The notes under the pieces: generated by a model | The model's database searches: none | Told to the model about the DNA's origin: nothing | What the model saw: only the letters and a program-made list of their open reading frames with translations | Program-made: the position numbers and the translations under genes | Source: an uncultured Subdoligranulum sp. | GTDB taxonomy: Bacteria > Bacillota > Clostridia > Oscillospirales > Ruminococcaceae | Direction: 5' to 3' | DNA: 64,000 bases | NCBI RefSeq assembly: GCF_963931595.1 | Contig: NZ_OZ007030.1 | Coordinates: 2,720,481 to 2,784,480 of the forward strand | Part shown: positions 1-64,000 of the stretch, piece after piece | Numbering within the stretch: the first letter of the stretch is position 1 | Layout: each line of letters starts with the position of its first letter

Positions 1-154
1 TGAACTGCGGCGGACAGGGTACCGACGGATTGCCCAGCGAATAGTCAAATACGTTGTCGTATCCGATCTCCTTGCCCCGCGCCGTGCTCCATTCGGAAAT
101 TTCCCGAATCACCGACTTCGCTCCCAGCATATCTTTGTAGTGCTGCGCAATCAT
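1..154 (-). CDS. Class I/II PLP-dependent aminotransferase, N-terminal fragment
   Basis: Only the first 51 codons are in the window; the gene runs off the left edge. The peptide begins MIAQHYKDMLGAKSVIREIS and continues with a YDNVFDYSLGNPSVPCPP stretch. Known family: this matches the N-terminal arm of aspartate aminotransferase-like fold-type I PLP enzymes common in clostridia, where the SLGNPSV segment precedes the substrate-binding region. The lysine that binds PLP lies outside the window, so activity and amino acid preference cannot be judged. The start is supported by AAAGGAG about 9 bases upstream. It is the last visible gene before a block of intergenic repeats. Confidence 0.75.
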   Translation of the reverse strand, partial: MIAQHYKDMLGAKSVIREISEWSTARGKEIGYDNVFDYSLGNPSVPCPPQF

Positions 155-188
155 TGTACCCTATCTCCTTTACAGATTTTGTAGAATT

Positions 189-430
189 CCCTACTTTCTT
201 TGCACCTACTTTCTTTGCAAAGAAAGTAGGCAAAGAAACTCCAATCTTTTGCCCGTGTATCACGCGCTGCGGCAGAAGGGCGGCTCGCCCTTACGCCGCG
301 GCACAAAGAAAGCAGGCAAAGAAACTCCAATCATATTACCCGTGACGCTGCGGCCGGGGTACATCCCCTGCCTTGCCCTTACAGGGAAACCAGGCAAAAG
401 AATTCCAATAGTATACCCCGGAAATTTGCG
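189..430. repeat. Family A intergenic repeat block (CTTTGCAAAG palindrome plus decayed copies)
   Basis: A 26-bp palindrome at 205-230 centres on CTTTGCAAAG and is preceded by a partial direct copy at 191-203. It is followed by the signature CAAAGAAACTCCAATC and two degraded tails (about 300-330 and 385-415) with the same AAGAAACTCC or AAGAATTCC motif. The same unit recurs at many gene ends in this window. Confidence 0.8.
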
Positions 431-435
431 GTTTG

Positions 436-524
436 GGTTGTAGGGCGGGGTCTTGACCCCGCCGAAGAATCCGGCGGCTACCGCAACACCCCGCGGCGGG
501 GATGAATCCCCGCCCTGCAGATAA
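436..524. repeat. Family B GC-rich double-hairpin repeat
   Basis: Two hairpins, GGCGGGGTCTTGACCCCGCC and then GCGGCGGGGATGAATCCCCG, are separated by about 30 bases containing a GGCGG-rich linker. The outer ends TAGGGCGGGG and CCCCGCCCTG are themselves complementary, so the whole unit can fold. This resembles REP/BIME-type elements. Other copies are near 2570, 8180, 17742, 23430 and 35361. Confidence 0.8.
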
Positions 525-564
525 ACGAAAACGGGATGTGCCGGGGCATCGACTGTGCCCGGGT

Positions 565-1224
565 TTACCCCAGAATAACCTTCTCCAGGTCGGCGGCGGT
601 GGCGGCCAGGTATTCGGCGCCCGCCTCCTGCAGTTCCTCCCGGGTGCGGAACCCCCACAGCACGCCGCAGCAGGGCAGCCCCGCGTTGTGGGCGGTGGCA
701 ACATCCACGTTGCTGTCCCCCACGTAGAGCACTTTCCCGGAAGCCGGGTCCACGCCCAGATGTTCCATCAGCGCCCGGGTGCCTTCCGGCGCGGGCTTGG
801 TGGGAACCCCCGGCCGCGCGCCCCGGATGACCTCAAAAAGGCGGCGGTCAAAGTACCGCGCCACCACGTCCCCGGCGAATTCGTCGGCCTTGTTGGAGTA
901 TACCGCCATCCGGATGCCTTTCTCGTGCAGCCGGGCCAGCAGTTCCGGCATGCCCGGGTAGGGCGCCGTCTTGTCGAATTTGTGGGCGCCGTACTGGATG
1001 TCAAACTCTTTCAGCGTGGCGGCCAGCTTTTCCGGCGTGCGCTCCGATTCCGGGCTGAACCGCTCCACCAGCTTGGGGATGCCGTTGCCCACAAAATAAC
1101 GGTACTGCGCCACATCGTAGGTGGGCCAGCCGTGGGCCGCGCACACCCGGTTGGCGGAATCCGCCAGGTCGTCGATGGTGTTCAGCAAGGTGCCGTCCAG
1201 ATCAAACAATACGGTTGTATACAT
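565..1224 (-). CDS. HAD-family phosphatase (phosphoglycolate phosphatase-like)
   Basis: A 219-residue soluble protein of the haloacid dehalogenase superfamily. Motif I FDLDGTLLNT, with the nucleophile and acid Asp, lies at residues 6-15. Motif II is in MAVYSNK, and motif IV is VLYVGDSNVDV near residue 170. A helical cap follows motif I, as in subfamily I phosphatases such as Gph or PpaX. Substrate cannot be assigned from sequence; phosphoglycolate, pyrophosphate and sugar phosphates are the usual possibilities. The ATG at 1224 was chosen because it starts immediately before the motif I strand and has a purine-rich GAGGGAACAGGGA site. An in-frame extension to 1416 would overlap the divergent promoters and is rejected. 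Monocistronic. Confidence 0.88.
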   Translation of the reverse strand: MYTTVLFDLDGTLLNTIDDLADSANRVCAAHGWPTYDVAQYRYFVGNGIPKLVERFSPESERTPEKLAATLKEFDIQYGAHKFDKTAPYPGMPELLARLHEKGIRMAVYSNKADEFAGDVVARYFDRRLFEVIRGARPGVPTKPAPEGTRALMEHLGVDPASGKVLYVGDSNVDVATAHNAGLPCCGVLWGFRTREELQEAGAEYLAATAADLEKVILG

Positions 1225-1260
1225 ATTCCCTGTTCCCTCTTTATCGTTACAGATACCCTT

Positions 1261-1289
1261 ATTATAGTGGCATGGACCAAAAACGGCAA
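1261..1289 (-). promoter_or_regulatory. Sigma-A-type promoter for the HAD phosphatase
   Basis: Read on the minus strand: TTGCCG, a 17-base spacer, then TATAAT. It sits about 35 bases upstream of the ATG at 1224. Confidence 0.7.
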
Positions 1290-1372
1290 GACGATTTTGG
1301 CGCTTTTGCCAATCCGTACAGAAAATAGTTGTAAATTCTCGAAAAAAACAGTACCCTGTCCCGCCGGATTTA

Positions 1373-1381
1373 TGGTATGAT
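1373..1381 (+). promoter_or_regulatory. Extended -10 promoter for uppP
   Basis: TGG followed by TATGAT is an extended -10 element 33 bases before the uppP start. No good -35 hexamer is visible at the expected distance. Confidence 0.5.
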
Positions 1382-1414
1382 AGTATCGCGAATTGTAAGG
1401 AGGCATTGTTCCCC

Positions 1415-2275
1415 ATGGAATTAGCGTTTGATCTGTTGCGGTCGGTCGTTTACGGTGTCATCGAGGGCATCACCGAATGGCTGCCCATCTCCAGCACCGG
1501 CCACATGATCCTGGCCGAGCAGCTGCTCAAGTTCAGCTTCGACGAGGAGTTCATGTCCATGTTCCGCGTCGTCATCCAGCTGGGCGCCATCCTGGCCGTG
1601 GTGGTATTGTATTTCAAGAAGCTGTGGCCCTTCTGCGCCGACAACGGCCGGGATTCCGGATTCTCCAAGCATCTGCGCTGGCCGGTGGTGCGGCTGTGGC
1701 TGAAAATCATCGTGGCCTGCCTGCCCGCCGCCGTGCTGGGCTTTTTGCTGGACGACTGGCTGGACGCACACCTGTATAACAGCATCGTGGTCGCCATCAT
1801 GCTCATCGTCTACGGCGTGGCGTTCATCCTCATCGAGCGCCGGCCCCGGGTGCCTTCCACCACCAAGCTCAGCCGCATCACCTACAAGCAGGCCGTGCTG
1901 GTGGGTGCCTGGCAGGTGCTGGCCATGATCCCCGGTACTTCCCGCAGCGGCGCCACCATCGTGGGCGGCCTGCTCTGCGGTATGAGCCGCCCCTGCGCGT
2001 CCCAGTTCACCTTCTTCCTGGCCATCCCCGTCATGGCGGGCGCTTCCGGCCTCAAAGTGGTCAAATACCTGGCGGGCGGAAGCAGCTTCACCCTGCCGGA
2101 AGTCCTGGCTCTGGTGGTGGGCTGCGTGGTGGCCTTCGTGGTGTCCATGGCCGCGATCCGGTTCCTCATGAATTATGTGAAGAAACATACCTTCACCGCC
2201 TTCGGCTGGTACCGTATCGCCCTGGGCATCGTCGTCCTGGCCATCTGGGGCATCCAGACCTTTGTCCTGGCTTGA
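1415..2275 (+). CDS. uppP: Undecaprenyl-diphosphatase UppP/BacA
   Basis: A 286-residue polytopic membrane enzyme that dephosphorylates undecaprenyl diphosphate, recycling the lipid carrier for peptidoglycan and other cell-wall polymers. Loss of carrier recycling is the target of bacitracin, hence the older name BacA. The family signature EGITEWLPISSTGH (about residues 17-30) and the second motif PGTSRSGATI (about 171-180) carry the catalytic Glu, His and Arg residues. Hydrophobic segments are spread along the whole length, consistent with the reentrant-helix fold. The ATG at 1415 is preceded by AAGGAGG at a good distance; an upstream in-frame TTG at 1406 is too close to that site. Divergent from the HAD gene and followed by a bidirectional terminator. 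Confidence 0.96.
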   Translation: MELAFDLLRSVVYGVIEGITEWLPISSTGHMILAEQLLKFSFDEEFMSMFRVVIQLGAILAVVVLYFKKLWPFCADNGRDSGFSKHLRWPVVRLWLKIIVACLPAAVLGFLLDDWLDAHLYNSIVVAIMLIVYGVAFILIERRPRVPSTTKLSRITYKQAVLVGAWQVLAMIPGTSRSGATIVGGLLCGMSRPCASQFTFFLAIPVMAGASGLKVVKYLAGGSSFTLPEVLALVVGCVVAFVVSMAAIRFLMNYVKKHTFTAFGWYRIALGIVVLAIWGIQTFVLA

Positions 2276-2280
2276 GTTTT

Positions 2281-2345
2281 GTTCCTTCTTTACACCTACT
2301 TTCTTTGCAAAGAAAGTAGGCAAAGAAACTCCAATCTTTTGACCC
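2281..2345. repeat. Family A palindrome repeat after uppP
   Basis: The 26-bp palindrome at 2295-2320 and its tail CAAAGAAACTCCAATC are near-identical to the copy at 205-246. Confidence 0.85.
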
Positions 2346-2420
2346 GTGCATCACGCGTTGCGGCAAAAGGGCGGCTGGCCCCTCTGCCGCGGCAAGGCAA
2401 AAACCGAAGAAATTCCAATC

Positions 2421-2456
2421 AAAAAATCCCGCTATGGATTCCATAGCGGGATTTTT
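2421..2456. terminator. Bidirectional Rho-independent terminator between uppP and nifJ
   Basis: The hairpin TCCCGCTATGGA/TCCATAGCGGGA is flanked by six A and six T residues, so it can act on both strands between these convergent genes. Confidence 0.9.
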
Positions 2457-2559
2457 TATTGGATTCCCCCGGCACCTCTTGTACAGAAGAGACAAACCCC
2501 AGGCAGAGAAAAGGACAAGGGGCCGGAAAACAGACGGGTGGACCGGGCAGCCCAACAGG

Positions 2560-2640
2560 GGGAATCCCCCGTCCCCGCCGGAGCATTTGGCGGTAACGGC
2601 CACACCCTGCGGCGGGGAAGAATCCCCGCCCTACAGATAC
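2560..2640. repeat. Family B GC-rich repeat, partly decayed
   Basis: Contains the linker GGCGGTAACGGCCACACC and the right hairpin GGCGGGGAAGAATCCCCGCC. The left hairpin is replaced by an AGGGGGAATCCCCC stem at about 2559-2572. The remaining sequence 2457-2737 shows no gene. Confidence 0.65.
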
Positions 2641-2737
2641 AGGAAAATGGGATGTGGTTGTTCCCCACCCCGTGACCGGCACATACAGGGTCGGCTGGAT
2701 CCTCCCTTCTGGTAAGGAAGGGCCGAGAGCTCCCAAC

Positions 2738-2775
2738 AAAAATCCCCGCCCGGGGGAACCCGGACGGGGATTTTT
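2738..2775. terminator. Terminator of nifJ
   Basis: The AAAAATCCCCG ... CGGGGATTTTT hairpin has A and T tracts on either side and lies about 55 bases beyond the nifJ stop on the minus strand. Confidence 0.85.
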
Positions 2776-2783
2776 ATTCAGAG

Positions 2784-2819
2784 TTTCTTTGGTCCTTTCT
2801 TTGCAAAGAAAGGACGAAT
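2784..2819. repeat. Family A palindrome repeat beside nifJ stop
   Basis: A variant palindrome GTCCTTTCTTTGCAAAGAAAGGAC is preceded by the reverse-oriented tail AGTTTCTTTG. It ends 10 bases before the nifJ stop codon. Confidence 0.8.
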
Positions 2820-2829
2820 CAGGCGACTC

Positions 2830-6369
<3,540 letters not shown>

Positions 6370-6504
6370 TTTTCTTCCTCCATTTTCAAGAGTAGTTTTG
6401 CATTCTGCACGGGCTTTTGCCCCCGCACAGGCCCACGCCTGCCCGGCAGTCTGCCTGTGTTTTGCCCCGGGCACACTGCTAGAAAGACGCTTTTGCATAG
6501 CTTT

Positions 6505-6534
6505 ATTGTACCAAAAAACCACTCGATTCGTAAA
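6505..6534 (-). promoter_or_regulatory. Promoter of nifJ
   Basis: On the minus strand TTTACG, an 18-base spacer and TACAAT (preceded by TTGG) lie about 140 bases before the start codon. This implies an untranslated leader of roughly 130 bases, in which I see no known riboswitch. Confidence 0.6.
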
Positions 6535-6672
6535 GGGTTTTTGGTGAGAATGTTGCACAGATTTTGGGGGCGGATGTGTGCATTTTGACTATTTTTCCAC
6601 AAACGTTCCATCCGGCGTTTCACAGCAGTCCGAAAAATGTCACTTTGTGAAGAATTTCACGTGCTGCGAAAA

Positions 6673-7356
6673 TCAAAGAATCTCCCGTACCGTCAGCGTT
6701 TGTCCGTCCACCGTGAACCGCACCTTGTTCTGCCCAAAATCCAGCGTGTACACCCGTGCGGGGTCGTGCTGATACCCCGGCCGGGGGTCGTTTTTCAGCA
6801 CGCCCAGCAGGGCCGCCCGCTTTTCCTTTGGCACTTTGCCCAAAAGGGCCGCGTCGCACACCACGTCCAGGGCGTAGCCGGCGGTCCGGGCCGTGAACCC
6901 GCCCCGGGCGTCGGGGTGGGCGTCCACGCAGGGCAGGTAGGGTTTGATGTCGTAGATGGGGGTGCCGTCCAGGAGGTCGGCGCCCTTCACCAGCAGGTCG
7001 CAGCCCTCGATGCCCGCCAGCTCCACGCAGGAAAGGCCCAGGGCGTTGGGGCGGTAGGGGCTGCGGGTGGCATACACCCCCCGCCGCACGTTGCCGCCCA
7101 GGCGCGGCGGCCGCACGGTGGGACGCCATTTCTTGCCCGCGGCGTACTCCTCGGCCACGGTGGAAAACTGCCAGATCAGCCACAGGTGGCTGTAGCCGTC
7201 CAGCCCCACCAGGGCGTTGGGGTCCCGGTATTCCGGCTCGAAGACGATGCGGGCGGTGAGTTCCGGCACGAGGCTGCTCTGCCGGGGAATGCCGAATTTG
7301 TCGGAGAAGTCGGTGTGGATGCGGGCGATGGGATGGATGGTGTAGGCGTCTGACAT
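6673..7356 (-). CDS. trmO: tRNA (N6-threonylcarbamoyladenosine(37)-N6)-methyltransferase TrmO family
   Basis: A 227-residue protein of the TsaA/YaeB/TrmO family, which uses S-adenosylmethionine to methylate t6A37 in the anticodon loop of a threonine tRNA. It begins MSDAYTIHPIARIHTDFSDKFG. It carries conserved blocks LVGLDGYSHLWLIW (about 48-61), RSPYRPNALGLS (about 97-108) and the DIKPYLPCVD motif (about 136-145), which together form the single-sheet SAM-binding beta-barrel. The C-terminal 60 residues resemble the extra domain found in bacterial members. Monocistronic, divergent from the lipoprotein gene at 7493. The family call is firm; the exact tRNA substrate is inferred from E. coli. Confidence 0.88.
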   Translation of the reverse strand: MSDAYTIHPIARIHTDFSDKFGIPRQSSLVPELTARIVFEPEYRDPNALVGLDGYSHLWLIWQFSTVAEEYAAGKKWRPTVRPPRLGGNVRRGVYATRSPYRPNALGLSCVELAGIEGCDLLVKGADLLDGTPIYDIKPYLPCVDAHPDARGGFTARTAGYALDVVCDAALLGKVPKEKRAALLGVLKNDPRPGYQHDPARVYTLDFGQNKVRFTVDGQTLTVREIL

Positions 7357-7386
7357 GGGTAAAATCCCCCTTTTTTGTATATCTTA

Positions 7387-7414
7387 ACCATAACAGAACG
7401 CCCAAATTTGTCAA
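7387..7414 (-). promoter_or_regulatory. Promoter of trmO
   Basis: Minus strand TTGACA, 16-base spacer, TATGGT, about 30 bases upstream of the trmO start. Confidence 0.65.
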
Positions 7415-7423
7415 CCTTTTTTC

Positions 7424-7452
7424 TTGACCGGGGCGGCGGGGACGGGTATGCT
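7424..7452 (+). promoter_or_regulatory. Promoter of the lipoprotein gene
   Basis: TTGACC, exactly 17 bases, then TATGCT, 40 bases before the ATG at 7493. It is back to back with the trmO promoter. Confidence 0.7.
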
Positions 7453-7492
7453 TAGTTTTAATAAGGAAAGCGGAAACGAGGAGGGATTGCGG

Positions 7493-7987
7493 ATGAAACG
7501 GACAGGATGGGCGGCGCTGCTGCTGGCGGCGGCTCTTCTGACGGGATGCAGCGGGCAGTCCAGCCAGACCACGGCAGCGGGCACCCAGGCCACGGCGGAG
7601 GAGACCGCCCGGGAGGTATTGACCGAGCTGTACAGCGCGGGGGCCCAGGAGTATTCGGATTTTGAGGAGGCCCTGGCGGACAGCGCCACCGGCGAGAGCG
7701 CCCTGGAGGAGTACCTGATGGACCGGGTGGGGGACAGGCTCAGCCCGGAGGCCGAGGAGGCCGTGCTGTCCAACCGGGTGTTGAGCCGGGTGCTCATGGC
7801 CTGGCCGTCCACCGAGGTGGTGGCCCAGGAGGTGGACCTGCAGGCGGCCGATACCGGCGACGACAGCCAGTGCCGGTATGAATATACCGTCACGGCGGGC
7901 CCGGAAGGGGAGGACCCCCAGCAATATACCGGCGTCATATCCCTGACCCTCACCGACGGCGTCTGGCAGGTGACGGGCATCGAGTGA
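7493..7987 (+). CDS. Small secreted lipoprotein of unknown function
   Basis: A 164-residue protein with a clear type II signal peptide: MKRTGWAALLLAAALLTGC, with lipobox LLTGC and Cys19 as the acylation site. The mature part starts with a Ser/Thr/Ala-rich linker (GQSSQTTAAGTQ), then an acidic alpha/beta domain rich in Glu and Gln. No motif points to a function; the size and layout resemble DUF-type extracellular lipoproteins of clostridia that accompany no fixed partner. ATG 7493 follows GAGGAGGGATTGCGG. An upstream in-frame start at 7424 would lie inside the promoter. The stop codon abuts a family A repeat. Confidence 0.75.
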   Translation: MKRTGWAALLLAAALLTGCSGQSSQTTAAGTQATAEETAREVLTELYSAGAQEYSDFEEALADSATGESALEEYLMDRVGDRLSPEAEEAVLSNRVLSRVLMAWPSTEVVAQEVDLQAADTGDDSQCRYEYTVTAGPEGEDPQQYTGVISLTLTDGVWQVTGIE

Positions 7988-8045
7988 CCTACTTTCTTTG
8001 CACCTACTTTCTTTGCAAAGAAAGTAGGCAAAGAAACTCCAACCA
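7985..8045. repeat. Family A palindrome repeat
   Basis: Partial direct copy CCTACTTTCTTTGCA followed by the full palindrome at 8003-8028 and tail AAAGAAACTCCAACC. It is the closest match to the 189-246 copy. Confidence 0.85.
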
Positions 8046-8121
8046 TTTACCCCGTGAAGCTGTGGCTGCGGAAAACTCCGGGCCTGTCTTTGCAGGGAAG
8101 CAGAACGAAGAAACTCCAACC

Positions 8122-8153
8122 AAAAATGCATGGTCATTGACCATGCATTTTTT
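8122..8153. terminator. Bidirectional terminator after the lipoprotein gene
   Basis: AAAAATGCATGGTCA/TTGACCATGCATTTTT hairpin. A near-identical terminator sits at 17684-17715, also between a family A and a family B repeat. Confidence 0.85.
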
Positions 8154-8178
8154 ATATATAGATTGAATGAAATTTCGG

Positions 8179-8266
8179 TTGTAGGGCGGGGTCTTGACCC
8201 CGCCGGACAATTTGGCGGTAACGGCCCCACCCCGCGGCGGGGATAAATCCCCGCCCTACAGATACA
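8179..8266. repeat. Family B GC-rich double-hairpin repeat
   Basis: Left hairpin GGCGGGGTCTTGACCCCGCC, linker GGCGGTAACGGCCCCACC and right hairpin GCGGGGATAAATCCCCGC. The rest of 8266-8440 holds no gene that I can see. Confidence 0.85.
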
Positions 8267-8444
8267 GGAAAATGGGCTGCCTGCCTGTGTCCGACTGTCC
8301 CTGAAAAACTGTTGTAAAATAACTTTTTTTCCAAAATCTGCAAAATACCGCGGACCTGCCTCGTTTATAGGTACGAGTGCCCTTTCTGCAGGGGCGCAAA
8401 GGGCAAAATTTACATCATGCGGCCTTTTCTTTCCCGTCGAAGTA

Positions 8445-8453
8445 TGGTAGAAT
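8445..8453 (+). promoter_or_regulatory. Extended -10 promoter of the MacB-like ABC operon
   Basis: TGGTAGAAT, an extended -10, lies 35 bases upstream of the TTG start at 8488; the -35 region is weak. Confidence 0.5.
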
Positions 8454-8487
8454 AAGGCCAATATCCGCTTGGAAAGGGGGCAGGTGT

Positions 8488-9282
8488 TTGGCACCCATCA
8501 TCCGCACCGAAAAACTGCGCAAAGTCTATGCCGTGGGCAAGGAGCGCGTCGTGGCGCTCAACGACGTGGACCTGGCCATCGAAAAAGGGGAGTTCTGCTG
8601 TATTGTGGGCCAGTCGGGTTCCGGCAAGAGTACCTTGCTCAACATGCTGGCCGGGCTGGAAAAGCCCACCCGGGGCAAGGTGTTCATCGGCAAGCACGAA
8701 ATCAGCGCCATGACCGAGACCGAGCTGGCCCGGTTCCGCCAGGCCCACCTGGGGTTCATCTTCCAGAGCTACAACCTGCTGCCCACCATGACGGCGGCGG
8801 AGAACGTGGCGCTGCCCCTCCTTTTTAAAGGGGTGGACAAGGCCACCCGCATGCGTCTGGCCCGCAAGGAACTGAAACAGATGGGCCTGCTGGGGCGGGC
8901 CAACCATCTGCCCACCGAGATGAGCGGCGGTCAGCAGCAGCGTGTGGGCATCGCCCGGGCCTTTGTGAGCAGCCCCAAGGTGATCTTCGCCGACGAGCCC
9001 ACCGGCAACCTGGACTCCATGACCAGCAAACAGGTGTTGTACCGCATGCTGGAGATGTCCAAACACCAGAAGGTCACCTTCGTCATGGTCACCCACGAGC
9101 CGGAACTGGCCCAGTGTGCCGACCGCATCGTCACCATTCTGGACGGCAAGGTGCAGTCCAGCGTCGTGCAGGACGACGAAACCAAACAGAAACACCGGGA
9201 CGAACTGTTTGCCGATATGCACGGCAACCTGGATATCGGCGGCGCCGCCAGCAAGGAAGCGCCCGCGGCGTCCCCATCCTGA
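8488..9282 (+). CDS. ABC transporter ATP-binding protein (MacB/LolD type)
   Basis: A 264-residue cytoplasmic ATPase. Walker A is GQSGSGKST (about 45-53), the Q-loop FIFQSYNLLP, the signature MSGGQQQRVGIARA (about 145-158), Walker B VIFADEPTGNLD and the switch His in VMVTHEP. The NLLP/TGNLD wording is typical of the LolD/MacB/YknY group that works with FtsX-fold permeases as mechanotransmission pumps. The TTG at 8488 is preceded by GGAAAGGGGG at 7 bases, whereas an in-frame ATG at 8377 falls before the promoter. The first of three genes read in one direction with the exported protein and permease that follow. The C-terminal tail after about residue 235 is Ala/Lys-rich and likely disordered. 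Confidence 0.92.
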   Translation: MAPIIRTEKLRKVYAVGKERVVALNDVDLAIEKGEFCCIVGQSGSGKSTLLNMLAGLEKPTRGKVFIGKHEISAMTETELARFRQAHLGFIFQSYNLLPTMTAAENVALPLLFKGVDKATRMRLARKELKQMGLLGRANHLPTEMSGGQQQRVGIARAFVSSPKVIFADEPTGNLDSMTSKQVLYRMLEMSKHQKVTFVMVTHEPELAQCADRIVTILDGKVQSSVVQDDETKQKHRDELFADMHGNLDIGGAASKEAPAASPS

Positions 9283-9305
9283 CAACGAAAACTGGAGGTC
9301 TTACA

Positions 9306-10790
9306 TTGAAACGGATCCTGTCCCTCATCGCCCTGCTGGCCCTGGTGGCTGCGCTGGGCATGCCGGTCCTGGCGGAGGACGCCGCCTCGGACAGCACTGG
9401 TACCGGCACCACCCAGACACCCGATACCAACAACAACAACAATAATACCACCACCCCCGCCACATCGGACGGCGTCTATGTGGTGGGCTACACCGTCACC
9501 GACATCGCCGGCGGCGAGATCACCACCGTGGACGTGGGCGACCATGTGAACATCGTGCTCCAGGTGGTGGACCATTCCTCGGCGCGGTACGCCGTCAAGG
9601 CGGAGGAGATCTCCGCCCGCATCAACTCGTCGGTGTTCCAGTATACCGGCATCGGCGAGATCGGCCAGCTGTTCCAGAGCAACGATGACCCCAACACCGA
9701 CCGCCTGAACAAGGTGCGGGGCGGTCAGGCCAGCGACCAGGAAAAGGCCGACAACGCCTACTATAACTACTACAGCTATGTGCTGCTTTTCCGGGACGTG
9801 GTGTACAACGGCGGCGGCAACACGCTGCCCATCAACCTGACCTACCTGGATACCAGCAAGCCCATGCAGCAGTTCAGCGTCCAGATCGGCCAGTGCGTGG
9901 ACAAGGACCAGACCACCTCCCCCAATCTGCTGGTGCGGTCCTCCAGCTACGGCGAGGGCACCGTCATGGCCGGGCAGGAGTTCGTCCTCTCCCTGGGCAT
10001 CTATGCCACCGACGCCGGGGAGGACCTCAATGATGTCATCGTATCCCTGACCCTGCCGGAGAACGTGTCGCTGTCCAGCGGCAGCCTCTCCAACTATATG
10101 GGCACCCTGCCCGCCGGTACCACCCGCACCGTCACCTTCCCGGTGCTGCCCGCCTCCGGGTTCACCGGCACGGTGGCCAACATCACGGTGAACCTGTCGG
10201 GCACCGGGTCCATCTCGGGCAAGGCCGTCACCGGCACCACCGCCATCTCGGTGCCCATCAGCCAGCCCGACCGCTTCGAGGTGGGCGAGATGAAGGCCCC
10301 CGCCTCGGTGGTGCTGGGCGAGACCACCAGTGTATCCTTAAGCTACGTGAACAAGGGCAAGAACCCTGTCTCCAACCTGGAAGCCCGCCTCACCGGCACC
10401 AACGTGGGCGCCGGCGGATACCAGTACCTGGGCAACCTCAACGCCGGCACCGAGGGCAGCGTGGACTTTGACCTCACCCCCGATTCCGCCGGTGCGGTGT
10501 CGGGCACCATCACGCTGTCCTACGAGGACGCCAGCGGCGAAGTGCGCACCATCACCAAGGAGTTCGCCACCACCGCCGAGGAAATGACCTTCGACCCCTC
10601 CATGATGGACCCCAACATGGGCATGGAGGAACCCCAGACCACCGGCATGCCCATGTGGGGCTGGGCGGTGATCGCGGTGTGCGGCGTGGTGATCGTGGTG
10701 GTCATCGTGGTGGTGATCAAGCGCCGCAAGAAGAAGAAGGCGATGGCCCTGGCCGCGCTGGAAGCCGAGGACAGCGATGAAGATCTCTGA
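9306..10790 (+). CDS. Exported membrane-anchored protein of a MacB-type ABC system
   Basis: A 494-residue protein with a signal peptide (KRILSLIALLALVAALGMPVLAED), an Asn/Thr-rich linker, a large extracellular beta-rich region (about 55-440) and one C-terminal membrane helix (WGWAVIAVCGVVIVVVIVVV). A short KRRKKKK cytoplasmic tail follows. The repeats around residues 200-440 look like immunoglobulin-like CARDB/S-layer (COG1361-type) domains. Known pattern: such proteins sit between the ATPase and the FtsX-type permease in clostridial MacB-like operons and may take the place of the membrane-fusion subunit. The start is TTG at 9306, with GGAGG 7 bases upstream. Its 3' end overlaps the permease start by 14 bases, so translation is probably coupled. 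Substrate unknown. Confidence 0.8.
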   Translation: MKRILSLIALLALVAALGMPVLAEDAASDSTGTGTTQTPDTNNNNNNTTTPATSDGVYVVGYTVTDIAGGEITTVDVGDHVNIVLQVVDHSSARYAVKAEEISARINSSVFQYTGIGEIGQLFQSNDDPNTDRLNKVRGGQASDQEKADNAYYNYYSYVLLFRDVVYNGGGNTLPINLTYLDTSKPMQQFSVQIGQCVDKDQTTSPNLLVRSSSYGEGTVMAGQEFVLSLGIYATDAGEDLNDVIVSLTLPENVSLSSGSLSNYMGTLPAGTTRTVTFPVLPASGFTGTVANITVNLSGTGSISGKAVTGTTAISVPISQPDRFEVGEMKAPASVVLGETTSVSLSYVNKGKNPVSNLEARLTGTNVGAGGYQYLGNLNAGTEGSVDFDLTPDSAGAVSGTITLSYEDASGEVRTITKEFATTAEEMTFDPSMMDPNMGMEEPQTTGMPMWGWAVIAVCGVVIVVVIVVVIKRRKKKKAMALAALEAEDSDEDL

Positions 10791-12189
10791 TGAGATCGTC
10801 CTGAGCGCCCGCAACCTGACCCGGCGCAAGGGCCGCACGGCCCTTACGCTGATCGGCGTGGTCATCGGCACCTGCATGGTGGTGCTGATGATCTCCCTGG
10901 GCATCGCCCAGAGCCAGGCCAACGACGAAATGCTGCAGAGCTGGGGCGACCTGACCCAGATCCAGGTCTATGGCGGCGGCATGGCCGTGGGGGCCGACGG
11001 CAAGGCGCTCAAACTGGACGACAAGGCAATCGAAAGTTTCAAACAACTGGACCATGTGATGGCCGCCACCGCCTATGTGTCGGCCTATTCCCTCCAGGGG
11101 AGCATCACGGCGGGCACCAATGACCGCTATGTGATGGACCTGGGCAACCTGACCGGTGTGGATCCCACGGCGCTGGAACCCATGGGCTTCCAGCTGGCAT
11201 CGGGCCGCTGGCCCGATACCGGGCCCGCCAGCAAGAAGGCCACCAAGATCCAGGTCCTGGTGGGGGATTACACCGGCTATAATTTTTACGATTCCCGCAA
11301 GAGCGAATCCAGCCCCAACCGCTACCGCTGGCAGGGCATGACCGATGCCCAGGGCAACCAGGTGGACCCCTTTGTGAATGTGGACAAGGACAAAATGACC
11401 CTGACCATCAAGACGGGGGAGGGCTCCACCGAGAAGACCCAGACCTGGGAACTGGAAGTGGTGGGACACATCCAGCAGGACGCCAGCAAGGGGTGGTGGA
11501 CCCAGAGCAACATCATCCTGCGCACCCAGGACCTGAAAATGATCGAGGAAGCCTACTACAAGATGGCCAAGATCACCAACAACAATACCTCCTATGACCA
11601 GGTCTACGTGAAGGTGGACGACCTGAAAAATGTGGCCGACGTGGAGAAGGCCATCCATGACCTGGGGTTCGAGAACACCTATTCCATGAACCAGCAGCGG
11701 GAGGAGATGCAGAAACAGGTGGTGCGCAGCCAGATGATCTTTGGCGGCGTGGCCGCGGTATCCCTGCTGGTGGCGGCCATCAACATCATCAATACCATGA
11801 CGATGGCCATCTATGAGCGGACCCGGGAGATCGGCGTCATGAAGGTGCTGGGCTGCGAGCTGGGCAATATCCGCACCATGTTCCTGATGGAGAGTTCCTG
11901 CATCGGGTTCCTGGGCGGCGTCATCGGGGTGGCCATCAGTCTGCTGGTGAGTTTCATCCTCAACCATCTGTCGGTGATCCTGTCGGTGTTCGGCCAGAGC
12001 ATCGATCTGTCGGGATTGCTGGGCGGTGGCATGTATATGGGCGGTATGTCCAGTACCATATCGGTGATCCCGCCCTGGCTCATGCTGGCGGCGCTGGTCT
12101 TCGCTACCCTGGTGGGCCTGGTTTCCGGCGTATTGCCCGCCAACAACGCCGTCAAAATCAGCGCCCTGGAAGCCATCCGGCACGACTGA
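10777..12189 (+). CDS. ABC transporter permease, MacB/FtsX family
   Basis: A 470-residue membrane protein with the standard MacB layout. An N-terminal helix (LTLIGVVIGTCMVVLMISLG, about 22-41) is followed by a long extracellular MacB-like periplasmic-core domain (about 50-315). Three C-terminal helices make the FtsX domain: about 318-340 (VAAVSLLVAAINIINTMTMA), 375-400 and 430-455. The cytoplasmic loop motif ERTREIGVMKVLG after the second helix is diagnostic. The gene overlaps the preceding exported protein. The operon probably exports a peptide or lipid-linked compound, or transmits force to an extracellular partner; nothing in the window identifies the cargo. Confidence 0.92.
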   Translation: MKISDEIVLSARNLTRRKGRTALTLIGVVIGTCMVVLMISLGIAQSQANDEMLQSWGDLTQIQVYGGGMAVGADGKALKLDDKAIESFKQLDHVMAATAYVSAYSLQGSITAGTNDRYVMDLGNLTGVDPTALEPMGFQLASGRWPDTGPASKKATKIQVLVGDYTGYNFYDSRKSESSPNRYRWQGMTDAQGNQVDPFVNVDKDKMTLTIKTGEGSTEKTQTWELEVVGHIQQDASKGWWTQSNIILRTQDLKMIEEAYYKMAKITNNNTSYDQVYVKVDDLKNVADVEKAIHDLGFENTYSMNQQREEMQKQVVRSQMIFGGVAAVSLLVAAINIINTMTMAIYERTREIGVMKVLGCELGNIRTMFLMESSCIGFLGGVIGVAISLLVSFILNHLSVILSVFGQSIDLSGLLGGGMYMGGMSSTISVIPPWLMLAALVFATLVGLVSGVLPANNAVKISALEAIRHD

Positions 12190-12195
12190 GGTTTG

Positions 12196-12324
12196 TTTCT
12201 GTTCTTTTCTTGCAAGAAAAGAACCAAAAGAACTCTAACTAAAAATGCCTGGGAGGGTAACACCCTCCCAGGCATTTTTGATGGGAGTTTCTTCGGTTCC
12301 TTCTTTGCAAAGAAGGAACAAAGA
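12196..12324. repeat. Composite repeat island: two family A palindromes around a terminator
   Basis: Left palindrome GTTCTTTTCTTGCAAGAAAA (12201-12224) with its tail, terminator hairpin 12241-12279, then an inverted tail and right palindrome 12296-12319. The two tails face each other, so the island is one large inverted repeat. Similar islands are at 13345-13450 and 24690-24815. Confidence 0.85.
12241..12279. terminator. Bidirectional terminator of the ABC operon
   Basis: AAAAATGCCTGGGAGGG/CCCTCCCAGGCATTTTT with a short loop. The same stem is found at 13390-13428 and 24734-24772. Confidence 0.9.
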
Positions 12325-12399
12325 CAAGCCCCGCTTGACAAAGGCGGGGGAATCCGTTTTAATGGTGGTACGACGAACCCGTGACCAAAGGAGGGGACC

Positions 12400-13341
12400 A
12401 TGAACCGAAAGAAACAGCGTCGCGCCATGAGGATTCTATGGCTCTGCATTGCCGTGATAGCCCTGTGCGTGGCGGGCGCCCTGGCGCTGCTGCTGCCGGT
12501 ACCGGAAGCCGAGACCGTCCAGATCCCGGGGCCCCGGGGCAGCATTCCCGCCACCGTACAGATGCCGTCCAAGCTGTCCCGGGCCGGCAAGGTGCCGGTG
12601 GTGGTGCTCTGCCACGGCTTTACCGGCAACCGGGGCGGCGACGGACATTTCGTGCCGCTGGCCGACGACCTGGCCGAAGCGGGCATTGCCACCGTGCGGC
12701 TGGATTTCGCGGGCTGCGGCGACAGCACCGAACCCTACACCGAGTACACCCTGGGCAACATGGCCGCCGACGTGAACGCCGCCATCACCTGGATGGCCCG
12801 GGAATACGGCGCCGACGGCCCGGCCGCCCTGGTGGGGCACAGCATGGGCGGGCGTCTGGCCAGCCTCTACCCGGAGATCAGCGCCCGGCAGGGCTACGCC
12901 CCGGTGTCGGCGCTGGTCCTCTGGAGCCCCGCCAACGGCACGGGATTGCAGGGCCTGGAATTTTTGAACATTGAGGATTTCAGCCAGGTGGAGGCCGTGG
13001 CCGGAGAGGCGAAAGCCAACGGCAAGGCGGGCACCAAGTGGGGCGTGGAGATCAGCGGTACCTTCGTGGAGGAGATGGAACAAAGCGACCCCAACGCCGC
13101 CCTGCGGGAGGCCGGGTTGCCGGTACTGCTCACCTACAGCGGCCAGGATACCGTATTGAGCGCCAATACCATCGCGGAGACCGAAGCCGCCGTGTCCAGC
13201 CTGCCCGGCAGTACCGTACTCACGGAACCCTTCGCGGAAGGCAACCACAATTACCAGAACGAGGACGCCGCGGTCAACGCCCAGCTGGACGCCGACCTCC
13301 GCAGTGCCACCACCGAGTTCGTGAGCGCTGCTCTGCGGTGA
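12400..13341 (+). CDS. Alpha/beta hydrolase, membrane-anchored or exported
   Basis: A 313-residue serine hydrolase-like protein. Residues 11-31 form a hydrophobic anchor or uncleaved signal (ILWLCIAVIALCVAGALALL), placing the catalytic domain outside the membrane. The oxyanion block VVLCHGFTGNRGG is at about 68-80, the nucleophile elbow VGHSMGG (Ser about 149), a candidate acid Asp in YSGQDTVLS (about 249) and the catalytic His in EGNHNYQNED (about 286). This matches the dienelactone hydrolase/lysophospholipase-like group; substrate is unknown. AAAGGAGG lies 8 bases before the ATG. Monocistronic between two composite repeat islands. Confidence 0.85.
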   Translation: MNRKKQRRAMRILWLCIAVIALCVAGALALLLPVPEAETVQIPGPRGSIPATVQMPSKLSRAGKVPVVVLCHGFTGNRGGDGHFVPLADDLAEAGIATVRLDFAGCGDSTEPYTEYTLGNMAADVNAAITWMAREYGADGPAALVGHSMGGRLASLYPEISARQGYAPVSALVLWSPANGTGLQGLEFLNIEDFSQVEAVAGEAKANGKAGTKWGVEISGTFVEEMEQSDPNAALREAGLPVLLTYSGQDTVLSANTIAETEAAVSSLPGSTVLTEPFAEGNHNYQNEDAAVNAQLDADLRSATTEFVSAALR

Positions 13342-13344
13342 GGG

Positions 13345-13450
13345 CTTTTGTTCCTTCTTTGCAAAGAAGGAACCGAAGAAACTCCAATCAAAAATGCCTG
13401 GGAGGGTAACACCCTCCCAGGCATTTTTAGTTAGAATTCTTTTGGTTCTT
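13345..13450. repeat. Composite repeat island in the opposite flank orientation
   Basis: Left palindrome GTTCCTTCTTTGCAAAGAAG (13350-13373), terminator, then the start of the GTTCTTTTC-type palindrome. Compared with the islands at 12196 and 24690 the two palindrome types are swapped. The right palindrome is interrupted by the element at 13454. Confidence 0.8.
13390..13428. terminator. Bidirectional terminator after the hydrolase gene
   Basis: Same ATGCCTGGGAGGG stem-loop as at 12241-12279. Confidence 0.9.
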
Positions 13451-13453
13451 TTC

Positions 13454-13618
13454 CGGGTGCAGCGGGCCGGGCAACGGTGCGGAAATGCTCGCTGCCGGGC
13501 GCAGCCGCAAGGAATGAGGACGCCGCCATACTGTATGTATGGCAAAGGCCGAAGGACGCCGCGGATGCAGCCCGGCAGCAGAGCAGGGCCGTGCCGGGGA
13601 CCGGCACCGCTGCACCCG
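13454..13618. mobile_element. Small non-coding MITE-like insertion
   Basis: About 165 bp bounded by complementary ends CGGGTGCAGCGG and CCGCTGCACCCG. It interrupts a family A palindrome: GTTCTTTTC lies to the left and AAGAAAAGAAC to the right. It has no coding capacity and is very GC-rich. A mobile origin is inference from the terminal inverted repeats and the broken palindrome. Confidence 0.5.
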
Positions 13619-13835
13619 AAGTAAGAAAAGAACAAGAGCTCCCAGCCACAAAGCAGTGCCCCCGTCCGGTTGCGGCTCCGGGCGGGGGCGTTAGGGTATC
13701 GGTTTGGTGTGAGGAGGAATCATGTTCCAGGGTTCCGGTTGCGGCTCCGGTTCCCTGTGCCTATAAAGATACAGGATAACTGCTAATAAACTATGATGGC
13801 AATATGAACATTTTGTAAAATCGAACACCTGTGTT
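13619..13835. other. Non-coding stretch with one GC-rich hairpin
   Basis: Contains a hairpin built from GCCCCCGTCCGG and CCGGGCGGGGGC (13657-13690) and a direct repeat of GGTTCCGGTTGCGGCTCCGG type. No gene is visible. Confidence 0.4.
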
Positions 13836-13868
13836 AAAAAATCCCGGCCGCCGCAGCAGCCGGGATTT
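13836..13868 (-). terminator. Terminator of the oadG-oadB operon
   Basis: ATCCCGGC ... GCCGGGAT stem with six A residues on its left side, which is a T tract on the minus strand, placed 22 bases beyond the oadB stop. Confidence 0.8.
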
Positions 13869-13890
13869 CGTTATGCAATTACAAGGGATA

Positions 13891-15081
13891 TCAGCCGAAC
13901 ATGTTGATCAGGATACCGGCCGCCACAGCGGAACCGATAACACCCGCCACGTTGGGGCCCATGGCATGCATGAGCAGGTAGTTGCGGGGATTGTACTCCT
14001 GGCCGACCTTCTGGCTGACGCGGGCCGCCATAGGCACAGCGGACACGCCGGCAGAACCGATCAGCGGGTTGATCTTGCCGCCGGTGAGGGCGCACATGAC
14101 CTTGCCCAGCAGCACGCCGCCCGCGGTGCCCACACCGAAGGCCACAACGCCCAGGATGATGATCTCCACGGTCTGGAGCGTCAGGAAGGAGGAAGCGTTG
14201 GTGGTGCAGCCAACCGAGAAGCCCAGGAAGATGGTGATGATGTTCATGAGCTCGTTGCCGGCGGTCTTGGTGATACGTTCCACAACGCCGGATTCCTTCA
14301 TCAGGTTGCCCATCATCAGGCAGCCCACCAGGATGGCGGCGTCAGGCAGCGTCAGCGAAACGATGATGGTAACAATGATGGGGAAGAGGATCTTCTCGGT
14401 CTTGGAGACCTGCCGGGGCGCCGTCATGATGACCTGGCGTTCCTTCTCGCTGGTCAGGGCGCGCATGATGGGCGGCTGAATGACCGGCACCAACGCCATG
14501 TAACAGTAGGCCGCCACCGCAATGGAACCCAGCAGATGGGGCGCCAGACGGGTGGTGACGAAGATGGCCGTGGGGCCGTCGGCACCGCCGATGATGCCGA
14601 TGGAAGAGGCTTCCTGGTTGGTGAAGCCCAGGATCTTTGCGCCCACAAAGGTGAAGAAGATGCCCAGCTGCGCCGCAGCGCCCATCAGCAGGCTGGACGG
14701 ACGGGCGATCAGCGGGGTGAAGTCGGTCATGGTACCGATGCCCAGGAAGATCAGCGGGGGATAGATGCCCAGCTTGACGCCCAGGTAGATGTAGTCCACC
14801 ATGCCGCCCGAATTGCCCAGCATCTCCCAGTTGATGTGGTTGGTCTCGTTGAGGAAGATCTCAATGTGGAAGATGCCGTCCAGCGGCAGGTTGGTCATCA
14901 GCATGCCGAAACCGATGGGCAGCAGCAGCAGCGGTTCAAACTGCTTCACGATGGCCAGATACAAAAGCACACAGGCCACCGCCAGCATGACGGCGTACTT
15001 CCAGCCGCCCTCCGTGAAGAAGATCTGCGCCCAGCCGGAATTGCCGAAAATTTCGGCAATGTTGGTAAAAATTGCACCCAT
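13891..15081 (-). CDS. oadB: Sodium ion-translocating decarboxylase, beta subunit
   Basis: A 396-residue membrane protein of the OadB/MmdB/GcdB family. Known role: it decarboxylates carboxybiotin and couples this to outward sodium transport in oxaloacetate, methylmalonyl-CoA or glutaconyl-CoA decarboxylases. Family motifs seen include GIGTMTDFTPLIARP, the IGIIGGADGPTAIF block and GNLMKESGVVERI, with the conserved Asp in the GADGP loop. The last residues before the stop are GILINMFG. It follows oadG with only a short gap and an AAGGAGG site. No alpha (carboxyltransferase) or biotin carrier gene is adjacent, so which decarboxylase it serves cannot be read here. Confidence 0.93.
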   Translation of the reverse strand: MGAIFTNIAEIFGNSGWAQIFFTEGGWKYAVMLAVACVLLYLAIVKQFEPLLLLPIGFGMLMTNLPLDGIFHIEIFLNETNHINWEMLGNSGGMVDYIYLGVKLGIYPPLIFLGIGTMTDFTPLIARPSSLLMGAAAQLGIFFTFVGAKILGFTNQEASSIGIIGGADGPTAIFVTTRLAPHLLGSIAVAAYCYMALVPVIQPPIMRALTSEKERQVIMTAPRQVSKTEKILFPIIVTIIVSLTLPDAAILVGCLMMGNLMKESGVVERITKTAGNELMNIITIFLGFSVGCTTNASSFLTLQTVEIIILGVVAFGVGTAGGVLLGKVMCALTGGKINPLIGSAGVSAVPMAARVSQKVGQEYNPRNYLLMHAMGPNVAGVIGSAVAAGILINMFG

Positions 15082-15093
15082 TTTCAGCCCTCC

Positions 15094-15504
15094 TTACATA
15101 AACGGCGTGGTGTGTTCCCGCACACCAGCATCGCCCCACGCACCGCGGCGGGACCCCTTGCCGGATTTCGCCACGCGGCGGATGCCGTGGATCACGGCAC
15201 CTTCACCCATCACGCAGGCCACCGCCGCCGAGATCGCGGCAATCACCTCACCGGGAATGCCGCCCTCCGCCTTCGCGGCAGGGGCAGCGGGTTTCGGGGC
15301 CGGTTTGGCAGGCGCCTTGGGGGCGGATTTCTCCGCCTTGGAGGGCTTGGGTTTGTCGGCCTTGGGTTTCATACTGTCAAAGATTTTGCCTTCTGCCATG
15401 ATGATCAGGCACAGGGCAATCAGCATCGCAAAAACCAGAACAATACTGGTCAGCACGACGGTGCCATCGCTGGGCTCCAGCGCCAGCAGTGCAAGGTTGG
15501 GCAT
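15094..15504 (-). CDS. oadG: OadG-like gamma subunit of the sodium-pump decarboxylase
   Basis: A 136-residue protein. One N-terminal membrane helix (about 14-37, TVVLTSIVLVFAMLIALCLI) is followed by a Lys/Pro/Ala-rich flexible linker (about 48-85). A short C-terminal segment has a hydrophobic GEVIAAISAAVACVMG helix and a basic tail with RRGAWGDAG. This is the standard form of OadG/MmdD, which stabilises the pump complex and links it to the carboxyltransferase subunit. ATG 15504 has AAAAGGAGG upstream. The gene's stop codon overlaps the region used as the oadB ribosome binding site, so the pair is translationally linked. Confidence 0.85.
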   Translation of the reverse strand: MPNLALLALEPSDGTVVLTSIVLVFAMLIALCLIIMAEGKIFDSMKPKADKPKPSKAEKSAPKAPAKPAPKPAAPAAKAEGGIPGEVIAAISAAVACVMGEGAVIHGIRRVAKSGKGSRRGAWGDAGVREHTTPFM

Positions 15505-15567
15505 AGTGCGGTTCCTCCTTTTGGCGTAATACCAATCGCATATTTTGCACAAGCGACATTTGATTGT

Positions 15568-15578
15568 ATTATATCACA
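15568..15578 (-). promoter_or_regulatory. Extended -10 promoter of oadG-oadB
   Basis: Minus strand TGATATAAT about 65 bases before the oadG start. Confidence 0.55.
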
Positions 15579-15687
15579 ATGCGGATTTTTTTGGTAGATT
15601 TTTTTACAAAAAAATTAACAAACCTTTCCCATCTTCGGACAGGCTGACGACCCCGCCCTTTCCAGCAAAACCCAGCGGCGCACCCTC

Positions 15688-15716
15688 TTTCCTTTTTCCG
15701 CCGTTTGTGCTATACT
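15688..15716 (+). promoter_or_regulatory. Promoter of the LtaS-like gene
   Basis: TTTCCT, 17 bases, then TATACT with a TGC extension, 50 bases before the ATG. Confidence 0.6.
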
Positions 15717-15766
15717 GAACAGCGTATGTTTTTCCGCTTGGTATAGAAAGGGTAGGAAATTTCCCC

Positions 15767-17641
15767 ATGCAGACGTTAAAAACCGTAAACTGGAAAAAAA
15801 TCTTCCTCCGGGCTGTGCTGCCCTGCCTGCTGGCAGTGGCCGCCGCCTTCATCGCGCGGTATCAGCTGGAACTGTCGGACGGCGTCACCCCCAACTATCT
15901 GGCCGGACAGTGGCCCGTCTATGCGCCCCTCAACGCCATGACCGCCTTCTGCCTGACGCTGGTCCTCTTCGCCCTGCTGGGCCGCTGGTGGCTGGCCACC
16001 GGCATCGCCGGGGTGCTCTTCACCGTGCTGGCCCTCGTCAACTACTACACCCGGGACCTCCACGGCTCCGCCCTCATGCCCCAGGATGTGCTGAATCTCG
16101 GCACCGCCGCCGAGGTCATGGGCAGCTACACCTTAAAAATCTCCCAGACCGTCGTCACCATCGGGCTGCTGGTGGTGCCGGTGCTGGCCATCAGCGCCCT
16201 GCAGTGGCTGCTCACCAAAAACGGCCCGCGCCGCGCCAGCTGGCGCGCCCGCGCCGTGCGGGTGGCGGTGAGCGCTGCCTGCATTTTCTGTGTGATGTTC
16301 TTCGGCTACTTCGGGCCCAATCCCATCAAGCCCAAGGCCACCTACGGCTGGGCCTGGCAGGAAACTTATTATAAGTACGGGTACTTAGCGGGCACCGTGG
16401 AGGCCAGCGCCCTCATGGCCGACCCCATCGTGGAGCCGGAGGGCTACTCCGACCAGGCGGCCCAGGACGCCGCGGCGCTGGTCACCGGCAAGTTCGCCAC
16501 CGCCGAGACCGCCCAGGAATACCCCGATATCGTGCTGGTGCTCTCGGAGAGTTTCTACGACTTTGACCTTGTCACCGACCTGCAGGCCGACACCGAGGTC
16601 ATGCCGGTGACGAAAAACCTGGAAAACGCCGTCTACGGCCACACGGTGAGCCCCCATGTGGGCGGCGGCACCAACTCCAGCGAGTACGAGATGCTCTCCA
16701 GCAATTCGCTGATGCTGATGCCCTCCATCACCCCGTTCAACTGGCTGAACCTTTACGGCGCCAACAGCATCGTCAGCTACACCAAGAGCCTGGGCTACAC
16801 CACCATGGCGGCCCATCCCTACACCAATTCCAACTATCGCCGGGATTCCGCCTGGCGGGCCCTGGGCTTCGACGAGACCTATTTCCAGGATTCCTTCCCC
16901 ACCCAGGAGTATTACGGCGACCGCCCCTACCAGACGGATTCCGCCTCCTACAGGGACTTTGAGGCCCTCTACGAGGCCATGCCGGAGGATCAGCCCCGGT
17001 TCGCCTTCCTGGTGTCCATCCAGAGCCACGGCGACTACGACATGAACGACGCCGCCCTGGACGAGGTCCACGCCGCCACCGATTACGGCGAGTACGACGA
17101 GCTGATGGACGAGTACTTAAGCTGCATGAAGCGCAGCGACGCCGCCGTGGCGGAACTGATGGAGTATTTCACCAATCTCTACGAGACCACCGGCCGCAAG
17201 GTGGTGCTGGCCTTCGCCGGCGACCACGCGCCCAGTTTTGTGGATCACGTGGCGGACAAGACCATCGCCCCCGAAAATGAGCTGCAGATTCTCGAGCGCA
17301 GCACGCCCTTCTTTATCTGGGCGAATTATCCGCTGGAAAACATCGAGGCGGCGGTGAGCGATACCGACCCCCTGAACCGGATGGACATGGTGATGCTGGC
17401 GCCCACCATCGCCCAGCAGGCGGGGCTGCCGTTGAGCACCTTCTACCAGTATCTGCTGGAGATGAAGGAGGTCACCCCGGTGGTGACCGGCGCCAACGAT
17501 TACATGACCCCCGACGGACACACCGCTACCTTCGGCACCGATACCCAGCTGGACCAGTGGGTGCACGGGTACCTGAATCTCGAATACAACAACGTGGGCG
17601 CCCACGCCAAACGGGATCAGTCGCTGTTCGACGCCCAGTGA
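15767..17641 (+). CDS. LTA synthase family sulfatase-fold glycerophosphotransferase
   Basis: A 624-residue polytopic protein: about five N-terminal helices (to about residue 190) and an extracellular alkaline phosphatase-superfamily domain (about 245-600). Metal and nucleophile motifs are present: VLVLSESFYDFD (Glu for Mn), GGTNSSEYEML with the expected nucleophile Thr, and the C-terminal FAGDHAPS, where Asp and His bind metal. Known family members polymerise glycerophosphate from phosphatidylglycerol into lipoteichoic acid or prime it. The domain order matches LtaS, but the sequence also fits the broader clostridial group that modifies other glycopolymers. Start ATG 15767 has only a moderate GGGTAGGAAA site. 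Monocistronic, divergent from oadG. Confidence 0.88.
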   Translation: MQTLKTVNWKKIFLRAVLPCLLAVAAAFIARYQLELSDGVTPNYLAGQWPVYAPLNAMTAFCLTLVLFALLGRWWLATGIAGVLFTVLALVNYYTRDLHGSALMPQDVLNLGTAAEVMGSYTLKISQTVVTIGLLVVPVLAISALQWLLTKNGPRRASWRARAVRVAVSAACIFCVMFFGYFGPNPIKPKATYGWAWQETYYKYGYLAGTVEASALMADPIVEPEGYSDQAAQDAAALVTGKFATAETAQEYPDIVLVLSESFYDFDLVTDLQADTEVMPVTKNLENAVYGHTVSPHVGGGTNSSEYEMLSSNSLMLMPSITPFNWLNLYGANSIVSYTKSLGYTTMAAHPYTNSNYRRDSAWRALGFDETYFQDSFPTQEYYGDRPYQTDSASYRDFEALYEAMPEDQPRFAFLVSIQSHGDYDMNDAALDEVHAATDYGEYDELMDEYLSCMKRSDAAVAELMEYFTNLYETTGRKVVLAFAGDHAPSFVDHVADKTIAPENELQILERSTPFFIWANYPLENIEAAVSDTDPLNRMDMVMLAPTIAQQAGLPLSTFYQYLLEMKEVTPVVTGANDYMTPDGHTATFGTDTQLDQWVHGYLNLEYNNVGAHAKRDQSLFDAQ

Positions 17642-17683
17642 CCTACTTTCTTTGAAAAGAAAGTAGGCAAAGAAACTTCAACC
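17640..17683. repeat. Family A palindrome repeat
   Basis: CCTACTTTCTTTGAAAAGAAAGTAGG-type palindrome overlapping the LtaS-like stop codon, with the tail AAAGAAACTTCAACC. Confidence 0.85.
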
Positions 17684-17715
17684 AAAAATGCACGGTCATT
17701 GACCGTGCATTTTTT
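17684..17715. terminator. Bidirectional terminator after the LtaS-like gene
   Basis: AAAAATGCACGGTCA/TTGACCGTGCATTTTT, nearly the same as at 8122-8153. Confidence 0.85.
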
Positions 17716-17740
17716 ATATAGAAAACAAAAGAACGGTTTG

Positions 17741-17822
17741 ATTGTAGGGCGGGGTCTTGACCCCGCCGGAGAATCTGACGGAAACGGCCACACCCCGCGG
17801 CGGGGAAGAATCCCCGCCCTAC
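17741..17822. repeat. Family B GC-rich double-hairpin repeat
   Basis: Both hairpins and the linker GACGGAAACGGCCACACC are intact. Confidence 0.85.
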
Positions 17823-17840
17823 ATCCTTGCCATAACGAAA

Positions 17841-17868
17841 CAAGGCACGGCCCTAGGACCGTGCCTTG
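17841..17868. terminator. Terminator-like hairpin after the nitroreductase gene
   Basis: Perfect stem CAAGGCACGGCCC/TAGGACCGTGCCTTG, then a family A-type palindrome CCCGCTTTCTTGCAAGAAAG at 17887-17910. It probably ends the minus-strand operon. Confidence 0.65.
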
Positions 17869-17886
17869 TTCGATAGAGTTCTTTGC

Positions 17887-17910
17887 CCCGCTTTCTTGCA
17901 AGAAAGCGGG
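17887..17910. repeat. Family A-like palindrome
   Basis: CCCGCTTTCTTGCAAGAAAG and its complement, 8 bases from the nitroreductase stop; a divergent member with GC-rich ends. Confidence 0.7.
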
Positions 17911-17918
17911 AAAAACCA

Positions 17919-18659
17919 TCATTCAAAGTCTTGTAAATAAACCGCCGCGCTGCGGCTCATTTCCCGGGAGAAGTCGCTGTCGTACTTGCGCTTGCAGAAA
18001 GCCTGGAGATACCGGTCAAACTCAAACTCCGGCACCCCGGCGCCCCGGAGGTTGAAATCCTCCCGCAGCTCCGCCTCGGTGCGGTCGCGGTAGGTGTTCT
18101 CGCACACCACCGCTTCCTCCCGGAACCGCACCGGCTTGGCCCGGTCCTTCTGCTGCCGGGTGGGACGGCCGAAGACCAGCATGCAGGCCGGCACCACCTG
18201 GGGCGGCAGCGCCAGGGCCTTGCGCATCTCCTCGGCGTTTTCCAGCACATCCCCGATGTAGCAGCTGCCGATGCCGAGGCTCTCCGCCGCCGTCACGGCG
18301 TTCTGGGCCGCGATGCAGGCATCCGCCACCGCCAGCAAAAGATCCCCCGGCCCGGCCTTGCGGGGCGATTCCACCCCGGCGGCGCGGTAGGCACGAACCC
18401 ACCGGCGGCAGTCCGCCAGAAACACCAGGCAGAGTTTCGACTTGGCAATGAAGGGCTGGTGGTCGCACAGATCCGCCAGCCGCGCCTTCTGGGCGGGGTC
18501 GGTGATGTCCAGAATCGTGTAGAGCTGCTGGTTGCCCGCCGTGGGCGCCTGGAAGGCTGCTTCCAGAATGGCGGCCCGCTCCCCGGCGGTCACCGGCTCG
18601 TCGGTGAAGACCCGAACACTTTTGCGGGCGTGCAGCGCCCGGAGAATTTCATTATCCAT
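17919..18659 (-). CDS. Nitroreductase family FMN-binding oxidoreductase
   Basis: A 246-residue protein of the nitroreductase superfamily, which uses FMN to pass electrons from NAD(P)H to nitro compounds, quinones or unknown metabolites. The phosphate-binding N-terminal RKSVRVF (about 12-18) is present, as are the PTAGNQQL motif (about 39-46) and the FMN-contacting ESLGIGSCYIGDV block (about 141-153). The C-terminal 40 residues, starting around VCENTYRD, form a small extension. Start ATG 18659 has AAAGGAG 8 bases before it. The gene begins 4 bases after the flippase stop codon, so the two are in one operon. Natural substrate cannot be predicted. Confidence 0.88.
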   Translation of the reverse strand: MDNEILRALHARKSVRVFTDEPVTAGERAAILEAAFQAPTAGNQQLYTILDITDPAQKARLADLCDHQPFIAKSKLCLVFLADCRRWVRAYRAAGVESPRKAGPGDLLLAVADACIAAQNAVTAAESLGIGSCYIGDVLENAEEMRKALALPPQVVPACMLVFGRPTRQQKDRAKPVRFREEAVVCENTYRDRTEAELREDFNLRGAGVPEFEFDRYLQAFCKRKYDSDFSREMSRSAAVYLQDFE

Positions 18660-18663
18660 GATT

Positions 18664-20097
18664 TTACGCTCCTTTGCGGTGCAGGAATTTGCCCAGCAGC
18701 TTCTGCACCAGACTGTAGACTTCCCGCACGTTGATGGCACACACCACGGCGGTGAGCAGCACCACCGGGATGACCCAGGCGGTAAGATTCATCAGACACC
18801 AGATCTCGGCCAGCACCAGCACCAGATTCACCAGCAGCCAGGCGGGGTGGAAGTCGATGCGCAGAAGCCCCCGGGTGGAGTAGGCCCGCAGCAAAAAGAC
18901 GAGCAGCAGGCTTAAGAAACTGGCCGGCGTGACGCCCCAGGGACCCCACAGCAGGATGAAGATGCCGTTGAGAATGGCGTTGAGCACAGCACCCGCCAGC
19001 ATGGTGAAGAGCGACCCGGTGGACCGCTTGTAGACAACATACACGCTGTTCAGGAACTGGTTCAGGCAGGTGCACATGGAGCAGAGGGTCAGGAAGGGCA
19101 CGAAGGTCCAGCCGTCATAGTACTCCGCTTTGAAAAGGTGCATCATGGGGCGGCAGAGCATGACCACCCCCGCCACACAGCAGAACATGGCGCAGGCGTA
19201 GACCCGGAAAATCTTGGAGAAGAAGGCTTCCCGGTCCTGCTCCTCGGTGACGGCGGAGAGCTGCCACGCCTCGTAGAAGATGCTGCCCATAATCGTGATG
19301 ACCTGGGGCAGGAAGTACCCGGCGGAGAGCAGGCCCACCCAGTAGTTGCCGCTGAGGCCCTGATAGTCCTCGCACATGGCCTGGACGAAGAACATGTCGC
19401 TGGCGTTGATGATCCAGAAGCTGATGGCCGCCGGGATCATGGGCAGACAGTACCGCAGCATCTCGCCCCAGAGGGATTTGTCAAAGGCTTTGGGCTTGCA
19501 GTATTTCCAGCAGCCCCCCGCGAAGAAGACAAACACCATGGAAGTCAGGTCGGCGCAGGCGTTGGCCAGCAGGAAGCCGGTGGCGCCCATCTTGAACCAG
19601 CTTAAAAAGATCAGGTAATAGGCAAGCAATGTGCCGGTGGTGAGCACGCCGTCGATGGCCACCAGCCGGTTGAGCATCCGCGCCCGGATGAACTGGGTGC
19701 ATAGCGTGCGCAGACAGCTGGCCAGCACGCAGAGGTAGAGCCAGGGCAGGTACTCGGCGGCGTTGGGGATGAGCCGCACCAGCGGCATGGCCACCACCAG
19801 GATGGCAAAGCCGATGAAGATGGTCAGCCCGCCGTTCACAAAGACGCTCTCCTTGCGGACGGCCTTGTCCAGACCGAAGCGGATCACCGCGTAGGATACC
19901 CCCAGGCTCACCACCGGGATCAGCAAATTGGTGGCCTGCTGCAACAGACTGGACACACCCATCACGTCGGGGGAGTCGAGGGCGTAACTCAGATAGGGCC
20001 GGATGAAAAAGCTCAAGAGTTTCGAGCTGAAGTTGGACAGGGCGAACAACAGGGTGTTGTTCACCAGCGTGGTGTATTTTTTCTGGGAAGAAGCCAA
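18664..20097 (-). CDS. Polysaccharide flippase-like membrane protein (MOP/MATE superfamily)
   Basis: A 477-residue integral membrane protein with about 14 hydrophobic segments, beginning SSQKKYTTLVNNTLLFALSN. It fits the oligosaccharidyl-lipid flippase (Wzx/RfbX, MurJ-like) branch of the MOP exporters. These move lipid-linked sugars across the membrane for capsule or wall polymers. No glycosyltransferases are adjacent, so the cargo is open. The start is taken as TTG 20097, because GGAGG lies 8 bases upstream of it. The in-frame ATG at 20112 actually contains part of that ribosome binding site and has none of its own. It lies between the metallopeptidase and nitroreductase genes in one operon. 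Confidence 0.85.
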   Translation of the reverse strand: MASSQKKYTTLVNNTLLFALSNFSSKLLSFFIRPYLSYALDSPDVMGVSSLLQQATNLLIPVVSLGVSYAVIRFGLDKAVRKESVFVNGGLTIFIGFAILVVAMPLVRLIPNAAEYLPWLYLCVLASCLRTLCTQFIRARMLNRLVAIDGVLTTGTLLAYYLIFLSWFKMGATGFLLANACADLTSMVFVFFAGGCWKYCKPKAFDKSLWGEMLRYCLPMIPAAISFWIINASDMFFVQAMCEDYQGLSGNYWVGLLSAGYFLPQVITIMGSIFYEAWQLSAVTEEQDREAFFSKIFRVYACAMFCCVAGVVMLCRPMMHLFKAEYYDGWTFVPFLTLCSMCTCLNQFLNSVYVVYKRSTGSLFTMLAGAVLNAILNGIFILLWGPWGVTPASFLSLLLVFLLRAYSTRGLLRIDFHPAWLLVNLVLVLAEIWCLMNLTAWVIPVVLLTAVVCAINVREVYSLVQKLLGKFLHRKGA

Positions 20098-20125
20098 GAG
20101 CAGGACCTCCATGTGGCGCGGCAGT

Positions 20126-20686
20126 TCACCGCAGCAGTTGTTGGCGCCGGCGATAGTCCGGCAGCACCGCCTCCACCGCCGCCCAGAAGGCCGGGCTGTG
20201 GTCGGGGTGGGCGAAGTGGCAGAATTCGTGTACCACAACATATTCCTGGGCGGCAGGGGGTGTCACACACAGCCGCCGGCTGAAGGCCAGCGTGCCGGTT
20301 TTCAGGCTGCAGGAGCCCCACCGGGTGCGCATGTCCCGCACGGCGATGCGGGGAAAGGCGCCCCCCGGACAGCTGGCCGCGAACCGTGGATAGTATGCCC
20401 GGCAAAGGGCGGTCATCTGCGCAAGGGCCTCCGCCTTGGTGGGCAGCGCCGCGTCGGCGGCCGCATCCCACCGGGCCCGGCGGGCCATCTTGCGCTGGGC
20501 GGAAAGCACCCAGGCGGCCCGGGCCGCCACAAAGGCGTCCACCACCCCGGCGGGCACCCGGGGCGACGCGCTGGCCGCCACCGACCCGTCCGCCCGCACC
20601 CGCAGGTTGATGTTGCGCACCCGCCGCCGGGTCAGCGTATAGTCGATGCCCGCCGCGCGGCGGGTTTCGGTTTTGCTTTGCGCCAT
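20126..20686 (-). CDS. YgjP/SprT-like zinc metallopeptidase (DUF45)
   Basis: A 186-residue protein of the YgjP-like (M48-related, formerly DUF45) gluzincin family. The zinc motif VVVHEFCHFAHPDHSPAFW (about 150-168) gives HExxH plus a third ligand His downstream. Upstream are the conserved RTRWGSCS block (about 123-130) and an N-terminal basic region RRRVRNINLRV. Family members are thought to be zinc-dependent peptidases, often linked to restriction or stress loci; function is not established. The ATG at 20686 follows a GAGGGGG site at a slightly long distance. First gene of the operon that continues with the flippase and nitroreductase. Confidence 0.85.
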   Translation of the reverse strand: MAQSKTETRRAAGIDYTLTRRRVRNINLRVRADGSVAASASPRVPAGVVDAFVAARAAWVLSAQRKMARRARWDAAADAALPTKAEALAQMTALCRAYYPRFAASCPGGAFPRIAVRDMRTRWGSCSLKTGTLAFSRRLCVTPPAAQEYVVVHEFCHFAHPDHSPAFWAAVEAVLPDYRRRQQLLR

Positions 20687-20723
20687 AACGGCAGGACACC
20701 CCCTCGGGCAGGAATTTCCCCCT

Positions 20724-20752
20724 ATTGTACACGCATCGGCGGCAAAGTGCAA
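20724..20752 (-). promoter_or_regulatory. Promoter of the metallopeptidase-flippase-nitroreductase operon
   Basis: Minus strand TTGCAC, exactly 17 bases, TACAAT, 38 bases before the start codon and right after the AraC regulator stop. Confidence 0.75.
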
Positions 20753-20757
20753 GAAGG

Positions 20758-21627
20758 TCAGTTGCCCCGCACCGTCTGGATGTACTGCCGGGGGGTCTGG
20801 TTGTACTCCGCCTTGAAGGCACGATAAAAATTCGCGTAGTCCCCGAAGCCGCAGTACTGGCACACTTCGTTGGGCGGCACGCCCCCCGCCAGCAGCTGCT
20901 TGGCGTTGAGAAGCCGTTTCTGCAGAATATAGCGGTGCACCGTGGTGCCCACCTGGGCGTCGAACTTGCGCAGCAGGTGGTATTTGCTGATGAAGAATTT
21001 CTCCGCCAGCTGGTCCAGCGTCAGTGTCTCGCTGTAGTGCTCGTTGATGTAGTGCAGCACCGCGTCCACCACCTGGTCGCTGCTGCCCATGGGCCGGGCA
21101 TCCCCCCGCTCGGCGGCCGCCCGGTTCAGCCCGATCATCAGCTCCACCAGCGCCCCCTGGGCCAACAGGTCGCTGCCGTACTCCTTGGAGGTGCGCAGCG
21201 TGTAGAGCCGGTCGATGGAGGCCCGCATCTGGGCCCCCGCCGCCCCCGGCAATCGCAAGAGGTTGGTGTGGTTGGGAATGCTGGTATCAAAGCAGCGGGT
21301 CAGGCTTGTCCGCGGCGTGGAGAGGTGTTCGAGATAGGGCCGGGCGATCCATAAGACAAACCGCTCGTAGGCGTCCGCGTCGGTGACGATCCGCGCCTGG
21401 TGCAGTTCCAGGGGACTGGTGAGCATCCAGTCCCCCGGGCGCATGCGGTAGATGTGGTTCTCCACGATATATTCCACCCGGCCGCGCAATAAGAGATACA
21501 CCTCGTAGAAATCATGGTGGTGCAGCTCCACCTCATTCATATAGGTGGAGCGGTAGCGATAGATCTCGTAGTCCGAGGCGATCATCGTCTGGCGGCGGGT
21601 ATAGGGGTTGTAATGGGATCCTGCCAT
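20758..21627 (-). CDS. AraC-family transcriptional regulator, probably of hexuronate genes
   Basis: A 289-residue regulator with an N-terminal cupin-like sensor (about 25-130, including HHHDFYEVYLLLRG and MRPGDWMLTSP) and a C-terminal double helix-turn-helix (about 185-285). The latter ends in the AraC signature VCQYCGFGDYANFYRAFKAE. It is divergent from the fructuronate reductase gene with a 177-bp AT-rich gap, and mannonate dehydratase follows, so control of this hexuronate module is a reasonable inference. ATG 21627 is preceded by AAAAGGGGACA. An in-frame upstream start at 21789 would overlap the uxuB ribosome binding site and is rejected. The effector is unknown; glucuronate or mannonate derivatives are obvious candidates. 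Confidence 0.85.
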   Translation of the reverse strand: MAGSHYNPYTRRQTMIASDYEIYRYRSTYMNEVELHHHDFYEVYLLLRGRVEYIVENHIYRMRPGDWMLTSPLELHQARIVTDADAYERFVLWIARPYLEHLSTPRTSLTRCFDTSIPNHTNLLRLPGAAGAQMRASIDRLYTLRTSKEYGSDLLAQGALVELMIGLNRAAAERGDARPMGSSDQVVDAVLHYINEHYSETLTLDQLAEKFFISKYHLLRKFDAQVGTTVHRYILQKRLLNAKQLLAGGVPPNEVCQYCGFGDYANFYRAFKAEYNQTPRQYIQTVRGN

Positions 21628-21654
21628 GCGGTTTTGTCCCCTTTTCCGGCGGTC

Positions 21655-21741
21655 CGTTTTTATATAGTATACTTTACCGCAACTTTTACAATCTTTCAAG
21701 CAATCTCGGCCATTTTCCTGATAAAAATTGCGCAGTATACT
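21655..21741. promoter_or_regulatory. Divergent promoter region of the hexuronate module
   Basis: For the plus strand, TATACT at 21736-21741 with a weak TTTTCC 17 bases upstream. For the minus strand, an AT-rich TATACTATATAAA cluster at 21658-21672. The AraC-family protein would be expected to bind between them; I do not see an obvious paired operator. Confidence 0.5.
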
Positions 21742-21804
21742 GAAATCAACGCGGACGGCATGATGACCGCCCACCACGCAGTCAAACAAAAGGAGTCAAT
21801 CACT

Positions 21805-23418
21805 ATGCAGATGAATGCTTCTTCCATCGTCAACCAGAAAGCAGAGTGGGAAAAGCTGGGCGTCAAGCTGCCCCGGTTCGACCACGAGGCCATGACCGCC
21901 GCCACCAAGGCACACCCCATCTGGGTGCACTTCGGCGCCGGCAACATCTTCCGCGGCTTTATCGCGGCGCTGCAGCAGAAGCTGCTCAACGCCGGTGAGG
22001 CCGACCGAGGCATCATCGCAGCCGACACCTTCGACTACGACATCATCGACAAGATCTACACCCCCTACGACAACCTGACCATGATGGTCACCATGAACCC
22101 CGACGGCACCACCAGCCGTGAGATCATCGGTTCGGTGGCCGAGGGTCTGCGCGCCGATTCCTCCGACGCGGCCATGATGGCCCGCTTCAAGGAGATTTTC
22201 ACCGATCCCGGCCTGCAGATGATCTCCTTCACCATCACCGAGAAGGGCTACGCCCTCTACCGTCCGGACGGCAGCCTGATGCCCGTCGTTCAGGCCGACA
22301 TCGACGAGGGCCCCGACCATGCCCGTCATGCCATGAGCATGGTGGCCGCCCTGCTGCTGGAGCGCTACAACGCCGGCAAGTATCCTCTGGCCGTGGTTTC
22401 CATGGACAACTGCTCCCGCAACGGCGAGAAGCTGCAGTCCAGCGTCATGACCATCGCCAAGGCCTGGCTGGAGAAGGGCTATGTGGGCCAGGACTTCATC
22501 GACTACCTGACCGATGAGAGCAAGATCGCCTTCCCCTGGTCGATGATCGACAAGATCACCCCGCGCCCCCACAAGATCGTGGAGGAGTCCCTGGCCAAGG
22601 ACGGCATCGAGGATATGGCCCCCATCGTCACCAGCAAGAACACCTTCATTGCGGCCTTCGTCAACGCCGAGCGTCCCCAGTACCTGGTGGTGGAGGACAA
22701 GTTCCCCAACGGCCGTCCGGCTCTCGAGAAGGCGGGCGTCTACATGACCGACCGCGAGACCGTCAACAAGACCGAGCGCATGAAGGTCACCACCTGCCTG
22801 AACCCGCTGCACACCGCCATGTCTGTCTACGGCTGCATGCTGGGCTACACCCTGATCTGCGATGAGATGAAGGACGCCGACATCGTCGCCCTCATCAAGC
22901 GGCTGGGCTATGTGGAAGGTCTGCCGGTTGTCGTCAACCCCGGCATTCTGGAGCCCAAGGCCTTCATCGACGAGGTTGTGGAGCAGCGCCTGCCCAACCC
23001 CTTCATGCCCGACGCGCCCCAGCGCATCGCCACCGATACCTCCCAGAAGGTGGGCATCCGTTTCGGCGAGACCATCAAGAGCTACATCGCCGAAGGCCGC
23101 GATCTGAATACTCTGGTGTCCATTCCTCTGGCCATCGCGGGCTGGCTGCGCTACCTGCTGGCCGTGGATGACAACGGCAACGCCTTTGAAGTGTCCGCCG
23201 ATCCCCTGAAGGAAGATCTGCAGGCCAAGCTGGCCGGCATCGAGGTGGGCAAGCCCGAGACCTACCAGGGTCAGCTGAAGGCGATCCTCGCCAACGCTTC
23301 CATCTTCGGCACCGATCTGACCAGGACCGTCCTGGCCGACAAGATCGAGAAGTACTTCGTGGCCGAGCTGGCGGGTGCGGGTGCCGTGCGCAAGACCCTG
23401 CACGACGCCTTGAACTGA
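21805..23418 (+). CDS. uxuB: Mannitol dehydrogenase-family oxidoreductase, probable D-fructuronate reductase
   Basis: A 537-residue member of the long-chain polyol dehydrogenase family. Near the N-terminus is a Rossmann dinucleotide site IWVHFGAGNIFRGF (about 39-52). The catalytic region has a conserved Lys block SMDNCSRNGEKL (about 198-209) and a C-terminal helical domain around VGIRFGETIKSY. In the same orientation and next to mannonate dehydratase, the best assignment is reduction of D-fructuronate to D-mannonate with NADH in glucuronate catabolism. Family members also act on mannitol, tagaturonate and altronate, so the role rests on context. AAAGGAG is 9 bases before ATG 21805. The sequence is highly codon-biased. 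Confidence 0.88.
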   Translation: MQMNASSIVNQKAEWEKLGVKLPRFDHEAMTAATKAHPIWVHFGAGNIFRGFIAALQQKLLNAGEADRGIIAADTFDYDIIDKIYTPYDNLTMMVTMNPDGTTSREIIGSVAEGLRADSSDAAMMARFKEIFTDPGLQMISFTITEKGYALYRPDGSLMPVVQADIDEGPDHARHAMSMVAALLLERYNAGKYPLAVVSMDNCSRNGEKLQSSVMTIAKAWLEKGYVGQDFIDYLTDESKIAFPWSMIDKITPRPHKIVEESLAKDGIEDMAPIVTSKNTFIAAFVNAERPQYLVVEDKFPNGRPALEKAGVYMTDRETVNKTERMKVTTCLNPLHTAMSVYGCMLGYTLICDEMKDADIVALIKRLGYVEGLPVVVNPGILEPKAFIDEVVEQRLPNPFMPDAPQRIATDTSQKVGIRFGETIKSYIAEGRDLNTLVSIPLAIAGWLRYLLAVDDNGNAFEVSADPLKEDLQAKLAGIEVGKPETYQGQLKAILANASIFGTDLTRTVLADKIEKYFVAELAGAGAVRKTLHDALN

Positions 23419-23424
23419 GCGGCG

Positions 23425-23530
23425 GAGATACCTTGCGGCGGGGATGAATCCCCGCCCTACAGAAAACGGTACAACGTATATTTTTCGGCAGGCCGTAGGG
23501 CGGGGTCTTGACCCCGCCGGCGGCGAAGCC
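23425..23530. repeat. Family B GC-rich repeat in reverse order
   Basis: The CGGCGGGGATGAATCCCCGCC hairpin comes first (about 23437-23457) and the GGCGGGGTCTTGACCCCGCC hairpin second (about 23499-23518), opposite to the other copies. It lies between uxuB and uxuA. Confidence 0.8.
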
Positions 23531-23577
23531 GGTTATAGATGAATCTCTTTTGCAAGTAAACTACAAGGAGGTCTTTT

Positions 23578-24681
23578 ATGTCCATGAAAATGGGTTGGCG
23601 CTGGTACGGTGAGGGCAACGATCCCATCACCCTCGGCGACATCAAGCAGATCCCCGGCGTGGAGAGCATCGTCTGGGCGCTGCACAGCAAGATGCCCGGC
23701 GAGATCTGGGAAGAGGACGAGATCAAGGCCGTGGTGGACCAGATCCATTCCTGCGGTTTTACCGCCGAGGTGGTGGAGTCTGTCAACGTCCACGACGACA
23801 TCAAGATCGGTCTGCCCAGCCGCGACCAGCTGATCGAAAACTACAAGCAGTGCATCCGCAACCTGTCCAAGTTCGGTGTGAAGACCATCTGCTACAACTT
23901 CATGCCCATCTTTGACTGGACCCGCACCGACCTGTTCCATCCGGTCGGCGACGGTTCCACCGCCCTGTTCTACCAGAAGGACATGATCCAGGACGATTAC
24001 AAGGCCATGGCCGAGTACATCCTGAACTTCACCGAGAAGTATCACATGACCTTCCCGGGCTGGGAGCCGGAACGCATGGCCAAGCTGGACGAGCTGTTCA
24101 AGGCCTATGCCCCCGTCACCAAGGAGAAGCTGTGGGACAACCTGAAGTATTTCCTGGAAGCCATCATGCCCACCTGCCACGAGTGCGACGTGAAGATGGC
24201 CATTCACATGGATGATCCCCCGTGGGACATCTTCGGTCTGCCCCGCCTGCTGGTGGATGCCGAGAGCATCGACCGATTCCTCAAGATGGTGGACGACCCG
24301 TACAACTGCCTGACCCTCTGCTCCGGCAGCCTGAACGCGAACCCCAACAACAATGTGGCGGCCATCGTGCGCAAGCACTGCGACCGCATTCCGTTCGCCC
24401 ATGTGCGGAACATCCATCATTTCCCCAACGGCGATTTCAGCGAGGCTGCTCACCGCGATTGCTGCGGCGAGACCGGCATCATTGAGATTCTCCGCGCCTA
24501 CCATGACTGCGGCTTCGACGGCGTTATCCGCCCCGACCATGGCCGTCAGCTGTGGGAGGAAGGTCCCGGTAACTGCCGCCCCGGTTACGGCAAGTATGAC
24601 CGTGCCCTGGGTATCCAGTATATGCTGGGCGTCTGGGATATGCTGGACCGCCTGGACGAGGAGAAGGCCGCCAAGGCCTGA
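23578..24681 (+). CDS. uxuA: D-mannonate dehydratase
   Basis: A 367-residue enzyme that dehydrates D-mannonate to 2-keto-3-deoxy-D-gluconate, the step after fructuronate reductase. It starts MSMKMGWRWYGEGNDPITL, diagnostic of UxuA. TIM-barrel metal-site segments are present: HMDDPPWDIFGLPR (about 204-217), CSGSLNANPNNN with the conserved Cys, HVRNIHHF, and PDHGRQLW near the C-terminus. The family uses divalent metal held by His, Cys and Asp. AAGGAGG precedes the ATG by 8 bases. It shares orientation with uxuB, though a family B repeat and 159 bases lie between them; co-transcription is probable. KDG kinase and aldolase are not in the window. Confidence 0.96.
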   Translation: MSMKMGWRWYGEGNDPITLGDIKQIPGVESIVWALHSKMPGEIWEEDEIKAVVDQIHSCGFTAEVVESVNVHDDIKIGLPSRDQLIENYKQCIRNLSKFGVKTICYNFMPIFDWTRTDLFHPVGDGSTALFYQKDMIQDDYKAMAEYILNFTEKYHMTFPGWEPERMAKLDELFKAYAPVTKEKLWDNLKYFLEAIMPTCHECDVKMAIHMDDPPWDIFGLPRLLVDAESIDRFLKMVDDPYNCLTLCSGSLNANPNNNVAAIVRKHCDRIPFAHVRNIHHFPNGDFSEAAHRDCCGETGIIEILRAYHDCGFDGVIRPDHGRQLWEEGPGNCRPGYGKYDRALGIQYMLGVWDMLDRLDEEKAAKA

Positions 24682-24689
24682 TGTGCGCC

Positions 24690-24815
24690 TCTTGTTCTTT
24701 TCTTGCAAGAAAAGAACCAAAAGAACTCTAACGAAAAATGCCTGGGAGGGTGTTACCCTCCCAGGCATTTTTGATTGGAATTTCTTCGGTTCCTTCTTTG
24801 CAAAGAAGGAACAAC
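24690..24815. repeat. Composite repeat island with terminator
   Basis: Left palindrome 24694-24717, terminator stem 24734-24772 and right palindrome 24789-24812, with the same outer order as at 12196. The loop is GTGTTACC rather than GTAACACC, that is, the centre is inverted relative to its flanks. Confidence 0.85.
24734..24772. terminator. Bidirectional terminator between uxuA and birA
   Basis: AAAAATGCCTGGGAGGG/CCCTCCCAGGCATTTTT hairpin between convergent genes. Confidence 0.9.
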
Positions 24816-24819
24816 AAGC

Positions 24820-25575
24820 TCACACCGCGCCGTAGATGCCCTGCACCGATACTTCGCCGGTAAAGACATGGACTTCGCCGTTCTCACCGTCCACGATGAG
24901 CCGTCCCTCCTCATCCACGTCCCGGGCCACCCCGGCGCCGCCGTCATAGGTCACCCGGCGTCCCAGGTTCACGCACCGCGCCTTGTACCGCGCCCGGTAG
25001 GGGGCAAACCCCTCCACCTCGTAGGTGTAGAGCGCCCGGTCAAACCCGAAATCCGTCATATACTGGGCCAGCCATTCGGGGTCTTCGGCAAGATTCACCT
25101 GTACCCCCTGCAGCGCAAGGCTCGTGCCGTGGGGGAGATTTGCCGCGTCAAAATAACCTTGCTCCTGGGCCAGATTGATCCCGATGCCCGACAATACACT
25201 GTGCCCGTCGGGGGCGCCCTCGCACAGGATGCCCACCACCTTTTTGCCGTTCAGCAATAGGTCGTTGGGCCACTTGATCTGACACTGTACGCCGTACCGC
25301 TCTTCCAGGGCATCCGCCACCGCCAGGCTGGAAAAGAGCGGCAGGGTACTGGGCTGCGCCAGCGGCGTTTTCAGCACCACCGTGTAGTAGAGGCCCCGGC
25401 CCGGCGCGTCGGTCCACTGGCGGCCCAGCCGTCCCCGGCCCGCCGTCTGGTGGGTGGTGTACACCGCCCCGATGGGCCCGAACCGGTCCAGGTGAGATTT
25501 GGCCCAGGCGTTGGTGCTGTCCACTTCGGGCAGATACAAAACACTCTCGTTCAAAAGGCAGGCACCCGCTTCCAT
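24820..25575 (-). CDS. birA: Biotin--[acetyl-CoA-carboxylase] ligase, monofunctional
   Basis: A 251-residue cytoplasmic ligase that makes biotinyl-AMP and attaches biotin to carrier-domain lysines. Core motifs are YLPEVDSTNAWAK (about 13-25), the ATP/biotin loop TAGRGRLGRQW (about 44-54), IKWPNDLLLNGKKVVGILCE (about 99-118) and GIGIN. The C-terminal SH3-like domain (about 200-251) is present, but there is no N-terminal winged helix, so it is not a repressor. The start is uncertain: ATG 25575 lacks a clear ribosome site, and a TTG at 25554 right at the upstream gene's stop is also possible. It overlaps the phosphoesterase gene, indicating translational coupling. It would serve the biotin-dependent decarboxylase and carboxylases. 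Confidence 0.93.
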   Translation of the reverse strand: MEAGACLLNESVLYLPEVDSTNAWAKSHLDRFGPIGAVYTTHQTAGRGRLGRQWTDAPGRGLYYTVVLKTPLAQPSTLPLFSSLAVADALEERYGVQCQIKWPNDLLLNGKKVVGILCEGAPDGHSVLSGIGINLAQEQGYFDAANLPHGTSLALQGVQVNLAEDPEWLAQYMTDFGFDRALYTYEVEGFAPYRARYKARCVNLGRRVTYDGGAGVARDVDEEGRLIVDGENGEVHVFTGEVSVQGIYGAV

Positions 25576-26045
25576 CCGAAGGAACATTTCCCGTCGGTGA
25601 TCTCAATGACGCCGTAGCTGCCGCCGTCCCGCAGGCTGCCCGGATTGAACACCGTGGCCGTCACGCCCTGGCCCCGTTCCAGCGCCCGCATATGGGTGTG
25701 CCCGAACAGCGCCACGTCGGCGCCCCGGGCCGCGGCACTCTCGGCCAGCTGCTCGTACCCCATCTTCACACCGTACCGGTGCCCGTGGGTGTAGAAAAAC
25801 AGTACCCCCCCAAAGGGCGCCAGCCCCTCCACCGGGTCCATATACCCGCTGTCACAGTTGCCCGCCACCCGGTAGATGGGGTAGGGAACCGGCGTTTTCC
25901 GCAGCTGCAAGGCCGCGTTCAGATCATACAACCCGTCGCCCAGGAAAAACAGCGCGTCGGCCGTTTCGTTCTGCAAGACCCACCGCAGGTCACGCAGCCG
26001 GCCGTGTACGTCGCTCACGACGAGAATCTTTGTGGTATCGGACAT
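25551..26045 (-). CDS. YfcE/MJ0936-family metallophosphoesterase
   Basis: A 164-residue protein of the calcineurin-like phosphoesterase fold. All metal motifs are present: ILVVSDVHGR (D-x-H, about 7-16), FFLGDGLYD (GD, about 36-44), VAGNCD (GN, about 64-69), FYTHGHRYG and LFGHTHM (GHTH). The group hydrolyses phosphodiesters or small phosphate esters in vitro; physiological substrate unknown. Start ATG 26045 with AAAGGAT upstream. Lies between rsmI and birA with the same orientation; its last codons overlap the birA start. The gap to rsmI holds a tandem repeat. Confidence 0.88.
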   Translation of the reverse strand: MSDTTKILVVSDVHGRLRDLRWVLQNETADALFFLGDGLYDLNAALQLRKTPVPYPIYRVAGNCDSGYMDPVEGLAPFGGVLFFYTHGHRYGVKMGYEQLAESAAARGADVALFGHTHMRALERGQGVTATVFNPGSLRDGGSYGVIEITDGKCSFGWKRVPAF

Positions 26046-26077
26046 GGAAAAAATCCTTTCTATCTTTGTCCCTTCTT

Positions 26078-26284
26078 TGTTCCTTCTTTGAAAAGAAGGA
26101 ACCGAAGAAACTTTCACCGGTCATCCCGGTGTGTTCTGGCAGGGGAACAGCCGCGGCCACCCGGCACGGGGCGGCAAAAAGGGAACCGAAGAAACTTTCA
26201 CCGGTCATCCCGGTGTGTTCTGGCAGGGGAACAGCCGCGGCCACCCGGCACGGGGCGGCAAAAAGGGAACCGAAGAAACTTTCA
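26078..26284. repeat. Family A palindrome and an 84-bp tandem duplication
   Basis: Palindrome GTTCCTTCTTTGAAAAGAAG at 26078-26101, followed by two complete direct copies of an 84-bp unit starting at 26101 and 26185. The first 16 bases of a third copy begin at 26269. Each unit begins ACCGAAGAAACTTTCA and includes AACAGCCGCGGCC. The copies appear identical, so the duplication is recent. Confidence 0.9.
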
Positions 26285-26290
26285 ACAGGG

Positions 26291-27130
26291 TCACCCTTTT
26301 GCGATGAGTTCCTTGTAGATCTCCCCCTTGGAGAAGGGCGTGCCCGTGGCTGCCTGTTTCGCCGCCGCCGAGGGCGGCATGCCCCCCGCCAGCAGCGTCT
26401 TCGCCGCCGCCACCACGTCCTCCTTGGTGGGCTCCGTTGCCGCCGCCGCGGCGGCCGGGTCGGCACCCGCCACCACAAGGACATATTCGCCCCGCGGATC
26501 GTGGTCCTTGTAGTAGGCCACGGCCTCGCCCAGCGTGGTCTTGACGATCTCCTCGTGGAGCTTGGTCAGCTCCCGGCACAGGCTCACCGAACGGTCAGCC
26601 CCAAACGCCGCCGTCAGATCCTCCAGCGTGCCCCGCAGCTTGTGGGGCGCCTCGTAAAAGAGGATGGTCCGGGTCTCCCCCTGCAGCGCCGCCAGCCGCT
26701 CCCGCCGCTCCCGCTTGGGCACCGGCAAAAAACCCTCAAAGACGAACCGCGCCGTGGGCTGTCCGCTGGCCGCCAGCGCCGTGATGCAGGCCGAAGCCCC
26801 CGGCACCGGCACCACCCGGATGCCCCGGGCATGGGCCTCGGCCACGATCTGCTCCCCGGGGTCGCTGATGCAGGGCATCCCCGCATCGCTGCACAGGGCA
26901 CAGTCCTCCCCGGCCTCGATGCGCTGTAAAATCGCCTCGCCGTGATGCAGCGCGTGCTCGTAATAGCTCATCATCGGCTTCTTCAGCCCCAGATGATTCA
27001 ACAGCCGCAGCGTCACCCGGGTATCCTCGGCCGCCACAAAATCCACCGCCCCGAACGTCGCCGCCACCCGGGGCGGCATGTCGTCCAGATTGCCGATGGG
27101 CGTCGCCACCAGATACAATGTTCCGGCCAC
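26291..27130 (-). CDS. rsmI: 16S rRNA (cytidine(1402)-2'-O)-methyltransferase RsmI
   Basis: A 279-residue member of the tetrapyrrole-methylase fold. RsmI methylates the ribose of C1402 in 16S rRNA using SAM. The signature N-terminus GTLYLVATPIGNLDDMPPR (about 3-21) is followed by the AEDTRVTLRLLNH block, CSDAGMPCISDPG (SAM pocket, about 82-94), VVPVPGASA and the EAPHKL motif (about 168-173). The C-terminal 50 residues include an Ala-rich linker (DPAAAAAATEPTKED). GTG 27130 is the chosen start because AGGAGG lies 7 bases upstream; a TTG at 27151 lies before that site. First gene of an operon with the phosphoesterase and birA. Confidence 0.95.
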   Translation of the reverse strand: MAGTLYLVATPIGNLDDMPPRVAATFGAVDFVAAEDTRVTLRLLNHLGLKKPMMSYYEHALHHGEAILQRIEAGEDCALCSDAGMPCISDPGEQIVAEAHARGIRVVPVPGASACITALAASGQPTARFVFEGFLPVPKRERRERLAALQGETRTILFYEAPHKLRGTLEDLTAAFGADRSVSLCRELTKLHEEIVKTTLGEAVAYYKDHDPRGEYVLVVAGADPAAAAAATEPTKEDVVAAAKTLLAGGMPPSAAAKQAATGTPFSKGEIYKELIAKG

Positions 27131-27163
27131 AGCCAGGCCTCCTTTGTGCAATTTGATTCTTCT

Positions 27164-27192
27164 ATTATAGCCAACCGCGCCCGCCTTGGCAA
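27164..27192 (-). promoter_or_regulatory. Promoter of rsmI operon
   Basis: Minus strand TTGCCA, 17 bases, TATAAT. Confidence 0.8.
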
Positions 27193-27364
27193 GGCAGCCG
27201 CCGAGACTTAAGAAAATAAACCGGGGATGCTTCCAAAACGAAGAACGGGCCTTGGATGCAAAAGAAAATAAAGTTTTCCTTCGTCATGCTGCCCAAAAAC
27301 GGTGGAAAACCTCCGGCGCCGGACGGGCAAGGCTCCAAAAAATGGCAAAAGCGGCAATTTTCTC
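27193..27364. other. Intergenic region without recognised gene
   Basis: About 170 bases between the rsmI and amt promoters. Purine-rich, with no coding signal and no hairpin that I can pair convincingly. Confidence 0.4.
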
Positions 27365-27393
27365 TTGACCGGGCGCATAGGGTGTGCTAGCAT
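27365..27393 (+). promoter_or_regulatory. Promoter of the Amt-PII fusion gene
   Basis: TTGACC, 17 bases, TAGCAT, with a TGTGC extension. It would give a leader of roughly 85 bases that contains the terminator at 27419. Confidence 0.65.
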
Positions 27394-27418
27394 AAACGCA
27401 ACGAAACAAACGGCAAAG

Positions 27419-27454
27419 GCGCCGGACAGAGAAAACTCTGTCCGGCGCTTTTTT
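27419..27454 (+). terminator. Terminator/attenuator in the amt leader
   Basis: A perfect 13-bp stem GCGCCGGACAGAG with an AAAA loop and six T residues, between the likely amt promoter and the amt start codon. No plus-strand gene lies upstream, so it can only affect amt. See findings. Confidence 0.8.
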
Positions 27455-27486
27455 CGGTTTGTGGGGTAATGAAAGGGGTTATGTGT

Positions 27487-29202
27487 ATGTACAACTCGGC
27501 AGACGTTACATGGACACTGGTTGCGGCGTTCATGGTCTTCTTCATGCAGGCAGGCTTCGCCCTTTGCGAAGCGGGCCTGACCCGTGCCAAGAATACCGGC
27601 AATATTCTGATGAAGAATATGATGGATTTCTGTATCGGCACGCCCTGCTACTGGCTGGTTGGCTTCGGTGTGATGTTTGCGGGCACCGGCGCCTTCATCG
27701 GCGGTTTTGATCCGTTCATCCAGGGCAGCTACGATTTCGGCGGCCTGCCGCTGTGGGTCTACGTGGTGTTCCAGACTGTGTTCTGCGCCACCGCCGCCAC
27801 CATCGTTTCCGGCTCCATGGCAGAGCGCACCAAGTTCAGCGCCTACTGCCTCTACTCTGCGGCCATCAGCCTCATCGTCTACCCCATCTCCGGCCACTGG
27901 ATCTGGGGCGGAGGCTGGCTGAGCCAGCTGGGCTTCCATGACTTCGCCGGTTCCACGGCCGTCCACTTCGTCGGCGGCGTCACCGCCTGCCTGGGCGCCT
28001 GGATGCTGGGTCCCCGTATCGGCAAGTACGGCAAGGACGGCAGGGCCCGCGCCATCCCCGGCCACAACCTGACCGCCATGGCCCTCGGCGTCTTCATCCT
28101 CTGGTTCTGCTGGTTCGGCTTCAACGGCGGCTCCACCGTCTCCATGACCGGTGACGACACCATGGTCTCCGCCGGCCTCATCTGCTTCAACACCAACCTG
28201 GCCGCCGCCCTCGCCACCTGTGCGGCCCTCATCACCACCTGGGTGCGCTACGGCAAGCCCGATGTCTCCCTGACCTTCAACGGCGCGCTGGCCGGCCTCG
28301 TCGCCATCACCGCCGGCTGCGACATGGTTGACCCGTTCGGCGCTGCCATCATCGGCATCGTTGCCGGTGTCCTGGTGGTCTTCTCCGTGGAATTCTTCGA
28401 CAACGTGGCCAAGATCGATGACCCCGTCGGTGCGGTCTCCGTCCACTGCGTCAACGGTGCCTGGGGCACTCTCGCCACCGGCCTGTTCTCCACCAGCCAG
28501 GGCGTCTTCTACGGCCACGGCTTCACCTTCTTCGGCATCCAGGTGCTGGGCGTTGTCAGCGTTCTGGTCTGGGTCCTGGTTGCCATGTTCATCATCTTCA
28601 CCCTCATCAAGAAGACCGTCGGCCTGCGCGTCACCCAGCAGGAAGAGATCGACGGCCTGGATATGCATGAACACGGCCTGGCCAGCGCTTACGCCGGCTT
28701 CGCCATCAGCGACGCTACTTACGCCGAACTGGACGTGAACGAAAACACCGACCTGGGCGAGGAGGATCTCGCCAAGGCCAGCCCCGCCCAGGTGGCGGCG
28801 GCCGTCAAGGTCCAGAAGGAGGCTCCGCTGCCTGCTGATCTGGACAGCGGTATGCACAAGGTTTCCATCATCGTCCAGCTGGCCAAGTTCGACGCCCTGA
28901 AACAGGCGCTGAACAAGGTGGGCGTCACCGGCATGACCGTCACCCAGGTCATGGGCTGCGGCCTCCAGAAGGGCAGCGGCGAGAAATACCGCGGCGCCGA
29001 AGTGGATGCCACTTTGCTGCCCAAGGTCAAGGTGGAAGTGGTCATCAGCAAGATCCCCGTGGAGACCATCATCGACGCGGCCACCAAGGCGCTGTACACC
29101 GGTCATATCGGCGACGGCAAGATCTTCGTCTACAACGTGGCGAAGGTTGTCAAGGTCCGCACCGGCGAGCAGGACTACGCGGCCCTGCAGGATGTGGAGT
29201 AA
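27487..29202 (+). CDS. amt: Ammonium transporter fused to a PII signalling domain
   Basis: A 571-residue fusion. Residues 1 to about 400 are a complete Amt/MEP channel: eleven hydrophobic segments, with YNSADVTWTLVAAFMVFFMQ at the start and the family motifs DFAGSTAVHFVGG and VHCVNGAWGTLATG. After a cytoplasmic linker (about 400-455) comes a full GlnK/PII domain (about 456-571), starting MHKVSIIVQLAKFDAL. It keeps the T-loop tyrosine region KYRGAE, LPKVKVEVV and the ATP/2-oxoglutarate-site GDGKIFV. PII normally plugs Amt from the cytosol in response to nitrogen status; here it would be tethered. Start ATG 27487 has AAAGGGG at 8 bases; ATGs at 27469 and 27481 are too close to ribosome sites. 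Confidence 0.93.
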   Translation: MYNSADVTWTLVAAFMVFFMQAGFALCEAGLTRAKNTGNILMKNMMDFCIGTPCYWLVGFGVMFAGTGAFIGGFDPFIQGSYDFGGLPLWVYVVFQTVFCATAATIVSGSMAERTKFSAYCLYSAAISLIVYPISGHWIWGGGWLSQLGFHDFAGSTAVHFVGGVTACLGAWMLGPRIGKYGKDGRARAIPGHNLTAMALGVFILWFCWFGFNGGSTVSMTGDDTMVSAGLICFNTNLAAALATCAALITTWVRYGKPDVSLTFNGALAGLVAITAGCDMVDPFGAAIIGIVAGVLVVFSVEFFDNVAKIDDPVGAVSVHCVNGAWGTLATGLFSTSQGVFYGHGFTFFGIQVLGVVSVLVWVLVAMFIIFTLIKKTVGLRVTQQEEIDGLDMHEHGLASAYAGFAISDATYAELDVNENTDLGEEDLAKASPAQVAAAVKVQKEAPLPADLDSGMHKVSIIVQLAKFDALKQALNKVGVTGMTVTQVMGCGLQKGSGEKYRGAEVDATLLPKVKVEVVISKIPVETIIDAATKALYTGHIGDGKIFVYNVAKVVKVRTGEQDYAALQDVE

Positions 29203-29231
29203 ACTTCCTCTCTATTTACAATCGCATACAC

Positions 29232-29265
29232 AAAGAGGGACGGCCCCGCGGGGCCGTCCCTCTTT
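29232..29265 (+). terminator. Terminator of amt
   Basis: AAAGAGGGACGGCCCC/GGGGCCGTCCCTCTTT stem 30 bases after the amt stop codon. Confidence 0.85.
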
Positions 29266-29322
29266 GGTTTGTCTTGCGCAAAGGGGCAACCGTCACCTTC
29301 CTATTATAATAGGAAAGAACGC

Positions 29323-29835
29323 TCATTCCCCGGTCAGCGCGGCGTTCATCACGTCCAGCTGTTCCGGCACGTCGGTCAGGTCCATGGCGGAAAAGTCCGT
29401 CGTCACCCCGGCGTCGTCCAGCAGCCCCTGCTGGCTGTCCAGGTCCTGGCAGATGCCCTCGGCGCAGGCGTACACCCCCGGCCAGTTGGCGTCCAGCGTG
29501 GCCTGGCTGCTCTCGTCAAGACTCTGCTGCCAGGCGGCGGTCTCGCCCCCCAGATCGGCGGGCACATCCTCTTCCGCCAGATAGACCACCAGGTCCGCCG
29601 CCGCGATGGCCGTCTTCAGGCTGCCGCCCGCACTGTCCACCTCGTAGGCAATGCAGCCGTTCAGCACCACCGTAAGCGTCTTGCCGGTGGCCGCGGCACT
29701 CTCCGCCGTGGCGGCCGGAACCGAGGCGGGGGCGCTCTCCGCCGTAGCCGTCTGTGCCGCGGAAGTCCCCGGCAGCCCGGCACAGCCCGCCAGCAGCACA
29801 CACCCCGCCAGCAATCCGCAGATCTTACCCTTCAT
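29323..29835 (-). CDS. Lipoprotein of unknown function
   Basis: A 170-residue protein with a type II signal peptide MKGKICGLLAGCVLLAGC (lipobox LLAGC, Cys18 acylated) and an Ala/Thr/Ser-rich linker (about 22-50). The small acidic domain that follows contains GKTLTVVLNGCIAYEVDS and many Asp residues. No catalytic motif recognised. A GGGAGGGG ribosome site precedes the ATG. It stands alone between convergent amt and the divergent aminopeptidase gene. The mature domain looks like other Oscillospiraceae lipoproteins of similar size, but I cannot assign a family. Confidence 0.7.
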   Translation of the reverse strand: MKGKICGLLAGCVLLAGCAGLPGTSAAQTATAESAPASVPAATAESAAATGKTLTVVLNGCIAYEVDSAGGSLKTAIAAADLVVYLAEEDVPADLGGETAAWQQSLDESSQATLDANWPGVYACAEGICQDLDSQQGLLDDAGVTTDFSAMDLTDVPEQLDVMNAALTGE

Positions 29836-29917
29836 ACAAACCCCTCCCGTGTTTCCATACTATGCGGGGCACCTGGCCCCTGCCACCACTATACCCCGAA
29901 AATTCTCCCGTTGCAAC

Positions 29918-29946
29918 TTGCCCGCCGCAGGTATTTGCGGTAGAAT
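29918..29946 (+). promoter_or_regulatory. Promoter of the aminopeptidase operon
   Basis: TTGCCC, 17 bases, TAGAAT, 58 bases before the ATG. Confidence 0.65.
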
Positions 29947-30004
29947 GTAGGAAGAACCCCGGGCGCCGTGGCGTGCCGGGAGAGTGAGAGGGAGAAATTG
30001 ACGT

Positions 30005-31303
30005 ATGATCGACGATCTGTTTGAATTTTTGCAGGAGGGCGTGACCCCCTACCATGCGGCGGCCACGGCGGCGGCCTGGCTGGACGCGGCGGGCTTCACC
30101 CGTCTGGAGGAGGCCGACTACTGGAACCTGGAACCGGGCAAGGGGTACTACCTCCTGCGCAACGGTTCCGCCGTGGTGGCCTGGCGCATTCCCGCCCATG
30201 CCATCGGCGGGTGGCGCATCACGGCCAGCCACAGCGACGCCCCGGGCTGGAAGATCAAGTCCGACGCCGTGACGAATGACGGCTGCCGCCGCCTGAGCGT
30301 GGAGGGCTACGGCGGCATGAATATGGCCTCCTGGCTGGACCGCCCCCTGACGGTGGCCGGCCGGGTGCTGGTGCGCACCGCCGACGGGGTGGAGACCCGC
30401 CTTGTCCACTTTGACCGGGACCTCCTGGTGATTCCGTCCCTGGCCATCCACATGCAGCGCAACGTGAACAAGGGCCACGAGTACAACCCCCAGATCGACA
30501 TGCAGCCCCTGTGGGGCCCCGAGGCGGGCCGCACCCTCACCGACCTGCTCTGTGAGGAGCTGGGGGTGGAGGAAGGGGACATCCTCGACCGGGATCTCCA
30601 GCTGGTGACCCGCCAGGCCCCCACCCAGATCGGCCCCGACGGGGAGTACTTCATGGCCCCCCGCATCGACGACCTGGAATGCGCCGCCACCACCCTGCTG
30701 GGCTTCATCGACGCTTCCGCCGAGACGGACAGCGCCTGCGCCCCCGTCTGGGCGATGCTCGATAACGAGGAGGTGGGTTCCTCCAGCCGGCAGGGCGCCC
30801 AGAGCAGCTTCCTGCGGGACGTGCTGGACCGGATTCTGGAATCCATCCCCCACAGCGCCCAGATGGAACACCGGGCGCTGGCCAACAGCTTTCTGCTCAG
30901 CGCCGACAACGGCCACGCCACCCATCCCAACTTCCCGGCCAAGAGCGACCCGGCGGCTCCCGTGCGGCTGGGGGGCGGCGTGCTGCTCAAATACAACGCC
31001 AGCCAGAAATATACGACCAACGCCCTGAGCGGCGGTATCTTCCGGGCCATCTGCGAGAAGGCCGGCGTCAAGGTGCAGACCTTCTCGAACCGCGCCGACG
31101 AGGCGGGCGGCAGCACGCTGGGCAATCTCCAGAGCCATTCGCTGCCCATCCCCATGGCGGACATTGGCCTGCCCCAGCTGGCCATGCACTCCGCTGTGGA
31201 GACCGCCGCGGTGTCCGACGCCGAGGCCATGGTCAGGGCGGTGGCGGCCTTCTACCGGGTGCATCTGCGGGCGCTGGGCGACGGCGTCTATACGCTGGAA
31301 TGA
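30005..31303 (+). CDS. M18 family aminopeptidase (aspartyl aminopeptidase type)
   Basis: A 432-residue cytoplasmic dizinc exopeptidase that removes N-terminal acidic or other residues from peptides. Metal and catalytic segments are all visible: ASHSDAPGWK (about 77-86, first metal His), RIDDLECA (bridging Asp, about 220-227), MLDNEEVGSSS (catalytic and metal Glu, about 253-263), the insertion-domain SADNGHATHPNF (about 300-311), and a C-terminal MHSAVET with the last metal His. Length is normal for M18. The ATG follows GGGAGAAATTGACGT. Its stop codon overlaps the GluQ-RS start, so both are translated from one message. Confidence 0.94.
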   Translation: MIDDLFEFLQEGVTPYHAAATAAAWLDAAGFTRLEEADYWNLEPGKGYYLLRNGSAVVAWRIPAHAIGGWRITASHSDAPGWKIKSDAVTNDGCRRLSVEGYGGMNMASWLDRPLTVAGRVLVRTADGVETRLVHFDRDLLVIPSLAIHMQRNVNKGHEYNPQIDMQPLWGPEAGRTLTDLLCEELGVEEGDILDRDLQLVTRQAPTQIGPDGEYFMAPRIDDLECAATTLLGFIDASAETDSACAPVWAMLDNEEVGSSSRQGAQSSFLRDVLDRILESIPHSAQMEHRALANSFLLSADNGHATHPNFPAKSDPAAPVRLGGGVLLKYNASQKYTTNALSGGIFRAICEKAGVKVQTFSNRADEAGGSTLGNLQSHSLPIPMADIGLPQLAMHSAVETAAVSDAEAMVRAVAAFYRVHLRALGDGVYTLE

Positions 31304-32220
31304 CCACCGGTCGCTACGCACCCAGCCCCAGCGGACGGATGCACCTGGGGAATCTGCTCTGCTGTCTGCTGGCCTGGCTCAGTGCCAAAAGCCAGGGCGG
31401 TCAGGTGCTGCTGCGCATCGAGGACCTGGACACCCTGCGGTGTCCCCGGGTCTACGCCGATGCCATCATCGACGATCTGCAGTGGCTGGGCCTGGCCGCC
31501 GATGGCCCCGAACCGCCCCTCTACCAGAGCGAGAGGTCGGAAATTTACCAGTATTATTATAACAAGCTGGCCGACCGGGGGCTGGTCTATCCCTGCTTTT
31601 GCAGCCGCAGCCAGCTCCACGCCGCCAGCGCCCCCCACCGCAGCGATGGCCAGGTGGTCTACGCCGGCACCTGCCGGAATCTGACGCCCGAACAGGTGGC
31701 CGAAAAGGCGAAGACCCGCGCCCCCGCCTGGCGGGTGCAGGTGCCCGACGAGGTCATCGGCTTCACCGACGGCCACATGGGCTATTATGCCGAAAATCTC
31801 GCCCGGGACTGCGGCGACTTCTACCTGCGCCGGGCGGACGGCGTGTTCGCCTACCAGCTGGCTGTCGTCGTGGACGACGCCCTCATGGGGGTCACCGAGG
31901 TGGTGCGGGGCAGTGACCTGCTCTCCAGCACGCCGCGGCAGCTCTGGCTCTACCGGGAACTGGGCCTGACGGCCCCCCGCTTTTACCACCTGCCCCTGCT
32001 GCTGGCCGCCGACGGACGGCGGCTCTCCAAGCGGGACGGCGACCAGAGCCTCGAACACCTGCGGGCAAAGTATGCCCCCGAGGAAGTGGTGGGCAAACTG
32101 GCCTACGCCTGCGGCTTGCAGGACGCACCCCGCCCCGCCGCCCCGGCGGACCTGGTGGCGGATTTCAGCTGGGGGCGGGTGCCAAAACATGACATCCTTT
32201 TGCCGGAAAACCTGTTTTAA
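31300..32220 (+). CDS. gluQ: Glutamyl-Q tRNA(Asp) synthetase-like protein (truncated GluRS paralogue)
   Basis: A 306-residue class I synthetase core lacking an anticodon-binding domain. Known role of GluQ-RS: activation of glutamate and its transfer to queuosine in tRNA-Asp. Seen: the HIGH-type motif APSPSGRMHLGN (about 6-17), RIEDLDTLR, zinc ligands in PCFCSRSQL and the later CR pair, and the KMSKS-type loop RRLSKRDGDQSL (about 243-254). It overlaps the M18 gene by 4 bases at the start codon. No queuosine biosynthesis genes are present in the window, so the queuosine role rests on family membership. The zinc-site Cys and Tyr pattern supports GluQ-RS rather than a GltX fragment. Confidence 0.88.
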   Translation: MTTGRYAPSPSGRMHLGNLLCCLLAWLSAKSQGGQVLLRIEDLDTLRCPRVYADAIIDDLQWLGLAADGPEPPLYQSERSEIYQYYYNKLADRGLVYPCFCSRSQLHAASAPHRSDGQVVYAGTCRNLTPEQVAEKAKTRAPAWRVQVPDEVIGFTDGHMGYYAENLARDCGDFYLRRADGVFAYQLAVVVDDALMGVTEVVRGSDLLSSTPRQLWLYRELGLTAPRFYHLPLLLAADGRRLSKRDGDQSLEHLRAKYAPEEVVGKLAYACGLQDAPRPAAPADLVADFSWGRVPKHDILLPENLF

Positions 32221-32274
32221 TGGGGGAAAGGGCTGACAAACCGCCCCCTCTTGCAGAAAAAGGAGTTCTCCACG

Positions 32275-34842
32275 ATGCAACGCTATGAAATCACCGGCAT
32301 GAGCTGCGCCGCTTGTGCCAGTCATCTGGAAAAAGCCGTGGCGGCGGTGCCCGGCGTGCAGTCGGTGTCGGTCAGCCTGCTGACCAACTCGATGCAGGTG
32401 GAAACCGCCCCCGATGCCGACGAAACCGCCCTGCAAAAACGCATCTGCCGGGCGGTGGAATCCGCCGGCTACGGTGCGGTGCCCGCCGACGATACCCTGG
32501 ACGGCGCCCTGGACGACACCGATACCCCCCGCCTGAAAAAGCGGCTGGTGCACAGCCTCTGCTTCCTGGTGCCGCTGATGTACCTTTCCATGGGGCATAT
32601 GATCGGTCTGCCGCTGCCGCCTTTCCTGGAAGGGGGCGGGGCCGGGGCGCTGGTCTACGGCCTTTTGCAGCTGGCGCTGACGCTGCCGGTCTGCTGGATC
32701 AACCGGGCATTCTTTATCAGCGGCTGGAACGGCCTGCGCACCAAAGCCCCCGGCATGGACGCCCTGGTCTCCCTCGGCGCCGGGGCGGCGCTGGTCTACG
32801 GCGTCTTTGCTTTGATTATGATGGCGGTGGGGCTGGGCGCCGGGGACGAGGCCATGGTGCTCCAGTACCGCCACGACCTCTACTTTGAGTCGGCGGCCAT
32901 GATTTTAACGCTCATCACGGTGGGCAAGACGCTGGAAGCCTACAGCAAGGGCCGCACCACCGATGCCCTCAAGAGCCTTATGCAGCTCACCCCCCAGACC
33001 GCCACGGTATTGCGGGACGGCAAGGCCGTCACGGTGCCGGTGAGCGAGGTGGCGGTGGGGGACATCTTCTTCGTCAAGCCCGGCGAGGCCGTCCCGGTGG
33101 ACGGCACGGTGGCGGAGGGCGTGTCCAGCGTCAACGAGGCCGCCCTCACCGGCGAGAGCATGCCGGTGGACAAGTTCCCCGGTTCCCCGGTGAGCGCCGC
33201 CACCATCAACCAGAACGGCGCCCTGGCCTGCCGGGCCGAGCGCGTGGGCCAGGATACGACGCTCTCCCAGGTCATCCGTCTGGTGCGGGACGCCGCTGCC
33301 ACCAAGGCGCCCCTGGCCAAGACCGCCGACAAGGTATCGGCCATCTTTGTGCCTGCCGTCATCGCCATCGCGGTGGTGACCTTCCTGGTCTGGCTGCTGC
33401 TGGGCCAGACCCTCGCCTGGGCGCTGGCCCGGGGCATCTCGGTGCTGGTCATCAGCTGTCCCTGCGCTCTGGGCCTTGCCACCCCGGTGGCCATCATGGT
33501 GGGCAGCGGCGTGGGCGCCAAACACGGCATTCTTTTTAAAACCGCCGCCAGTCTTGAAACCACCGGCTACACCGACACGGTGCTGCTGGACAAGACCGGC
33601 ACCATCACCACCGGCGAGCCCAGTGTGGTGCAGATCGTGGGCACCCGCCGCGTGCCGGAAAAGTTCCTGCTCAGCATGGCGGCGGGGCTGGAACTGCAGA
33701 GCGAACATCCCCTGGCCCGGGCGATCCTCCAGCGGGCCCAGGACGACAAGATCAAGTACACCGCCGTGGCCAACTTTGAGGCGGTGCCCGGCCAGGGACT
33801 GCGGGGCAAGGTGGCCGGCAAGGTCATTGCGGGCGGCAACGCCGATTTCATCCGCACCACCTGCGTGCTGCCCCCCGACCTGGAGGAAGCCGGCGAGAAG
33901 ATGAGCAAAAACGGCATCACGCCGCTCTATTTCTCGCTGGCGGGCAGCCCGGCGGGCGTCATCGGTGTCTCCGACGTGGTGAAAAAGACCTCGGCGGCGG
34001 CCATCGCCCGCATGAAGGCCCTGGGCCTCAACGTGGTGCTGCTCACCGGCGACAACGAAGCCACCGCCCGGCACATCGGCTCCATGGTGGGCCTGGACGC
34101 CGGCCATGTGGTGGCGGGGGTGCTGCCCGCCGGCAAGGAGGCGGAAGTCCGCCGCTGGCAGAAAAAGGGCCGGGTGGCCATGGTGGGGGACGGCATCAAC
34201 GATGCCCCCGCCCTGACCCGGGCCGAGACCGGCATTGCCATCGGCGCCGGGGCGGACGTGGCCCTGGATGCCGCCGACGTGGTGCTGGTGCGCAGCGACC
34301 TGGAAGACGTGCCGGCCGCGGTGCGGCTCTCCCGGGCCGTGGTGCGCAACATCCACGAAAACCTCTTCTGGGCGTTTTTCTACAACGCCATCTGCATTCC
34401 GCTGGCAGCGGGCATCTTCACGGGGCTGGGCATTACCCTGAATCCCATGATTGCCGCGGCGGCCATGAGCCTTTCCAGCGTCTGTGTGGTGGCCAACGCC
34501 CTGCGGCTCAACACCTTTGATCCCCGCGACGCCGGTCACGACGCGCCGCCCAAGCACAAGGCACCGTCCCGCCAGGCCCCGGCCTGCACGGAGGCCTGCC
34601 CGGTACGACCCCAACAGGAGGTAAAAACCATGACGAAAACCATGCATATTGAGGGCATGATGTGTGCCCACTGCGAAGCCACCGTGAAGAAGGCGCTGGA
34701 GGCGCTGGACGGGGTGGCCTCTGCCGATGTCAGCCACGAGGCGGGCACGGCGGTGGTGACCCTGACCCATGCGGTGGACGATGCTGCCCTGAAGGCCGCG
34801 GTGGAGGCAAAGGACTACACCGTCACGGGCATCGAAGGATGA
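32275..34842 (+). CDS. copA: Copper-exporting P1B-type ATPase with a C-terminal CopZ domain
   Basis: An 855-residue pump that exports Cu(I) from the cytosol. Order: N-terminal heavy-metal domain with GMSCAAC (about 6-12), eight membrane helices, actuator TGES, transmembrane copper site SCPCALGLATP (about 395-405), phosphorylation motif DKTGTITTG (about 439-447), HP locus SEHPLAR and the hinge GDGINDAP (about 638-645). After the last helix a Pro/Lys linker leads to a second heavy-metal domain with IEGMMCAHC (about 794). That domain can also be made alone from an internal start (see next entry). AAAAAGGAG precedes ATG 32275. Operator sites for a copper regulator were not recognised. Confidence 0.96.
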   Translation: MQRYEITGMSCAACASHLEKAVAAVPGVQSVSVSLLTNSMQVETAPDADETALQKRICRAVESAGYGAVPADDTLDGALDDTDTPRLKKRLVHSLCFLVPLMYLSMGHMIGLPLPPFLEGGGAGALVYGLLQLALTLPVCWINRAFFISGWNGLRTKAPGMDALVSLGAGAALVYGVFALIMMAVGLGAGDEAMVLQYRHDLYFESAAMILTLITVGKTLEAYSKGRTTDALKSLMQLTPQTATVLRDGKAVTVPVSEVAVGDIFFVKPGEAVPVDGTVAEGVSSVNEAALTGESMPVDKFPGSPVSAATINQNGALACRAERVGQDTTLSQVIRLVRDAAATKAPLAKTADKVSAIFVPAVIAIAVVTFLVWLLLGQTLAWALARGISVLVISCPCALGLATPVAIMVGSGVGAKHGILFKTAASLETTGYTDTVLLDKTGTITTGEPSVVQIVGTRRVPEKFLLSMAAGLELQSEHPLARAILQRAQDDKIKYTAVANFEAVPGQGLRGKVAGKVIAGGNADFIRTTCVLPPDLEEAGEKMSKNGITPLYFSLAGSPAGVIGVSDVVKKTSAAAIARMKALGLNVVLLTGDNEATARHIGSMVGLDAGHVVAGVLPAGKEAEVRRWQKKGRVAMVGDGINDAPALTRAETGIAIGAGADVALDAADVVLVRSDLEDVPAAVRLSRAVVRNIHENLFWAFFYNAICIPLAAGIFTGLGITLNPMIAAAAMSLSSVCVVANALRLNTFDPRDAGHDAPPKHKAPSRQAPACTEACPVRPQQEVKTMTKTMHIEGMMCAHCEATVKKALEALDGVASADVSHEAGTAVVTLTHAVDDAALKAAVEAKDYTVTGIEG
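34630..34842 (+). CDS. copZ: Copper chaperone CopZ from an internal in-frame start in copA
   Basis: The last 70 codons of copA form a complete CopZ-type HMA domain, beginning MTKTMHIEGMMCAHCEATVK. Directly before this ATG, inside the copA reading frame, is a full AGGAGGT site with 7-base spacing. Inference: ribosomes can start here and release free CopZ, the soluble carrier that loads copper onto CopA, in addition to the fused form. The layout looks like two adjacent genes whose stop codon was lost. Known parallel: E. coli copA makes a short chaperone from the same message by frameshifting, though from its 5' end. Its stop overlaps the acylphosphatase start. Confidence 0.75.
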   Translation: MTKTMHIEGMMCAHCEATVKKALEALDGVASADVSHEAGTAVVTLTHAVDDAALKAAVEAKDYTVTGIEG

Positions 34843-35123
34843 GCGCGGTACGGCGGCGCTGGCGGTTCGAGGGCCGGGTGCAGGGGGTAGGGTTCCGGTA
34901 TTTTTCCTCCTGTGCGGCCCAGAATCTGGGCCTGACGGGCTGGGTGGCCAACAACTGGGACGGCAGCGTCACCCTGGAGGCCCAGGGCGAACCGGCACAG
35001 CTGGACAGGCTGGTGCCCATGATCGAGCGGACCTGCCGCTGGGGGCGCATCGAGAACATGACGGTGAAGAACATCCCCCTGGAGGAACACGAGTACGGTT
35101 TTTCGGAGCGCAGCGGGGACTGA
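34839..35123 (+). CDS. acyP: Acylphosphatase
   Basis: A 94-residue enzyme with the ferredoxin-like acylphosphatase fold, hydrolysing acyl phosphates such as carbamoyl or acetyl phosphate. Signature GRVQGVGFRYF (about 12-22) includes the catalytic Arg, and GWVANNWDGSVTLEAQG (about 34-50) supplies the catalytic Asn. Start ATG 34839 overlaps the copA stop codon (ATGA), giving translational coupling. Followed by a family A repeat. Confidence 0.95.
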   Translation: MSAVRRRWRFEGRVQGVGFRYFSSCAAQNLGLTGWVANNWDGSVTLEAQGEPAQLDRLVPMIERTCRWGRIENMTVKNIPLEEHEYGFSERSGD

Positions 35124-35160
35124 GTTACTTTCTTTATAAAGAAAGTAACCAAAGAAATTT
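35124..35160. repeat. Family A palindrome repeat
   Basis: GTTACTTTCTTTATAAAGAA palindrome with its tail AAAGAAATTTTAACC immediately after the acylphosphatase stop. Confidence 0.8.
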
Positions 35161-35168
35161 TAACCGAT

Positions 35169-35335
35169 TGTCCGGGAGGGAGCGGTAGAGGCAAAGTCCG
35201 CGCGCTGCCTTCATCGGGCGGCAACGGTAAGGCTTCTTTGCAAAGAAGGAACCGAAGAAACTCCAACCACATGTCCGGGGAAGGGCAGCGGCGGCAAGAC
35301 CCGCGCGCTGGCTTCATCGGGCGGCAGCGGCAACA
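35169..35335. repeat. Imperfect tandem repeat (about 103 bp) with a family A half-palindrome
   Basis: Two copies of a unit beginning TGTCCGGG and containing CGCGCGCTG, CTTCATCGGGCGGCA start at 35169 and 35272. The first is followed by CTTCTTTGCAAAGAAGGAAC and the CGAAGAAACTCCAACC tail. No gene. Confidence 0.75.
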
Positions 35336-35360
35336 TCACAACCCCTTACCGGGATACCGC

Positions 35361-35425
35361 CTGTAGGGCGGGGTCTTGACCCCGCCGTGTTCCCGGAACC
35401 GCCCTCCCGCGGGGGAATCCATTAC
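35361..35425. repeat. Family B repeat, right half divergent
   Basis: Left hairpin GGCGGGGTCTTGACCCCGCC is intact; the right hairpin is reduced to a CCCGCGGGGG stretch. Confidence 0.7.
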
Positions 35426-35427
35426 AA

Positions 35428-35465
35428 AACAAACCGGCATGGCCGTCTGGCCATGCCGGTTTGTT
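35428..35465. terminator. Bidirectional terminator
   Basis: AACAAACCGGCATGGCC/GGCCATGCCGGTTTGTT stem, 15 bases beyond the stop of the minus-strand membrane protein gene. Confidence 0.8.
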
Positions 35466-35480
35466 ACTATTATAATAAGA

Positions 35481-36197
35481 TCACAGATACGTAAGTTCCC
35501 GCAGGGCCCCCAGCAGGGCGGACCAGTCGGCGTCGGTATAGCTGCTCCTGGCAAAGTGCAGCCCGGCAGGGGAGATATACCCCGCCTTGGCGCTCCCCCG
35601 GTCCTTGAACTGCAAAAAGTAGACATCCCCCTCGTCCTGCACCACCCGGATGAAGTACTCGCCCCGGCGGCACTGGAAGGTGGGCAGCCCGGGATAGGGG
35701 GTGTTCAGCGTGTAGCCCTCCGGCGTGAGGACCACTTCCTGCCGGAACACCGGCCGGTCCGCAAAGCCCTGGTCGATGGCCTCCCAGGTGAAGCGGAAGG
35801 CCTTGGGCACCTTGGTACGGTGGATCATTTTGTTGTAGCTGCCCATCCAGAGGGCCCGCAGCCGCACCACCCAGAAAAACAGCGCAAGGGAAGCGCCCGT
35901 CATCAAAGCGCCCGAAAACCACCCGGATGGGATGCTGAAATAGTACAGCCCGCGGCTCAACAGGTAGAGCGCCGCCACCAGCACCATCAGCCGCAAAACC
36001 CAGAAATACACCCAGAAGCCCCGCAGCGCCGGCAGACCGGCCGCCTCGGGGTCCTTCGTGTAGAGCAGATACCGCATAGAGCGCAGGAAGGGGTCCTGGA
36101 GCCAAAGCGTCTTGTACTGCAGCTTGTTGTAGCAGGTGACGACCCGCAATTCTTTCGTTTCGGGGTCGTAGTGAACGGAATTCTGCCCGATCTCCAT
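35481..36197 (-). CDS. Membrane protein of unknown function
   Basis: A 238-residue protein not assigned to a family. It has a soluble N-terminal part (about 1-55), two hydrophobic helices (about 62-85, FWVYFWVLRLMVLVAALYLL, and 94-115) with a short loop between, and a C-terminal soluble domain (about 125-238) with a beta-rich look. The last domain contains the segments YTLNTPYPGLPTFQCRRGEY and DVYFLQFKD, which resemble YcxB-like or PH-like membrane-anchored domains. AAAAGGAGG lies before the ATG. Only 15 bases separate it from the upstream CoaX-like gene, so they are co-transcribed. Confidence 0.75.
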   Translation of the reverse strand: MEIGQNSVHYDPETKELRVVTCYNKLQYKTLWLQDPFLRSMRYLLYTKDPEAAGLPALRGFWVYFWVLRLMVLVAALYLLSRGLYYFSIPSGWFSGALMTGASLALFFWVVRLRALWMGSYNKMIHRTKVPKAFRFTWEAIDQGFADRPVFRQEVVLTPEGYTLNTPYPGLPTFQCRRGEYFIRVVQDEGDVYFLQFKDRGSAKAGYISPAGLHFARSSYTDADWSALLGALRELTYL

Positions 36198-36212
36198 GGC
36201 AAGACCCTCCTT

Positions 36213-36992
36213 TTACCGCCGCGCGTTGCGCTGCCAGATGGTGTACAGCCCGTCCAGCACCAGGGTGTCCCGGTAGTCGATGGCCGTGCGGCAGGCAGCC
36301 CGCACGCTGCGGGGCAGCGTGCCGGTGGCCACCAGCGGCGCTTCGGGGGCGTGCAGAGCTTCACGGAAGTTCTCCACCATGCCGTCCACCATGGCCGCCG
36401 TGCCGTGCACCATGCCGCTGTGCAGGCAGTCCGCCGTGTTGGCGCCCACCATCCGTTTGGGTTTTGCGTCCAGCTCCACCTGGGGCAGCTGGGCGGTGTT
36501 CTTCACCAGCGCCGCCAGCGCCATCTGGGGCCCCGGCAGGATGGCCCCGCCGATCAGCGCCCCGTCGCCGTCCACCGCCAGCATGGAGATGGCGGTATCA
36601 AAGTTGGCCACCACCAGCGGCGGCGTGTGCCGCTGCAAGGCCCCCACCACGGCACAGAGCAGCTCGCCACCCAGCTGGGCGGGGTTGTCCATCCGGATGC
36701 GCACCCCGCTCTTCAGCCCGGGGCCCACCTCCATCACGGGGGCCTCGCACATCTTGTGCAGCGCCTCCCGCATGCGGGGGGTCAGCGCCGGCACCACGCT
36801 GGAAAAGATCACGTCGGTGACTTCCCGGGGCTCGGCGCCGTACAAGGCCAGCATGTTCACCATCTTGTAGACCAGTTCGTCGCTGCTCAAAGCCGTGTCG
36901 GCAAACAGCCGGGAGGAAAACACCAGCTTGCCGTCCCTGGTATAGGAACCGAAGGTGATGTTGGAGTTTCCGATATTCAAAGCCAGGATCAT
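36213..36992 (-). CDS. CoaX-like (type III pantothenate kinase fold) protein with altered active site
   Basis: A 259-residue ASKHA-fold protein clearly related to type III pantothenate kinase: MILALNIGNSNITFG at the start, IFSSVVPALT, a PGLKSGV block, GGAILPG and a C-terminal VATGTLPRSV. The three aspartates that define CoaX active sites are changed. DxGN is NIGN (Asn6), GADR is GGEL (Glu), and DxGTA is NFDTA (Asn). Known family members need these for ATP-metal binding and catalysis. It may therefore be an inactive or re-purposed paralogue, or a variant lineage that still works. Start ATG 36992 has AGAGGC upstream. Confidence 0.75.
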   Translation of the reverse strand: MILALNIGNSNITFGSYTRDGKLVFSSRLFADTALSSDELVYKMVNMLALYGAEPREVTDVIFSSVVPALTPRMREALHKMCEAPVMEVGPGLKSGVRIRMDNPAQLGGELLCAVVGALQRHTPPLVVANFDTAISMLAVDGDGALIGGAILPGPQMALAALVKNTAQLPQVELDAKPKRMVGANTADCLHSGMVHGTAAMVDGMVENFREALHAPEAPLVATGTLPRSVRAACRTAIDYRDTLVLDGLYTIWQRNARR

Positions 36993-37148
36993 GGCGGTGC
37001 CTCTTTTCTCTAGGATGCTTTTATACTATTATAATAAGAAGGAAAATGCAAGCACCCCCATACCTGGGAGCAAAACCGCAAAAAACCACGATATACGGTT
37101 TAACCAAAAATCGCCCGCAAAATTTGTCAAAAAAATTGAAAAAAGGTG

Positions 37149-37177
37149 TTGACAAACGCTTTACGGGGTGGTATTAT
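37149..37177 (+). promoter_or_regulatory. rRNA operon promoter P1
   Basis: TTGACA, exactly 17 bases, TATTAT, about 350 bases before 16S. Confidence 0.85.
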
Positions 37178-37299
37178 AGTCAAGCTGTCCGGCGCGAGAG
37201 CGACACAGACAGCCGCTGAAAACCGCATAACAACAGCCTTTGAAGGCTTTTCGGAAGCTTGGTTTCCGAAAAAACTTCAAAAAAATCTCAAAAAAGTTC

Positions 37300-37328
37300 T
37301 TGACAAAGCGAACTTCATGAGATATAAT
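37300..37328 (+). promoter_or_regulatory. rRNA operon promoter P2
   Basis: Consensus TTGACA, 17 bases, consensus TATAAT; about 200 bases upstream of 16S. An A-rich stretch (37266-37296) just upstream resembles an UP element. Confidence 0.9.
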
Positions 37329-37529
37329 AAATAGGCTGTAGCGCGAGATGCGAACAGCGAGCAGGACCTTGAAAATTGAACAAAACTGAAACTTGTGGAA
37401 CCTTATCGTGGGTTTGGAAACCCACGTAAATCAATTCCAAATTACAAGTAATTCAAACAGGACGCAAGCGATTGTGTCTGAGTGATTTACAAGATTAAAC
37501 ACTTATAAAGTGATTTAATACCATTTTAT

Positions 37530-39322
<1,793 letters not shown>

Positions 39323-39398
39323 GGGGGTATAGCTCAGTTGGGAGAGCACCTGCTTTGCAAGCAGGGGGTCAAGGGTTCGAATCCCTTTATCTCCACCA
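39323..39398 (+). tRNA. tRNA-Ala (TGC)
   Basis: 76 bases including encoded CCA. Acceptor GGGGGTA pairs with TATCTCC, the anticodon loop CTTTGCAAG gives TGC, and the T-arm is GGTTCGAATCC. Confidence 0.97.
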
Positions 39399-39401
39399 TT
39401 T

Positions 39402-39478
39402 GGGCTGATAGCTCAGCTGGTTAGAGCACTCGGCTGATAACCGAGAGGTCGATGGTTCGAGTCCATTTCAGCCCACCA
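39402..39478 (+). tRNA. tRNA-Ile (GAT)
   Basis: 77 bases including CCA. Acceptor GGGCTGA pairs with TCAGCCC, anticodon stem-loop CTCGGCTGATAACCGAG gives GAT, and the T-arm is GGTTCGAGTCC. Three bases after tRNA-Ala. Confidence 0.97.
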
Positions 39479-39713
39479 CTGGTTATCCAGTGCGCTGGGT
39501 AACCCACAATTCCTTATGCGAGACCGCAGACCTGAAGGTTTGCGAACAAAAACAAGCCCCTTCGAGAGCGCGTTTTTGTGAGCATAACCCTCCTGTCGAT
39601 GGTCGAGTCCAACGGATGGATGTACACCGCATCGCGCAAGCGAGGCGGACAGATGTCCGAAGGACAGATGTACCTTGAAAACTGAATATAGAACTGCGAA
39701 ATGAGATTTTAAG

Positions 39714-39842
39714 CTAGTAAAATTCCTGATTTTTTATAAAATCTATGATTTCACCAAGCGGTAGTCGCCACTGGTTCAAAGGAATCAATTCGGCGACATA
39801 CGATGCTTCTGGAATTTTTTCTTCGAAAAAATTGCGAAACAT
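39714..39842 (-). CDS. Possible 42-residue peptide or gene remnant in the tRNA-Ile/23S spacer
   Basis: A minus-strand frame from ATG 39842 reads MFRNFFEEKIPEASYVAELI and ends ...LGEIIDFIKNQEFY, which looks protein-like in composition, unlike other chance frames in the rRNA operon. The block is bounded by the inverted sequences GAGATTTTA (39703-39711) and TAAAATCTC (39844-39852). It could be a decayed gene end trapped in the spacer, or chance sequence in a processing stem. No strong ribosome site. Confidence 0.25.
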   Translation of the reverse strand: MFRNFFEEKIPEASYVAELIPLNQWRLPLGEIIDFIKNQEFY

Positions 39843-39905
39843 CGTAAAATCTCGTTGGCAAATGGAGAATCTGAAAAGAGATATGTTTATCGAGAGATAA
39901 ACAAC

Positions 39906-42738
<2,833 letters not shown>

Positions 42739-42833
42739 ATCTTGATCAGATACTCTGTTTGCAAGCAGTTCGATATTCAGTTTTGAGGGTACATCCTCAA
42801 CAAAAGAGAAGCAGATGACAAGGTCATGTGCAT

Positions 42834-42951
<118 letters not shown>

Positions 42952-43011
42952 TCTCTTAAAAAGCAGCCTCCGGGCCGAGCCTTGGGCCCGGTCCGGAGTT
43001 TGCTTTTATAT

Positions 43012-43219
43012 GCACCATTAGCTCAGCTGGTAGCGTTAGTAGCCAATACTAAAGCTAGAAGCCGCTGAACTATTCAAAATAGGATTTGACGCTGTATCGC
43101 CGAAAATCCTCATAAGCACCATTAGCTCAGTTGGTAGCGTTAGTAGCCAATACTAAAGCAGGGAACCAGCCAAGCTATTCAAAAAGGATTCGACGCAGCA
43201 ACGCGGAAAATCCTGCTAT
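43012..43219 (+). repeat. Two 104-bp tRNA-Lys-like tandem repeat units
   Basis: Units start at 43012 and 43116, each beginning GCACCATTAGCTCAG(C/T)TGG, the same first 22 bases as the true tRNA-Lys at 43220. Each then has a hairpin TTAGTA-GCCAA-TACTAA instead of an anticodon arm, and a second hairpin closed by AGGATT/AATCCT whose interior differs between units. Spacing of the three tRNA 5' ends is 104 and 104. They cannot be normal tRNAs, since acceptor 3' strand and T-arm are missing. Confidence 0.8.
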
Positions 43220-43295
43220 GCACCATTAGCTCAGTTGGTAGAGCAACTGACTCTTAATCAGTGGGTCCTGGGTTCGAGTCCCCGATGGTGCACCA
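43220..43295 (+). tRNA. tRNA-Lys (CTT)
   Basis: 76 bases with CCA. Acceptor GCACCAT pairs with ATGGTGC, anticodon loop CTCTTAA gives CTT, and the T-arm is GGTTCGAGTCC. Confidence 0.96.
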
Positions 43296-43330
43296 AAAAC
43301 AGCCAGCAGAACCTTTCTGCTGGCTGTTTT
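43296..43330 (+). terminator. Terminator after tRNA-Lys
   Basis: AAAACAGCCAGCAGA/TCTGCTGGCTGTTTT hairpin. Confidence 0.85.
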
Positions 43331-43380
43331 GATTGGGTGTCACTGTAAGCAGTGCGCGGATGAGGACTGATGGTTGGACA

Positions 43381-43491
43381 TCAGTCCTTTTTCTTTTGCA
43401 GATATTCCAAAACCTTTATTGTCAGAGAAGCGGTTGCATAAATGCTGGCACCGATCATGGTCAATAAAAGGATGATTTGGTCAAATGTCAA
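43381..43491 (-). CDS. Small holin-like hydrophobic peptide (possible type I toxin)
   Basis: A 36-residue peptide reading TFDQIILLLTMIGASIYATA then SLTIKVLEYLQKKKD. One membrane helix is followed by a basic tail, the layout of the putative holin-like toxin family (TxpA/BsrG/Hol_Tox) of Firmicutes. The start is TTG 43491 with GGAGG about 10 bases upstream. Such peptides are often paired with an antisense RNA; the plus strand here has no tested transcript. It lies between tRNA-Lys and the mobile element. Confidence 0.55.
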   Translation of the reverse strand: MTFDQIILLLTMIGASIYATASLTIKVLEYLQKKKD

Positions 43492-43577
43492 ACGGACATC
43501 ACCTCCTGCCGAATACATAGGCAGTGCAAACAGTGACGCTGCAAATCTTATCACGGTTTGAAAGGTATGTCAAACAG

Positions 43578-43626
43578 GGCCCGGCTTCCGGCTGTAAACC
43601 GGAAGCCGGGCCTTTTTTTGTTTTTT
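43578..43626 (+). terminator. Strong terminator at the left edge of the mobile element
   Basis: 14-bp stem GGCCCGGCTTCCGG/CCGGAAGCCGGGCC followed by seven T residues. On the plus strand, between the toxin-like gene and the ParM-like gene. Confidence 0.85.
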
Positions 43627-43708
43627 CTAGTTGCTACCCGGCTGGGAATAATTTCCTGGCCTTGTAGATAGATTCGCACACATCCCATACACAGAAAGCG
43701 AGGACACC

Positions 43709-44635
43709 ATGATTCTTGGTATCGACCACGGTTACTACGCCATCAAGACCCGCAACTGTTCCTTTCCGGCCGGCATTACGCCCTTCGGCGACCGCGAACC
43801 GTACACCCGCCAGAACGTGCTCACGTTCGGCGGGTGCTTTTTTGTTTGTGGCAGCGGGCGGCAGCCGATCCAGCGCGACAAAACCGCCAACGACAACTAC
43901 TACCTGCTGACGCTGGCGGCCATCGCGCAGGAACTGCAGGCTCGCGGTGCACCCCGTGAGGGAAGTGTCACCATCGCGGCGGGGCTGCCCCTGACCAGCT
44001 ACGGCTGGGAAAAGCCCGCGTTCCGAAAATATCTGCTCCGCAACGCGGGCCAGCCGACGGAATTTAGCTATGAGGGCAAGAAATACCGCATCACCATTGA
44101 GGATGTGCTGCTTTTCCCCCAGGGCTTCACCGCGCTCATGACGCAGCCTGACCTGCTGGCAGACGAGCCCTCCCTGCTGTTGCTCGACATCGGCGGTTGG
44201 ACGGTGGATCTCATGCGCATCGACAACGGGCGGCCGATCATCGACACCTGCCACAGCCTGGAATTCGGCATGATCCGCTGCATCGACGAGGTGCGGGAGC
44301 GGGTGCGGCAGAACACAGGCCTGTCCCTGACCGATGCGCAGATCGAGCAGGTGCTGGCGGGCCGCTCCTGTAGCCTGGAGGAAACGGTGCGCAGCCTCAT
44401 CCGCGAGCAGGGCCGGCTTTACACCGAACGGCTTCTCTCTGCGGTGCTGGAAGCGGGCTTTGACTACCACGCGCTCCCCGTCGTCATGATGGGCGGCGGC
44501 GCGTCGGTCGTGAGCCGCCACATTCGCCCCAGTGACGGCCTGTGCCGCACTGTGACGCTGCTGGACGACCGTGTCAACGCCCAGGGGTATGAGCGCGCTG
44601 TGGCCGCGCTTTGGGGCGATGACGCGCAAGGGTGA
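43709..44635 (+). CDS. ParM/StbA-like actin homologue
   Basis: A 308-residue actin-fold ATPase of the plasmid-segregation type, likely forming filaments that position or segregate the excised, circular form of the element. Phosphate-1 motif LGIDHGYYAIKT (about 3-14), phosphate-2 LLLLDIGGWTVDLMR (about 156-170) and adenosine motif VVMMGGGASVV (about 258-268) are all present. ATG 43709 has GAAAGCGAGG upstream. The next gene starts inside its stop codon, as in parMR operons. Such modules occur on conjugative elements of gut Firmicutes; the centromere-like site was not identified, but should lie upstream (43627-43708) or nearby. Confidence 0.85.
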   Translation: MILGIDHGYYAIKTRNCSFPAGITPFGDREPYTRQNVLTFGGCFFVCGSGRQPIQRDKTANDNYYLLTLAAIAQELQARGAPREGSVTIAAGLPLTSYGWEKPAFRKYLLRNAGQPTEFSYEGKKYRITIEDVLLFPQGFTALMTQPDLLADEPSLLLLDIGGWTVDLMRIDNGRPIIDTCHSLEFGMIRCIDEVRERVRQNTGLSLTDAQIEQVLAGRSCSLEETVRSLIREQGRLYTERLLSAVLEAGFDYHALPVVMMGGGASVVSRHIRPSDGLCRTVTLLDDRVNAQGYERAVAALWGDDAQG

Positions 44636-44922
44636 ATCGCCCGCAGTTCGTCTTCCGGCCCAACCTGCGCGACCCGGCACAGCGCCGCGCGTGGCAGCTG
44701 CTGCAGGCGCAGCCTGCGGGTGAGCGCAGCGCCTATCTGGCGGCCTGCATCCTCAAATCCGATGATCGAGCCGCGGTGCAAAAAGAACTGCGCAAGGTGC
44801 TGAAAGAGGAACTTGGTAAAATCCAAGTCACCGCAGTGCCCGCGGAACCGAAGCCGAAGAAGGCAGTGCCCAGCGCAACGCTGGAATTTTTCTCTGCTTT
44901 GCAACAGGACGCCCCCGAATAG
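44632..44922 (+). CDS. Small basic/acidic partner of the ParM-like protein (possible ParR)
   Basis: A 96-residue protein beginning NRPQFVFRPNLRDPAQRRAW, start GTG 44632 overlapping the parM-like stop. The N-terminal half (about 1-50) is Arg- and Gln-rich with helical character; the middle (50-66) is a charged helix KELRKVLKEELGK; the C-terminus is Pro/Lys-rich. Position and size match the DNA-binding adaptor ParR, which would link filaments to DNA. Sequence similarity to known ParR was not recognised, so the role is inference from context. Confidence 0.6.
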   Translation: MNRPQFVFRPNLRDPAQRRAWQLLQAQPAGERSAYLAACILKSDDRAAVQKELRKVLKEELGKIQVTAVPAEPKPKKAVPSATLEFFSALQQDAPE

Positions 44923-44951
44923 TTCTCCGCGTTGCAGCGGCGGTACAAACT

Positions 44952-44980
44952 ACAGCCAGGGCGGATCTTGGCTTTTTTTC
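44952..44980 (+). terminator. Weak terminator-like hairpin
   Basis: AGCCA ... TGGCT stem followed by seven T residues, between the ParR-like and DUF6017 genes. Confidence 0.4.
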
Positions 44981-45005
44981 AAAATAACAGGAAGGAGAGA
45001 TTCAA

Positions 45006-45893
45006 ATGGCTGTATTTCGAGTGGAACGAACCAGCGACTACACCGTCATGAGCAACTATCACCTGCGGGACAAACGCCTCAGCTTGAAGGCCAAGGGGCT
45101 GCTGTCCCAGATGCTCTCGCTGCCGGAAGATTGGGACTATACGCTGGCAGGGCTTTGCTACATCAACCGGGAGAGCAAAGACGCCATCCGCACCGCCATC
45201 CATGAGTTGGAACGGGCCGGGTACATACACCGCCGCCAGACCACCGACAGCGGCGGCAAGTTTGCGGGCAATGTATACACGATCTACGAGCGGCCGCAGG
45301 GGCCGCCGTCGGGGGAACCGTCATCGGAAAAACCGTCGTCGGGAAATCCGACAACGGGAAAACCGATGCCGGAAAAACCAACGCAAAGAAATATAGAAAA
45401 ACAAAATACAGATCAACAAAATACCGATTCGATTCCTTTCCGGGCGGCCGCGCCGCCGGAACCGAAGCGAACCGAACCGAGCCCCGCAGAGCGGGTGGAG
45501 GATTATCGGGCCCTGATCCGCGACAACATCCAGTACCCGCTGCTGGCCGCACAGAACCCGGAGGACACCGACCTGCTGGACGAGATCGTTGCGCTCATGA
45601 CCGAGACCGTCTGCACCCGGCGCAAGACCACCCGCGTCTGCGGCTCCGACTTCCCGGCCGAGGTGGTCAAATCCCGGCTGCTCAAGCTGGACGCCGAGCA
45701 CATCCGCTTTGTGCTGAAGTGCCTGCGCGAGAACACGTCGAAAATAAAAAACATCAAGCAATACCTGCTGGCAACGCTGTACAACGCGCCGGTGACGATC
45801 AGCAGCTACTACAGTGCGCTGGTCAGCCATGACCTGGCGGAACCGACCGGCAGTGCAACCACGAAGGAGGTGGTGCCTATGCTTGCCGAATGA
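45006..45893 (+). CDS. DUF6017/helix-turn-helix protein of conjugative elements
   Basis: A 295-residue protein. Residues 1-95 form a winged helix like replication-initiator A N-termini: VERTSDYTVMSNYHLRDKRL, then LSLKAKGLLSQMLSLPEDWDYT and IHELERAGYIHRRQT. A low-complexity linker (about 99-125) is built from PSSEKP/PSSGNP/TTGKP-type repeats. The C-terminal domain (about 155-290), with VEDYRALIRDNIQYPLL and KNIKQYLLATLYNAP, is the DUF6017 part. Homologues are carried by integrative elements of clostridia and are thought to act in regulation or replication of the element. GGAAGGAGAGATTCAA precedes the ATG. Confidence 0.82.
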   Translation: MAVFRVERTSDYTVMSNYHLRDKRLSLKAKGLLSQMLSLPEDWDYTLAGLCYINRESKDAIRTAIHELERAGYIHRRQTTDSGGKFAGNVYTIYERPQGPPSGEPSSEKPSSGNPTTGKPMPEKPTQRNIEKQNTDQQNTDSIPFRAAAPPEPKRTEPSPAERVEDYRALIRDNIQYPLLAAQNPEDTDLLDEIVALMTETVCTRRKTTRVCGSDFPAEVVKSRLLKLDAEHIRFVLKCLRENTSKIKNIKQYLLATLYNAPVTISSYYSALVSHDLAEPTGSATTKEVVPMLAE

Positions 45894-45915
45894 TGGGCGC
45901 GAAAGGAACCGTCCG

Positions 45916-46032
45916 ATGTACATTTCGCCCTTGTTGGTATTGCTTCTGTTTGCATCTTTGTTGCCAAAAAACTTTGTCAGGCTTTGGTATAGCTATCTGC
46001 CATCCATTGGAGTATGCTTGCATTGCAAGTAA
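45916..46032 (+). CDS. Possible 38-residue hydrophobic peptide
   Basis: ATG 45916 with GAAAGGA 8 bases before it opens a frame MYISPLLVLLLFASLLPKNF followed by VRLWYSYLPSIGVCLHCK. One membrane-spanning segment at the N-terminus. It could be real or chance; its AT content differs from the neighbouring GC-rich genes. It lies between the DUF6017 gene and the ribbon-helix-helix gene. Confidence 0.35.
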   Translation: MYISPLLVLLLFASLLPKNFVRLWYSYLPSIGVCLHCK

Positions 46033-46063
46033 AAACAACGCAGGCATGAAGAAAGGAGAAACT

Positions 46064-46471
46064 ATGGAAACCAAGGGCCTGACCTGCAAGATCCCCCTCG
46101 ACTTGCACAATCGCATCACCGAGGAGATCCGGCAGAGCGAAAGCACAATGAGCAAATTCATCGAACAGATCATCTTGGAACATTACACGAAGGGAGCAAC
46201 CACCATGGGCAAAACACGGACATTGGCCTTCCAGGTCAGTGAGGAACTCTTCCAGCAGATCAAGGACTACCTGACGCGCTACGAGCAGGTCTATCACTGC
46301 AGGCTCAGCCAGAAAGAATTCGTCATCCGCCTGATCGAGCAGGCGCTCGCGGAAGCGGATGAGGAATTCGAGGCAGCCCAGGCCATCGAGGACGAAGCCA
46401 AGGCCATGCCGGATACCGCGCCGGATGCCGAAGGCAGCGAACACCCTGCCGAGAACGCCGAGTTCCTGTAA
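46064..46471 (+). CDS. Ribbon-helix-helix-like DNA-binding protein, tandem two-domain form
   Basis: A 135-residue protein. Residues 1-45 (TKGLTCKIPLDLHNRITEEI then SMSKFIEQIILEHY) are one ribbon-helix-helix unit. Residues 48-105 (GKTRTLAFQVSEELFQQIKD then LSQKEFVIRLIEQALAEA) are a second. The C-terminal 30 residues are acidic. Start ATG 46064 has AAAGGAG at 8 bases. A second in-frame ATG at 46205 has its own GGGAG site, and the peptide from there matches the usual single-domain protein of this type in such elements. The gene may therefore make two products. Likely a regulator of element genes or an accessory DNA-binding protein. Confidence 0.75.
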   Translation: METKGLTCKIPLDLHNRITEEIRQSESTMSKFIEQIILEHYTKGATTMGKTRTLAFQVSEELFQQIKDYLTRYEQVYHCRLSQKEFVIRLIEQALAEADEEFEAAQAIEDEAKAMPDTAPDAEGSEHPAENAEFL

Positions 46472-46483
46472 GACAAGACCATC

Positions 46484-46511
46484 GCCCGCTGTGAAAACAG
46501 CGGGCAATTTT
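46484..46511 (+). terminator. Terminator after the ribbon-helix-helix gene
   Basis: GCCCGCTG/CAGCGGGC hairpin followed by AATTTTT. Confidence 0.8.
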
Positions 46512-46535
46512 TCGTTTAAGGGGGAATGCAACACC

Positions 46536-47597
46536 ATCCAATTTATCGATATGTTTGCCGGCATCGGCGGCTTCCGCGAGGGGCTGACCCGTGCCAGCGG
46601 TTTCACCTGCGTGGGACACTGCGAATGCGACAAATACGCCGAGCACAGCTACCGCGCCCTGTTTGACTGCAAAGGAGAGTGGTACACAGAAGATGCCAGA
46701 AACGCCGACCCCGACACCATGCCCGACTTCGACCTGCTCTGCGGCGGATTCCCTTGCCAGGCTTTCAGCCTGGCTGGAAACCGCAAAGGCTTCGGAGATC
46801 CCCGCGGCACCCTCTTCTTCGAACTTGCCCGCCTGGCTGAAGCGCGGAAGCCTCGCTATCTGCTGTTTGAAAATGTTCCCGGCCTGCTATCGCATGACGG
46901 CGGGCGGACGTTTGCAGCCATCCTCGATGCGCTGGACCGACTGGGGTACCATGTCGAATGGCAGGTGCTTAACAGCCAGGATTTTGGCGTTGCACAGTCA
47001 AGACGCCGCGTATACATTGTCGGATTTCTTGATGAGCGATGTGCCGGAAAGATACTACCTTTCACCGGCACAACAAAAACGCCTGCTGCCCGACGGCTGG
47101 GGGCAGGCTTCCCGGTAAAAGAGGCGACCAAAACCGGCTATAAGCTGGCGTACCCCGGCGACAGCATCAGCCTGGCCTACGCCACCACCAACCGCCGCCG
47201 TGGCCGGGTGGGGCATGGCATCGCCCACACGCTGACGACAGGTGGGAACATGGGGGTATTGGAAGCGCCGTGCCCCGTGCGAACGCCATTGGTAAGCACA
47301 CCTTGGCGTAATCCTCGACGGATGCGTGGCCCCAACGACTCTATGTTCACGCTGACGACGAAGGATCGGCACGGCGTTTTCTTCGCCGGCCACATCCGCC
47401 GCCTGACGCCGCGGGAATGCCTGCGGCTGCAGGGCTGGCAGGACGACCGCATCGACAAGATCCTGGCTGTCAGCAGCGAGGGGCAGGCCTACAAACAGGC
47501 AGGCAACGGCGTGACCGTCAACGTGGTGGAAGCCATCGGGCGCAGGCTGGCGGCGGTGGATGCCGAACTGAACGGAGGCACGGCCCCTGCCTCTTGA
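46536..47597 (+). CDS. C5 cytosine DNA methyltransferase, apparent ATC start
   Basis: About 353 residues. Motif I IDMFAGIGGFREGL is at the N-terminus, motif IV GGFPCQAFS carries the catalytic Cys (about 74), motif VI is ENVPGL, motif VIII QSRRRVYIV, and motif X GNGVTVNVVEAIG is at the C-terminus. It methylates cytosine at an unknown site; no restriction nuclease is adjacent. No ATG, GTG or TTG fits: the frame before motif I reads ATC-CAA-TTT-ATC-GAT behind AAGGGGGA, exactly where ATG-CAA-TTT is expected. The only in-frame alternatives are a GTG at 46491 inside the preceding terminator stem and an ATG inside motif I. The stop overlaps the amidoligase reading frame. Confidence 0.88.
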   Translation: MQFIDMFAGIGGFREGLTRASGFTCVGHCECDKYAEHSYRALFDCKGEWYTEDARNADPDTMPDFDLLCGGFPCQAFSLAGNRKGFGDPRGTLFFELARLAEARKPRYLLFENVPGLLSHDGGRTFAAILDALDRLGYHVEWQVLNSQDFGVAQSRRRVYIVGFLDERCAGKILPFTGTTKTPAARRLGAGFPVKEATKTGYKLAYPGDSISLAYATTNRRRGRVGHGIAHTLTTGGNMGVLEAPCPVRTPLVSTPWRNPRRMRGPNDSMFTLTTKDRHGVFFAGHIRRLTPRECLRLQGWQDDRIDKILAVSSEGQAYKQAGNGVTVNVVEAIGRRLAAVDAELNGGTAPAS

Positions 47598-48555
47598 CTT
47601 CCGCGACCAGAAGTTTGGCTGTGAGATCGAAATGACGGGCATCACGCGCCAGCAGGCTGCCGATGCGGTGGCGGCACTGTTCGGCACATCGGCCCGCCAG
47701 ACCCATGAATCCCGCGTTTACGACCCTTGGGAAGTTAAGGACGCAGACGGCAAGAAATGGCGCTTTGTCTATGACAGCAGCATCCAGGCCACCCGGCGCG
47801 TTGGCCGGCGGCAGGGACCGGCTTATGACTTGACCTACAAAGTCGAGCTCAACTCGCCGGTGCTGGAATATGCCGAGATGGACAAGCTGCAGGAAGTCGT
47901 GCGGGCGCTGCGCCATGCCGGGGCGGTCGTGAACCCCAGCTGTGGGCTGCACGTCCATGTGGATGCCAGTAAGCACACGCCGCGCAGCCTGCGGAATCTG
48001 TTGTCGATCATGTACTCCAAGGAGGATTTGATCTTTGCGGCACTGGGGGCACAACAGCGCCGGGTAGAGCGTTACTGCAAGCTGTCGCGGGAAAACGTCG
48101 TGAGAGTGGTCCGCAATATGCCGCCCGGCCTGACGATGCGGCAACTGCGCCGCGCCTGGTACGAAGGCCATGACGGCGCGCACGACCATTACAACTGGTC
48201 GCGGTATTACGCGCTCAATCTGCATTCGGTGTTTTACCATGGCACCGTGGAGTGGCGCTGTTTTGAGAGCACGCTCCACGCCGGGGAAGTCCGCGCCGAC
48301 ATCACGCTGGCGCTGGCCATGTCGGCCCAGGCGATCAACCTGGAAAAGACGGTGGCGCGCAAGACGCCGGTCGGGGATAACCCTGCATTCACGTTCCGAA
48401 CTTTTTTGCTCCGCCTTGGCCTCATCGGCCCCGAATACAAAAATGTGCGGATGCACCTGCTCAAGCGTCTGCCCGGCGACCCCGCCTGGCTGCGCGACCG
48501 CAACCAGTACGAAAGCTACCAGCGCCGCCATAATCGTGGTAGTGACGCGCGCTGA
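47587..48555 (+). CDS. Amidoligase-family enzyme (GS-fold COOH-NH2 ligase), start uncertain
   Basis: About 322 residues. The N-terminal FGCEIEMTGITRQQA is the family's first metal-binding strand. Later come CGLHVHVDASKH (about 118-129), a helical middle and VEWRCFESTLH (about 220-230), matching glutamine-synthetase-fold amidoligases (Amidoligase_2). These are predicted to join a carboxylate to an amine using ATP, on peptides or small molecules. The motif lies before the first ATG (47632), so translation must begin upstream. A CTG at 47587 with GGAGG 8 bases before it is the best candidate, overlapping the methyltransferase stop. The next gene is a cyclotransferase, a known companion of such ligases. 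Confidence 0.82.
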   Translation: MPLDFRDQKFGCEIEMTGITRQQAADAVAALFGTSARQTHESRVYDPWEVKDADGKKWRFVYDSSIQATRRVGRRQGPAYDLTYKVELNSPVLEYAEMDKLQEVVRALRHAGAVVNPSCGLHVHVDASKHTPRSLRNLLSIMYSKEDLIFAALGAQQRRVERYCKLSRENVVRVVRNMPPGLTMRQLRRAWYEGHDGAHDHYNWSRYYALNLHSVFYHGTVEWRCFESTLHAGEVRADITLALAMSAQAINLEKTVARKTPVGDNPAFTFRTFLLRLGLIGPEYKNVRMHLLKRLPGDPAWLRDRNQYESYQRRHNRGSDAR

Positions 48556-48567
48556 AGGGGGGATTTT

Positions 48568-49041
48568 TTGAAAGAACTGTATTTTGCCTATGGCTCCAAC
48601 CTGAATATCGTCCAGATGGACAACCTCTGCCCGCTGGCGCAGCTTGTATCCCGGGCTGTGTTGGAAGGGTATGAACTGGCCTTCCGCTGCGGTGTGCTGA
48701 CCATCCTGCCCAAAGAGGGCGGCCGGGTGGATGGCATCCTCTGGAAAGTCAACGACCGCGATGAGCGGGCGCTTGACCGCTACGAGGGGTACCCGCACCT
48801 GTACACCAAAGAGACCCTGACGGTACAGACGGACGCCGGGCCGCAGACAGCCGTTGCGTATGTTATGACCGCGCCCTATTGCGAGAGGGCGCAGCCGCCC
48901 AGTTCCACATACTTGCGGACGGTTTTGCTGGGGTACCGGGTAGCCGAGTTTGACCCGCGTGTGGTACTGCAAGCGGCAGCCCGGGCCAGAGAAATGCAGC
49001 CGCAACAGGTACCGCGAAAACGCCCCGAAAACACCAGATAA
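48568..49041 (+). CDS. Gamma-glutamylcyclotransferase-like (AIG2/GGCT fold) protein
   Basis: A 157-residue protein with the BtrG/GGCT fold: LYFAYGSNLN (substrate-binding loop, residues 4-13) and the catalytic Glu in LDRYEGYPHLYTKET (about 69-83). Known members release 5-oxoproline from gamma-glutamyl amines. TTG 48568 start with a GGGGGG site 6 bases before. Immediately follows the amidoligase, so the pair could add and remove a gamma-linked amide, as proposed for amidoligase-cyclotransferase gene pairs. The C-terminal 30 residues are Gln/Arg-rich and may be disordered. Confidence 0.85.
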   Translation: MKELYFAYGSNLNIVQMDNLCPLAQLVSRAVLEGYELAFRCGVLTILPKEGGRVDGILWKVNDRDERALDRYEGYPHLYTKETLTVQTDAGPQTAVAYVMTAPYCERAQPPSSTYLRTVLLGYRVAEFDPRVVLQAAARAREMQPQQVPRKRPENTR

Positions 49042-49134
49042 AGAATAAACATCCATTGACCCGCGCCCGCCGCATGGTTGCTTTGCCAGCCGTGCGGCGG
49101 GCTTTTTTTGTTTTCACGCCAAAGGAGTTTGCTT

Positions 49135-52100
49135 ATGAATTGCAAAACCAACCGCAACGGCTGGCGGCGTGCCGCAGCCGGGCTTTTGGCAGGCATCTGC
49201 CTGTTGACGAGCACCGGCGCGACTGCGCTGGCCGCCAACGCTGCGCCCGGCTCCGACCCGGCGGCCGCAAAGACCGTGACCGCTGCGGCCACGCCGGAGA
49301 ATGCTACACCCGAAACGGCGCTCAGCCCCGAAGCGCAGGCTTTTGTGGATGCCGTCAACGCGCTGGATCGGGAATCGATTTTGGCTGCGGTACGCCAGTG
49401 GGCCACCGCGAGCGACGCCTGGCAGGCTGACCCGGACAGCACTGATTTGGAAGCTGCATTGAACGAAGCGATTGCCACATCCGATGCCGCGTCTGCGCCG
49501 GTGTACGCCGCCGAAGATTTGTACTATGCCATCCCCGAAGAAGAACAGCAGGGCGAGGCGGTGCAGGCCGCCTACACCGCCCTGGCGGCACTGATCGCCT
49601 CGATGCAGCTGGCGATGGAGCAGCCGGAGCTGCCCGAGGACACCGGCGCGCCGCCGGATGACGACGAGATCTACGATGTCCTCTACGGCGACCTGCCGGA
49701 CAGACCGACCGGCAGTTATATCGGCAGCATGGGCCTGCCTATTGCGACTGGTCAGACGCGCATCTCCATCTCCGAATGGGTGACCGACCTGTACGATGGT
49801 GTGGACGCCCATATCGACGCCGGGGCCCTCCATGCGGATGGCGAGATCATCACGGTGGAGCGTCTGCCGGACCAAGACTATGCCATTGTCCCCCTCCTGA
49901 TCCAGGTGGAATACCCCGCCAACGGCAGCACGGCCGAGATCGTCCTGCCGGACGGCGTGACGCTGCTGGACTATGAAGGCAACACCGCCGATGCAGAGGA
50001 AGCCGAGGACATCCTGCACGCTGCCTATGCAGACACCTCTGCGGCGGCGCGCGGCATCTATGTGCAGGCCGCACAGGATTTTACTGCCGAATTTGTATAT
50101 ACTGCCCCGGACGGTGCGCAGCTGCGCAAAAGCCTCCAGGTCAGAGTGACTGATGGCGGCGGCGCAAACCCGATCACCGCCGCAAAGGGTGGTATCAGCA
50201 CCTATGCAGCCGGGCCTACACCGCCGTTCACCACCGGCAAGATCACCTCGATTGCGTTCGAGGGCGGTACCTGGCTGGTTTGGTTCAATGGGCTCGAGGC
50301 CTATTGCTGCTCCCACGGTTTGAACGGTCAGCCCAACGGCTGCCCGACATATACCTTTGCCTACGTGTCCAAGTTGGAGCCGGGGCAATACACACCCGGT
50401 AACCACTATGCCAATCAGGTGAATATCTGGGGCGGGCTCAATCAGCTGTCGCTTGGCCTGCTGGAAGAAAAGCACAGCGGTACAGCGGTCTCGGCCTACG
50501 GACTGACGGATGAAAATGCCGCGGAGACCGCCTACCGTTACTATGACGACACCCAGCTGTGGATCATGGAGCATTATCCAGACAGCCTTGCTGCGCAGAC
50601 CTACCGCGCCTCAGCCCAGGCGCTGGCCGAACAACGCAGCGGCAATGGGGTTGCCGCTTACAGCGGTGAGAACGGCTACTACACCTACATCTACACCCCG
50701 CCCGCCGGATATGCCTGGCAGACCATCGCCATCGTGGGCGAGGAGATCCCCGCGGAGGGCGGCGGCGAGGAAGTCCCCGACGCACCCGGCGCCGAGTATT
50801 ATTCGGCCAACTGGAGCGCCCCGCCGCAGAGCGCCAGCGGCAGTTTCGACCTGACTTTTACCGTCAACACGGACAAACAGCAGTTGGAAACTGCCGAAAA
50901 GGTAGATGGGGCCACCATCACGATCACGCCCAGCAAGACCGGCGGCAGCATCGACGGCGGCACCTGGACAATGGCCCCTGCCGGTGCGCAGACGGTGACC
51001 ACCAGCGGCCACACGCAGGACGACAATTACCAGCTCAACGGCGGTGACGCCACCACCACCTGGACGGTGCATTATGAGGTCACCAAGACCAGCACCACCA
51101 GTCTGAATGGCCAGGAGGGCCCCTACGACACCCAGGAGGAAGCCAACGCCGCCGCGGAAGCCGCCAAGAACAATGCAATTTCGCAGCTGCAAAATGAAGC
51201 ACAGGGCATGGTGGATGCCGCCATCGCCGCTGCTCGCGCCGAACTGGCGTCTATCGTATTCAGCTACGACGAAACCAACATTCCGTATGGTTTTGAGGAA
51301 TTTGACGGCGCGCTGGGCAGCCACCAGGACATCACGGTGCCTGCGGACAGCAGCAACCATTATGTCATGAAGAACGACGAGTGGAGCCTGCAAGTCAACC
51401 TCGTCAAAGTGGACAGTGAAACCGGCGAACAGATTGCCGGGGACGCCCTGTACGAAGTCTACGAGTGGGACACCGTCACCCAACAGTTCATCCCGTATGG
51501 CGGGTACAACCAGTACAGTGTTGTGCGTAACCCGGATGGAACTTACTCCGTTGCCAACAGCTCCAACTATGGCACCGAGTATGACACCAGCCGCACGATG
51601 TACTACACCCAGCGCAACGAGGGTAAGTTCGTGATCGTCGAGACCCGCGCGCCGTCCGGCTACTATGGCGACTGGACGGATGTAGAGCACCCAGGCACCG
51701 CTGGCACGCCGCTGGGCAAACGCGGCTACTACATCGAGATCACCGCTGCCAACGACAGCAGCACCATCACGCTGGACAACTCTCATTACAGCGCCGACAT
51801 CGCCACCAGCTACACTGGCGGCACCAAGCTGCTGACCAGCGGCGGCGTCGAGACCACCGTGACCATCTACAAGGCAAGTGAAGAACCTGCCGCCGAAGTG
51901 CAGTACCAGGACGCGGGCCGTACTTACCATACCGACGGTTCCGGCACCGCTGCCAACGAGGACAGCTATACCATGACCCCGCAGACCGGCGTCATGCAGA
52001 ACGACCGCACGATTGGCGAAATTTCTCTGTCCAAGGTGGACTTGGACGCCGTGCGCTATGTTGGCGGCCGTGACACGGACGGTGATGCGCTGGCCAGCGG

Positions 52101-55100
52101 CCAGGCCCATGCGGATGCCCGGCTGGACGGCGCGATATATGACCTCTATGCCGCCGAGGACATCCAGCATCCTGACGGCGTGACCGGCACGGTGGACTAC
52201 AGCAAGATCACCTACCCCGACGGCACGCCCATCTGGCACACCACCATCCGGGACAACGCCGGGGTGTGGCACGACGACTACCTGCCCGTGTTGGCCAAAG
52301 ATCATCTGGTCGCCAGTGCAGAAATCAAAGACGGCTGGCTGACTTTCAGCAACCTGTATTTGGGCAAGTATTACATCGTGGAGCGTGGCACCGGCGTCGT
52401 CATTCCCGTTGACGGTGACGCATTTAAGCTCTCTGGCACCTATCCCGACATCGACGCCAAGACCAAGGAGCCGACCGGCACCACGTCGCCGCTGGCCACC
52501 AATGGCGACGGGCAATACAGCGATTACGTTTACAAAAATCAGTGGTCGTACATCGGTCAGAGCAAGGCGTTGGACAGCAGCAAGACCTATGACGGCTACT
52601 ACGAGAGCTACGCCAAGGGCTACCTCTGCGATGAGCACAACTACTACATCACCCCGGCGTACTCGGATGAAGGCTGGTACGTCGAAAAGACCGCCTTTGA
52701 GGATAATCGCCAGGCCGAGGGCGAGCAGCGCGACACCACCGATTACAGCGACAACTACCACATTCATCGGGACAACGCGCTGGCCGAATCGCAAGACCAG
52801 GTGATGAAAGGCAACGTCGAGTTGTCCAAACACGTTTCCAGCACCGGCAGCTCGGATGGTATCGAACTGGAAGGTGCAGGCTTTACTTTTTACTTGATTT
52901 CTGACCTTTCCAAAGTAGACCAGTTCTCTACCACGCGCAGCGGCAAATACATGATCCAGTCCATCCTTGACGCCTACATCAACCCGGAGTACGACGATTT
53001 GTCGCAGAAATATGATTTTTCGGGTGAAGCGCAGGCTATTGCCAAGACCTACGAGGTGGACGCCGGGCAGATCGCCGCGTACAATGCGACGCTGACCGAA
53101 GCTGGTGACTTCAAAAACGGTTCTGGCGACGGCTGGGTTTCGACGGGCCGCCCCGCCGAGTATCAACTGGCAGAGATTTTCTCCAATGATAGCGGCAACA
53201 TCCGCGTGCAGGGTTTGCCCTACGGGCAATATTTAGTCGTTGAAACCACCACGCCGAAAGACGTGTTCCAGGCAGAGCCGTTCATTGTGGACATCGACCC
53301 GACCGACGAGACCAACCCTCAATCGGCCATGGCCAATCCCAAGGATGCCGTGCAGGTTCCGTCGAACAGCTATCAGAAGTACACGGTTCTTGATGAAGAA
53401 ATCGAGGTTTACCTGCGCGTTACCAAGATCGACGACGAGACCGGCAAAGCAGTGCTGCTCAAAGACACTGCATTCCAGATTTACTGGATGGACGATATGG
53501 GCAACCATATCTACGACGACGAGGGCCATGCAAAACTGGTCACGATGACCGACACCACCGACCCGGCAATGCCGAAAGACGTTGACACCTTCTACACCGA
53601 TGACACTGGTATGCTGGTTCTGCCCGAAAAGCTGCCGCTTGGCCACTACCGACTGGTGGAGGTCAACGGCCCCAACGGCTTCTACAACGAGTGGGCAGCC
53701 AGCGCGGTGTACGATGACGGCCACCTGTTCATCGACGACACCGGGCGCTTTGCAGACGGCACGTTCTATGTTGATTTTGAGGTCTCCACAGAACGCGCCT
53801 ACAAGGCCACAGGCGATGACAGCGAGAACAGCCAAGACATCCTGGTGATCGACGAAGATTACCGCAACAACGAGACGCTGGGGGTTCTGAAAATCCGCAA
53901 GACCGGCCCGGTACTGACCGGCTGGCAGGAGGACGAGGGCGGCACCTTTGACCCGGAGTTTTCCGGCGAAGCGCGCCCCGGTCACTTTGTATATGAAGAA
54001 CGCCCCATCCCCTACGCAGAATATACCATCACGGCCGCAGAGGACATCTACACGCAAGACCGCCAGACGGATGCCAACGGAAACAGAACTCTTTGGTACG
54101 CCAAAGGTGACGTTGTGGCCGTTGTCCGCACTGGCGACGGCACCAGCGACATTACCGCTTTTGCGCCCGGACGCACCAACTCTACCTACGATTTCTTGAG
54201 CGTGATCCACGACGGCACCGTGGGGGAGGTCTCGGTGACCCTGCCCCTGGGCAGTTATCACGTCGAAGAGACCGCGCCGCCCTATGGCTTCACCGGCACG
54301 GCGCAAAGTTATGACGTCACTTTTGTTTGGGACAACCAGCTCAATGATGTTGTACTGGCTTCTTCCATCGTGAACAATCCCGATGATGGTTCTTCCCCGC
54401 AGGCCAATATGTACACGGTCATGAACGTCAAAGATGCCGCTGACGCCGAAATCGAAGCGCAGGTGCTGCACTTCTACAACGAGCGCGTGAAGCCGCAGCT
54501 TGATATTTACAAGCGCGACGTCAAGACGAACGAACTCGTGGCCGGTGCCGTATACAACCTTATCACGGTGGATGATATTTTCAGCACCACAGGTTACCTC
54601 CTGTTCCATGCAGGTGATCTCATCGCCACCTCGGCCCCGACCGATGCCAACGGCCACACCACCTTTACCTGCGACTTCCCGCTGCGCGGGCAGTTCTATG
54701 GTATGGATGGCGTGCAGATTCCCGAAAACACTACCGTCAACAGCGGCAAGTACCGCATTGTGGAGCTGCGTCCGCCGCAAGGCTATTTCCTGGACGCGCC
54801 GGAGCAGGAGTTCGAGTTTGTCTACAAAGACGGCGACACGCCCGTGATTGAGCTTGAGCACACCTTCCTCAACGACGCCACCTCGTTCTTTGTCAGCAAG
54901 CGGCAGTTGACCGGCGACGATGAGCTGCCCGGTGCGACGCTGACGATCTCCGACAAAGACGGCAACATCGTGCGCAAGTGGGTCAGTGGTGACAAGCCTA
55001 CCGAAATTCGCGGCCTGTCTTTCGATACCGTCTATACCCTGTCCGAGCAGTCCGCGCCCGATGGCTACACCATTGCAGAGAGCATCCGCTTTAAGCTGGT

Positions 55101-55491
55101 ACCGCGCATGGACAGTGATGGCGACCTGTTGGATGAGAACGATGTTTATGTTTGCACGGGCAAGGACCTGTTCATCTTTGACCGCTGGGAGAAGATGGAG
55201 GACGGAACCGTCGTCATGCGCGACGCGCCGGCACCGCAGACGCCGCCCAGCACCCCGGCCCCCACACCGACGCCCACGCCGGAGCATCCGGCAGAAACGC
55301 CGACGCCGACCCCGATGCCGAGCATCCCGCAGACGGGCGACAGCTTCCCGTTGATCGCGGTGCTGACGGCGGCGCTGGCGGCATTGTTGGGCCTTGTGGT
55401 GGTGACGGCGTCGCGCCGTTCCCGCCAGCAGGACGATGATCCCGACCCGCAGCTCGAACCCCTCGACGAGCCGGAAAACGAACGTGAGTAA
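49135..55491 (+). CDS. Giant thioester and Cna-B-domain surface protein, sortase-anchored
   Basis: A 2,118-residue cell-wall protein. Signal peptide at 1-36 (NGWRRAAAGLLAGICLLTST). A thioester domain at about 365-520 has the expected Cys in EAYCCSHG (about 391) and Gln in DDTQLWIM (about 474), the TQxA pattern that forms a host-binding Cys-Gln bond. Then about seven Cna-B/SpaA domains, opening at roughly 752, 962, 1225, 1422, 1582, 1786 and 1920 with strands such as VNLVKVDSETGEQIAG and LDIYKRDVKTNELVAG. Each can form a Lys-Asn isopeptide. The C-terminus has a Pro/Thr spacer, sorting signal SIPQTGD (about 2063), membrane helix and RRSR tail. Likely an adhesin or mating-contact protein; no sortase in the window. 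AAAGGAG precedes the ATG. Confidence 0.9.
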   Translation: MNCKTNRNGWRRAAAGLLAGICLLTSTGATALAANAAPGSDPAAAKTVTAAATPENATPETALSPEAQAFVDAVNALDRESILAAVRQWATASDAWQADPDSTDLEAALNEAIATSDAASAPVYAAEDLYYAIPEEEQQGEAVQAAYTALAALIASMQLAMEQPELPEDTGAPPDDDEIYDVLYGDLPDRPTGSYIGSMGLPIATGQTRISISEWVTDLYDGVDAHIDAGALHADGEIITVERLPDQDYAIVPLLIQVEYPANGSTAEIVLPDGVTLLDYEGNTADAEEAEDILHAAYADTSAAARGIYVQAAQDFTAEFVYTAPDGAQLRKSLQVRVTDGGGANPITAAKGGISTYAAGPTPPFTTGKITSIAFEGGTWLVWFNGLEAYCCSHGLNGQPNGCPTYTFAYVSKLEPGQYTPGNHYANQVNIWGGLNQLSLGLLEEKHSGTAVSAYGLTDENAAETAYRYYDDTQLWIMEHYPDSLAAQTYRASAQALAEQRSGNGVAAYSGENGYYTYIYTPPAGYAWQTIAIVGEEIPAEGGGEEVPDAPGAEYYSANWSAPPQSASGSFDLTFTVNTDKQQLETAEKVDGATITITPSKTGGSIDGGTWTMAPAGAQTVTTSGHTQDDNYQLNGGDATTTWTVHYEVTKTSTTSLNGQEGPYDTQEEANAAAEAAKNNAISQLQNEAQGMVDAAIAAARAELASIVFSYDETNIPYGFEEFDGALGSHQDITVPADSSNHYVMKNDEWSLQVNLVKVDSETGEQIAGDALYEVYEWDTVTQQFIPYGGYNQYSVVRNPDGTYSVANSSNYGTEYDTSRTMYYTQRNEGKFVIVETRAPSGYYGDWTDVEHPGTAGTPLGKRGYYIEITAANDSSTITLDNSHYSADIATSYTGGTKLLTSGGVETTVTIYKASEEPAAEVQYQDAGRTYHTDGSGTAANEDSYTMTPQTGVMQNDRTIGEISLSKVDLDAVRYVGGRDTDGDALASGQAHADARLDGAIYDLYAAEDIQHPDGVTGTVDYSKITYPDGTPIWHTTIRDNAGVWHDDYLPVLAKDHLVASAEIKDGWLTFSNLYLGKYYIVERGTGVVIPVDGDAFKLSGTYPDIDAKTKEPTGTTSPLATNGDGQYSDYVYKNQWSYIGQSKALDSSKTYDGYYESYAKGYLCDEHNYYITPAYSDEGWYVEKTAFEDNRQAEGEQRDTTDYSDNYHIHRDNALAESQDQVMKGNVELSKHVSSTGSSDGIELEGAGFTFYLISDLSKVDQFSTTRSGKYMIQSILDAYINPEYDDLSQKYDFSGEAQAIAKTYEVDAGQIAAYNATLTEAGDFKNGSGDGWVSTGRPAEYQLAEIFSNDSGNIRVQGLPYGQYLVVETTTPKDVFQAEPFIVDIDPTDETNPQSAMANPKDAVQVPSNSYQKYTVLDEEIEVYLRVTKIDDETGKAVLLKDTAFQIYWMDDMGNHIYDDEGHAKLVTMTDTTDPAMPKDVDTFYTDDTGMLVLPEKLPLGHYRLVEVNGPNGFYNEWAASAVYDDGHLFIDDTGRFADGTFYVDFEVSTERAYKATGDDSENSQDILVIDEDYRNNETLGVLKIRKTGPVLTGWQEDEGGTFDPEFSGEARPGHFVYEERPIPYAEYTITAAEDIYTQDRQTDANGNRTLWYAKGDVVAVVRTGDGTSDITAFAPGRTNSTYDFLSVIHDGTVGEVSVTLPLGSYHVEETAPPYGFTGTAQSYDVTFVWDNQLNDVVLASSIVNNPDDGSSPQANMYTVMNVKDAADAEIEAQVLHFYNERVKPQLDIYKRDVKTNELVAGAVYNLITVDDIFSTTGYLLFHAGDLIATSAPTDANGHTTFTCDFPLRGQFYGMDGVQIPENTTVNSGKYRIVELRPPQGYFLDAPEQEFEFVYKDGDTPVIELEHTFLNDATSFFVSKRQLTGDDELPGATLTISDKDGNIVRKWVSGDKPTEIRGLSFDTVYTLSEQSAPDGYTIAESIRFKLVPRMDSDGDLLDENDVYVCTGKDLFIFDRWEKMEDGTVVMRDAPAPQTPPSTPAPTPTPTPEHPAETPTPTPMPSIPQTGDSFPLIAVLTAALAALLGLVVVTASRRSRQQDDDPDPQLEPLDEPENERE

Positions 55492-55514
55492 CATTATTTC
55501 ATAAGGAGAAACGT

Positions 55515-56657
55515 ATGACGCATTTTTATTCCGCTGAATCCGTAACAGGCGGCCATCCCGATAAACTCTGCGACCAGATCGCAGACACCGTGCTGGACGG
55601 CTGTCTGGCCCTTGACTGCAACGGCCGTGTGGCCTGCGAAGTGCTGGCGACCAAAGGCCACATCCTCCTGGCGGGCGAGATCAGCGCCGCCGCGATGCCG
55701 GACGTGGGCAAACTGACCCGCGACGCGCTGGAAAACGCTGGGTACGATCCCAAAGATTTTGAGATCCAAAGCCTGATCCATCCCCAAAGCCCCGATATCG
55801 AAGCCGCCATCAATGACCCGCTGGACACAAGAGGAGACCCCGATGCCATCGGCGCGGGCGACCAGTGCGTGGTGGTAGGGTACGCCACCGATGAAACGCC
55901 CGAAATGCTGCCACTGCCGGTGGTGCTGGCGCACCGCCTGACCAGCTGCCTGACGCTGGCCCGGCTGACCGGCGCAGTGCCGGGCCTCGGCCCAGACGGC
56001 AAGGCGATGGCGGTCGTCGAGTACGAGGACGATGTACCCGTGCGAGTGGCGCGCGTCGTGGTGTCTTTCCAGCACGCGCCCGACGTGGCCCCCGCCGACC
56101 TCACGGAACAGGTCTGGCAGGATGTCGTCCTGCCGGCGCTCAAAGGCTTGCCCTTTGACGACAGCCTGGAACTTCTCATCAACCCTGGCGGGCGGTTTGT
56201 GTTGGGCGGCCCGGATGCCGACACCGGCCTGACCGGCCGCAAGCTGGCTGTGGATGCCTACGGCCCGTTCGTGCCCATCGGCGGCGGGGCGTTTTCCGGC
56301 AAAGACCCGACCAAGCTCGACCGCAGCGGCGCGTACATGGCGCGGTGTGTGGCCAAAAACATCGTGGCCAGCGGTCTGGCACGGCGGTGCCAGGTCACGC
56401 TGACCTACGCCATCGGCATGGCCAAGCCGCTGGCGGTGGAAGTCAATACCTTCGGCACCGGCCTGCTCTGCGAGGATGACTGTCTGGCGGTGGCGGTGCA
56501 GACGACGTTTGACCTGACCCCGGCCGGGATCATTACCGAACTGGACCTGCAACGGCCCATCTACGCCCGCACGGCGGTGGGCGGGCACTTTGGCCGGGAC
56601 GACCTGCCCTGGGAGAAACTCGACCGCACCGGCCTGCTGATGGCAACCCTAATCTAA
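55515..56657 (+). CDS. Divergent S-adenosylmethionine synthetase carried by the mobile element
   Basis: A 380-residue MetK-fold protein. Conserved: FYSAESVTGGHPDK (about 4-17), GEISAAA, HPQSPDI, GAGDQCVVVGYA, DGKAMAVVEY, and GGGAFSGKDPTKLDRS (about 255-270) with the polyphosphate-binding lysines. Differences from housekeeping MetK: EGHPDK is GGHPDK, GDQG is GDQC, and the mobile-loop K-x-Q-V is K-A-M-A. Otherwise length and domain order are normal. It may still make SAM, for the two DNA methyltransferases on the element, or have a changed substrate. AAGGAGAAACGT precedes the ATG, 24 bases after the adhesin stop. Confidence 0.85.
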   Translation: MTHFYSAESVTGGHPDKLCDQIADTVLDGCLALDCNGRVACEVLATKGHILLAGEISAAAMPDVGKLTRDALENAGYDPKDFEIQSLIHPQSPDIEAAINDPLDTRGDPDAIGAGDQCVVVGYATDETPEMLPLPVVLAHRLTSCLTLARLTGAVPGLGPDGKAMAVVEYEDDVPVRVARVVVSFQHAPDVAPADLTEQVWQDVVLPALKGLPFDDSLELLINPGGRFVLGGPDADTGLTGRKLAVDAYGPFVPIGGGAFSGKDPTKLDRSGAYMARCVAKNIVASGLARRCQVTLTYAIGMAKPLAVEVNTFGTGLLCEDDCLAVAVQTTFDLTPAGIITELDLQRPIYARTAVGGHFGRDDLPWEKLDRTGLLMATLI

Positions 56658-56658
56658 A

Positions 56659-57645
56659 ATGCCCGGCGTTACCAAAGAACAGGTCGCCGCCGCACGGAGG
56701 ATGACGGCCATTGAGTTTTTGCGCCGCTACCGAGCCGGTGATTTGGTCAAGAGCAGCGCGCATGGTGAGTTTGAACTGAAAAGCCATGACAGCTTCAAGA
56801 TCAACGGTGAAAGCAGCCTCTGGCACTGGAAAAGCCGGGGTATCGGCGGCAAATCGGCGCTGGATTATCTGCTCCATGTGGAGGGGTGTTCCTTTGTAGA
56901 AGCGGTACGTCTGCTCTGTGACGAGCAGCCGGTATTTACACCGCAAAACCATCTGGAAGTGGAACACCGGCGCCCGCCGTTTGAACTGCCGCCAAAATCT
57001 CCGACCGCCACGCGGGTGGAAGCCTACCTGCGCTGCCGGGGCATCTCACAGGCTGTGATCGACCACTGTCTGCAAGCCGGCATTCTGTATGAGAGCCTGC
57101 CCTACCACAACTGTGTGTTTGTGGGCCGGGATGCGGACGGTGTGCCGAAGTATGCCGCGCTGCGCGGCACCTACACCTACGGTAAACAATTCAAAGCAGA
57201 ATCCACCGGCAGTGACAAACGGTTTGGGTTTTGTATCGAACCTGCGCAGGAAAGCGGAACGGTGGCTGTGTTTGAAGCGGCCATCGACGCCATGGCCGAG
57301 ATGACGTTGGCCGGGGATGCGGCGGACAAATACCGGCTGTCTTTGGGCGGTATCTACGCGCCGGAAGATGGCAAACCCATCCACCCGCCCGCTGCTCTGG
57401 AAGAATTTTTGCGCCGCCACCCGCAGGTGAACCGCATCGAGTTCTGCCTGGACAACGACCTGCCCGGCCGCGCCGCCGCTGCGGCACTGGCCCGGCTGTA
57501 CGGCGAGCGGTACCGGGTGGCTGTTCGCCTGCCGCCCATCGGGGGCTTCGACTATGCCGATCTGGCGCAGGCGGCACTGGAATACCGCACAAAAGGCAAG
57601 GTGAAAAGTTGTGCAAGAAAGCAAAACAAATACAATGCGAGGTGA
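56659..57645 (+). CDS. DUF3991/TOPRIM-domain protein
   Basis: A 328-residue protein typical of conjugative elements. The N-terminal half (about 10-85), with FELKSHDSFKINGESSLWHW, resembles primase zinc-finger-like or DUF3991 regions. The C-terminal TOPRIM-like part runs from about 195 to 300, with VAVFEAAIDAMAEM (conserved Glu) and EFCLDNDLPGRAAA (DxD). The TOPRIM fold is used by primases and topoisomerases; here a role in replication or DNA transfer of the element is likely. It starts one base after the MetK-like stop codon. No helicase domain is present. Confidence 0.82.
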   Translation: MPGVTKEQVAAARRMTAIEFLRRYRAGDLVKSSAHGEFELKSHDSFKINGESSLWHWKSRGIGGKSALDYLLHVEGCSFVEAVRLLCDEQPVFTPQNHLEVEHRRPPFELPPKSPTATRVEAYLRCRGISQAVIDHCLQAGILYESLPYHNCVFVGRDADGVPKYAALRGTYTYGKQFKAESTGSDKRFGFCIEPAQESGTVAVFEAAIDAMAEMTLAGDAADKYRLSLGGIYAPEDGKPIHPPAALEEFLRRHPQVNRIEFCLDNDLPGRAAAAALARLYGERYRVAVRLPPIGGFDYADLAQAALEYRTKGKVKSCARKQNKYNAR

Positions 57646-57650
57646 ACGCT

Positions 57651-58748
57651 ATGGAAAATCTGACCTTCAAACTGTATTCTCCGCTGACGGCGGAACTTCT
57701 GCCGGTCGATAGCGAGTTCTGTCAGGAAGATGAGCTCGTGGAACTGCGCGGGCGGGAACTGTCCGCCTACGCAGCAGCCATCTCCGAGCAGATCGAGCGG
57801 GAGGGCGACCACCTGGAACAGTATCTCGACGGCGAGAGCGAATCCTACCTGGCTGCTCATGTGAAAAGCATCCGAATCTCGGTGGAGGAACACGGCGGTG
57901 AACTGTGCGGTTGCGCCACCGTTGTGGTGGATGCGGACCTGACCGAACGCGGCTGGAATGACCTGCAGGAGTATCTCTCCGGCCAGTATTCGGACGGCTG
58001 GGGCGAGGGCTTTGAGCAGCGCGACATCGCGGTTGAAAATGGTTGCCTCAACGTCCACTTCTGGCAGCCGGATAACTTTGAATTTAGGGTGGTACCGGTT
58101 GAGTGCAAATCGCAGGTCGAACGATCTGCGGCGGATGTGGCAGCAGCAGGGGGCGGCAATCGGATACGGCGTCCTGACAAGAAGTACGAGATCACCGACA
58201 TCGCCCACCCGGTTTACCCGGAGCTGCACCGCATTCGGGCGCTGCGGCAAGTTACCAAAACAGTGGGACCCGGTACAATGGGCGGTTATATCCAGAGCGA
58301 AAATAATTTGTCTCAGGAAAAAGACGCAGCGTGGATCTACGGAGAAGCTATCTGCTGTGATGACGCGCGTGTGACGAAGAACGCTGCTCTGACAGGCCAT
58401 GCCTATGTATGTGAATCGGCGCTGGTTTGCGGCGAGACTGAAATCGGTGATTCAGCCTGCGTGAAAGATGATGCTGTTGTGATGGCCGGTACAGTTAAGG
58501 GAAATGCACGCGTTTGTGGCAGTGGCTTGGTTACGAAAAATTTCGGCACGGAATATGCTCCCGTAGTGGAAGGCAATGCCACCGTCATGGGAACGGTGGC
58601 GGGTGCAGTCTACCTTTCGGGAAATGCATTCATATTACCTGGAAGCACTGTGGATAATCCCATCACGGATGTGCTGGCGATCAACGGAAACGGTGCCCGG
58701 CTGTATATCAACGAAACACCGAAATTCCCCTCGTTGCCTGAACGATAA
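57651..58748 (+). CDS. Two-domain protein: unknown N-terminal domain and left-handed beta-helix
   Basis: A 365-residue protein. The N-terminal domain (about 1-150; ENLTFKLYSPLTAELLPVDS, YAAAISEQIEREGDHLEQYL) is of a type I have seen with conjugative elements but cannot name. After a basic linker, residues about 185-350 are a series of hexapeptide-like turns (ACVKDDAVVMAGTVKGNARV, then EGNATVMGTVAGAVYLSGNA) expected to form a left-handed beta-helix, as in YdcK-like or acyltransferase proteins. No catalytic His was identified. A GAGGTGA site precedes ATG 57651, 5 bases after the TOPRIM stop. Function unknown. Confidence 0.7.
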   Translation: MENLTFKLYSPLTAELLPVDSEFCQEDELVELRGRELSAYAAAISEQIEREGDHLEQYLDGESESYLAAHVKSIRISVEEHGGELCGCATVVVDADLTERGWNDLQEYLSGQYSDGWGEGFEQRDIAVENGCLNVHFWQPDNFEFRVVPVECKSQVERSAADVAAAGGGNRIRRPDKKYEITDIAHPVYPELHRIRALRQVTKTVGPGTMGGYIQSENNLSQEKDAAWIYGEAICCDDARVTKNAALTGHAYVCESALVCGETEIGDSACVKDDAVVMAGTVKGNARVCGSGLVTKNFGTEYAPVVEGNATVMGTVAGAVYLSGNAFILPGSTVDNPITDVLAINGNGARLYINETPKFPSLPER

Positions 58749-58770
58749 ACGAATAGAAAGGAAGATGCCT

Positions 58771-59580
58771 TTGACCAAAACACCCGAAACCAATATTGTA
58801 TTTGGACCGCAGCCCAAGTTTGAAATGCCCGAACACGCCGGCGGCGACGGCTGGACGATTTTGCACGGCGACTGCCTGCGCCTGATGCGCCAGATGCAGG
58901 ACGGCGTGTTTGACGCCGTCATCACCGACCCGCCCTATGCCTCGGGCGGGAGTACACCCGCCGAAAAAACCAAAACCACCTCCCAGAAATACAGTTCGAT
59001 GTCCCCGGACAAGGCATTGCCCGATTTTGCCGGTGACCAGATGGACCAGCGCAGCTGGACGAACTTCATGACGGACTGGCTGAACGAAGCCTACCGCTTG
59101 TGCCGGCCCGGCGCGCCCATCTGCCTGTTCATCGACTGGCGGCAGCTGCCGTCCATGACCGACGCCTTGCAGCGTTCGGGCTGGATCTGGCGCGGCATCG
59201 CTGTGTGGGACAAAGCGACCTGCCGCCCGCAGAAAGGACGCTTCCGCCAGCAGGCGGAGTTCATCGTCTGGGGTTCCAAAGAAGCCATGCCCTTGCAGCG
59301 CAACGTCGGCTGCCTGCCCGGCGTGTTCCGGTATAGCAATCCGGCCAGCGGCGGGCGTATCCATGTGACCGAGAAATCGCTGCCGCTCATGCGCGACATC
59401 GTCCAGATCTGCGAGCCGGGCGGGCGCATTTTCGATCCGTTTGCCGGGGCGGGTACCACGATCCTGGCCGCGGTGCGCGAAGGGTACGAGGCGGTCGGCA
59501 TTGAAAAAACGGCCGCCTACTACAAACTCGGTTCCGATCGGGTGAAATTTGCGTTGGCAGCGAGAGAAAATGCCAAATGA
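58771..59580 (+). CDS. Beta-class N4-cytosine/N6-adenine DNA methyltransferase
   Basis: About 269 residues. Catalytic motif IV AVITDPPYASGG (about 50-61) comes first and the SAM-binding motif I DPFAGAGTTILAA (about 218-230) last, the beta-class order. The target recognition region lies between, around RRGRFRQQAEFIVWGS-like sequence. No restriction partner, so it may protect element DNA from host nucleases or regulate genes. Two starts are possible: ATG 58765 is only 2 bases after AAAGGA, while TTG 58771 has ideal 8-base spacing and is preferred. With the C5 enzyme at 46536 it is the second DNA methyltransferase on this element. Confidence 0.88.
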   Translation: MTKTPETNIVFGPQPKFEMPEHAGGDGWTILHGDCLRLMRQMQDGVFDAVITDPPYASGGSTPAEKTKTTSQKYSSMSPDKALPDFAGDQMDQRSWTNFMTDWLNEAYRLCRPGAPICLFIDWRQLPSMTDALQRSGWIWRGIAVWDKATCRPQKGRFRQQAEFIVWGSKEAMPLQRNVGCLPGVFRYSNPASGGRIHVTEKSLPLMRDIVQICEPGGRIFDPFAGAGTTILAAVREGYEAVGIEKTAAYYKLGSDRVKFALAARENAK

Positions 59581-59587
59581 TCCGGGG

Positions 59588-59662
59588 TGGATTCCAATAG
59601 GAATCCATCCACAGAAGTAAACCGAGCGGGTAGGATTCCTATTGGAATCCTACCCGCAATTT
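59588..59662 (+). terminator. Terminator with a related upstream palindrome
   Basis: Palindrome TGGATTCCAATAGGAATCCA (59588-59607), then a stronger 14-bp hairpin GCGGGTAGGATTCC/GGAATCCTACCCGC (59626-59657) followed by AATTTTC. The two share the GGATTCC core. Confidence 0.75.
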
Positions 59663-59680
59663 TCATTGTACGGTGCGCAG

Positions 59681-59709
59681 AGGTTTGTTACACATTATAT
59701 AACAAACCT
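59681..59709. promoter_or_regulatory. Inverted repeat, possible operator
   Basis: AGGTTTGTTA and TAACAAACCT flank a 9-base AT-rich centre, 37 bases before the next start codon. Likely a protein-binding site at the promoter of the deoxyribosyltransferase-like gene. Confidence 0.5.
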
Positions 59710-59745
59710 CCTGCACCCGGTTTTTATAGAGAAAGGAAATGTACT

Positions 59746-60084
59746 ATGAAACGTCCCTGGGCCTTTATCTGTGCCGCATCCACCACAAAATCTGAAACAT
59801 TACGCCGTTATTGCCGAGAACTTTACGAACTCGGCTATGTGCCGGTCTGCCCGCCGTTGCAGGATGGGCAGTATCTGGTGCTGGCCGACCCCACCGAGCG
59901 GGCGGATTACAACGAGATCGTGCGCGAAAAAATCCTGCGCAGCCCGCTTTTGGTGTTTTGCGGGCGCAGGACTGACGCAACGACCGCCGCCCAGATCGGC
60001 CTGGCGCAGAAGTACGGGCGCATCGTGACCGATCTGGATGGCCAGCGCGTAGCGGCGGAACAGGGAGAAGCGCTCCCCTGCTGA
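59746..60084 (+). CDS. Small nucleoside 2-deoxyribosyltransferase-like/DUF4406-type protein
   Basis: A 112-residue alpha/beta protein starting KRPWAFICAASTTKSETLRR. The pattern of an N-terminal strand with ICA, a helix with YCRELYELGYVPVCPPL, and a later LLVFCGRRTDATTAAQIGLA resembles the Rossmann-like nucleoside deoxyribosyltransferase/DUF4406 group found on phages and conjugative elements. Catalytic Glu assignment is not safe. AAAGGAAA lies 7 bases before ATG 59746. It is the last gene before the putative oriT. Confidence 0.6.
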   Translation: MKRPWAFICAASTTKSETLRRYCRELYELGYVPVCPPLQDGQYLVLADPTERADYNEIVREKILRSPLLVFCGRRTDATTAAQIGLAQKYGRIVTDLDGQRVAAEQGEALPC

Positions 60085-60131
60085 GGCCCTACCGGCTGGC
60101 GCATTACCTGCTGGCAAGTTTTGCAAGCATA

Positions 60132-60193
60132 GCGTTTGGACGTCCAAACGCTTGTTTTGGGGATGCCCCAAACCCCGTATGCCGCCTGGCGGC
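60132..60193. other. Candidate origin of transfer (oriT)
   Basis: Three inverted repeats in 62 bases directly upstream of mobC and the relaxase: GCGTTTGGAC/GTCCAAACGC (60132-60151), TTTGGGG-ATG-CCCCAAA (60156-60172) and GCCGCCTGGCGGC (60181-60193). Known pattern: MOBP oriTs lie just before mobC-relaxase genes and contain such repeats beside the nick. The nick itself was not identified. Confidence 0.6.
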
Positions 60194-60202
60194 CATCCGA
60201 AT

Positions 60203-60532
60203 ATGCCACTGGGAGGTGAGATCATCCGCAAACGAAACCATCAGATCGCGTTGCGGCTCAATGAACAGGAACTGCGCCATCTCGACCGCCAATCCGAACT
60301 GAGCGGTCTGTCGCGCGAAGAATACCTGCGCGCATTAATCATGGGGGCTGAACTTCATCCGCGCCCCTGCACGCATCACGCCGACCTGTTGCGCAAGGTG
60401 GCGGGCCTCTGCAACAACGCCAACCAACTGGCCCACCGCGCGAACAGCACCGGCGTGGCCGGGCAGGAAAGTGTGGACAAAATGACGGCACTGGCCGCGG
60501 AGGTCTACCGCGTCGTCAAAGAAAACTGGTGA
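60203..60532 (+). CDS. mobC: MobC-like relaxosome accessory protein
   Basis: A 109-residue (or 102) protein with an N-terminal ribbon-helix-helix, RKRNHQIALRLNEQELRHLD, then SGLSREEYLRALIMGAE, and a C-terminal MobC region with LLRKVAGLCNNANQLAHRAN. It binds oriT and helps the relaxase. The formal start ATG 60203 has no ribosome site. A GGGAGGTGAG site points instead to ATC at 60224, just before RKRNH where family members have Met. Its stop lies 7 bases before the relaxase start. Confidence 0.88.
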   Translation: MPLGGEIIRKRNHQIALRLNEQELRHLDRQSELSGLSREEYLRALIMGAELHPRPCTHHADLLRKVAGLCNNANQLAHRANSTGVAGQESVDKMTALAAEVYRVVKENW

Positions 60533-60538
60533 TGTCGC

Positions 60539-61861
60539 ATGGCTTACACCTCTCTCATCCCCGTGCGCCGCCTGGACAGGGCGGTGAAATATGTGCGGGA
60601 CAAAACCAAAACCACAAAGCCGAGTTCGCTGGAAGAAGCGGTGGACTACGCCCTCAACCGTGACAAGACCGAGTCCGTCTGCTTTGAGACGGGACTAAGC
60701 TGCCTGTGTGAAACGGCGTTTACCGACATGAAAGCCAATGCCCTCCGCTGGCACAAAACCGGCGGCGTACAAGGGTATCATTTGGTCCAGAGTTTTGCCG
60801 CGGGCGAGGTGATGCCGGAACTGGCCCACCAGATCGGCGTGGAACTGGCCGACCAGCTGTTGGCTGGGCGCTACCAGGCCGTGGTGACGACCCATCTCAA
60901 CACCGGCCACATCCACAATCACATCGTTTGGTGCGCGGTGGCGCTGGACAACGGCCGCAAATACCACAGCAATGCCAAAAGCTATTACACCGAGGTACGC
61001 GCCAGGTCAGACGCTCTGTGCCGGCAGTATGGTTTGTCGGTGATCGAAACCGAAAGAAGCCAGCAGAGTTCACAGCCATACGCCGAATGGCAAGCGGGTC
61101 AGACAGGCCAGTCAACCTGGCGCAGCCTCATCCGGCGGGATGTGGACGATGCGATCAACCGTTCGCTGACCTGGCGGCAGTTTGTCCAGGCGATGGAGGA
61201 AAAGGGCTACACGATGCGGTTCGACCGCAAATACCCGATTTTGCAGCCGCCAGACAAAACCCGACCGGTGCGGTTCAAAACCTTGGGCAAGCGATACACC
61301 CCGCAGGCTATCCGCAACAGAATCCTGTATCCGAGATGGCGGTATCCAACGGGTCAACGAGAGCCGGTCGTCTGGTTTGGCCGCCTGCACGGAACCCACC
61401 GCAAAGCCCGCAAGCTCACCGGCCTGCGGGCTTTGTATTATCGGTATCTGTACGAACTGGGGGCGCTGCCCCGAAAGCCGCAGCGTCCCCGCTACGCTGT
61501 GCGGCAGGATATTCGCAATTTGGACAAGCGCATCCGGCAGATGGAATTTTTGTCTCGCCACGAAATCGGTACTCTGGTGCAGTTGGATACCTACCGCCAG
61601 GCACAGGAGCAGGCTGTAGATGCGCTGCTTGCCAAGCGCCGCCAACTCCACAAGGCAGCGCCGGACGATGCCGTCAAAGCGAGGTTGACACAGATCACCC
61701 AAAGCCTCAAGCCGCTGCGGCGGGACATCCGGCTCTGCCGCCAAATTGCAGAGCAATCGGTGCAGATGCAAAAACGCCTGCGGCAGCGGGAGGAATCTTG
61801 CCAAAACACAGAAAGAAATCCCGCACACGAACCCGACAGAAAAACCAACCCAACCAGATAA
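60539..61861 (+). CDS. mobA: MOBP-type relaxase (MobA/VirD2 family)
   Basis: A 440-residue relaxase that would nick oriT and pilot the strand to the recipient. Residues 1-30 (AYTSLIPVRRLDRAVKYVRD) and the His-rich motif III TTHLNTGHIHNHIVWCA (about 120-136) match the family; the catalytic Tyr is probably in the motif I region, YALNRDK or nearby. After about residue 180 the sequence becomes basic and helical with coiled-coil character (RQMEFLSRHEIGTLVQLDTY), ending with a charged tail. It begins 6 bases after mobC and is probably translated by coupling, since no good ribosome site is visible. Confidence 0.9.
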   Translation: MAYTSLIPVRRLDRAVKYVRDKTKTTKPSSLEEAVDYALNRDKTESVCFETGLSCLCETAFTDMKANALRWHKTGGVQGYHLVQSFAAGEVMPELAHQIGVELADQLLAGRYQAVVTTHLNTGHIHNHIVWCAVALDNGRKYHSNAKSYYTEVRARSDALCRQYGLSVIETERSQQSSQPYAEWQAGQTGQSTWRSLIRRDVDDAINRSLTWRQFVQAMEEKGYTMRFDRKYPILQPPDKTRPVRFKTLGKRYTPQAIRNRILYPRWRYPTGQREPVVWFGRLHGTHRKARKLTGLRALYYRYLYELGALPRKPQRPRYAVRQDIRNLDKRIRQMEFLSRHEIGTLVQLDTYRQAQEQAVDALLAKRRQLHKAAPDDAVKARLTQITQSLKPLRRDIRLCRQIAEQSVQMQKRLRQREESCQNTERNPAHEPDRKTNPTR

Positions 61862-61876
61862 AAAGGAGAAACGCTT

Positions 61877-62176
61877 ATGGATCATTATTTGGACAACCCC
61901 GACCGCTGGGCCTACCGCCGCGCGTATGCCGAGCGCAACTACCCGGTTGGCACCCGCATCCGGCTTCTTGCTATGCCGGACGACCCGAACCCCATCCCCG
62001 CGGGGACCTGCGGCACGGTGGTGGCGGTGGATGACGCCGGCCAGCTGCTCATGCAGTGGGACAATGGGCGCAGCCTGTCGCTGGTGCCCGGCGCAGACAG
62101 CTTTGAGGTGCTGGAGCGCCCCGGACACCGGGATGCCCCCGCGCGCACCGCGCACAGAAATGGAGACGCCAGATGA
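61877..62176 (+). CDS. DUF4314 protein
   Basis: A 99-residue protein with a small beta-barrel-like domain: VGTRIRLLAMPDDPNPIPAG, then TCGTVVAVDDAGQLLMQWDN and GRSLSLVPGAD. This is the DUF4314 domain common downstream of relaxases in Firmicutes conjugative elements; function unknown. AAAAGGAG precedes the ATG. The stop overlaps the next start. Confidence 0.85.
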   Translation: MDHYLDNPDRWAYRRAYAERNYPVGTRIRLLAMPDDPNPIPAGTCGTVVAVDDAGQLLMQWDNGRSLSLVPGADSFEVLERPGHRDAPARTAHRNGDAR

Positions 62177-62964
62177 ATTTGGGCTCTGACCCGGCCGACC
62201 AGGTCGTCCGGTATACGCTGGAAGGCACAGAGTTTGCGCTGCGCCTTTCTGGTACTGCGGCCAAAAACTTTGCCGTCTTTGTCGCCGCGGTGCTGCGCGA
62301 CCAGAAAAAGACTCGCGGGAAAACCAACCTCGCAAGATTGCTGCGGGAAGGCAAGCCGCTGAAATTCTTTTCGGTCCCAGCAGACCGTATGCGTGAGTTT
62401 GCGCAGGAAGCCAAGCGCCACGGCCTGCTGTTCGTGCCGATGCGTGACCGTAACGACCCAGATCATATCGAGATCGCCATCTGGGCCGAGGATTCCGCCA
62501 AGGTGGAACGGATCATCGACCGGATGCAGCTGGATGTGGTGGAAACCGGGGAAGCCGAGATCATGTCGGATGTCACACCCGAACAGCCCGCGCCGGGGCA
62601 GGAAGCGCCCGAACGTCAGCCTGTGCAAGGCGCTGACGATGTCTCTATCCCGTTTGGATTGGACGACCCTGACGGCGACCTGGGTTTTACCCGACCGGCT
62701 CCGCTATCTGCGGAGCCGGAGGACCCGCCGTTTTCCCGCTCGACCCGGACGACCGTCCCTCGGTCCGTGCCGCCCTCCGCCAGCAAAAACAGATCGCCCA
62801 ATATTTCTCCCGCGTTGTGCGCCGCGCAGGCACGGGCAAGGGGTGAGCGCCCCAGTGTGCGGGAGGAACTGCGGGGGATCAAGGCCATGCTGCACGCCAC
62901 AGAGGCGATGGCGCCCAAGCCCAAAGTGCCTATCCGCATCCATCGCGGTGACCGCGCCCGCTGA
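62173..62964 (+). CDS. PcfB/DUF3801-family conjugation protein
   Basis: A 263-residue protein. Its N-terminal domain (about 1-125), with YTLEGTEFALRLSGTAAKNF, FAVFVAAVLRDQKKTRGKTN and KFFSVPADRMREFAQEAKRH, is the PcfB/DUF3801 type. Known: in pCF10 this protein belongs to the conjugation operon next to the coupling ATPase PcfC. Residues after about 135 are Pro/Asp-rich and disordered, ending with a basic helix RPSVREELRGIKAML. The coupling protein is not in the next genes seen, but may be beyond 64,000. Confidence 0.82.
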   Translation: MNLGSDPADQVVRYTLEGTEFALRLSGTAAKNFAVFVAAVLRDQKKTRGKTNLARLLREGKPLKFFSVPADRMREFAQEAKRHGLLFVPMRDRNDPDHIEIAIWAEDSAKVERIIDRMQLDVVETGEAEIMSDVTPEQPAPGQEAPERQPVQGADDVSIPFGLDDPDGDLGFTRPAPLSAEPEDPPFSRSTRTTVPRSVPPSASKNRSPNISPALCAAQARARGERPSVREELRGIKAMLHATEAMAPKPKVPIRIHRGDRAR

Positions 62965-63051
62965 GCCGGAAGTTTTCCGTTTGTTTTCATTTGGTATATA
63001 GCTATGGAAGGGGTGTTGTGGTAATGTTGAACCTGAAAAGAGTATCCCATT

Positions 63052-63070
63052 GCCGGGGGCATCCCGGCAG
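63052..63070 (+). other. Hairpin before a ribosome binding site
   Basis: TGCCGGG/CCCGGCA hairpin 7 bases before the AGGAGG of the gene at 63084. The upstream region 62965-63050 contains an AT-rich TTGTTTTC ... TATATAGC stretch that may be a promoter. Confidence 0.4.
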
Positions 63071-63083
63071 ATAGGAGGCAACC

Positions 63084-63398
63084 ATGCATCGCAGCAACAT
63101 CCGCGTTATGAAGATGGACCGCAACGACCGCAGCATTTTGATGCGGGCATTGTATGCGGATTTTTGCGCCAACCGGGAGGTGGGGCTGCCCTATGGCCAT
63201 CTGGCCGCGCTCATCACGAAACTGCATGAGACCCAACCCGGCAAGCTGCCGCTGGACGATGCCGAGTTCCGCCTGGCCCGCAATTCCCTTAACCATCTGC
63301 GCAATGAGCGCATCGCCGCCGGCGGATACACCGATGCCGCGGATGCCGCGCTGCTCAAACTCATCCGGGCCAAACCGCCGTTGTGGTTGTTCGGATGA
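63084..63398 (+). CDS. Conserved small protein of unknown function
   Basis: A 104-residue, mainly helical protein: DRNDRSILMRALYADFCANR, then LPYGHLAALITKLHETQPGK and DAEFRLARNSLNHLRNERIA. The last 25 residues include ALLKLIRAKPPLWLFG. I do not recognise a family; the position in the conjugation operon suggests an accessory role. AGGAGGCAACC precedes the ATG. A GCCC/GGGC hairpin terminator lies just after it. Confidence 0.7.
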   Translation: MHRSNIRVMKMDRNDRSILMRALYADFCANREVGLPYGHLAALITKLHETQPGKLPLDDAEFRLARNSLNHLRNERIAAGGYTDAADAALLKLIRAKPPLWLFG

Positions 63399-63418
63399 TC
63401 CAATGCCAACTCAATTGG

Positions 63419-63444
63419 AAAGCCCGGACGTCTGTCAGGGCTTT
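63419..63444 (+). terminator. Weak terminator hairpin
   Basis: AAAGCCC ... GGGCTTT stem just beyond the stop at 63398. Confidence 0.5.
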
Positions 63445-63513
63445 CGCTATGTCTAAACCCAGCACCAGAAAGAAAATCATCATAAAACTGCACAAACGAC
63501 TGGAGGGATGCCC

Positions 63514-64000
63514 TTGACGTCAAATGAATTTTGGGCCATCATCGACCGCGCCCGGCAGCGCGCCGCCCCGAACAGCGAACCGGCAATGCAGGACGCGCTG
63601 TATGCGGAACTGGTGCAACTGCCGGCGCTGAAACTGTCTGCCTGGCAGGACCTGCAATACACCTATATGGACCTGGCCTGTACGCGCAAATTGTTTGGCG
63701 CGGCCGTCCTGATCAACGGCGGCAGCTCAGACGACCGCTTTCTGGATTTCACCGCCTGGCTGGTAATGCAGGGGAAAACCGTATACGAATCTGCGTTGGC
63801 CGCCCCGGACAGCCTGGCACGGTTCGATCTTCCCTTTGATGCCGCCGAGTGGGAGCTCTGCGGATACATTGCGGACCATGCGTATACCGGCAAGCGGTAT
63901 CTAGCCCTGTTAGCGCCGAACGCCCCGGCAAGGCAGTTGCTTCGCCAGCGTTACCCGGATCGGACGGATATAGACGCGCAGGTCGCGCGTATTTGCAGGG
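63514..64000 (+). CDS. DUF4240-domain protein, 3' end outside the window
   Basis: The first 162 codons are seen; the frame is open to the right edge. It starts TSNEFWAIIDRARQRAAPNS, which is the usual start of DUF4240 proteins, followed by helical segments (YAELVQLPALKLSAWQDLQY, FTAWLVMQGKTVYESALAAP). Function unknown. TTG 63514 is preferred, with GGAGG 7 bases upstream; an in-frame ATG at 63508 is only one base after the site. The same ATG-CCN-TTG arrangement occurs at 58765. Confidence 0.72.
   Translation, partial: MTSNEFWAIIDRARQRAAPNSEPAMQDALYAELVQLPALKLSAWQDLQYTYMDLACTRKLFGAAVLINGGSSDDRFLDFTAWLVMQGKTVYESALAAPDSLARFDLPFDAAEWELCGYIADHAYTGKRYLALLAPNAPARQLLRQRYPDRTDIDAQVARICR

Follow-up and report, generated by a model that had tools for sequence, protein, structure and literature searches.

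A conserved internal start site in Clostridia copA predicted to yield a free CopZ-like chaperone beside the copper pump

CopA(Z) of Escherichia coli is an N-terminal domain that arises from frameshifting followed by termination. Programmed −1 frameshifting on E. coli copA is described as the source of both products, the pump and CopA(Z) (PMC9548414, on Meydan et al. 2017 and Drees et al. 2017). Separate copA–copZ operons are known from Enterococcus hirae and Bacillus subtilis, and a review describes the C-terminal copper site of A. fulgidus CopA as regulatory (PMC7558416). In-frame internal starts are documented in other settings, among them the production of Cas11 from cas8/cas10 (PMC11899642), the short form of SpaO (PMC13059759) and the two-polypeptide phage endolysins (PMC9430671).

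The locus described here lies in a window of 64,000 nucleotides, the whole stretch of DNA that was analyzed, from an uncultured Subdoligranulum sp. It comprises a copA gene, a start site nested within it and the following features, all on the forward strand.

32259–32265, +, Shine–Dalgarno sequence of copA, AAAGGAG, read directly (duplex energy −8.4 kcal/mol)
32275–34842, +, copA, assigned from the ORF, the Shine–Dalgarno sequence, Pfam and NCBIfam matches and the CPC, YN and MxxSS motifs in alignment; the predicted product is a P1B-1 type Cu(+) ATPase of 855 aa with an N-terminal HMA domain, pump core, linker and C-terminal HMA domain
32287–32472, +, N-terminal HMA domain of CopA, with GMSCAAC (PF00403, 58.7 bits)
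34510–34629, +, linker from the last membrane helices to the C-terminal HMA domain, differing between relatives in both length and sequence
34616–34622, +, internal Shine–Dalgarno sequence AGGAGGT for the nested copZ, from direct reading and comparison
34630–34842, +, putative nested copZ, from an in-frame ATG to the TGA it has in common with copA; a CopZ-like HMA protein of 70 aa with GMMCAHC
34639–34818, +, C-terminal HMA domain common to full-length CopA and the nested CopZ (PF00403, 59.7 bits)
34839–35123, +, acylphosphatase gene, 94 aa (PF00708, 5e-21), overlapping the copA/copZ stop (ATGA)
39036–39053, +, 3′ end of the 16S rRNA with the anti-Shine–Dalgarno sequence GGCTGGATCACCTCCTTT

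The copA frame contains no stop between the ATG at 32275 and the TGA at 34840–34842. Its product matches PF00122, PF00702 and PF00403, with the C-terminal HMA domain at residues 789–848 (Pfam), scores 564 bits against TIGR01511 (cut-off 397) and carries the motifs CPCALGLATP, FFYN and MSLSS. By these domains, scores and motifs it meets the criteria for a predicted Cu(+)-exporting P1B-1 ATPase (CopA), the metal specificity being deduced from motifs and profiles only. Against the E. coli CopA equivalog NF007952 it reaches 590.5 bits, under the 1316-bit threshold, and we classify it as a putative CopA-type pump outside that equivalog.

The original prediction placed a perfect AGGAGGT, followed at 7 bases by an in-frame ATG, ahead of the C-terminal domain of CopA, and a 70-residue product within 34616–34842. 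The sequence confirms each of these elements to the base: the gap between the AGGAGGT and the ATG at 34630–34632 is 7 bases, and the ATG is in the copA frame, 8 codons upstream of the GMMCAHC motif. The internal start thus combines a start codon, proper Shine–Dalgarno spacing and complementarity to the 3′ end of the host 16S rRNA, with a pairing energy of −11.7 kcal/mol that is stronger than that of copA's own Shine–Dalgarno sequence. Taken alone, the nested product reaches 60.5 bits with PF00403, whose cut-off is 24.8, and shows sequence matches to the solved CopZ structures 6ff2, 1k0v and 2qif. With a single HMA fold and an MxCxxC motif, it satisfies the criteria for a predicted CopZ-like metallochaperone. 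Against the named CopZ equivalogs NF047957, NF033795 and NF033794, whose curated cut-offs are 85–95, its best score is 55.1 bits, and it appears to be CopZ-like while belonging to none of these three named subfamilies.

We propose that ribosomes starting at 32275 would make the 855-residue Cu(+) export ATPase with a tethered HMA end, that ribosomes starting separately at 34630 would make only its final 70 residues, a CopZ-like copper chaperone free in the cytosol, and that both products would terminate at the one TGA. The amount of free CopZ would be set by its own strong Shine–Dalgarno sequence, and since this is the stronger of the two, at −11.7 versus −8.4 kcal/mol, the chaperone may exceed the pump. 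No sigma-70-like site for an internal promoter was found in 32000–35400, which is weak evidence only. Although there are no expression data, no detected protein and no mutant, we hold it to be highly probable, from the comparisons below, that copA contains a conserved and selected internal start giving free CopZ beside the pump. Initiation in vivo, and the role of the product as a soluble Cu(I) chaperone feeding CopA, are inferred.

This arrangement resembles that of E. coli in that one copA gene would be the source of both a Cu(+) pump and an untethered single-HMA copper chaperone. It differs in that the C-terminal domain would serve as the chaperone, through a second, in-frame initiation, and in that the pump bears an extra C-terminal HMA domain. 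The view that this is a different solution from the E. coli frameshift is therefore supported, with a second in-frame initiation proposed in its place, again without expression data. The operons of E. hirae and B. subtilis encode the same two proteins, but in two genes. A. fulgidus CopA has the same fused domain layout, and the accessible part of the review mentions no internal start for it (PMC7558416). As in Cas11, SpaO and the endolysins, two co-terminal proteins would come from one ORF through an internal start and a common stop codon; those systems, however, do not belong to metal homeostasis, and the nested copZ differs from them in that its product is a full member of a protein family otherwise encoded by a gene of its own. 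Within the open-access literature, we found no published internal initiation, internal start or internal Shine–Dalgarno sequence for copA or for a Clostridia copA fusion, and we take the combination to be new for this reason. The mechanism is known and so is the product pair; it is the combination that is new, and its conservation is unusually broad. It would constitute a second independent bacterial route to a pump and a chaperone from one copA, one that uses the opposite end of the gene and a different translational mechanism.

The comparison covers 198 copA loci at three taxonomic levels: the genus, the family, with more than 100 genera represented, and the class. The loci were sampled by similarity to the window's CopA, which favors fused genes, and tests across loci carry no kinship correction except where a tree was used. 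A copA relative is present in all 35 genus genomes and all 148 family genomes searched. The C-terminal HMA domain is fused in frame in 176 of the 198 loci, and separate copA–copZ operons of the same class make up 13. The finding that would have counted against the original prediction, namely a fusion unique to this genome among relatives that mostly keep copA and copZ apart, is thus not what is observed. Whether relatives have a stop codon between the domains, as it also asked, receives a divided answer: most have none, and separate copA and copZ genes occur in other clades of the class. Other families of the class have split pairs, and stops between the pump and the C-terminal domain appear in searches of the class and phylum. 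This comparison, without ribosome profiling or protein detection, strongly supports the idea that a single gene supplies the fused pump as well as the free chaperone.

An ATG or GTG lies 7–10 codons before the GMxCxxC motif in 159 of the 176 fused relatives, mostly at 8, and in 154 it is accompanied by a Shine–Dalgarno match. We counted matches of at least 5 bases at a spacing of 4–11 bases, and the observed spacing is mostly 7 or 8. These counts are on the low side because loci with displaced starts, outside the 7–10 codon slot, were first scored as lacking a start; in L119, L123, L225, L246, L251, L253, L261 and L284 the start sits 6 or 12–14 codons before the motif. Almost all separate copZ genes likewise start 8–9 codons before the motif, as the internal start does. 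Applied to an independent collection of named organisms, this strict test retains 60 of 79 fused genes, and several of those it leaves out have a slightly displaced start. Members with the pattern include Ruminococcus flavefaciens, R. albus, a Faecalibacterium and Gemmiger formicilis, the window's closest named relative (79%). About a tenth of fused genes are without the internal site, which is therefore not indispensable. Fused copA genes with an internal Shine–Dalgarno sequence and start were also seen on three Treponema-labeled contigs (L264, L269 and L278; Spirochaetota, assembled genomes), which may reflect horizontal transfer or mis-binned Clostridia contigs.

Shine–Dalgarno matches of at least 5 bases accompany 97% of the internal sites; of the 3446 further Met codons that lie in frame in these genes, only 3.8% have one. 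The six-base Shine–Dalgarno sequences occur at 0.139 per gene and position at −18 to −8, compared with 0.0012 at −90 to −19 (mostly the same linker) and 0.0007 at −7 to +60, so that their density in the correct slot is ~100 times that of the flanks. The Met-codon background and this density rule out a chance match. The mean anti-Shine–Dalgarno duplex energy at the internal start equals that at copA's own start (−9.78 kcal/mol for each, n = 144), while other Met codons average −3.60 kcal/mol. We then recoded the eight upstream codons synonymously, following each gene's own codon usage. Matches of at least 5 bases were observed in 154 genes versus 73 expected (z = 15), those of at least 6 in 132 versus 35 and those of at least 7 in 94 versus 17.5, with z ranging from 15 to 23 over the three lengths. 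Together with the low density in the adjacent linker, this recoding excludes a K/E-rich linker composition as the cause.

On a tree of 197 CopA pump cores, the codon phase of the Shine–Dalgarno sequence has changed at least 27 times, and the element is therefore kept as RNA and not as amino acids. Within the genus, GGAG stays at the right distance though the residues vary (QEV, QEG, KEG, KEE, TEE, KGE and GGN), the peptides before the start being QEVKT, QEGKT, QQEVAA, KEGKA, KEEKA, TEEAT, KGETA and GGNTA. A GTG (Val) start with a Shine–Dalgarno sequence replaces ATG in four loci, and the six-base sequence is found in 132 of 157 genes with a start versus 4 of 19 without. Judged by the recoding, the density, the tree and the alignments, the site is conserved more than the protein sequence requires. 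Support for internal initiation accordingly comes from the class-wide fixed distance between Shine–Dalgarno sequence and start, the synonymous excess, the turnover of phase, the use of GTG as an alternative start and the loss of the Shine–Dalgarno sequence together with the start. What sequence and comparison establish is that the site exists, that it is conserved and that selection maintains it at the RNA level. RNA structure was dropped as support: the internal site appears unstructured relative to core windows (mean z +2.5), but the effect vanishes against dinucleotide shuffles (z 0.18), and the low structure is thus due to A-rich composition.

The alternative that survives best accepts the internal start and holds that only the free chaperone matters, the domain fused to the pump being a tolerated by-product. 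It is consistent with a start codon and Shine–Dalgarno sequence that are conserved next to a linker sequence that is not. The linker is 21–98 residues long and non-aligning, with the exception of one gene with extra HMA domains. If the fusion were merely tolerated, stops and frameshifts in so fast-changing a linker would be expected to be common, yet the frame is open in 176 of 198 loci; a split copZ at the site is confined to a few clades, and some genes retain the fusion without any internal start. We regard this explanation as unlikely. Because the frame stays open across a linker that changes length freely, we infer a use for the fused form as well, whether as tethered donor or as regulator, with less certainty than for the free form. 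In three loci (L086, L009 and L119), two to four HMA domains follow the pump core; an internal Shine–Dalgarno sequence and start are present only at the last of them in L086 and L119, and at none in L009.

Far less plausible is the idea that the site is a relic, left without a role when a copA and its downstream copZ were fused by loss of the copA stop. In its favor, separate operons exist in the same class (13 loci), the fused start lies where a free copZ start would be, and in L120 the copA stop falls exactly at the copZ Shine–Dalgarno sequence, forming an ordinary overlapping gene pair. A relic should decay, however, and the Shine–Dalgarno sequence instead exceeds the synonymous expectation and has been re-made in other codon phases behind linkers that do not align. 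Repeated recent fusion fails as an explanation, since the fused and not-fused states need only 8 changes over 197 rows. Least probable of all is an elongation pause, in which an SD-like sequence just past the last membrane helices aids insertion or folding of the pump core before the last domain and the Met is incidental: SD-like motifs within genes have been proposed to slow ribosomes, a proposal that is disputed, but a pause would leave unexplained the start codon at a fixed spacing of 7–8 bases, the GTG in place of ATG, the joint loss of Shine–Dalgarno sequence and start, and the ~100-fold rarity of such sequences elsewhere in −90 to +60. Shine–Dalgarno turnover, GTG use and joint loss fit translation initiation, as far as sequence can tell, and not a pause site or a relic.

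The gut Clostridia bacterium of the window and well over a hundred related genera have a copA with a second ribosome binding site and start at its last domain, and very probably make both products. We further think it likely, with less assurance than for the start itself, that internal initiation in copA is a main Clostridia route to CopZ, with the fused and free forms both selected, and that it is long-standing and class-wide. Standard annotation misses the nested copZ because the whole is treated as one CopA ORF. As the nested start is kept class-wide, free CopZ would be missing from the annotated proteomes of many Clostridia, and models of copper homeostasis that count genes would be wrong for them.

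Fused loci with enough flank have a separate copZ directly downstream in 4 of 19 cases if the start is absent and in 1 of 149 if it is present (Fisher p 6e-4), a comparison without kinship correction that draws on two lineages only. L024 and L027 have lost the internal start and carry a separate copZ immediately after copA, as does L249 of the named set. The copZ directly behind copA in these three loci and in L267 is of a distinct type (GMMCGMCE/GHCEAHVND); all four lack either the internal start or the fusion, a pattern suggesting that another chaperone has taken over. Genomes that have the internal start and genomes that lack it do not differ clearly in their total of other free HMA proteins. 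Downstream copZ matches at L040, L081 and L154 were discarded as spurious pattern matches without a usable start.

The window's genome has a second copA (L205, L002; G000:C1:247375-250216) with a C-terminal HMA domain and no good internal start, only a weak GGAGG/GTG. Directly after it comes a separate copZ (GMHCAGC), which has an AGGAGG and an ATG of its own, so this genome would have a free chaperone anyway; in the relatives of this copA (L017, L064), too, copZ is a separate gene and the internal start is absent. The nested domain carries an MxCxHC motif and the separate copZ a CxGC motif, which the review assigns to CopZ2-like and CopZ1-like chaperones, respectively (PMC7558416). That the two serve different copper pools in this genome is speculation.

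Elsewhere in the window, a single ORF (27469–29202, + strand) encodes an ammonium transporter joined to a P-II (GlnK-like) regulator. The Met at 28852 before the P-II domain has no Shine–Dalgarno sequence at proper spacing, and an AAGGAGG lies ~30 bases upstream.

An acylphosphatase motif adjoins copA in 24 loci, nearly all from the window's genus; the gene is a genus-level neighbor that the nested gene does not need. Acylphosphatases cleave acyl phosphates, and because the P-type ATPase intermediate has this chemical form, a functional tie between the acylphosphatase and the pump is conceivable.

Follow-up and report, generated by a model that had tools for sequence, protein, structure and literature searches.

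An amidoligase and a gamma-glutamyl cyclotransferase form a two-gene module on a conjugative element of a gut bacterium

Results

Organization of the locus

In the window, a stretch of 64,000 nucleotides from an uncultured Subdoligranulum sp., four real genes follow each other on the + strand. Their identity is established by Pfam matches to a C5 cytosine DNA methyltransferase (C5MT; PF00145, E 1.8e-75), an Amidoligase_2 protein (AL; PF12224, E 7.1e-56, 190 bits compared to a curated cut-off of 22), a GGACT/AIG2-like gamma-glutamyl cyclotransferase (GGCT; PF06094, E 3.2e-16) and a large surface protein, in which four stretches are of SpaA type (PF17802, E 6e-42), in accordance with a preliminary description of four genes in one direction. 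The genes are embedded in the order ParM-like gene, DNA-binding genes, C5MT, AL, GGCT, surface protein, metK and relaxase, with the following features:

43709 to 44635, + strand: ParM-like actin, a backbone gene (PF17989, E 1.3e-9), kept upstream of C5MT and AL in relatives
44632 to 44922: small conserved gene after the ParM-like actin, ParR-like by position only
46484 to 46505, + strand: terminator-like hairpin just 5' of the methyltransferase; 7 of 19 scanned loci (window counted) have such a hairpin upstream of C5MT
46536 to 47597, + strand: C5 cytosine DNA methyltransferase with a possible ATC start (PF00145; type II/orphan methyltransferase in PADLOC)
47587 to 48555, + strand: AL with a GS/glutamate-cysteine ligase fold and a probable CTG start (PF12224)
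48568 to 49041, + strand: GGCT/AIG2-like gamma-glutamyl cyclotransferase with a TTG start (PF06094)
49065 to 49102, + strand: intrinsic terminator in the gap between GGCT and the surface protein
49135 to 55491, + strand: large surface protein with a signal-like N-terminus, a YCC/NQxxIW region, SpaA repeats (PF17802, four times) and an IPQTG sortase signal
55515 to 56657, + strand: S-adenosylmethionine synthetase of the element (metK; TIGR01034)
58576 to 59580, + strand: N6/N4 DNA methyltransferase, start uncertain (PF01555)
60152 to 61861, + strand: NikA/MobC accessory protein and MobA/VirD2-type relaxase (PF21983, PF03432)

The structure that hosts the four genes is an integrative, conjugative element, of which they form part of the backbone. 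The earlier term 'mobile cassette' is thus correct with respect to the location on a mobile element but too strong, because the genes belong to the backbone of a larger element that also carries a relaxase, NikA/MobC, DUF3801 and DUF6017, as found in a Pfam scan of the window ORFs. The ends of this element were not found. A tRNA-Lys was rejected as attachment site, since the 60 kb downstream contain no identical copy of 14 bases or longer from its 3' part.

Start codons and transcription units

The AL frame upstream of its first ATG (47632) reads LDFRDQKFGCEIEMTG, a stretch without ATG, GTG or TTG that contains the conserved GxExE motif. An AL begun at 47632 would lack this motif, and its ExE depends on a non-ATG start. 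With a GGAGG located 8 nt before it, CTG 47587 is the likely start codon as judged from the DNA. Calls demanding ATG, GTG or TTG cut off the GxExE in 16 of 28 ALs of the window's lineage. For the methyltransferase, the preliminary description had placed the start at 46536, an ATC codon after GGGGGAA, which is less sure because its open frame contains canonical codons further upstream (a GTG at 18 codons and ATGs at 40 and 62 codons ahead of the motif). The genes of C5MT and AL overlap in the element lineage, and translation of AL looks coupled to that of C5MT.

AL and GGCT are separated by 12 bases. The 'little or no spacing' initially ascribed to the four genes overlooks a hairpin at 49065-49102, between GGCT and the surface protein, with 16 pairs (12 of them G-C), a tail of seven T, a folding energy of –35 kcal/mol and a z-score of –5.06. 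A terminator-like hairpin follows GGCT in 16 of 28 loci of the lineage (window counted) compared to 67 of 1200 random stretches, whereas the other 12 loci show none at this place. Because of this intrinsic terminator, a single simple operon of all four genes is improbable, and the surface protein probably constitutes a transcription unit separate from AL and GGCT.

Properties of the two enzymes

The structure model of AL (pLDDT 88) resembles relatives of YbdK (Z 14.3), plant glutamate-cysteine ligase (13.6), Dop (11.7) and GS (about 11). It is thus alike in fold to the YbdK/glutamate-cysteine ligase type 2 enzymes but differs from them in sequence, with an identity of only about 11-14%, and no PDB sequence was matched, profile search included. 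Eight residues (E10, E12, E84, H119, H121, R203, E219 and R221) are invariant in 30 ALs, and the catalytic residues of the ligase are kept. The combination of a GS-type fold with conserved ExE, HxH and E..R residues suggests that AL is probably a ligase attaching a glutamyl group. Its acceptor could be a protein, because the GS-fold matches include PafA and Dop.

GGCT contains the YGSN loop and a Glu, which we take to be catalytic, that is invariant in 20 sequences. In profile comparisons it is closer to human GGCT (E 2.9e-23), with which it shares both features, than to AIG2-like protein 1 (only 4e-5 to 4e-4), a gamma-glutamylamine enzyme. Unlike its human counterpart, it is paired with a ligase in a module of two genes, and its sequence suggests that it probably removes the glutamyl group. 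No secretion signal is visible by eye in either protein, and both look cytoplasmic. PADLOC searches for known anti-phage defence systems at E 0.01 matched AL and GGCT to none of its families, and PHROGs 2443 and 2520 are the best families for the two proteins.

Co-occurrence of AL and GGCT

The preliminary view of AL and GGCT as a ligase/cyclase pair is borne out by their distribution and by the conservation of their catalytic residues. Among 86 loci from IMG/VR and phages, of which a few resemble ICEs, 79 encode a GGCT at most 3 kb away from AL, in a viral scan of the best 80 of 377 relatives. In 73 cases it was detected by our own GGCT profile, which misses divergent members; PF06094 added six, none of them further than 1.5 kb from AL. 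Since the remaining seven ALs of this collection, some of them fragments, have no GGCT found, the latter is dispensable. In a control anchored on the phage large terminase, which comprises 53 loci with a minimum length of 9.6 kb (best 80 of 424 scanned), both genes are present in 35 loci, AL alone in none, GGCT alone in one and neither in 17 (Fisher p 5.6e-13, with loci counted regardless of relatedness). The single locus with GGCT only (L256) contains a broken AL, and four of the 17 loci with neither have less than 3 kb upstream of the terminase; without these four, p is 5e-11. Among 197 genomes, 21 carry both genes, two AL only, four GGCT only and 170 neither, with six genomes containing AL fragments entered as lacking AL. 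The loci in these counts are not independent events.

Exceptions are found in two near relatives (L037, L038), which have AL and the surface protein with no GGCT in between. L037 keeps all invariant residues of AL with no adjoining GGCT, and in the genome of L038 (G054) the AL frame is intact and PF06094 matches nowhere. Several phage records likewise contain AL with no PF06094 match. The host genome of the window has no second PF06094 match besides the described GGCT. AL and GGCT are genuine, old two-gene partners with conserved catalytic residues, and their module also occurs across numerous phages and mobile elements.

Relationship to the surface protein

The 2,118 residues noted earlier for the surface protein agree with a start at ATG 49135. 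Its initial designation as 'thioester/Cna-B adhesin' is supported with respect to the SpaA-type repeats and an LPxTG-like sortase signal (IPQTG), which identify a sortase-anchored protein, but its thioester part relies only on conserved YCC and NQxxIW motifs, with their Cys and Gln, in the N-terminal region. A TED domain was matched neither in Pfam nor among PDB sequences by profile search. The structure model of the protein is poor (pLDDT 42). Because SpaA repeats dominate its profile, 'adhesin' refers to a SpaA-type surface protein in all counts.

In a tree of 108 rows, which includes even-numbered viral loci and six phages (best 80 of 377 relatives scanned) and was obtained in a short search, a SpaA-type protein follows AL in 23 of 28 rows of one AL lineage, whereas 0 of 80 other rows encode one within 5 kb downstream. 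Since four of the five exceptions are contigs ending 0.7 to 2.5 kb past AL, the linkage within the lineage is tight, like that of other backbone genes. Outside the lineage, two loci (L069, L098) have a profile match upstream, and in five loci outside the tree (L059, L082-L084, L133) a SpaA-type protein follows AL too. None of the 53 terminase control loci (best 80 of 424) has such a protein. The adhesins that occupy this slot in the lineage have N-terminal regions without mutual match at E 1e-3, and in L039 an AL with 90-91% identity is found with an adhesin lacking the YCC/NQxxIW region. Conversely, three genomes in which Amidoligase_2 finds no match contain adhesins with this region. At the level of genomes, both AL and this N-terminus are found in three, AL only in 20, the adhesin only in four and neither in 170, a weak association with p 0.036, or 0.14 without the window.

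Relationship to methyltransferases and metK

The translation of C5MT contains the PCQ and ENV motifs. Among its neighbours matching Pfam we found no restriction nuclease, while several neighbours matched nothing. In the 53 terminase control loci (best 80 of 424), no locus contains metK, and C5MT is unassociated with AL (odds ratio 0.94). An N6 methyltransferase (N6MT) is present in 35 of 35 loci with AL compared to 11 of 18 without (p 2e-4); of the seven loci lacking N6MT, four have less than 3 kb upstream of the terminase.

Discussion

Our favoured reading, which we consider about as likely as not, is that AL and GGCT constitute an autonomous module of two enzymes that writes and erases a cytoplasmic gamma-glutamyl amide on a wall peptide or a small amine, with the adhesin being separate. 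AL would probably be expressed on one transcript after the methyltransferase and translationally coupled to it, as their overlap suggests. In the cytoplasm it would consume ATP and attach a gamma-glutamyl group to the amine of a target, yielding an amide, as suggested by its fold, its ExE, HxH and E-R residues and its partner, and GGCT, in light of its family, its catalytic Glu and its closeness to human GGCT, would release the free amine target and 5-oxoproline. The most likely target would be a precursor peptide of peptidoglycan or else a small amine, the wall being suggested solely by analogy to a published phage proposal. Given such a target, the element might profit from altering the wall, a receptor or a metabolite pool of its host, for instance in protection from superinfection.

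The proposal that the pair acts on the adhesin, its partner or adhesin-made cross-links draws on the gene directly downstream, on the high frequency of SpaA-type proteins in the lineage (most absences coinciding with contig ends) and their presence in five further loci, on the retention of the adhesin where GGCT is missing and on the weak association between genomes. We nevertheless regard it as the least probable of all readings and have rejected the adhesin as partner on its distribution in the tree, the terminators and its independent occurrence, while the variable N-termini, the cytoplasmic appearance of both enzymes and the closer relationship of GGCT to the human enzyme than to AIG2-like protein 1 argue in the same direction. 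A specific tie between the pair and the adjoining giant surface protein is not apparent, and this protein is probably not the substrate. Nearly as improbable is a toxin-antidote system, where AL would glutamylate and thereby poison an essential amine, GGCT undoing this: an AL without GGCT is indeed uncommon (0 of 35 terminase loci, best 80 of 424, and 2 of 23 genomes), but the intact AL in G054, the conserved residues in L037 and the phage records with AL and no PF06094 match all speak against it.

It is somewhat less improbable, though still decidedly unlikely, that the pair, the DNA methyltransferases and metK together form a DNA modification or anti-restriction unit, employing for example an unusual methyl-group or amine donor. 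The overlap of C5MT with AL, the presence of metK and a second methyltransferase as backbone genes and the proximity of many viral-collection modules to N6 methyltransferase genes (best 80 of 377) would fit such a unit, as would Tn6164, whose table groups a SAM synthetase, an N4/N6 methylase, an amidoligase and AIG2/GGCT (PMC3485107). In contrast, AL and C5MT occur independently in the terminase control, where metK is absent, and the excess of N6MT with AL is compromised by the short upstream sequence of most loci lacking it. Of an earlier suggestion of an independent tag system acting with the methyltransferase, the independent reversible tag fits; as to the partnership with the methyltransferase, AL and C5MT look coupled in the element lineage but are unassociated in related phages.

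A further reading concerns sister modules, which encode a family of 83-residue proteins between AL and GGCT or directly after GGCT; those members that were compared matched neither Pfam nor PHROG families. We consider it doubtful that the pair carries out reversible gamma-glutamyl tagging with this small protein as its own substrate or adaptor, the output in the ICE lineage being held low by obligate re-initiation at AUU, AUC or CUG codons overlapping the methyltransferase stop. For the 83-residue protein, homology to a 171-residue neighbour in Kiritimatiellae (DUF5049) is not claimed at an E of only 0.015. Less doubtful, although still unlikely, is that AL and GGCT catalyse successive steps of a small-molecule pathway by protecting-group chemistry, as exemplified by butirosin biosynthesis, instead of writing and erasing a tag. 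Their enzyme chemistry would be the same, but no further biosynthetic gene was recognised among the scanned ORFs of the window.

The partnership of AL and GGCT itself is already known, and the window contains a member on a conjugative element. A peptidoglycan modification cassette of podoviruses such as phiEco32, LUZ24, RIO-1 and others, credited in PMC5498523 to Iyer et al. and Hardies et al. 2013 and also treated in PMC11945000, likewise has an amidoligase and a GGCT in close proximity within a mobile genome, and wall-modifying modules have already been proposed in published phage papers. As described there, this cassette differs from the window in its location on phages and in containing an ATP-grasp protein, a glutamine amidotransferase and further ligases, none of which, including a second ligase, were found among the Pfam-scanned window ORFs from 43709 to 63999. 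In Tn6164 of Clostridioides difficile, the described gene cluster resembles the window but has a phage terminase after GGCT and a 'virulence-related protein' before AL, and the main text of PMC3485107 contains no mention of 'Cna'. Prophages of Clostridia described in PMC11318856, which lists PHROGs 2443 and 2520, and in PMC11253131 also carry amidoligase and GGCT but are not conjugative elements. In the relevant passages of these publications, the function of AL-GGCT is predicted only. Within the paper library searched, none joins amidoligase, gamma-glutamylcyclotransferase and conjugative, and none joins amidoligase and Tn1549.

Our analysis thus tells a real partnership, between a ligase and a cyclotransferase, apart from a tempting neighbour, the isopeptide adhesin. 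Gene calls that require ATG, GTG or TTG would remove the catalytic GxExE from many such ligases. The partnership extends across phages and conjugative elements of gut Clostridia, and a module of just these two genes offers the simplest setting for measuring the chemistry of AL and GGCT.

Results

The element lies in a complete genome of 2.99 Mb, and its genes follow in the order ParM-like gene, small gene, HTH/DUF6017 protein, a gene without match (45890–46471), C5 cytosine methyltransferase (C5MT), Amidoligase_2 protein (AL), gamma-glutamyl cyclotransferase (GGCT), SpaA-type surface protein (adhesin), metK, DUF3991/Toprim protein, N6/N4 methyltransferase, NikA/MobC, relaxase, DUF4314 and DUF3801. 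The four genes from C5MT to adhesin, described preliminarily as a mobile cassette, are indeed present but constitute the mid-part of this larger integrative-element backbone. Among the relatives fetched, the closest AL sequences originate from Gemmiger and other Oscillospiraceae.

37525–42951, rRNA operon upstream of the element
43220–43295, tRNA-Lys between rRNA operon and integrative element
46484–46505, second hairpin, 5′ of C5MT
46536–47597, +, C5MT, possible non-canonical start at 46536 (compare loci L039–L062)
47587–48555, +, AL, probable non-ATG start at 47587 (same comparison)
48568–49041, +, GGCT
49065–49102, intrinsic terminator between GGCT and adhesin, 16 pairs, run of seven T
49135–55491, +, adhesin
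55515–56657, +, metK, the element's own copy

Two degenerate pieces of the 5′ part of tRNA-Lys (43012, 43116) precede the intact tRNA-Lys (43220) at a spacing of 104 bases. The genome contains three metK copies, and metK is kept 3′ of the surface protein in many related elements. A second, weaker Amidoligase_2 match resides elsewhere in the chromosome (G000:C1:671149-671655; loci L002, L006).

The pairing of AL and GGCT is old, and the adhesin is local. In 197 family genomes, AL (at least 150 bits, with six genomes holding AL fragments alone scored as negative) was found in 23 and GGCT in 25, with both in 21, AL only in two and GGCT only in four. In 86 loci from IMG/VR and phage records retrieved by AL (the viral scan kept the best 80 of 377 relatives), our GGCT profile placed the partner within 3 kb of AL in 73, and PF06094 added six, all within 1.5 kb; neither profile found GGCT in the remaining seven, some of which are fragments. 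To avoid selecting on AL, a control set was retrieved by the large-terminase protein (best 80 of 424), whose 53 loci of at least 9.6 kb contain AL and GGCT in 35 cases, AL alone in none, GGCT alone in one (L256, with two pieces of a broken AL) and neither in 17 (p = 5.6e-13, relatedness ignored; 5e-11 after dropping four 'neither' loci with less than 3 kb upstream). The nearest kin of the window's AL (L037 and L038, 91% identity) lack GGCT and keep AL, terminator and adhesin, the latter interrupted in L038. In Kiritimatiellae (L077–L079), amidoligase, DUF5049 protein, class II-type glutamine amidotransferase (GATase_6) and GGCT are consecutive and adjoin genes judged by eye to be phage-tail-like.

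The AL–GGCT pair and the adhesin are most likely separate transcription units, because a terminator lies between them (–35 kcal/mol, z –5.06) and because of the hairpin counts across the AL lineage. Of 28 loci, 16 carry a terminator-like hairpin no more than 150 nt past the end of GGCT, compared to a background of 67 in 1200 random stretches of the same loci; such a hairpin is found after AL in 3/31 (two being L037 and L038), C5MT in 0/27, the small gene in 1/25, parM in 1/25, the adhesin in 3/26 and metK in 0/17. Seven of the 12 loci without this hairpin have other open reading frames or a gap of at least 0.6 kb before the adhesin or contig end; the others are L046 (no adhesin), L058 (contig ends) and L045, L050 and L063, exceptions which do not fit.

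In an AL tree of 108 rows (even-numbered viral loci and six phages, short search), all 23 rows with a SpaA-type protein 3′ of AL fall into one 28-row clade (SH-aLRT 99), where the five exceptions are L046, which is without it, and four rows that end early (L049, L055, L058, L132). Outside this clade no such protein was found within 5 kb downstream of AL in 80 rows, 63 of which have GGCT by our profile; L069 and L098 show a surface-protein match upstream, and the protein is present in L133, which the tree did not include. Neither adhesin nor metK was found in the 53 terminase loci (best 80 of 424). Within the adhesin slot, the YCC/NQxxIW region of the window's type is found in 12 proteins and was not matched in the remainder at E 1e-3; it recurs in adhesins of three genomes (G008, G031, G127) in a different gene setting, and these genomes gave no Amidoligase_2 match. 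In several relatives the adhesin is followed by a member of a gene family with a Sortase-matching representative; the nearest downstream Sortase-type gene in the window's genome is 31 kb off. In the same terminase loci, AL shows no link to C5MT (odds ratio 0.94), and an N6 methyltransferase is present in 35/35 AL loci and 11/18 others.

A structure model of AL (30 sequences, pLDDT 88, pTM 0.87) resembles YbdK (Z 14.3 and 14.2), plant glutamate-cysteine ligase (13.6), Dop and E. coli gamma-glutamylcysteine synthetase (both 11.7), glutamine synthetases (about 11) and PafA (11.0). The catalytic residues are not lost, with ExE, HxH, E84, R203, N208 and E219/R221 invariant across the 30 sequences. 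GGCT retains YGSN and the catalytic Glu, and since its profile matches human GGCT (2.9e-23) far more closely than AIG2-like protein 1 (4e-5 to 4e-4), gamma-glutamyl dipeptides or related compounds are weakly favoured as substrates over protein isopeptides.

The conserved AL N-terminus D-L-K-D-Q-x-F-G-C-E-I-E precedes the first ATG, and 16 of 28 lineage loci have no ATG, GTG or TTG between the frame's stop and this motif. In 21 of 27 rows the C5MT stop occupies one fixed position, where it overlaps AL in an ATTGA or CTTGA. Pairwise substitutions summed by codon position over the 16 loci are concentrated in third positions within the six FGxEIE codons (30, 43, 341), less so in the six codons ahead (167, 129, 374; 198 synonymous, 230 not) and show no bias ahead of the proposed ATT (93, 79, 94), which argues for translation from about this codon. 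For C5MT, 8/26 lineage loci are without a canonical start codon in the last 15 codons; farther upstream, such codons are present in the window and in L061. Starts at ATT, ATC, ATA or CTG are likely, that of AL overlapping the upstream stop. AL would begin at ATT, ATC or CTG by termination-reinitiation after C5MT, or the two proteins may instead be joined by frameshift fusion.

An 83-residue protein (MKIRID..YEGT..EI..QLR...) is encoded in the sister lineage and in some phages. Its gene sits between AL and GGCT in ten loci (L065–L074) and in L134–L139, and directly after GGCT in L144, L145 and L170. In the two ORF sets searched, the family occurs only within amidoligase–GGCT modules and its profile found nothing else above threshold; one member gave no Pfam match and two no PHROGs match. 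It is missing from the part of the window's element covered here. Two members of this unannotated family lie at:

L069:10938-11210
L073:10875-11213

A phage protein (L033:865-1851, L094, L103, phages) shares its C-terminal region with the amidoligase, its L094 copy falling into the same PHROG 2443, and is without CGxHxH and GxExE. It is perhaps a dead paralogue and perhaps the 'virulence-related protein' of Tn6164.

Discussion

The proposal that AL and GGCT act jointly with the adhesin is not supported, in view of the intervening terminator, the restriction of surface-protein co-occurrence to one clade and the occurrence of the YCC/NQxxIW region without AL. From the alternative of an independent tag system with the methyltransferase, the pair is retained, and a link to C5MT did not appear in the terminase loci. 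The proximity of adhesin and pair is neighbourhood by lineage, not partnership. The pair in the window is real, mobile and apparently intact, and is best read as a write-and-erase system, in which AL, as a gamma-glutamyl-type ligase, would write and GGCT, as a gamma-glutamyl remover, would erase. Wall peptides are proposed as target in phage papers (PMC5498523, PMC11945000); pairs of this type are already known, with, in the literature covered, a predicted function.
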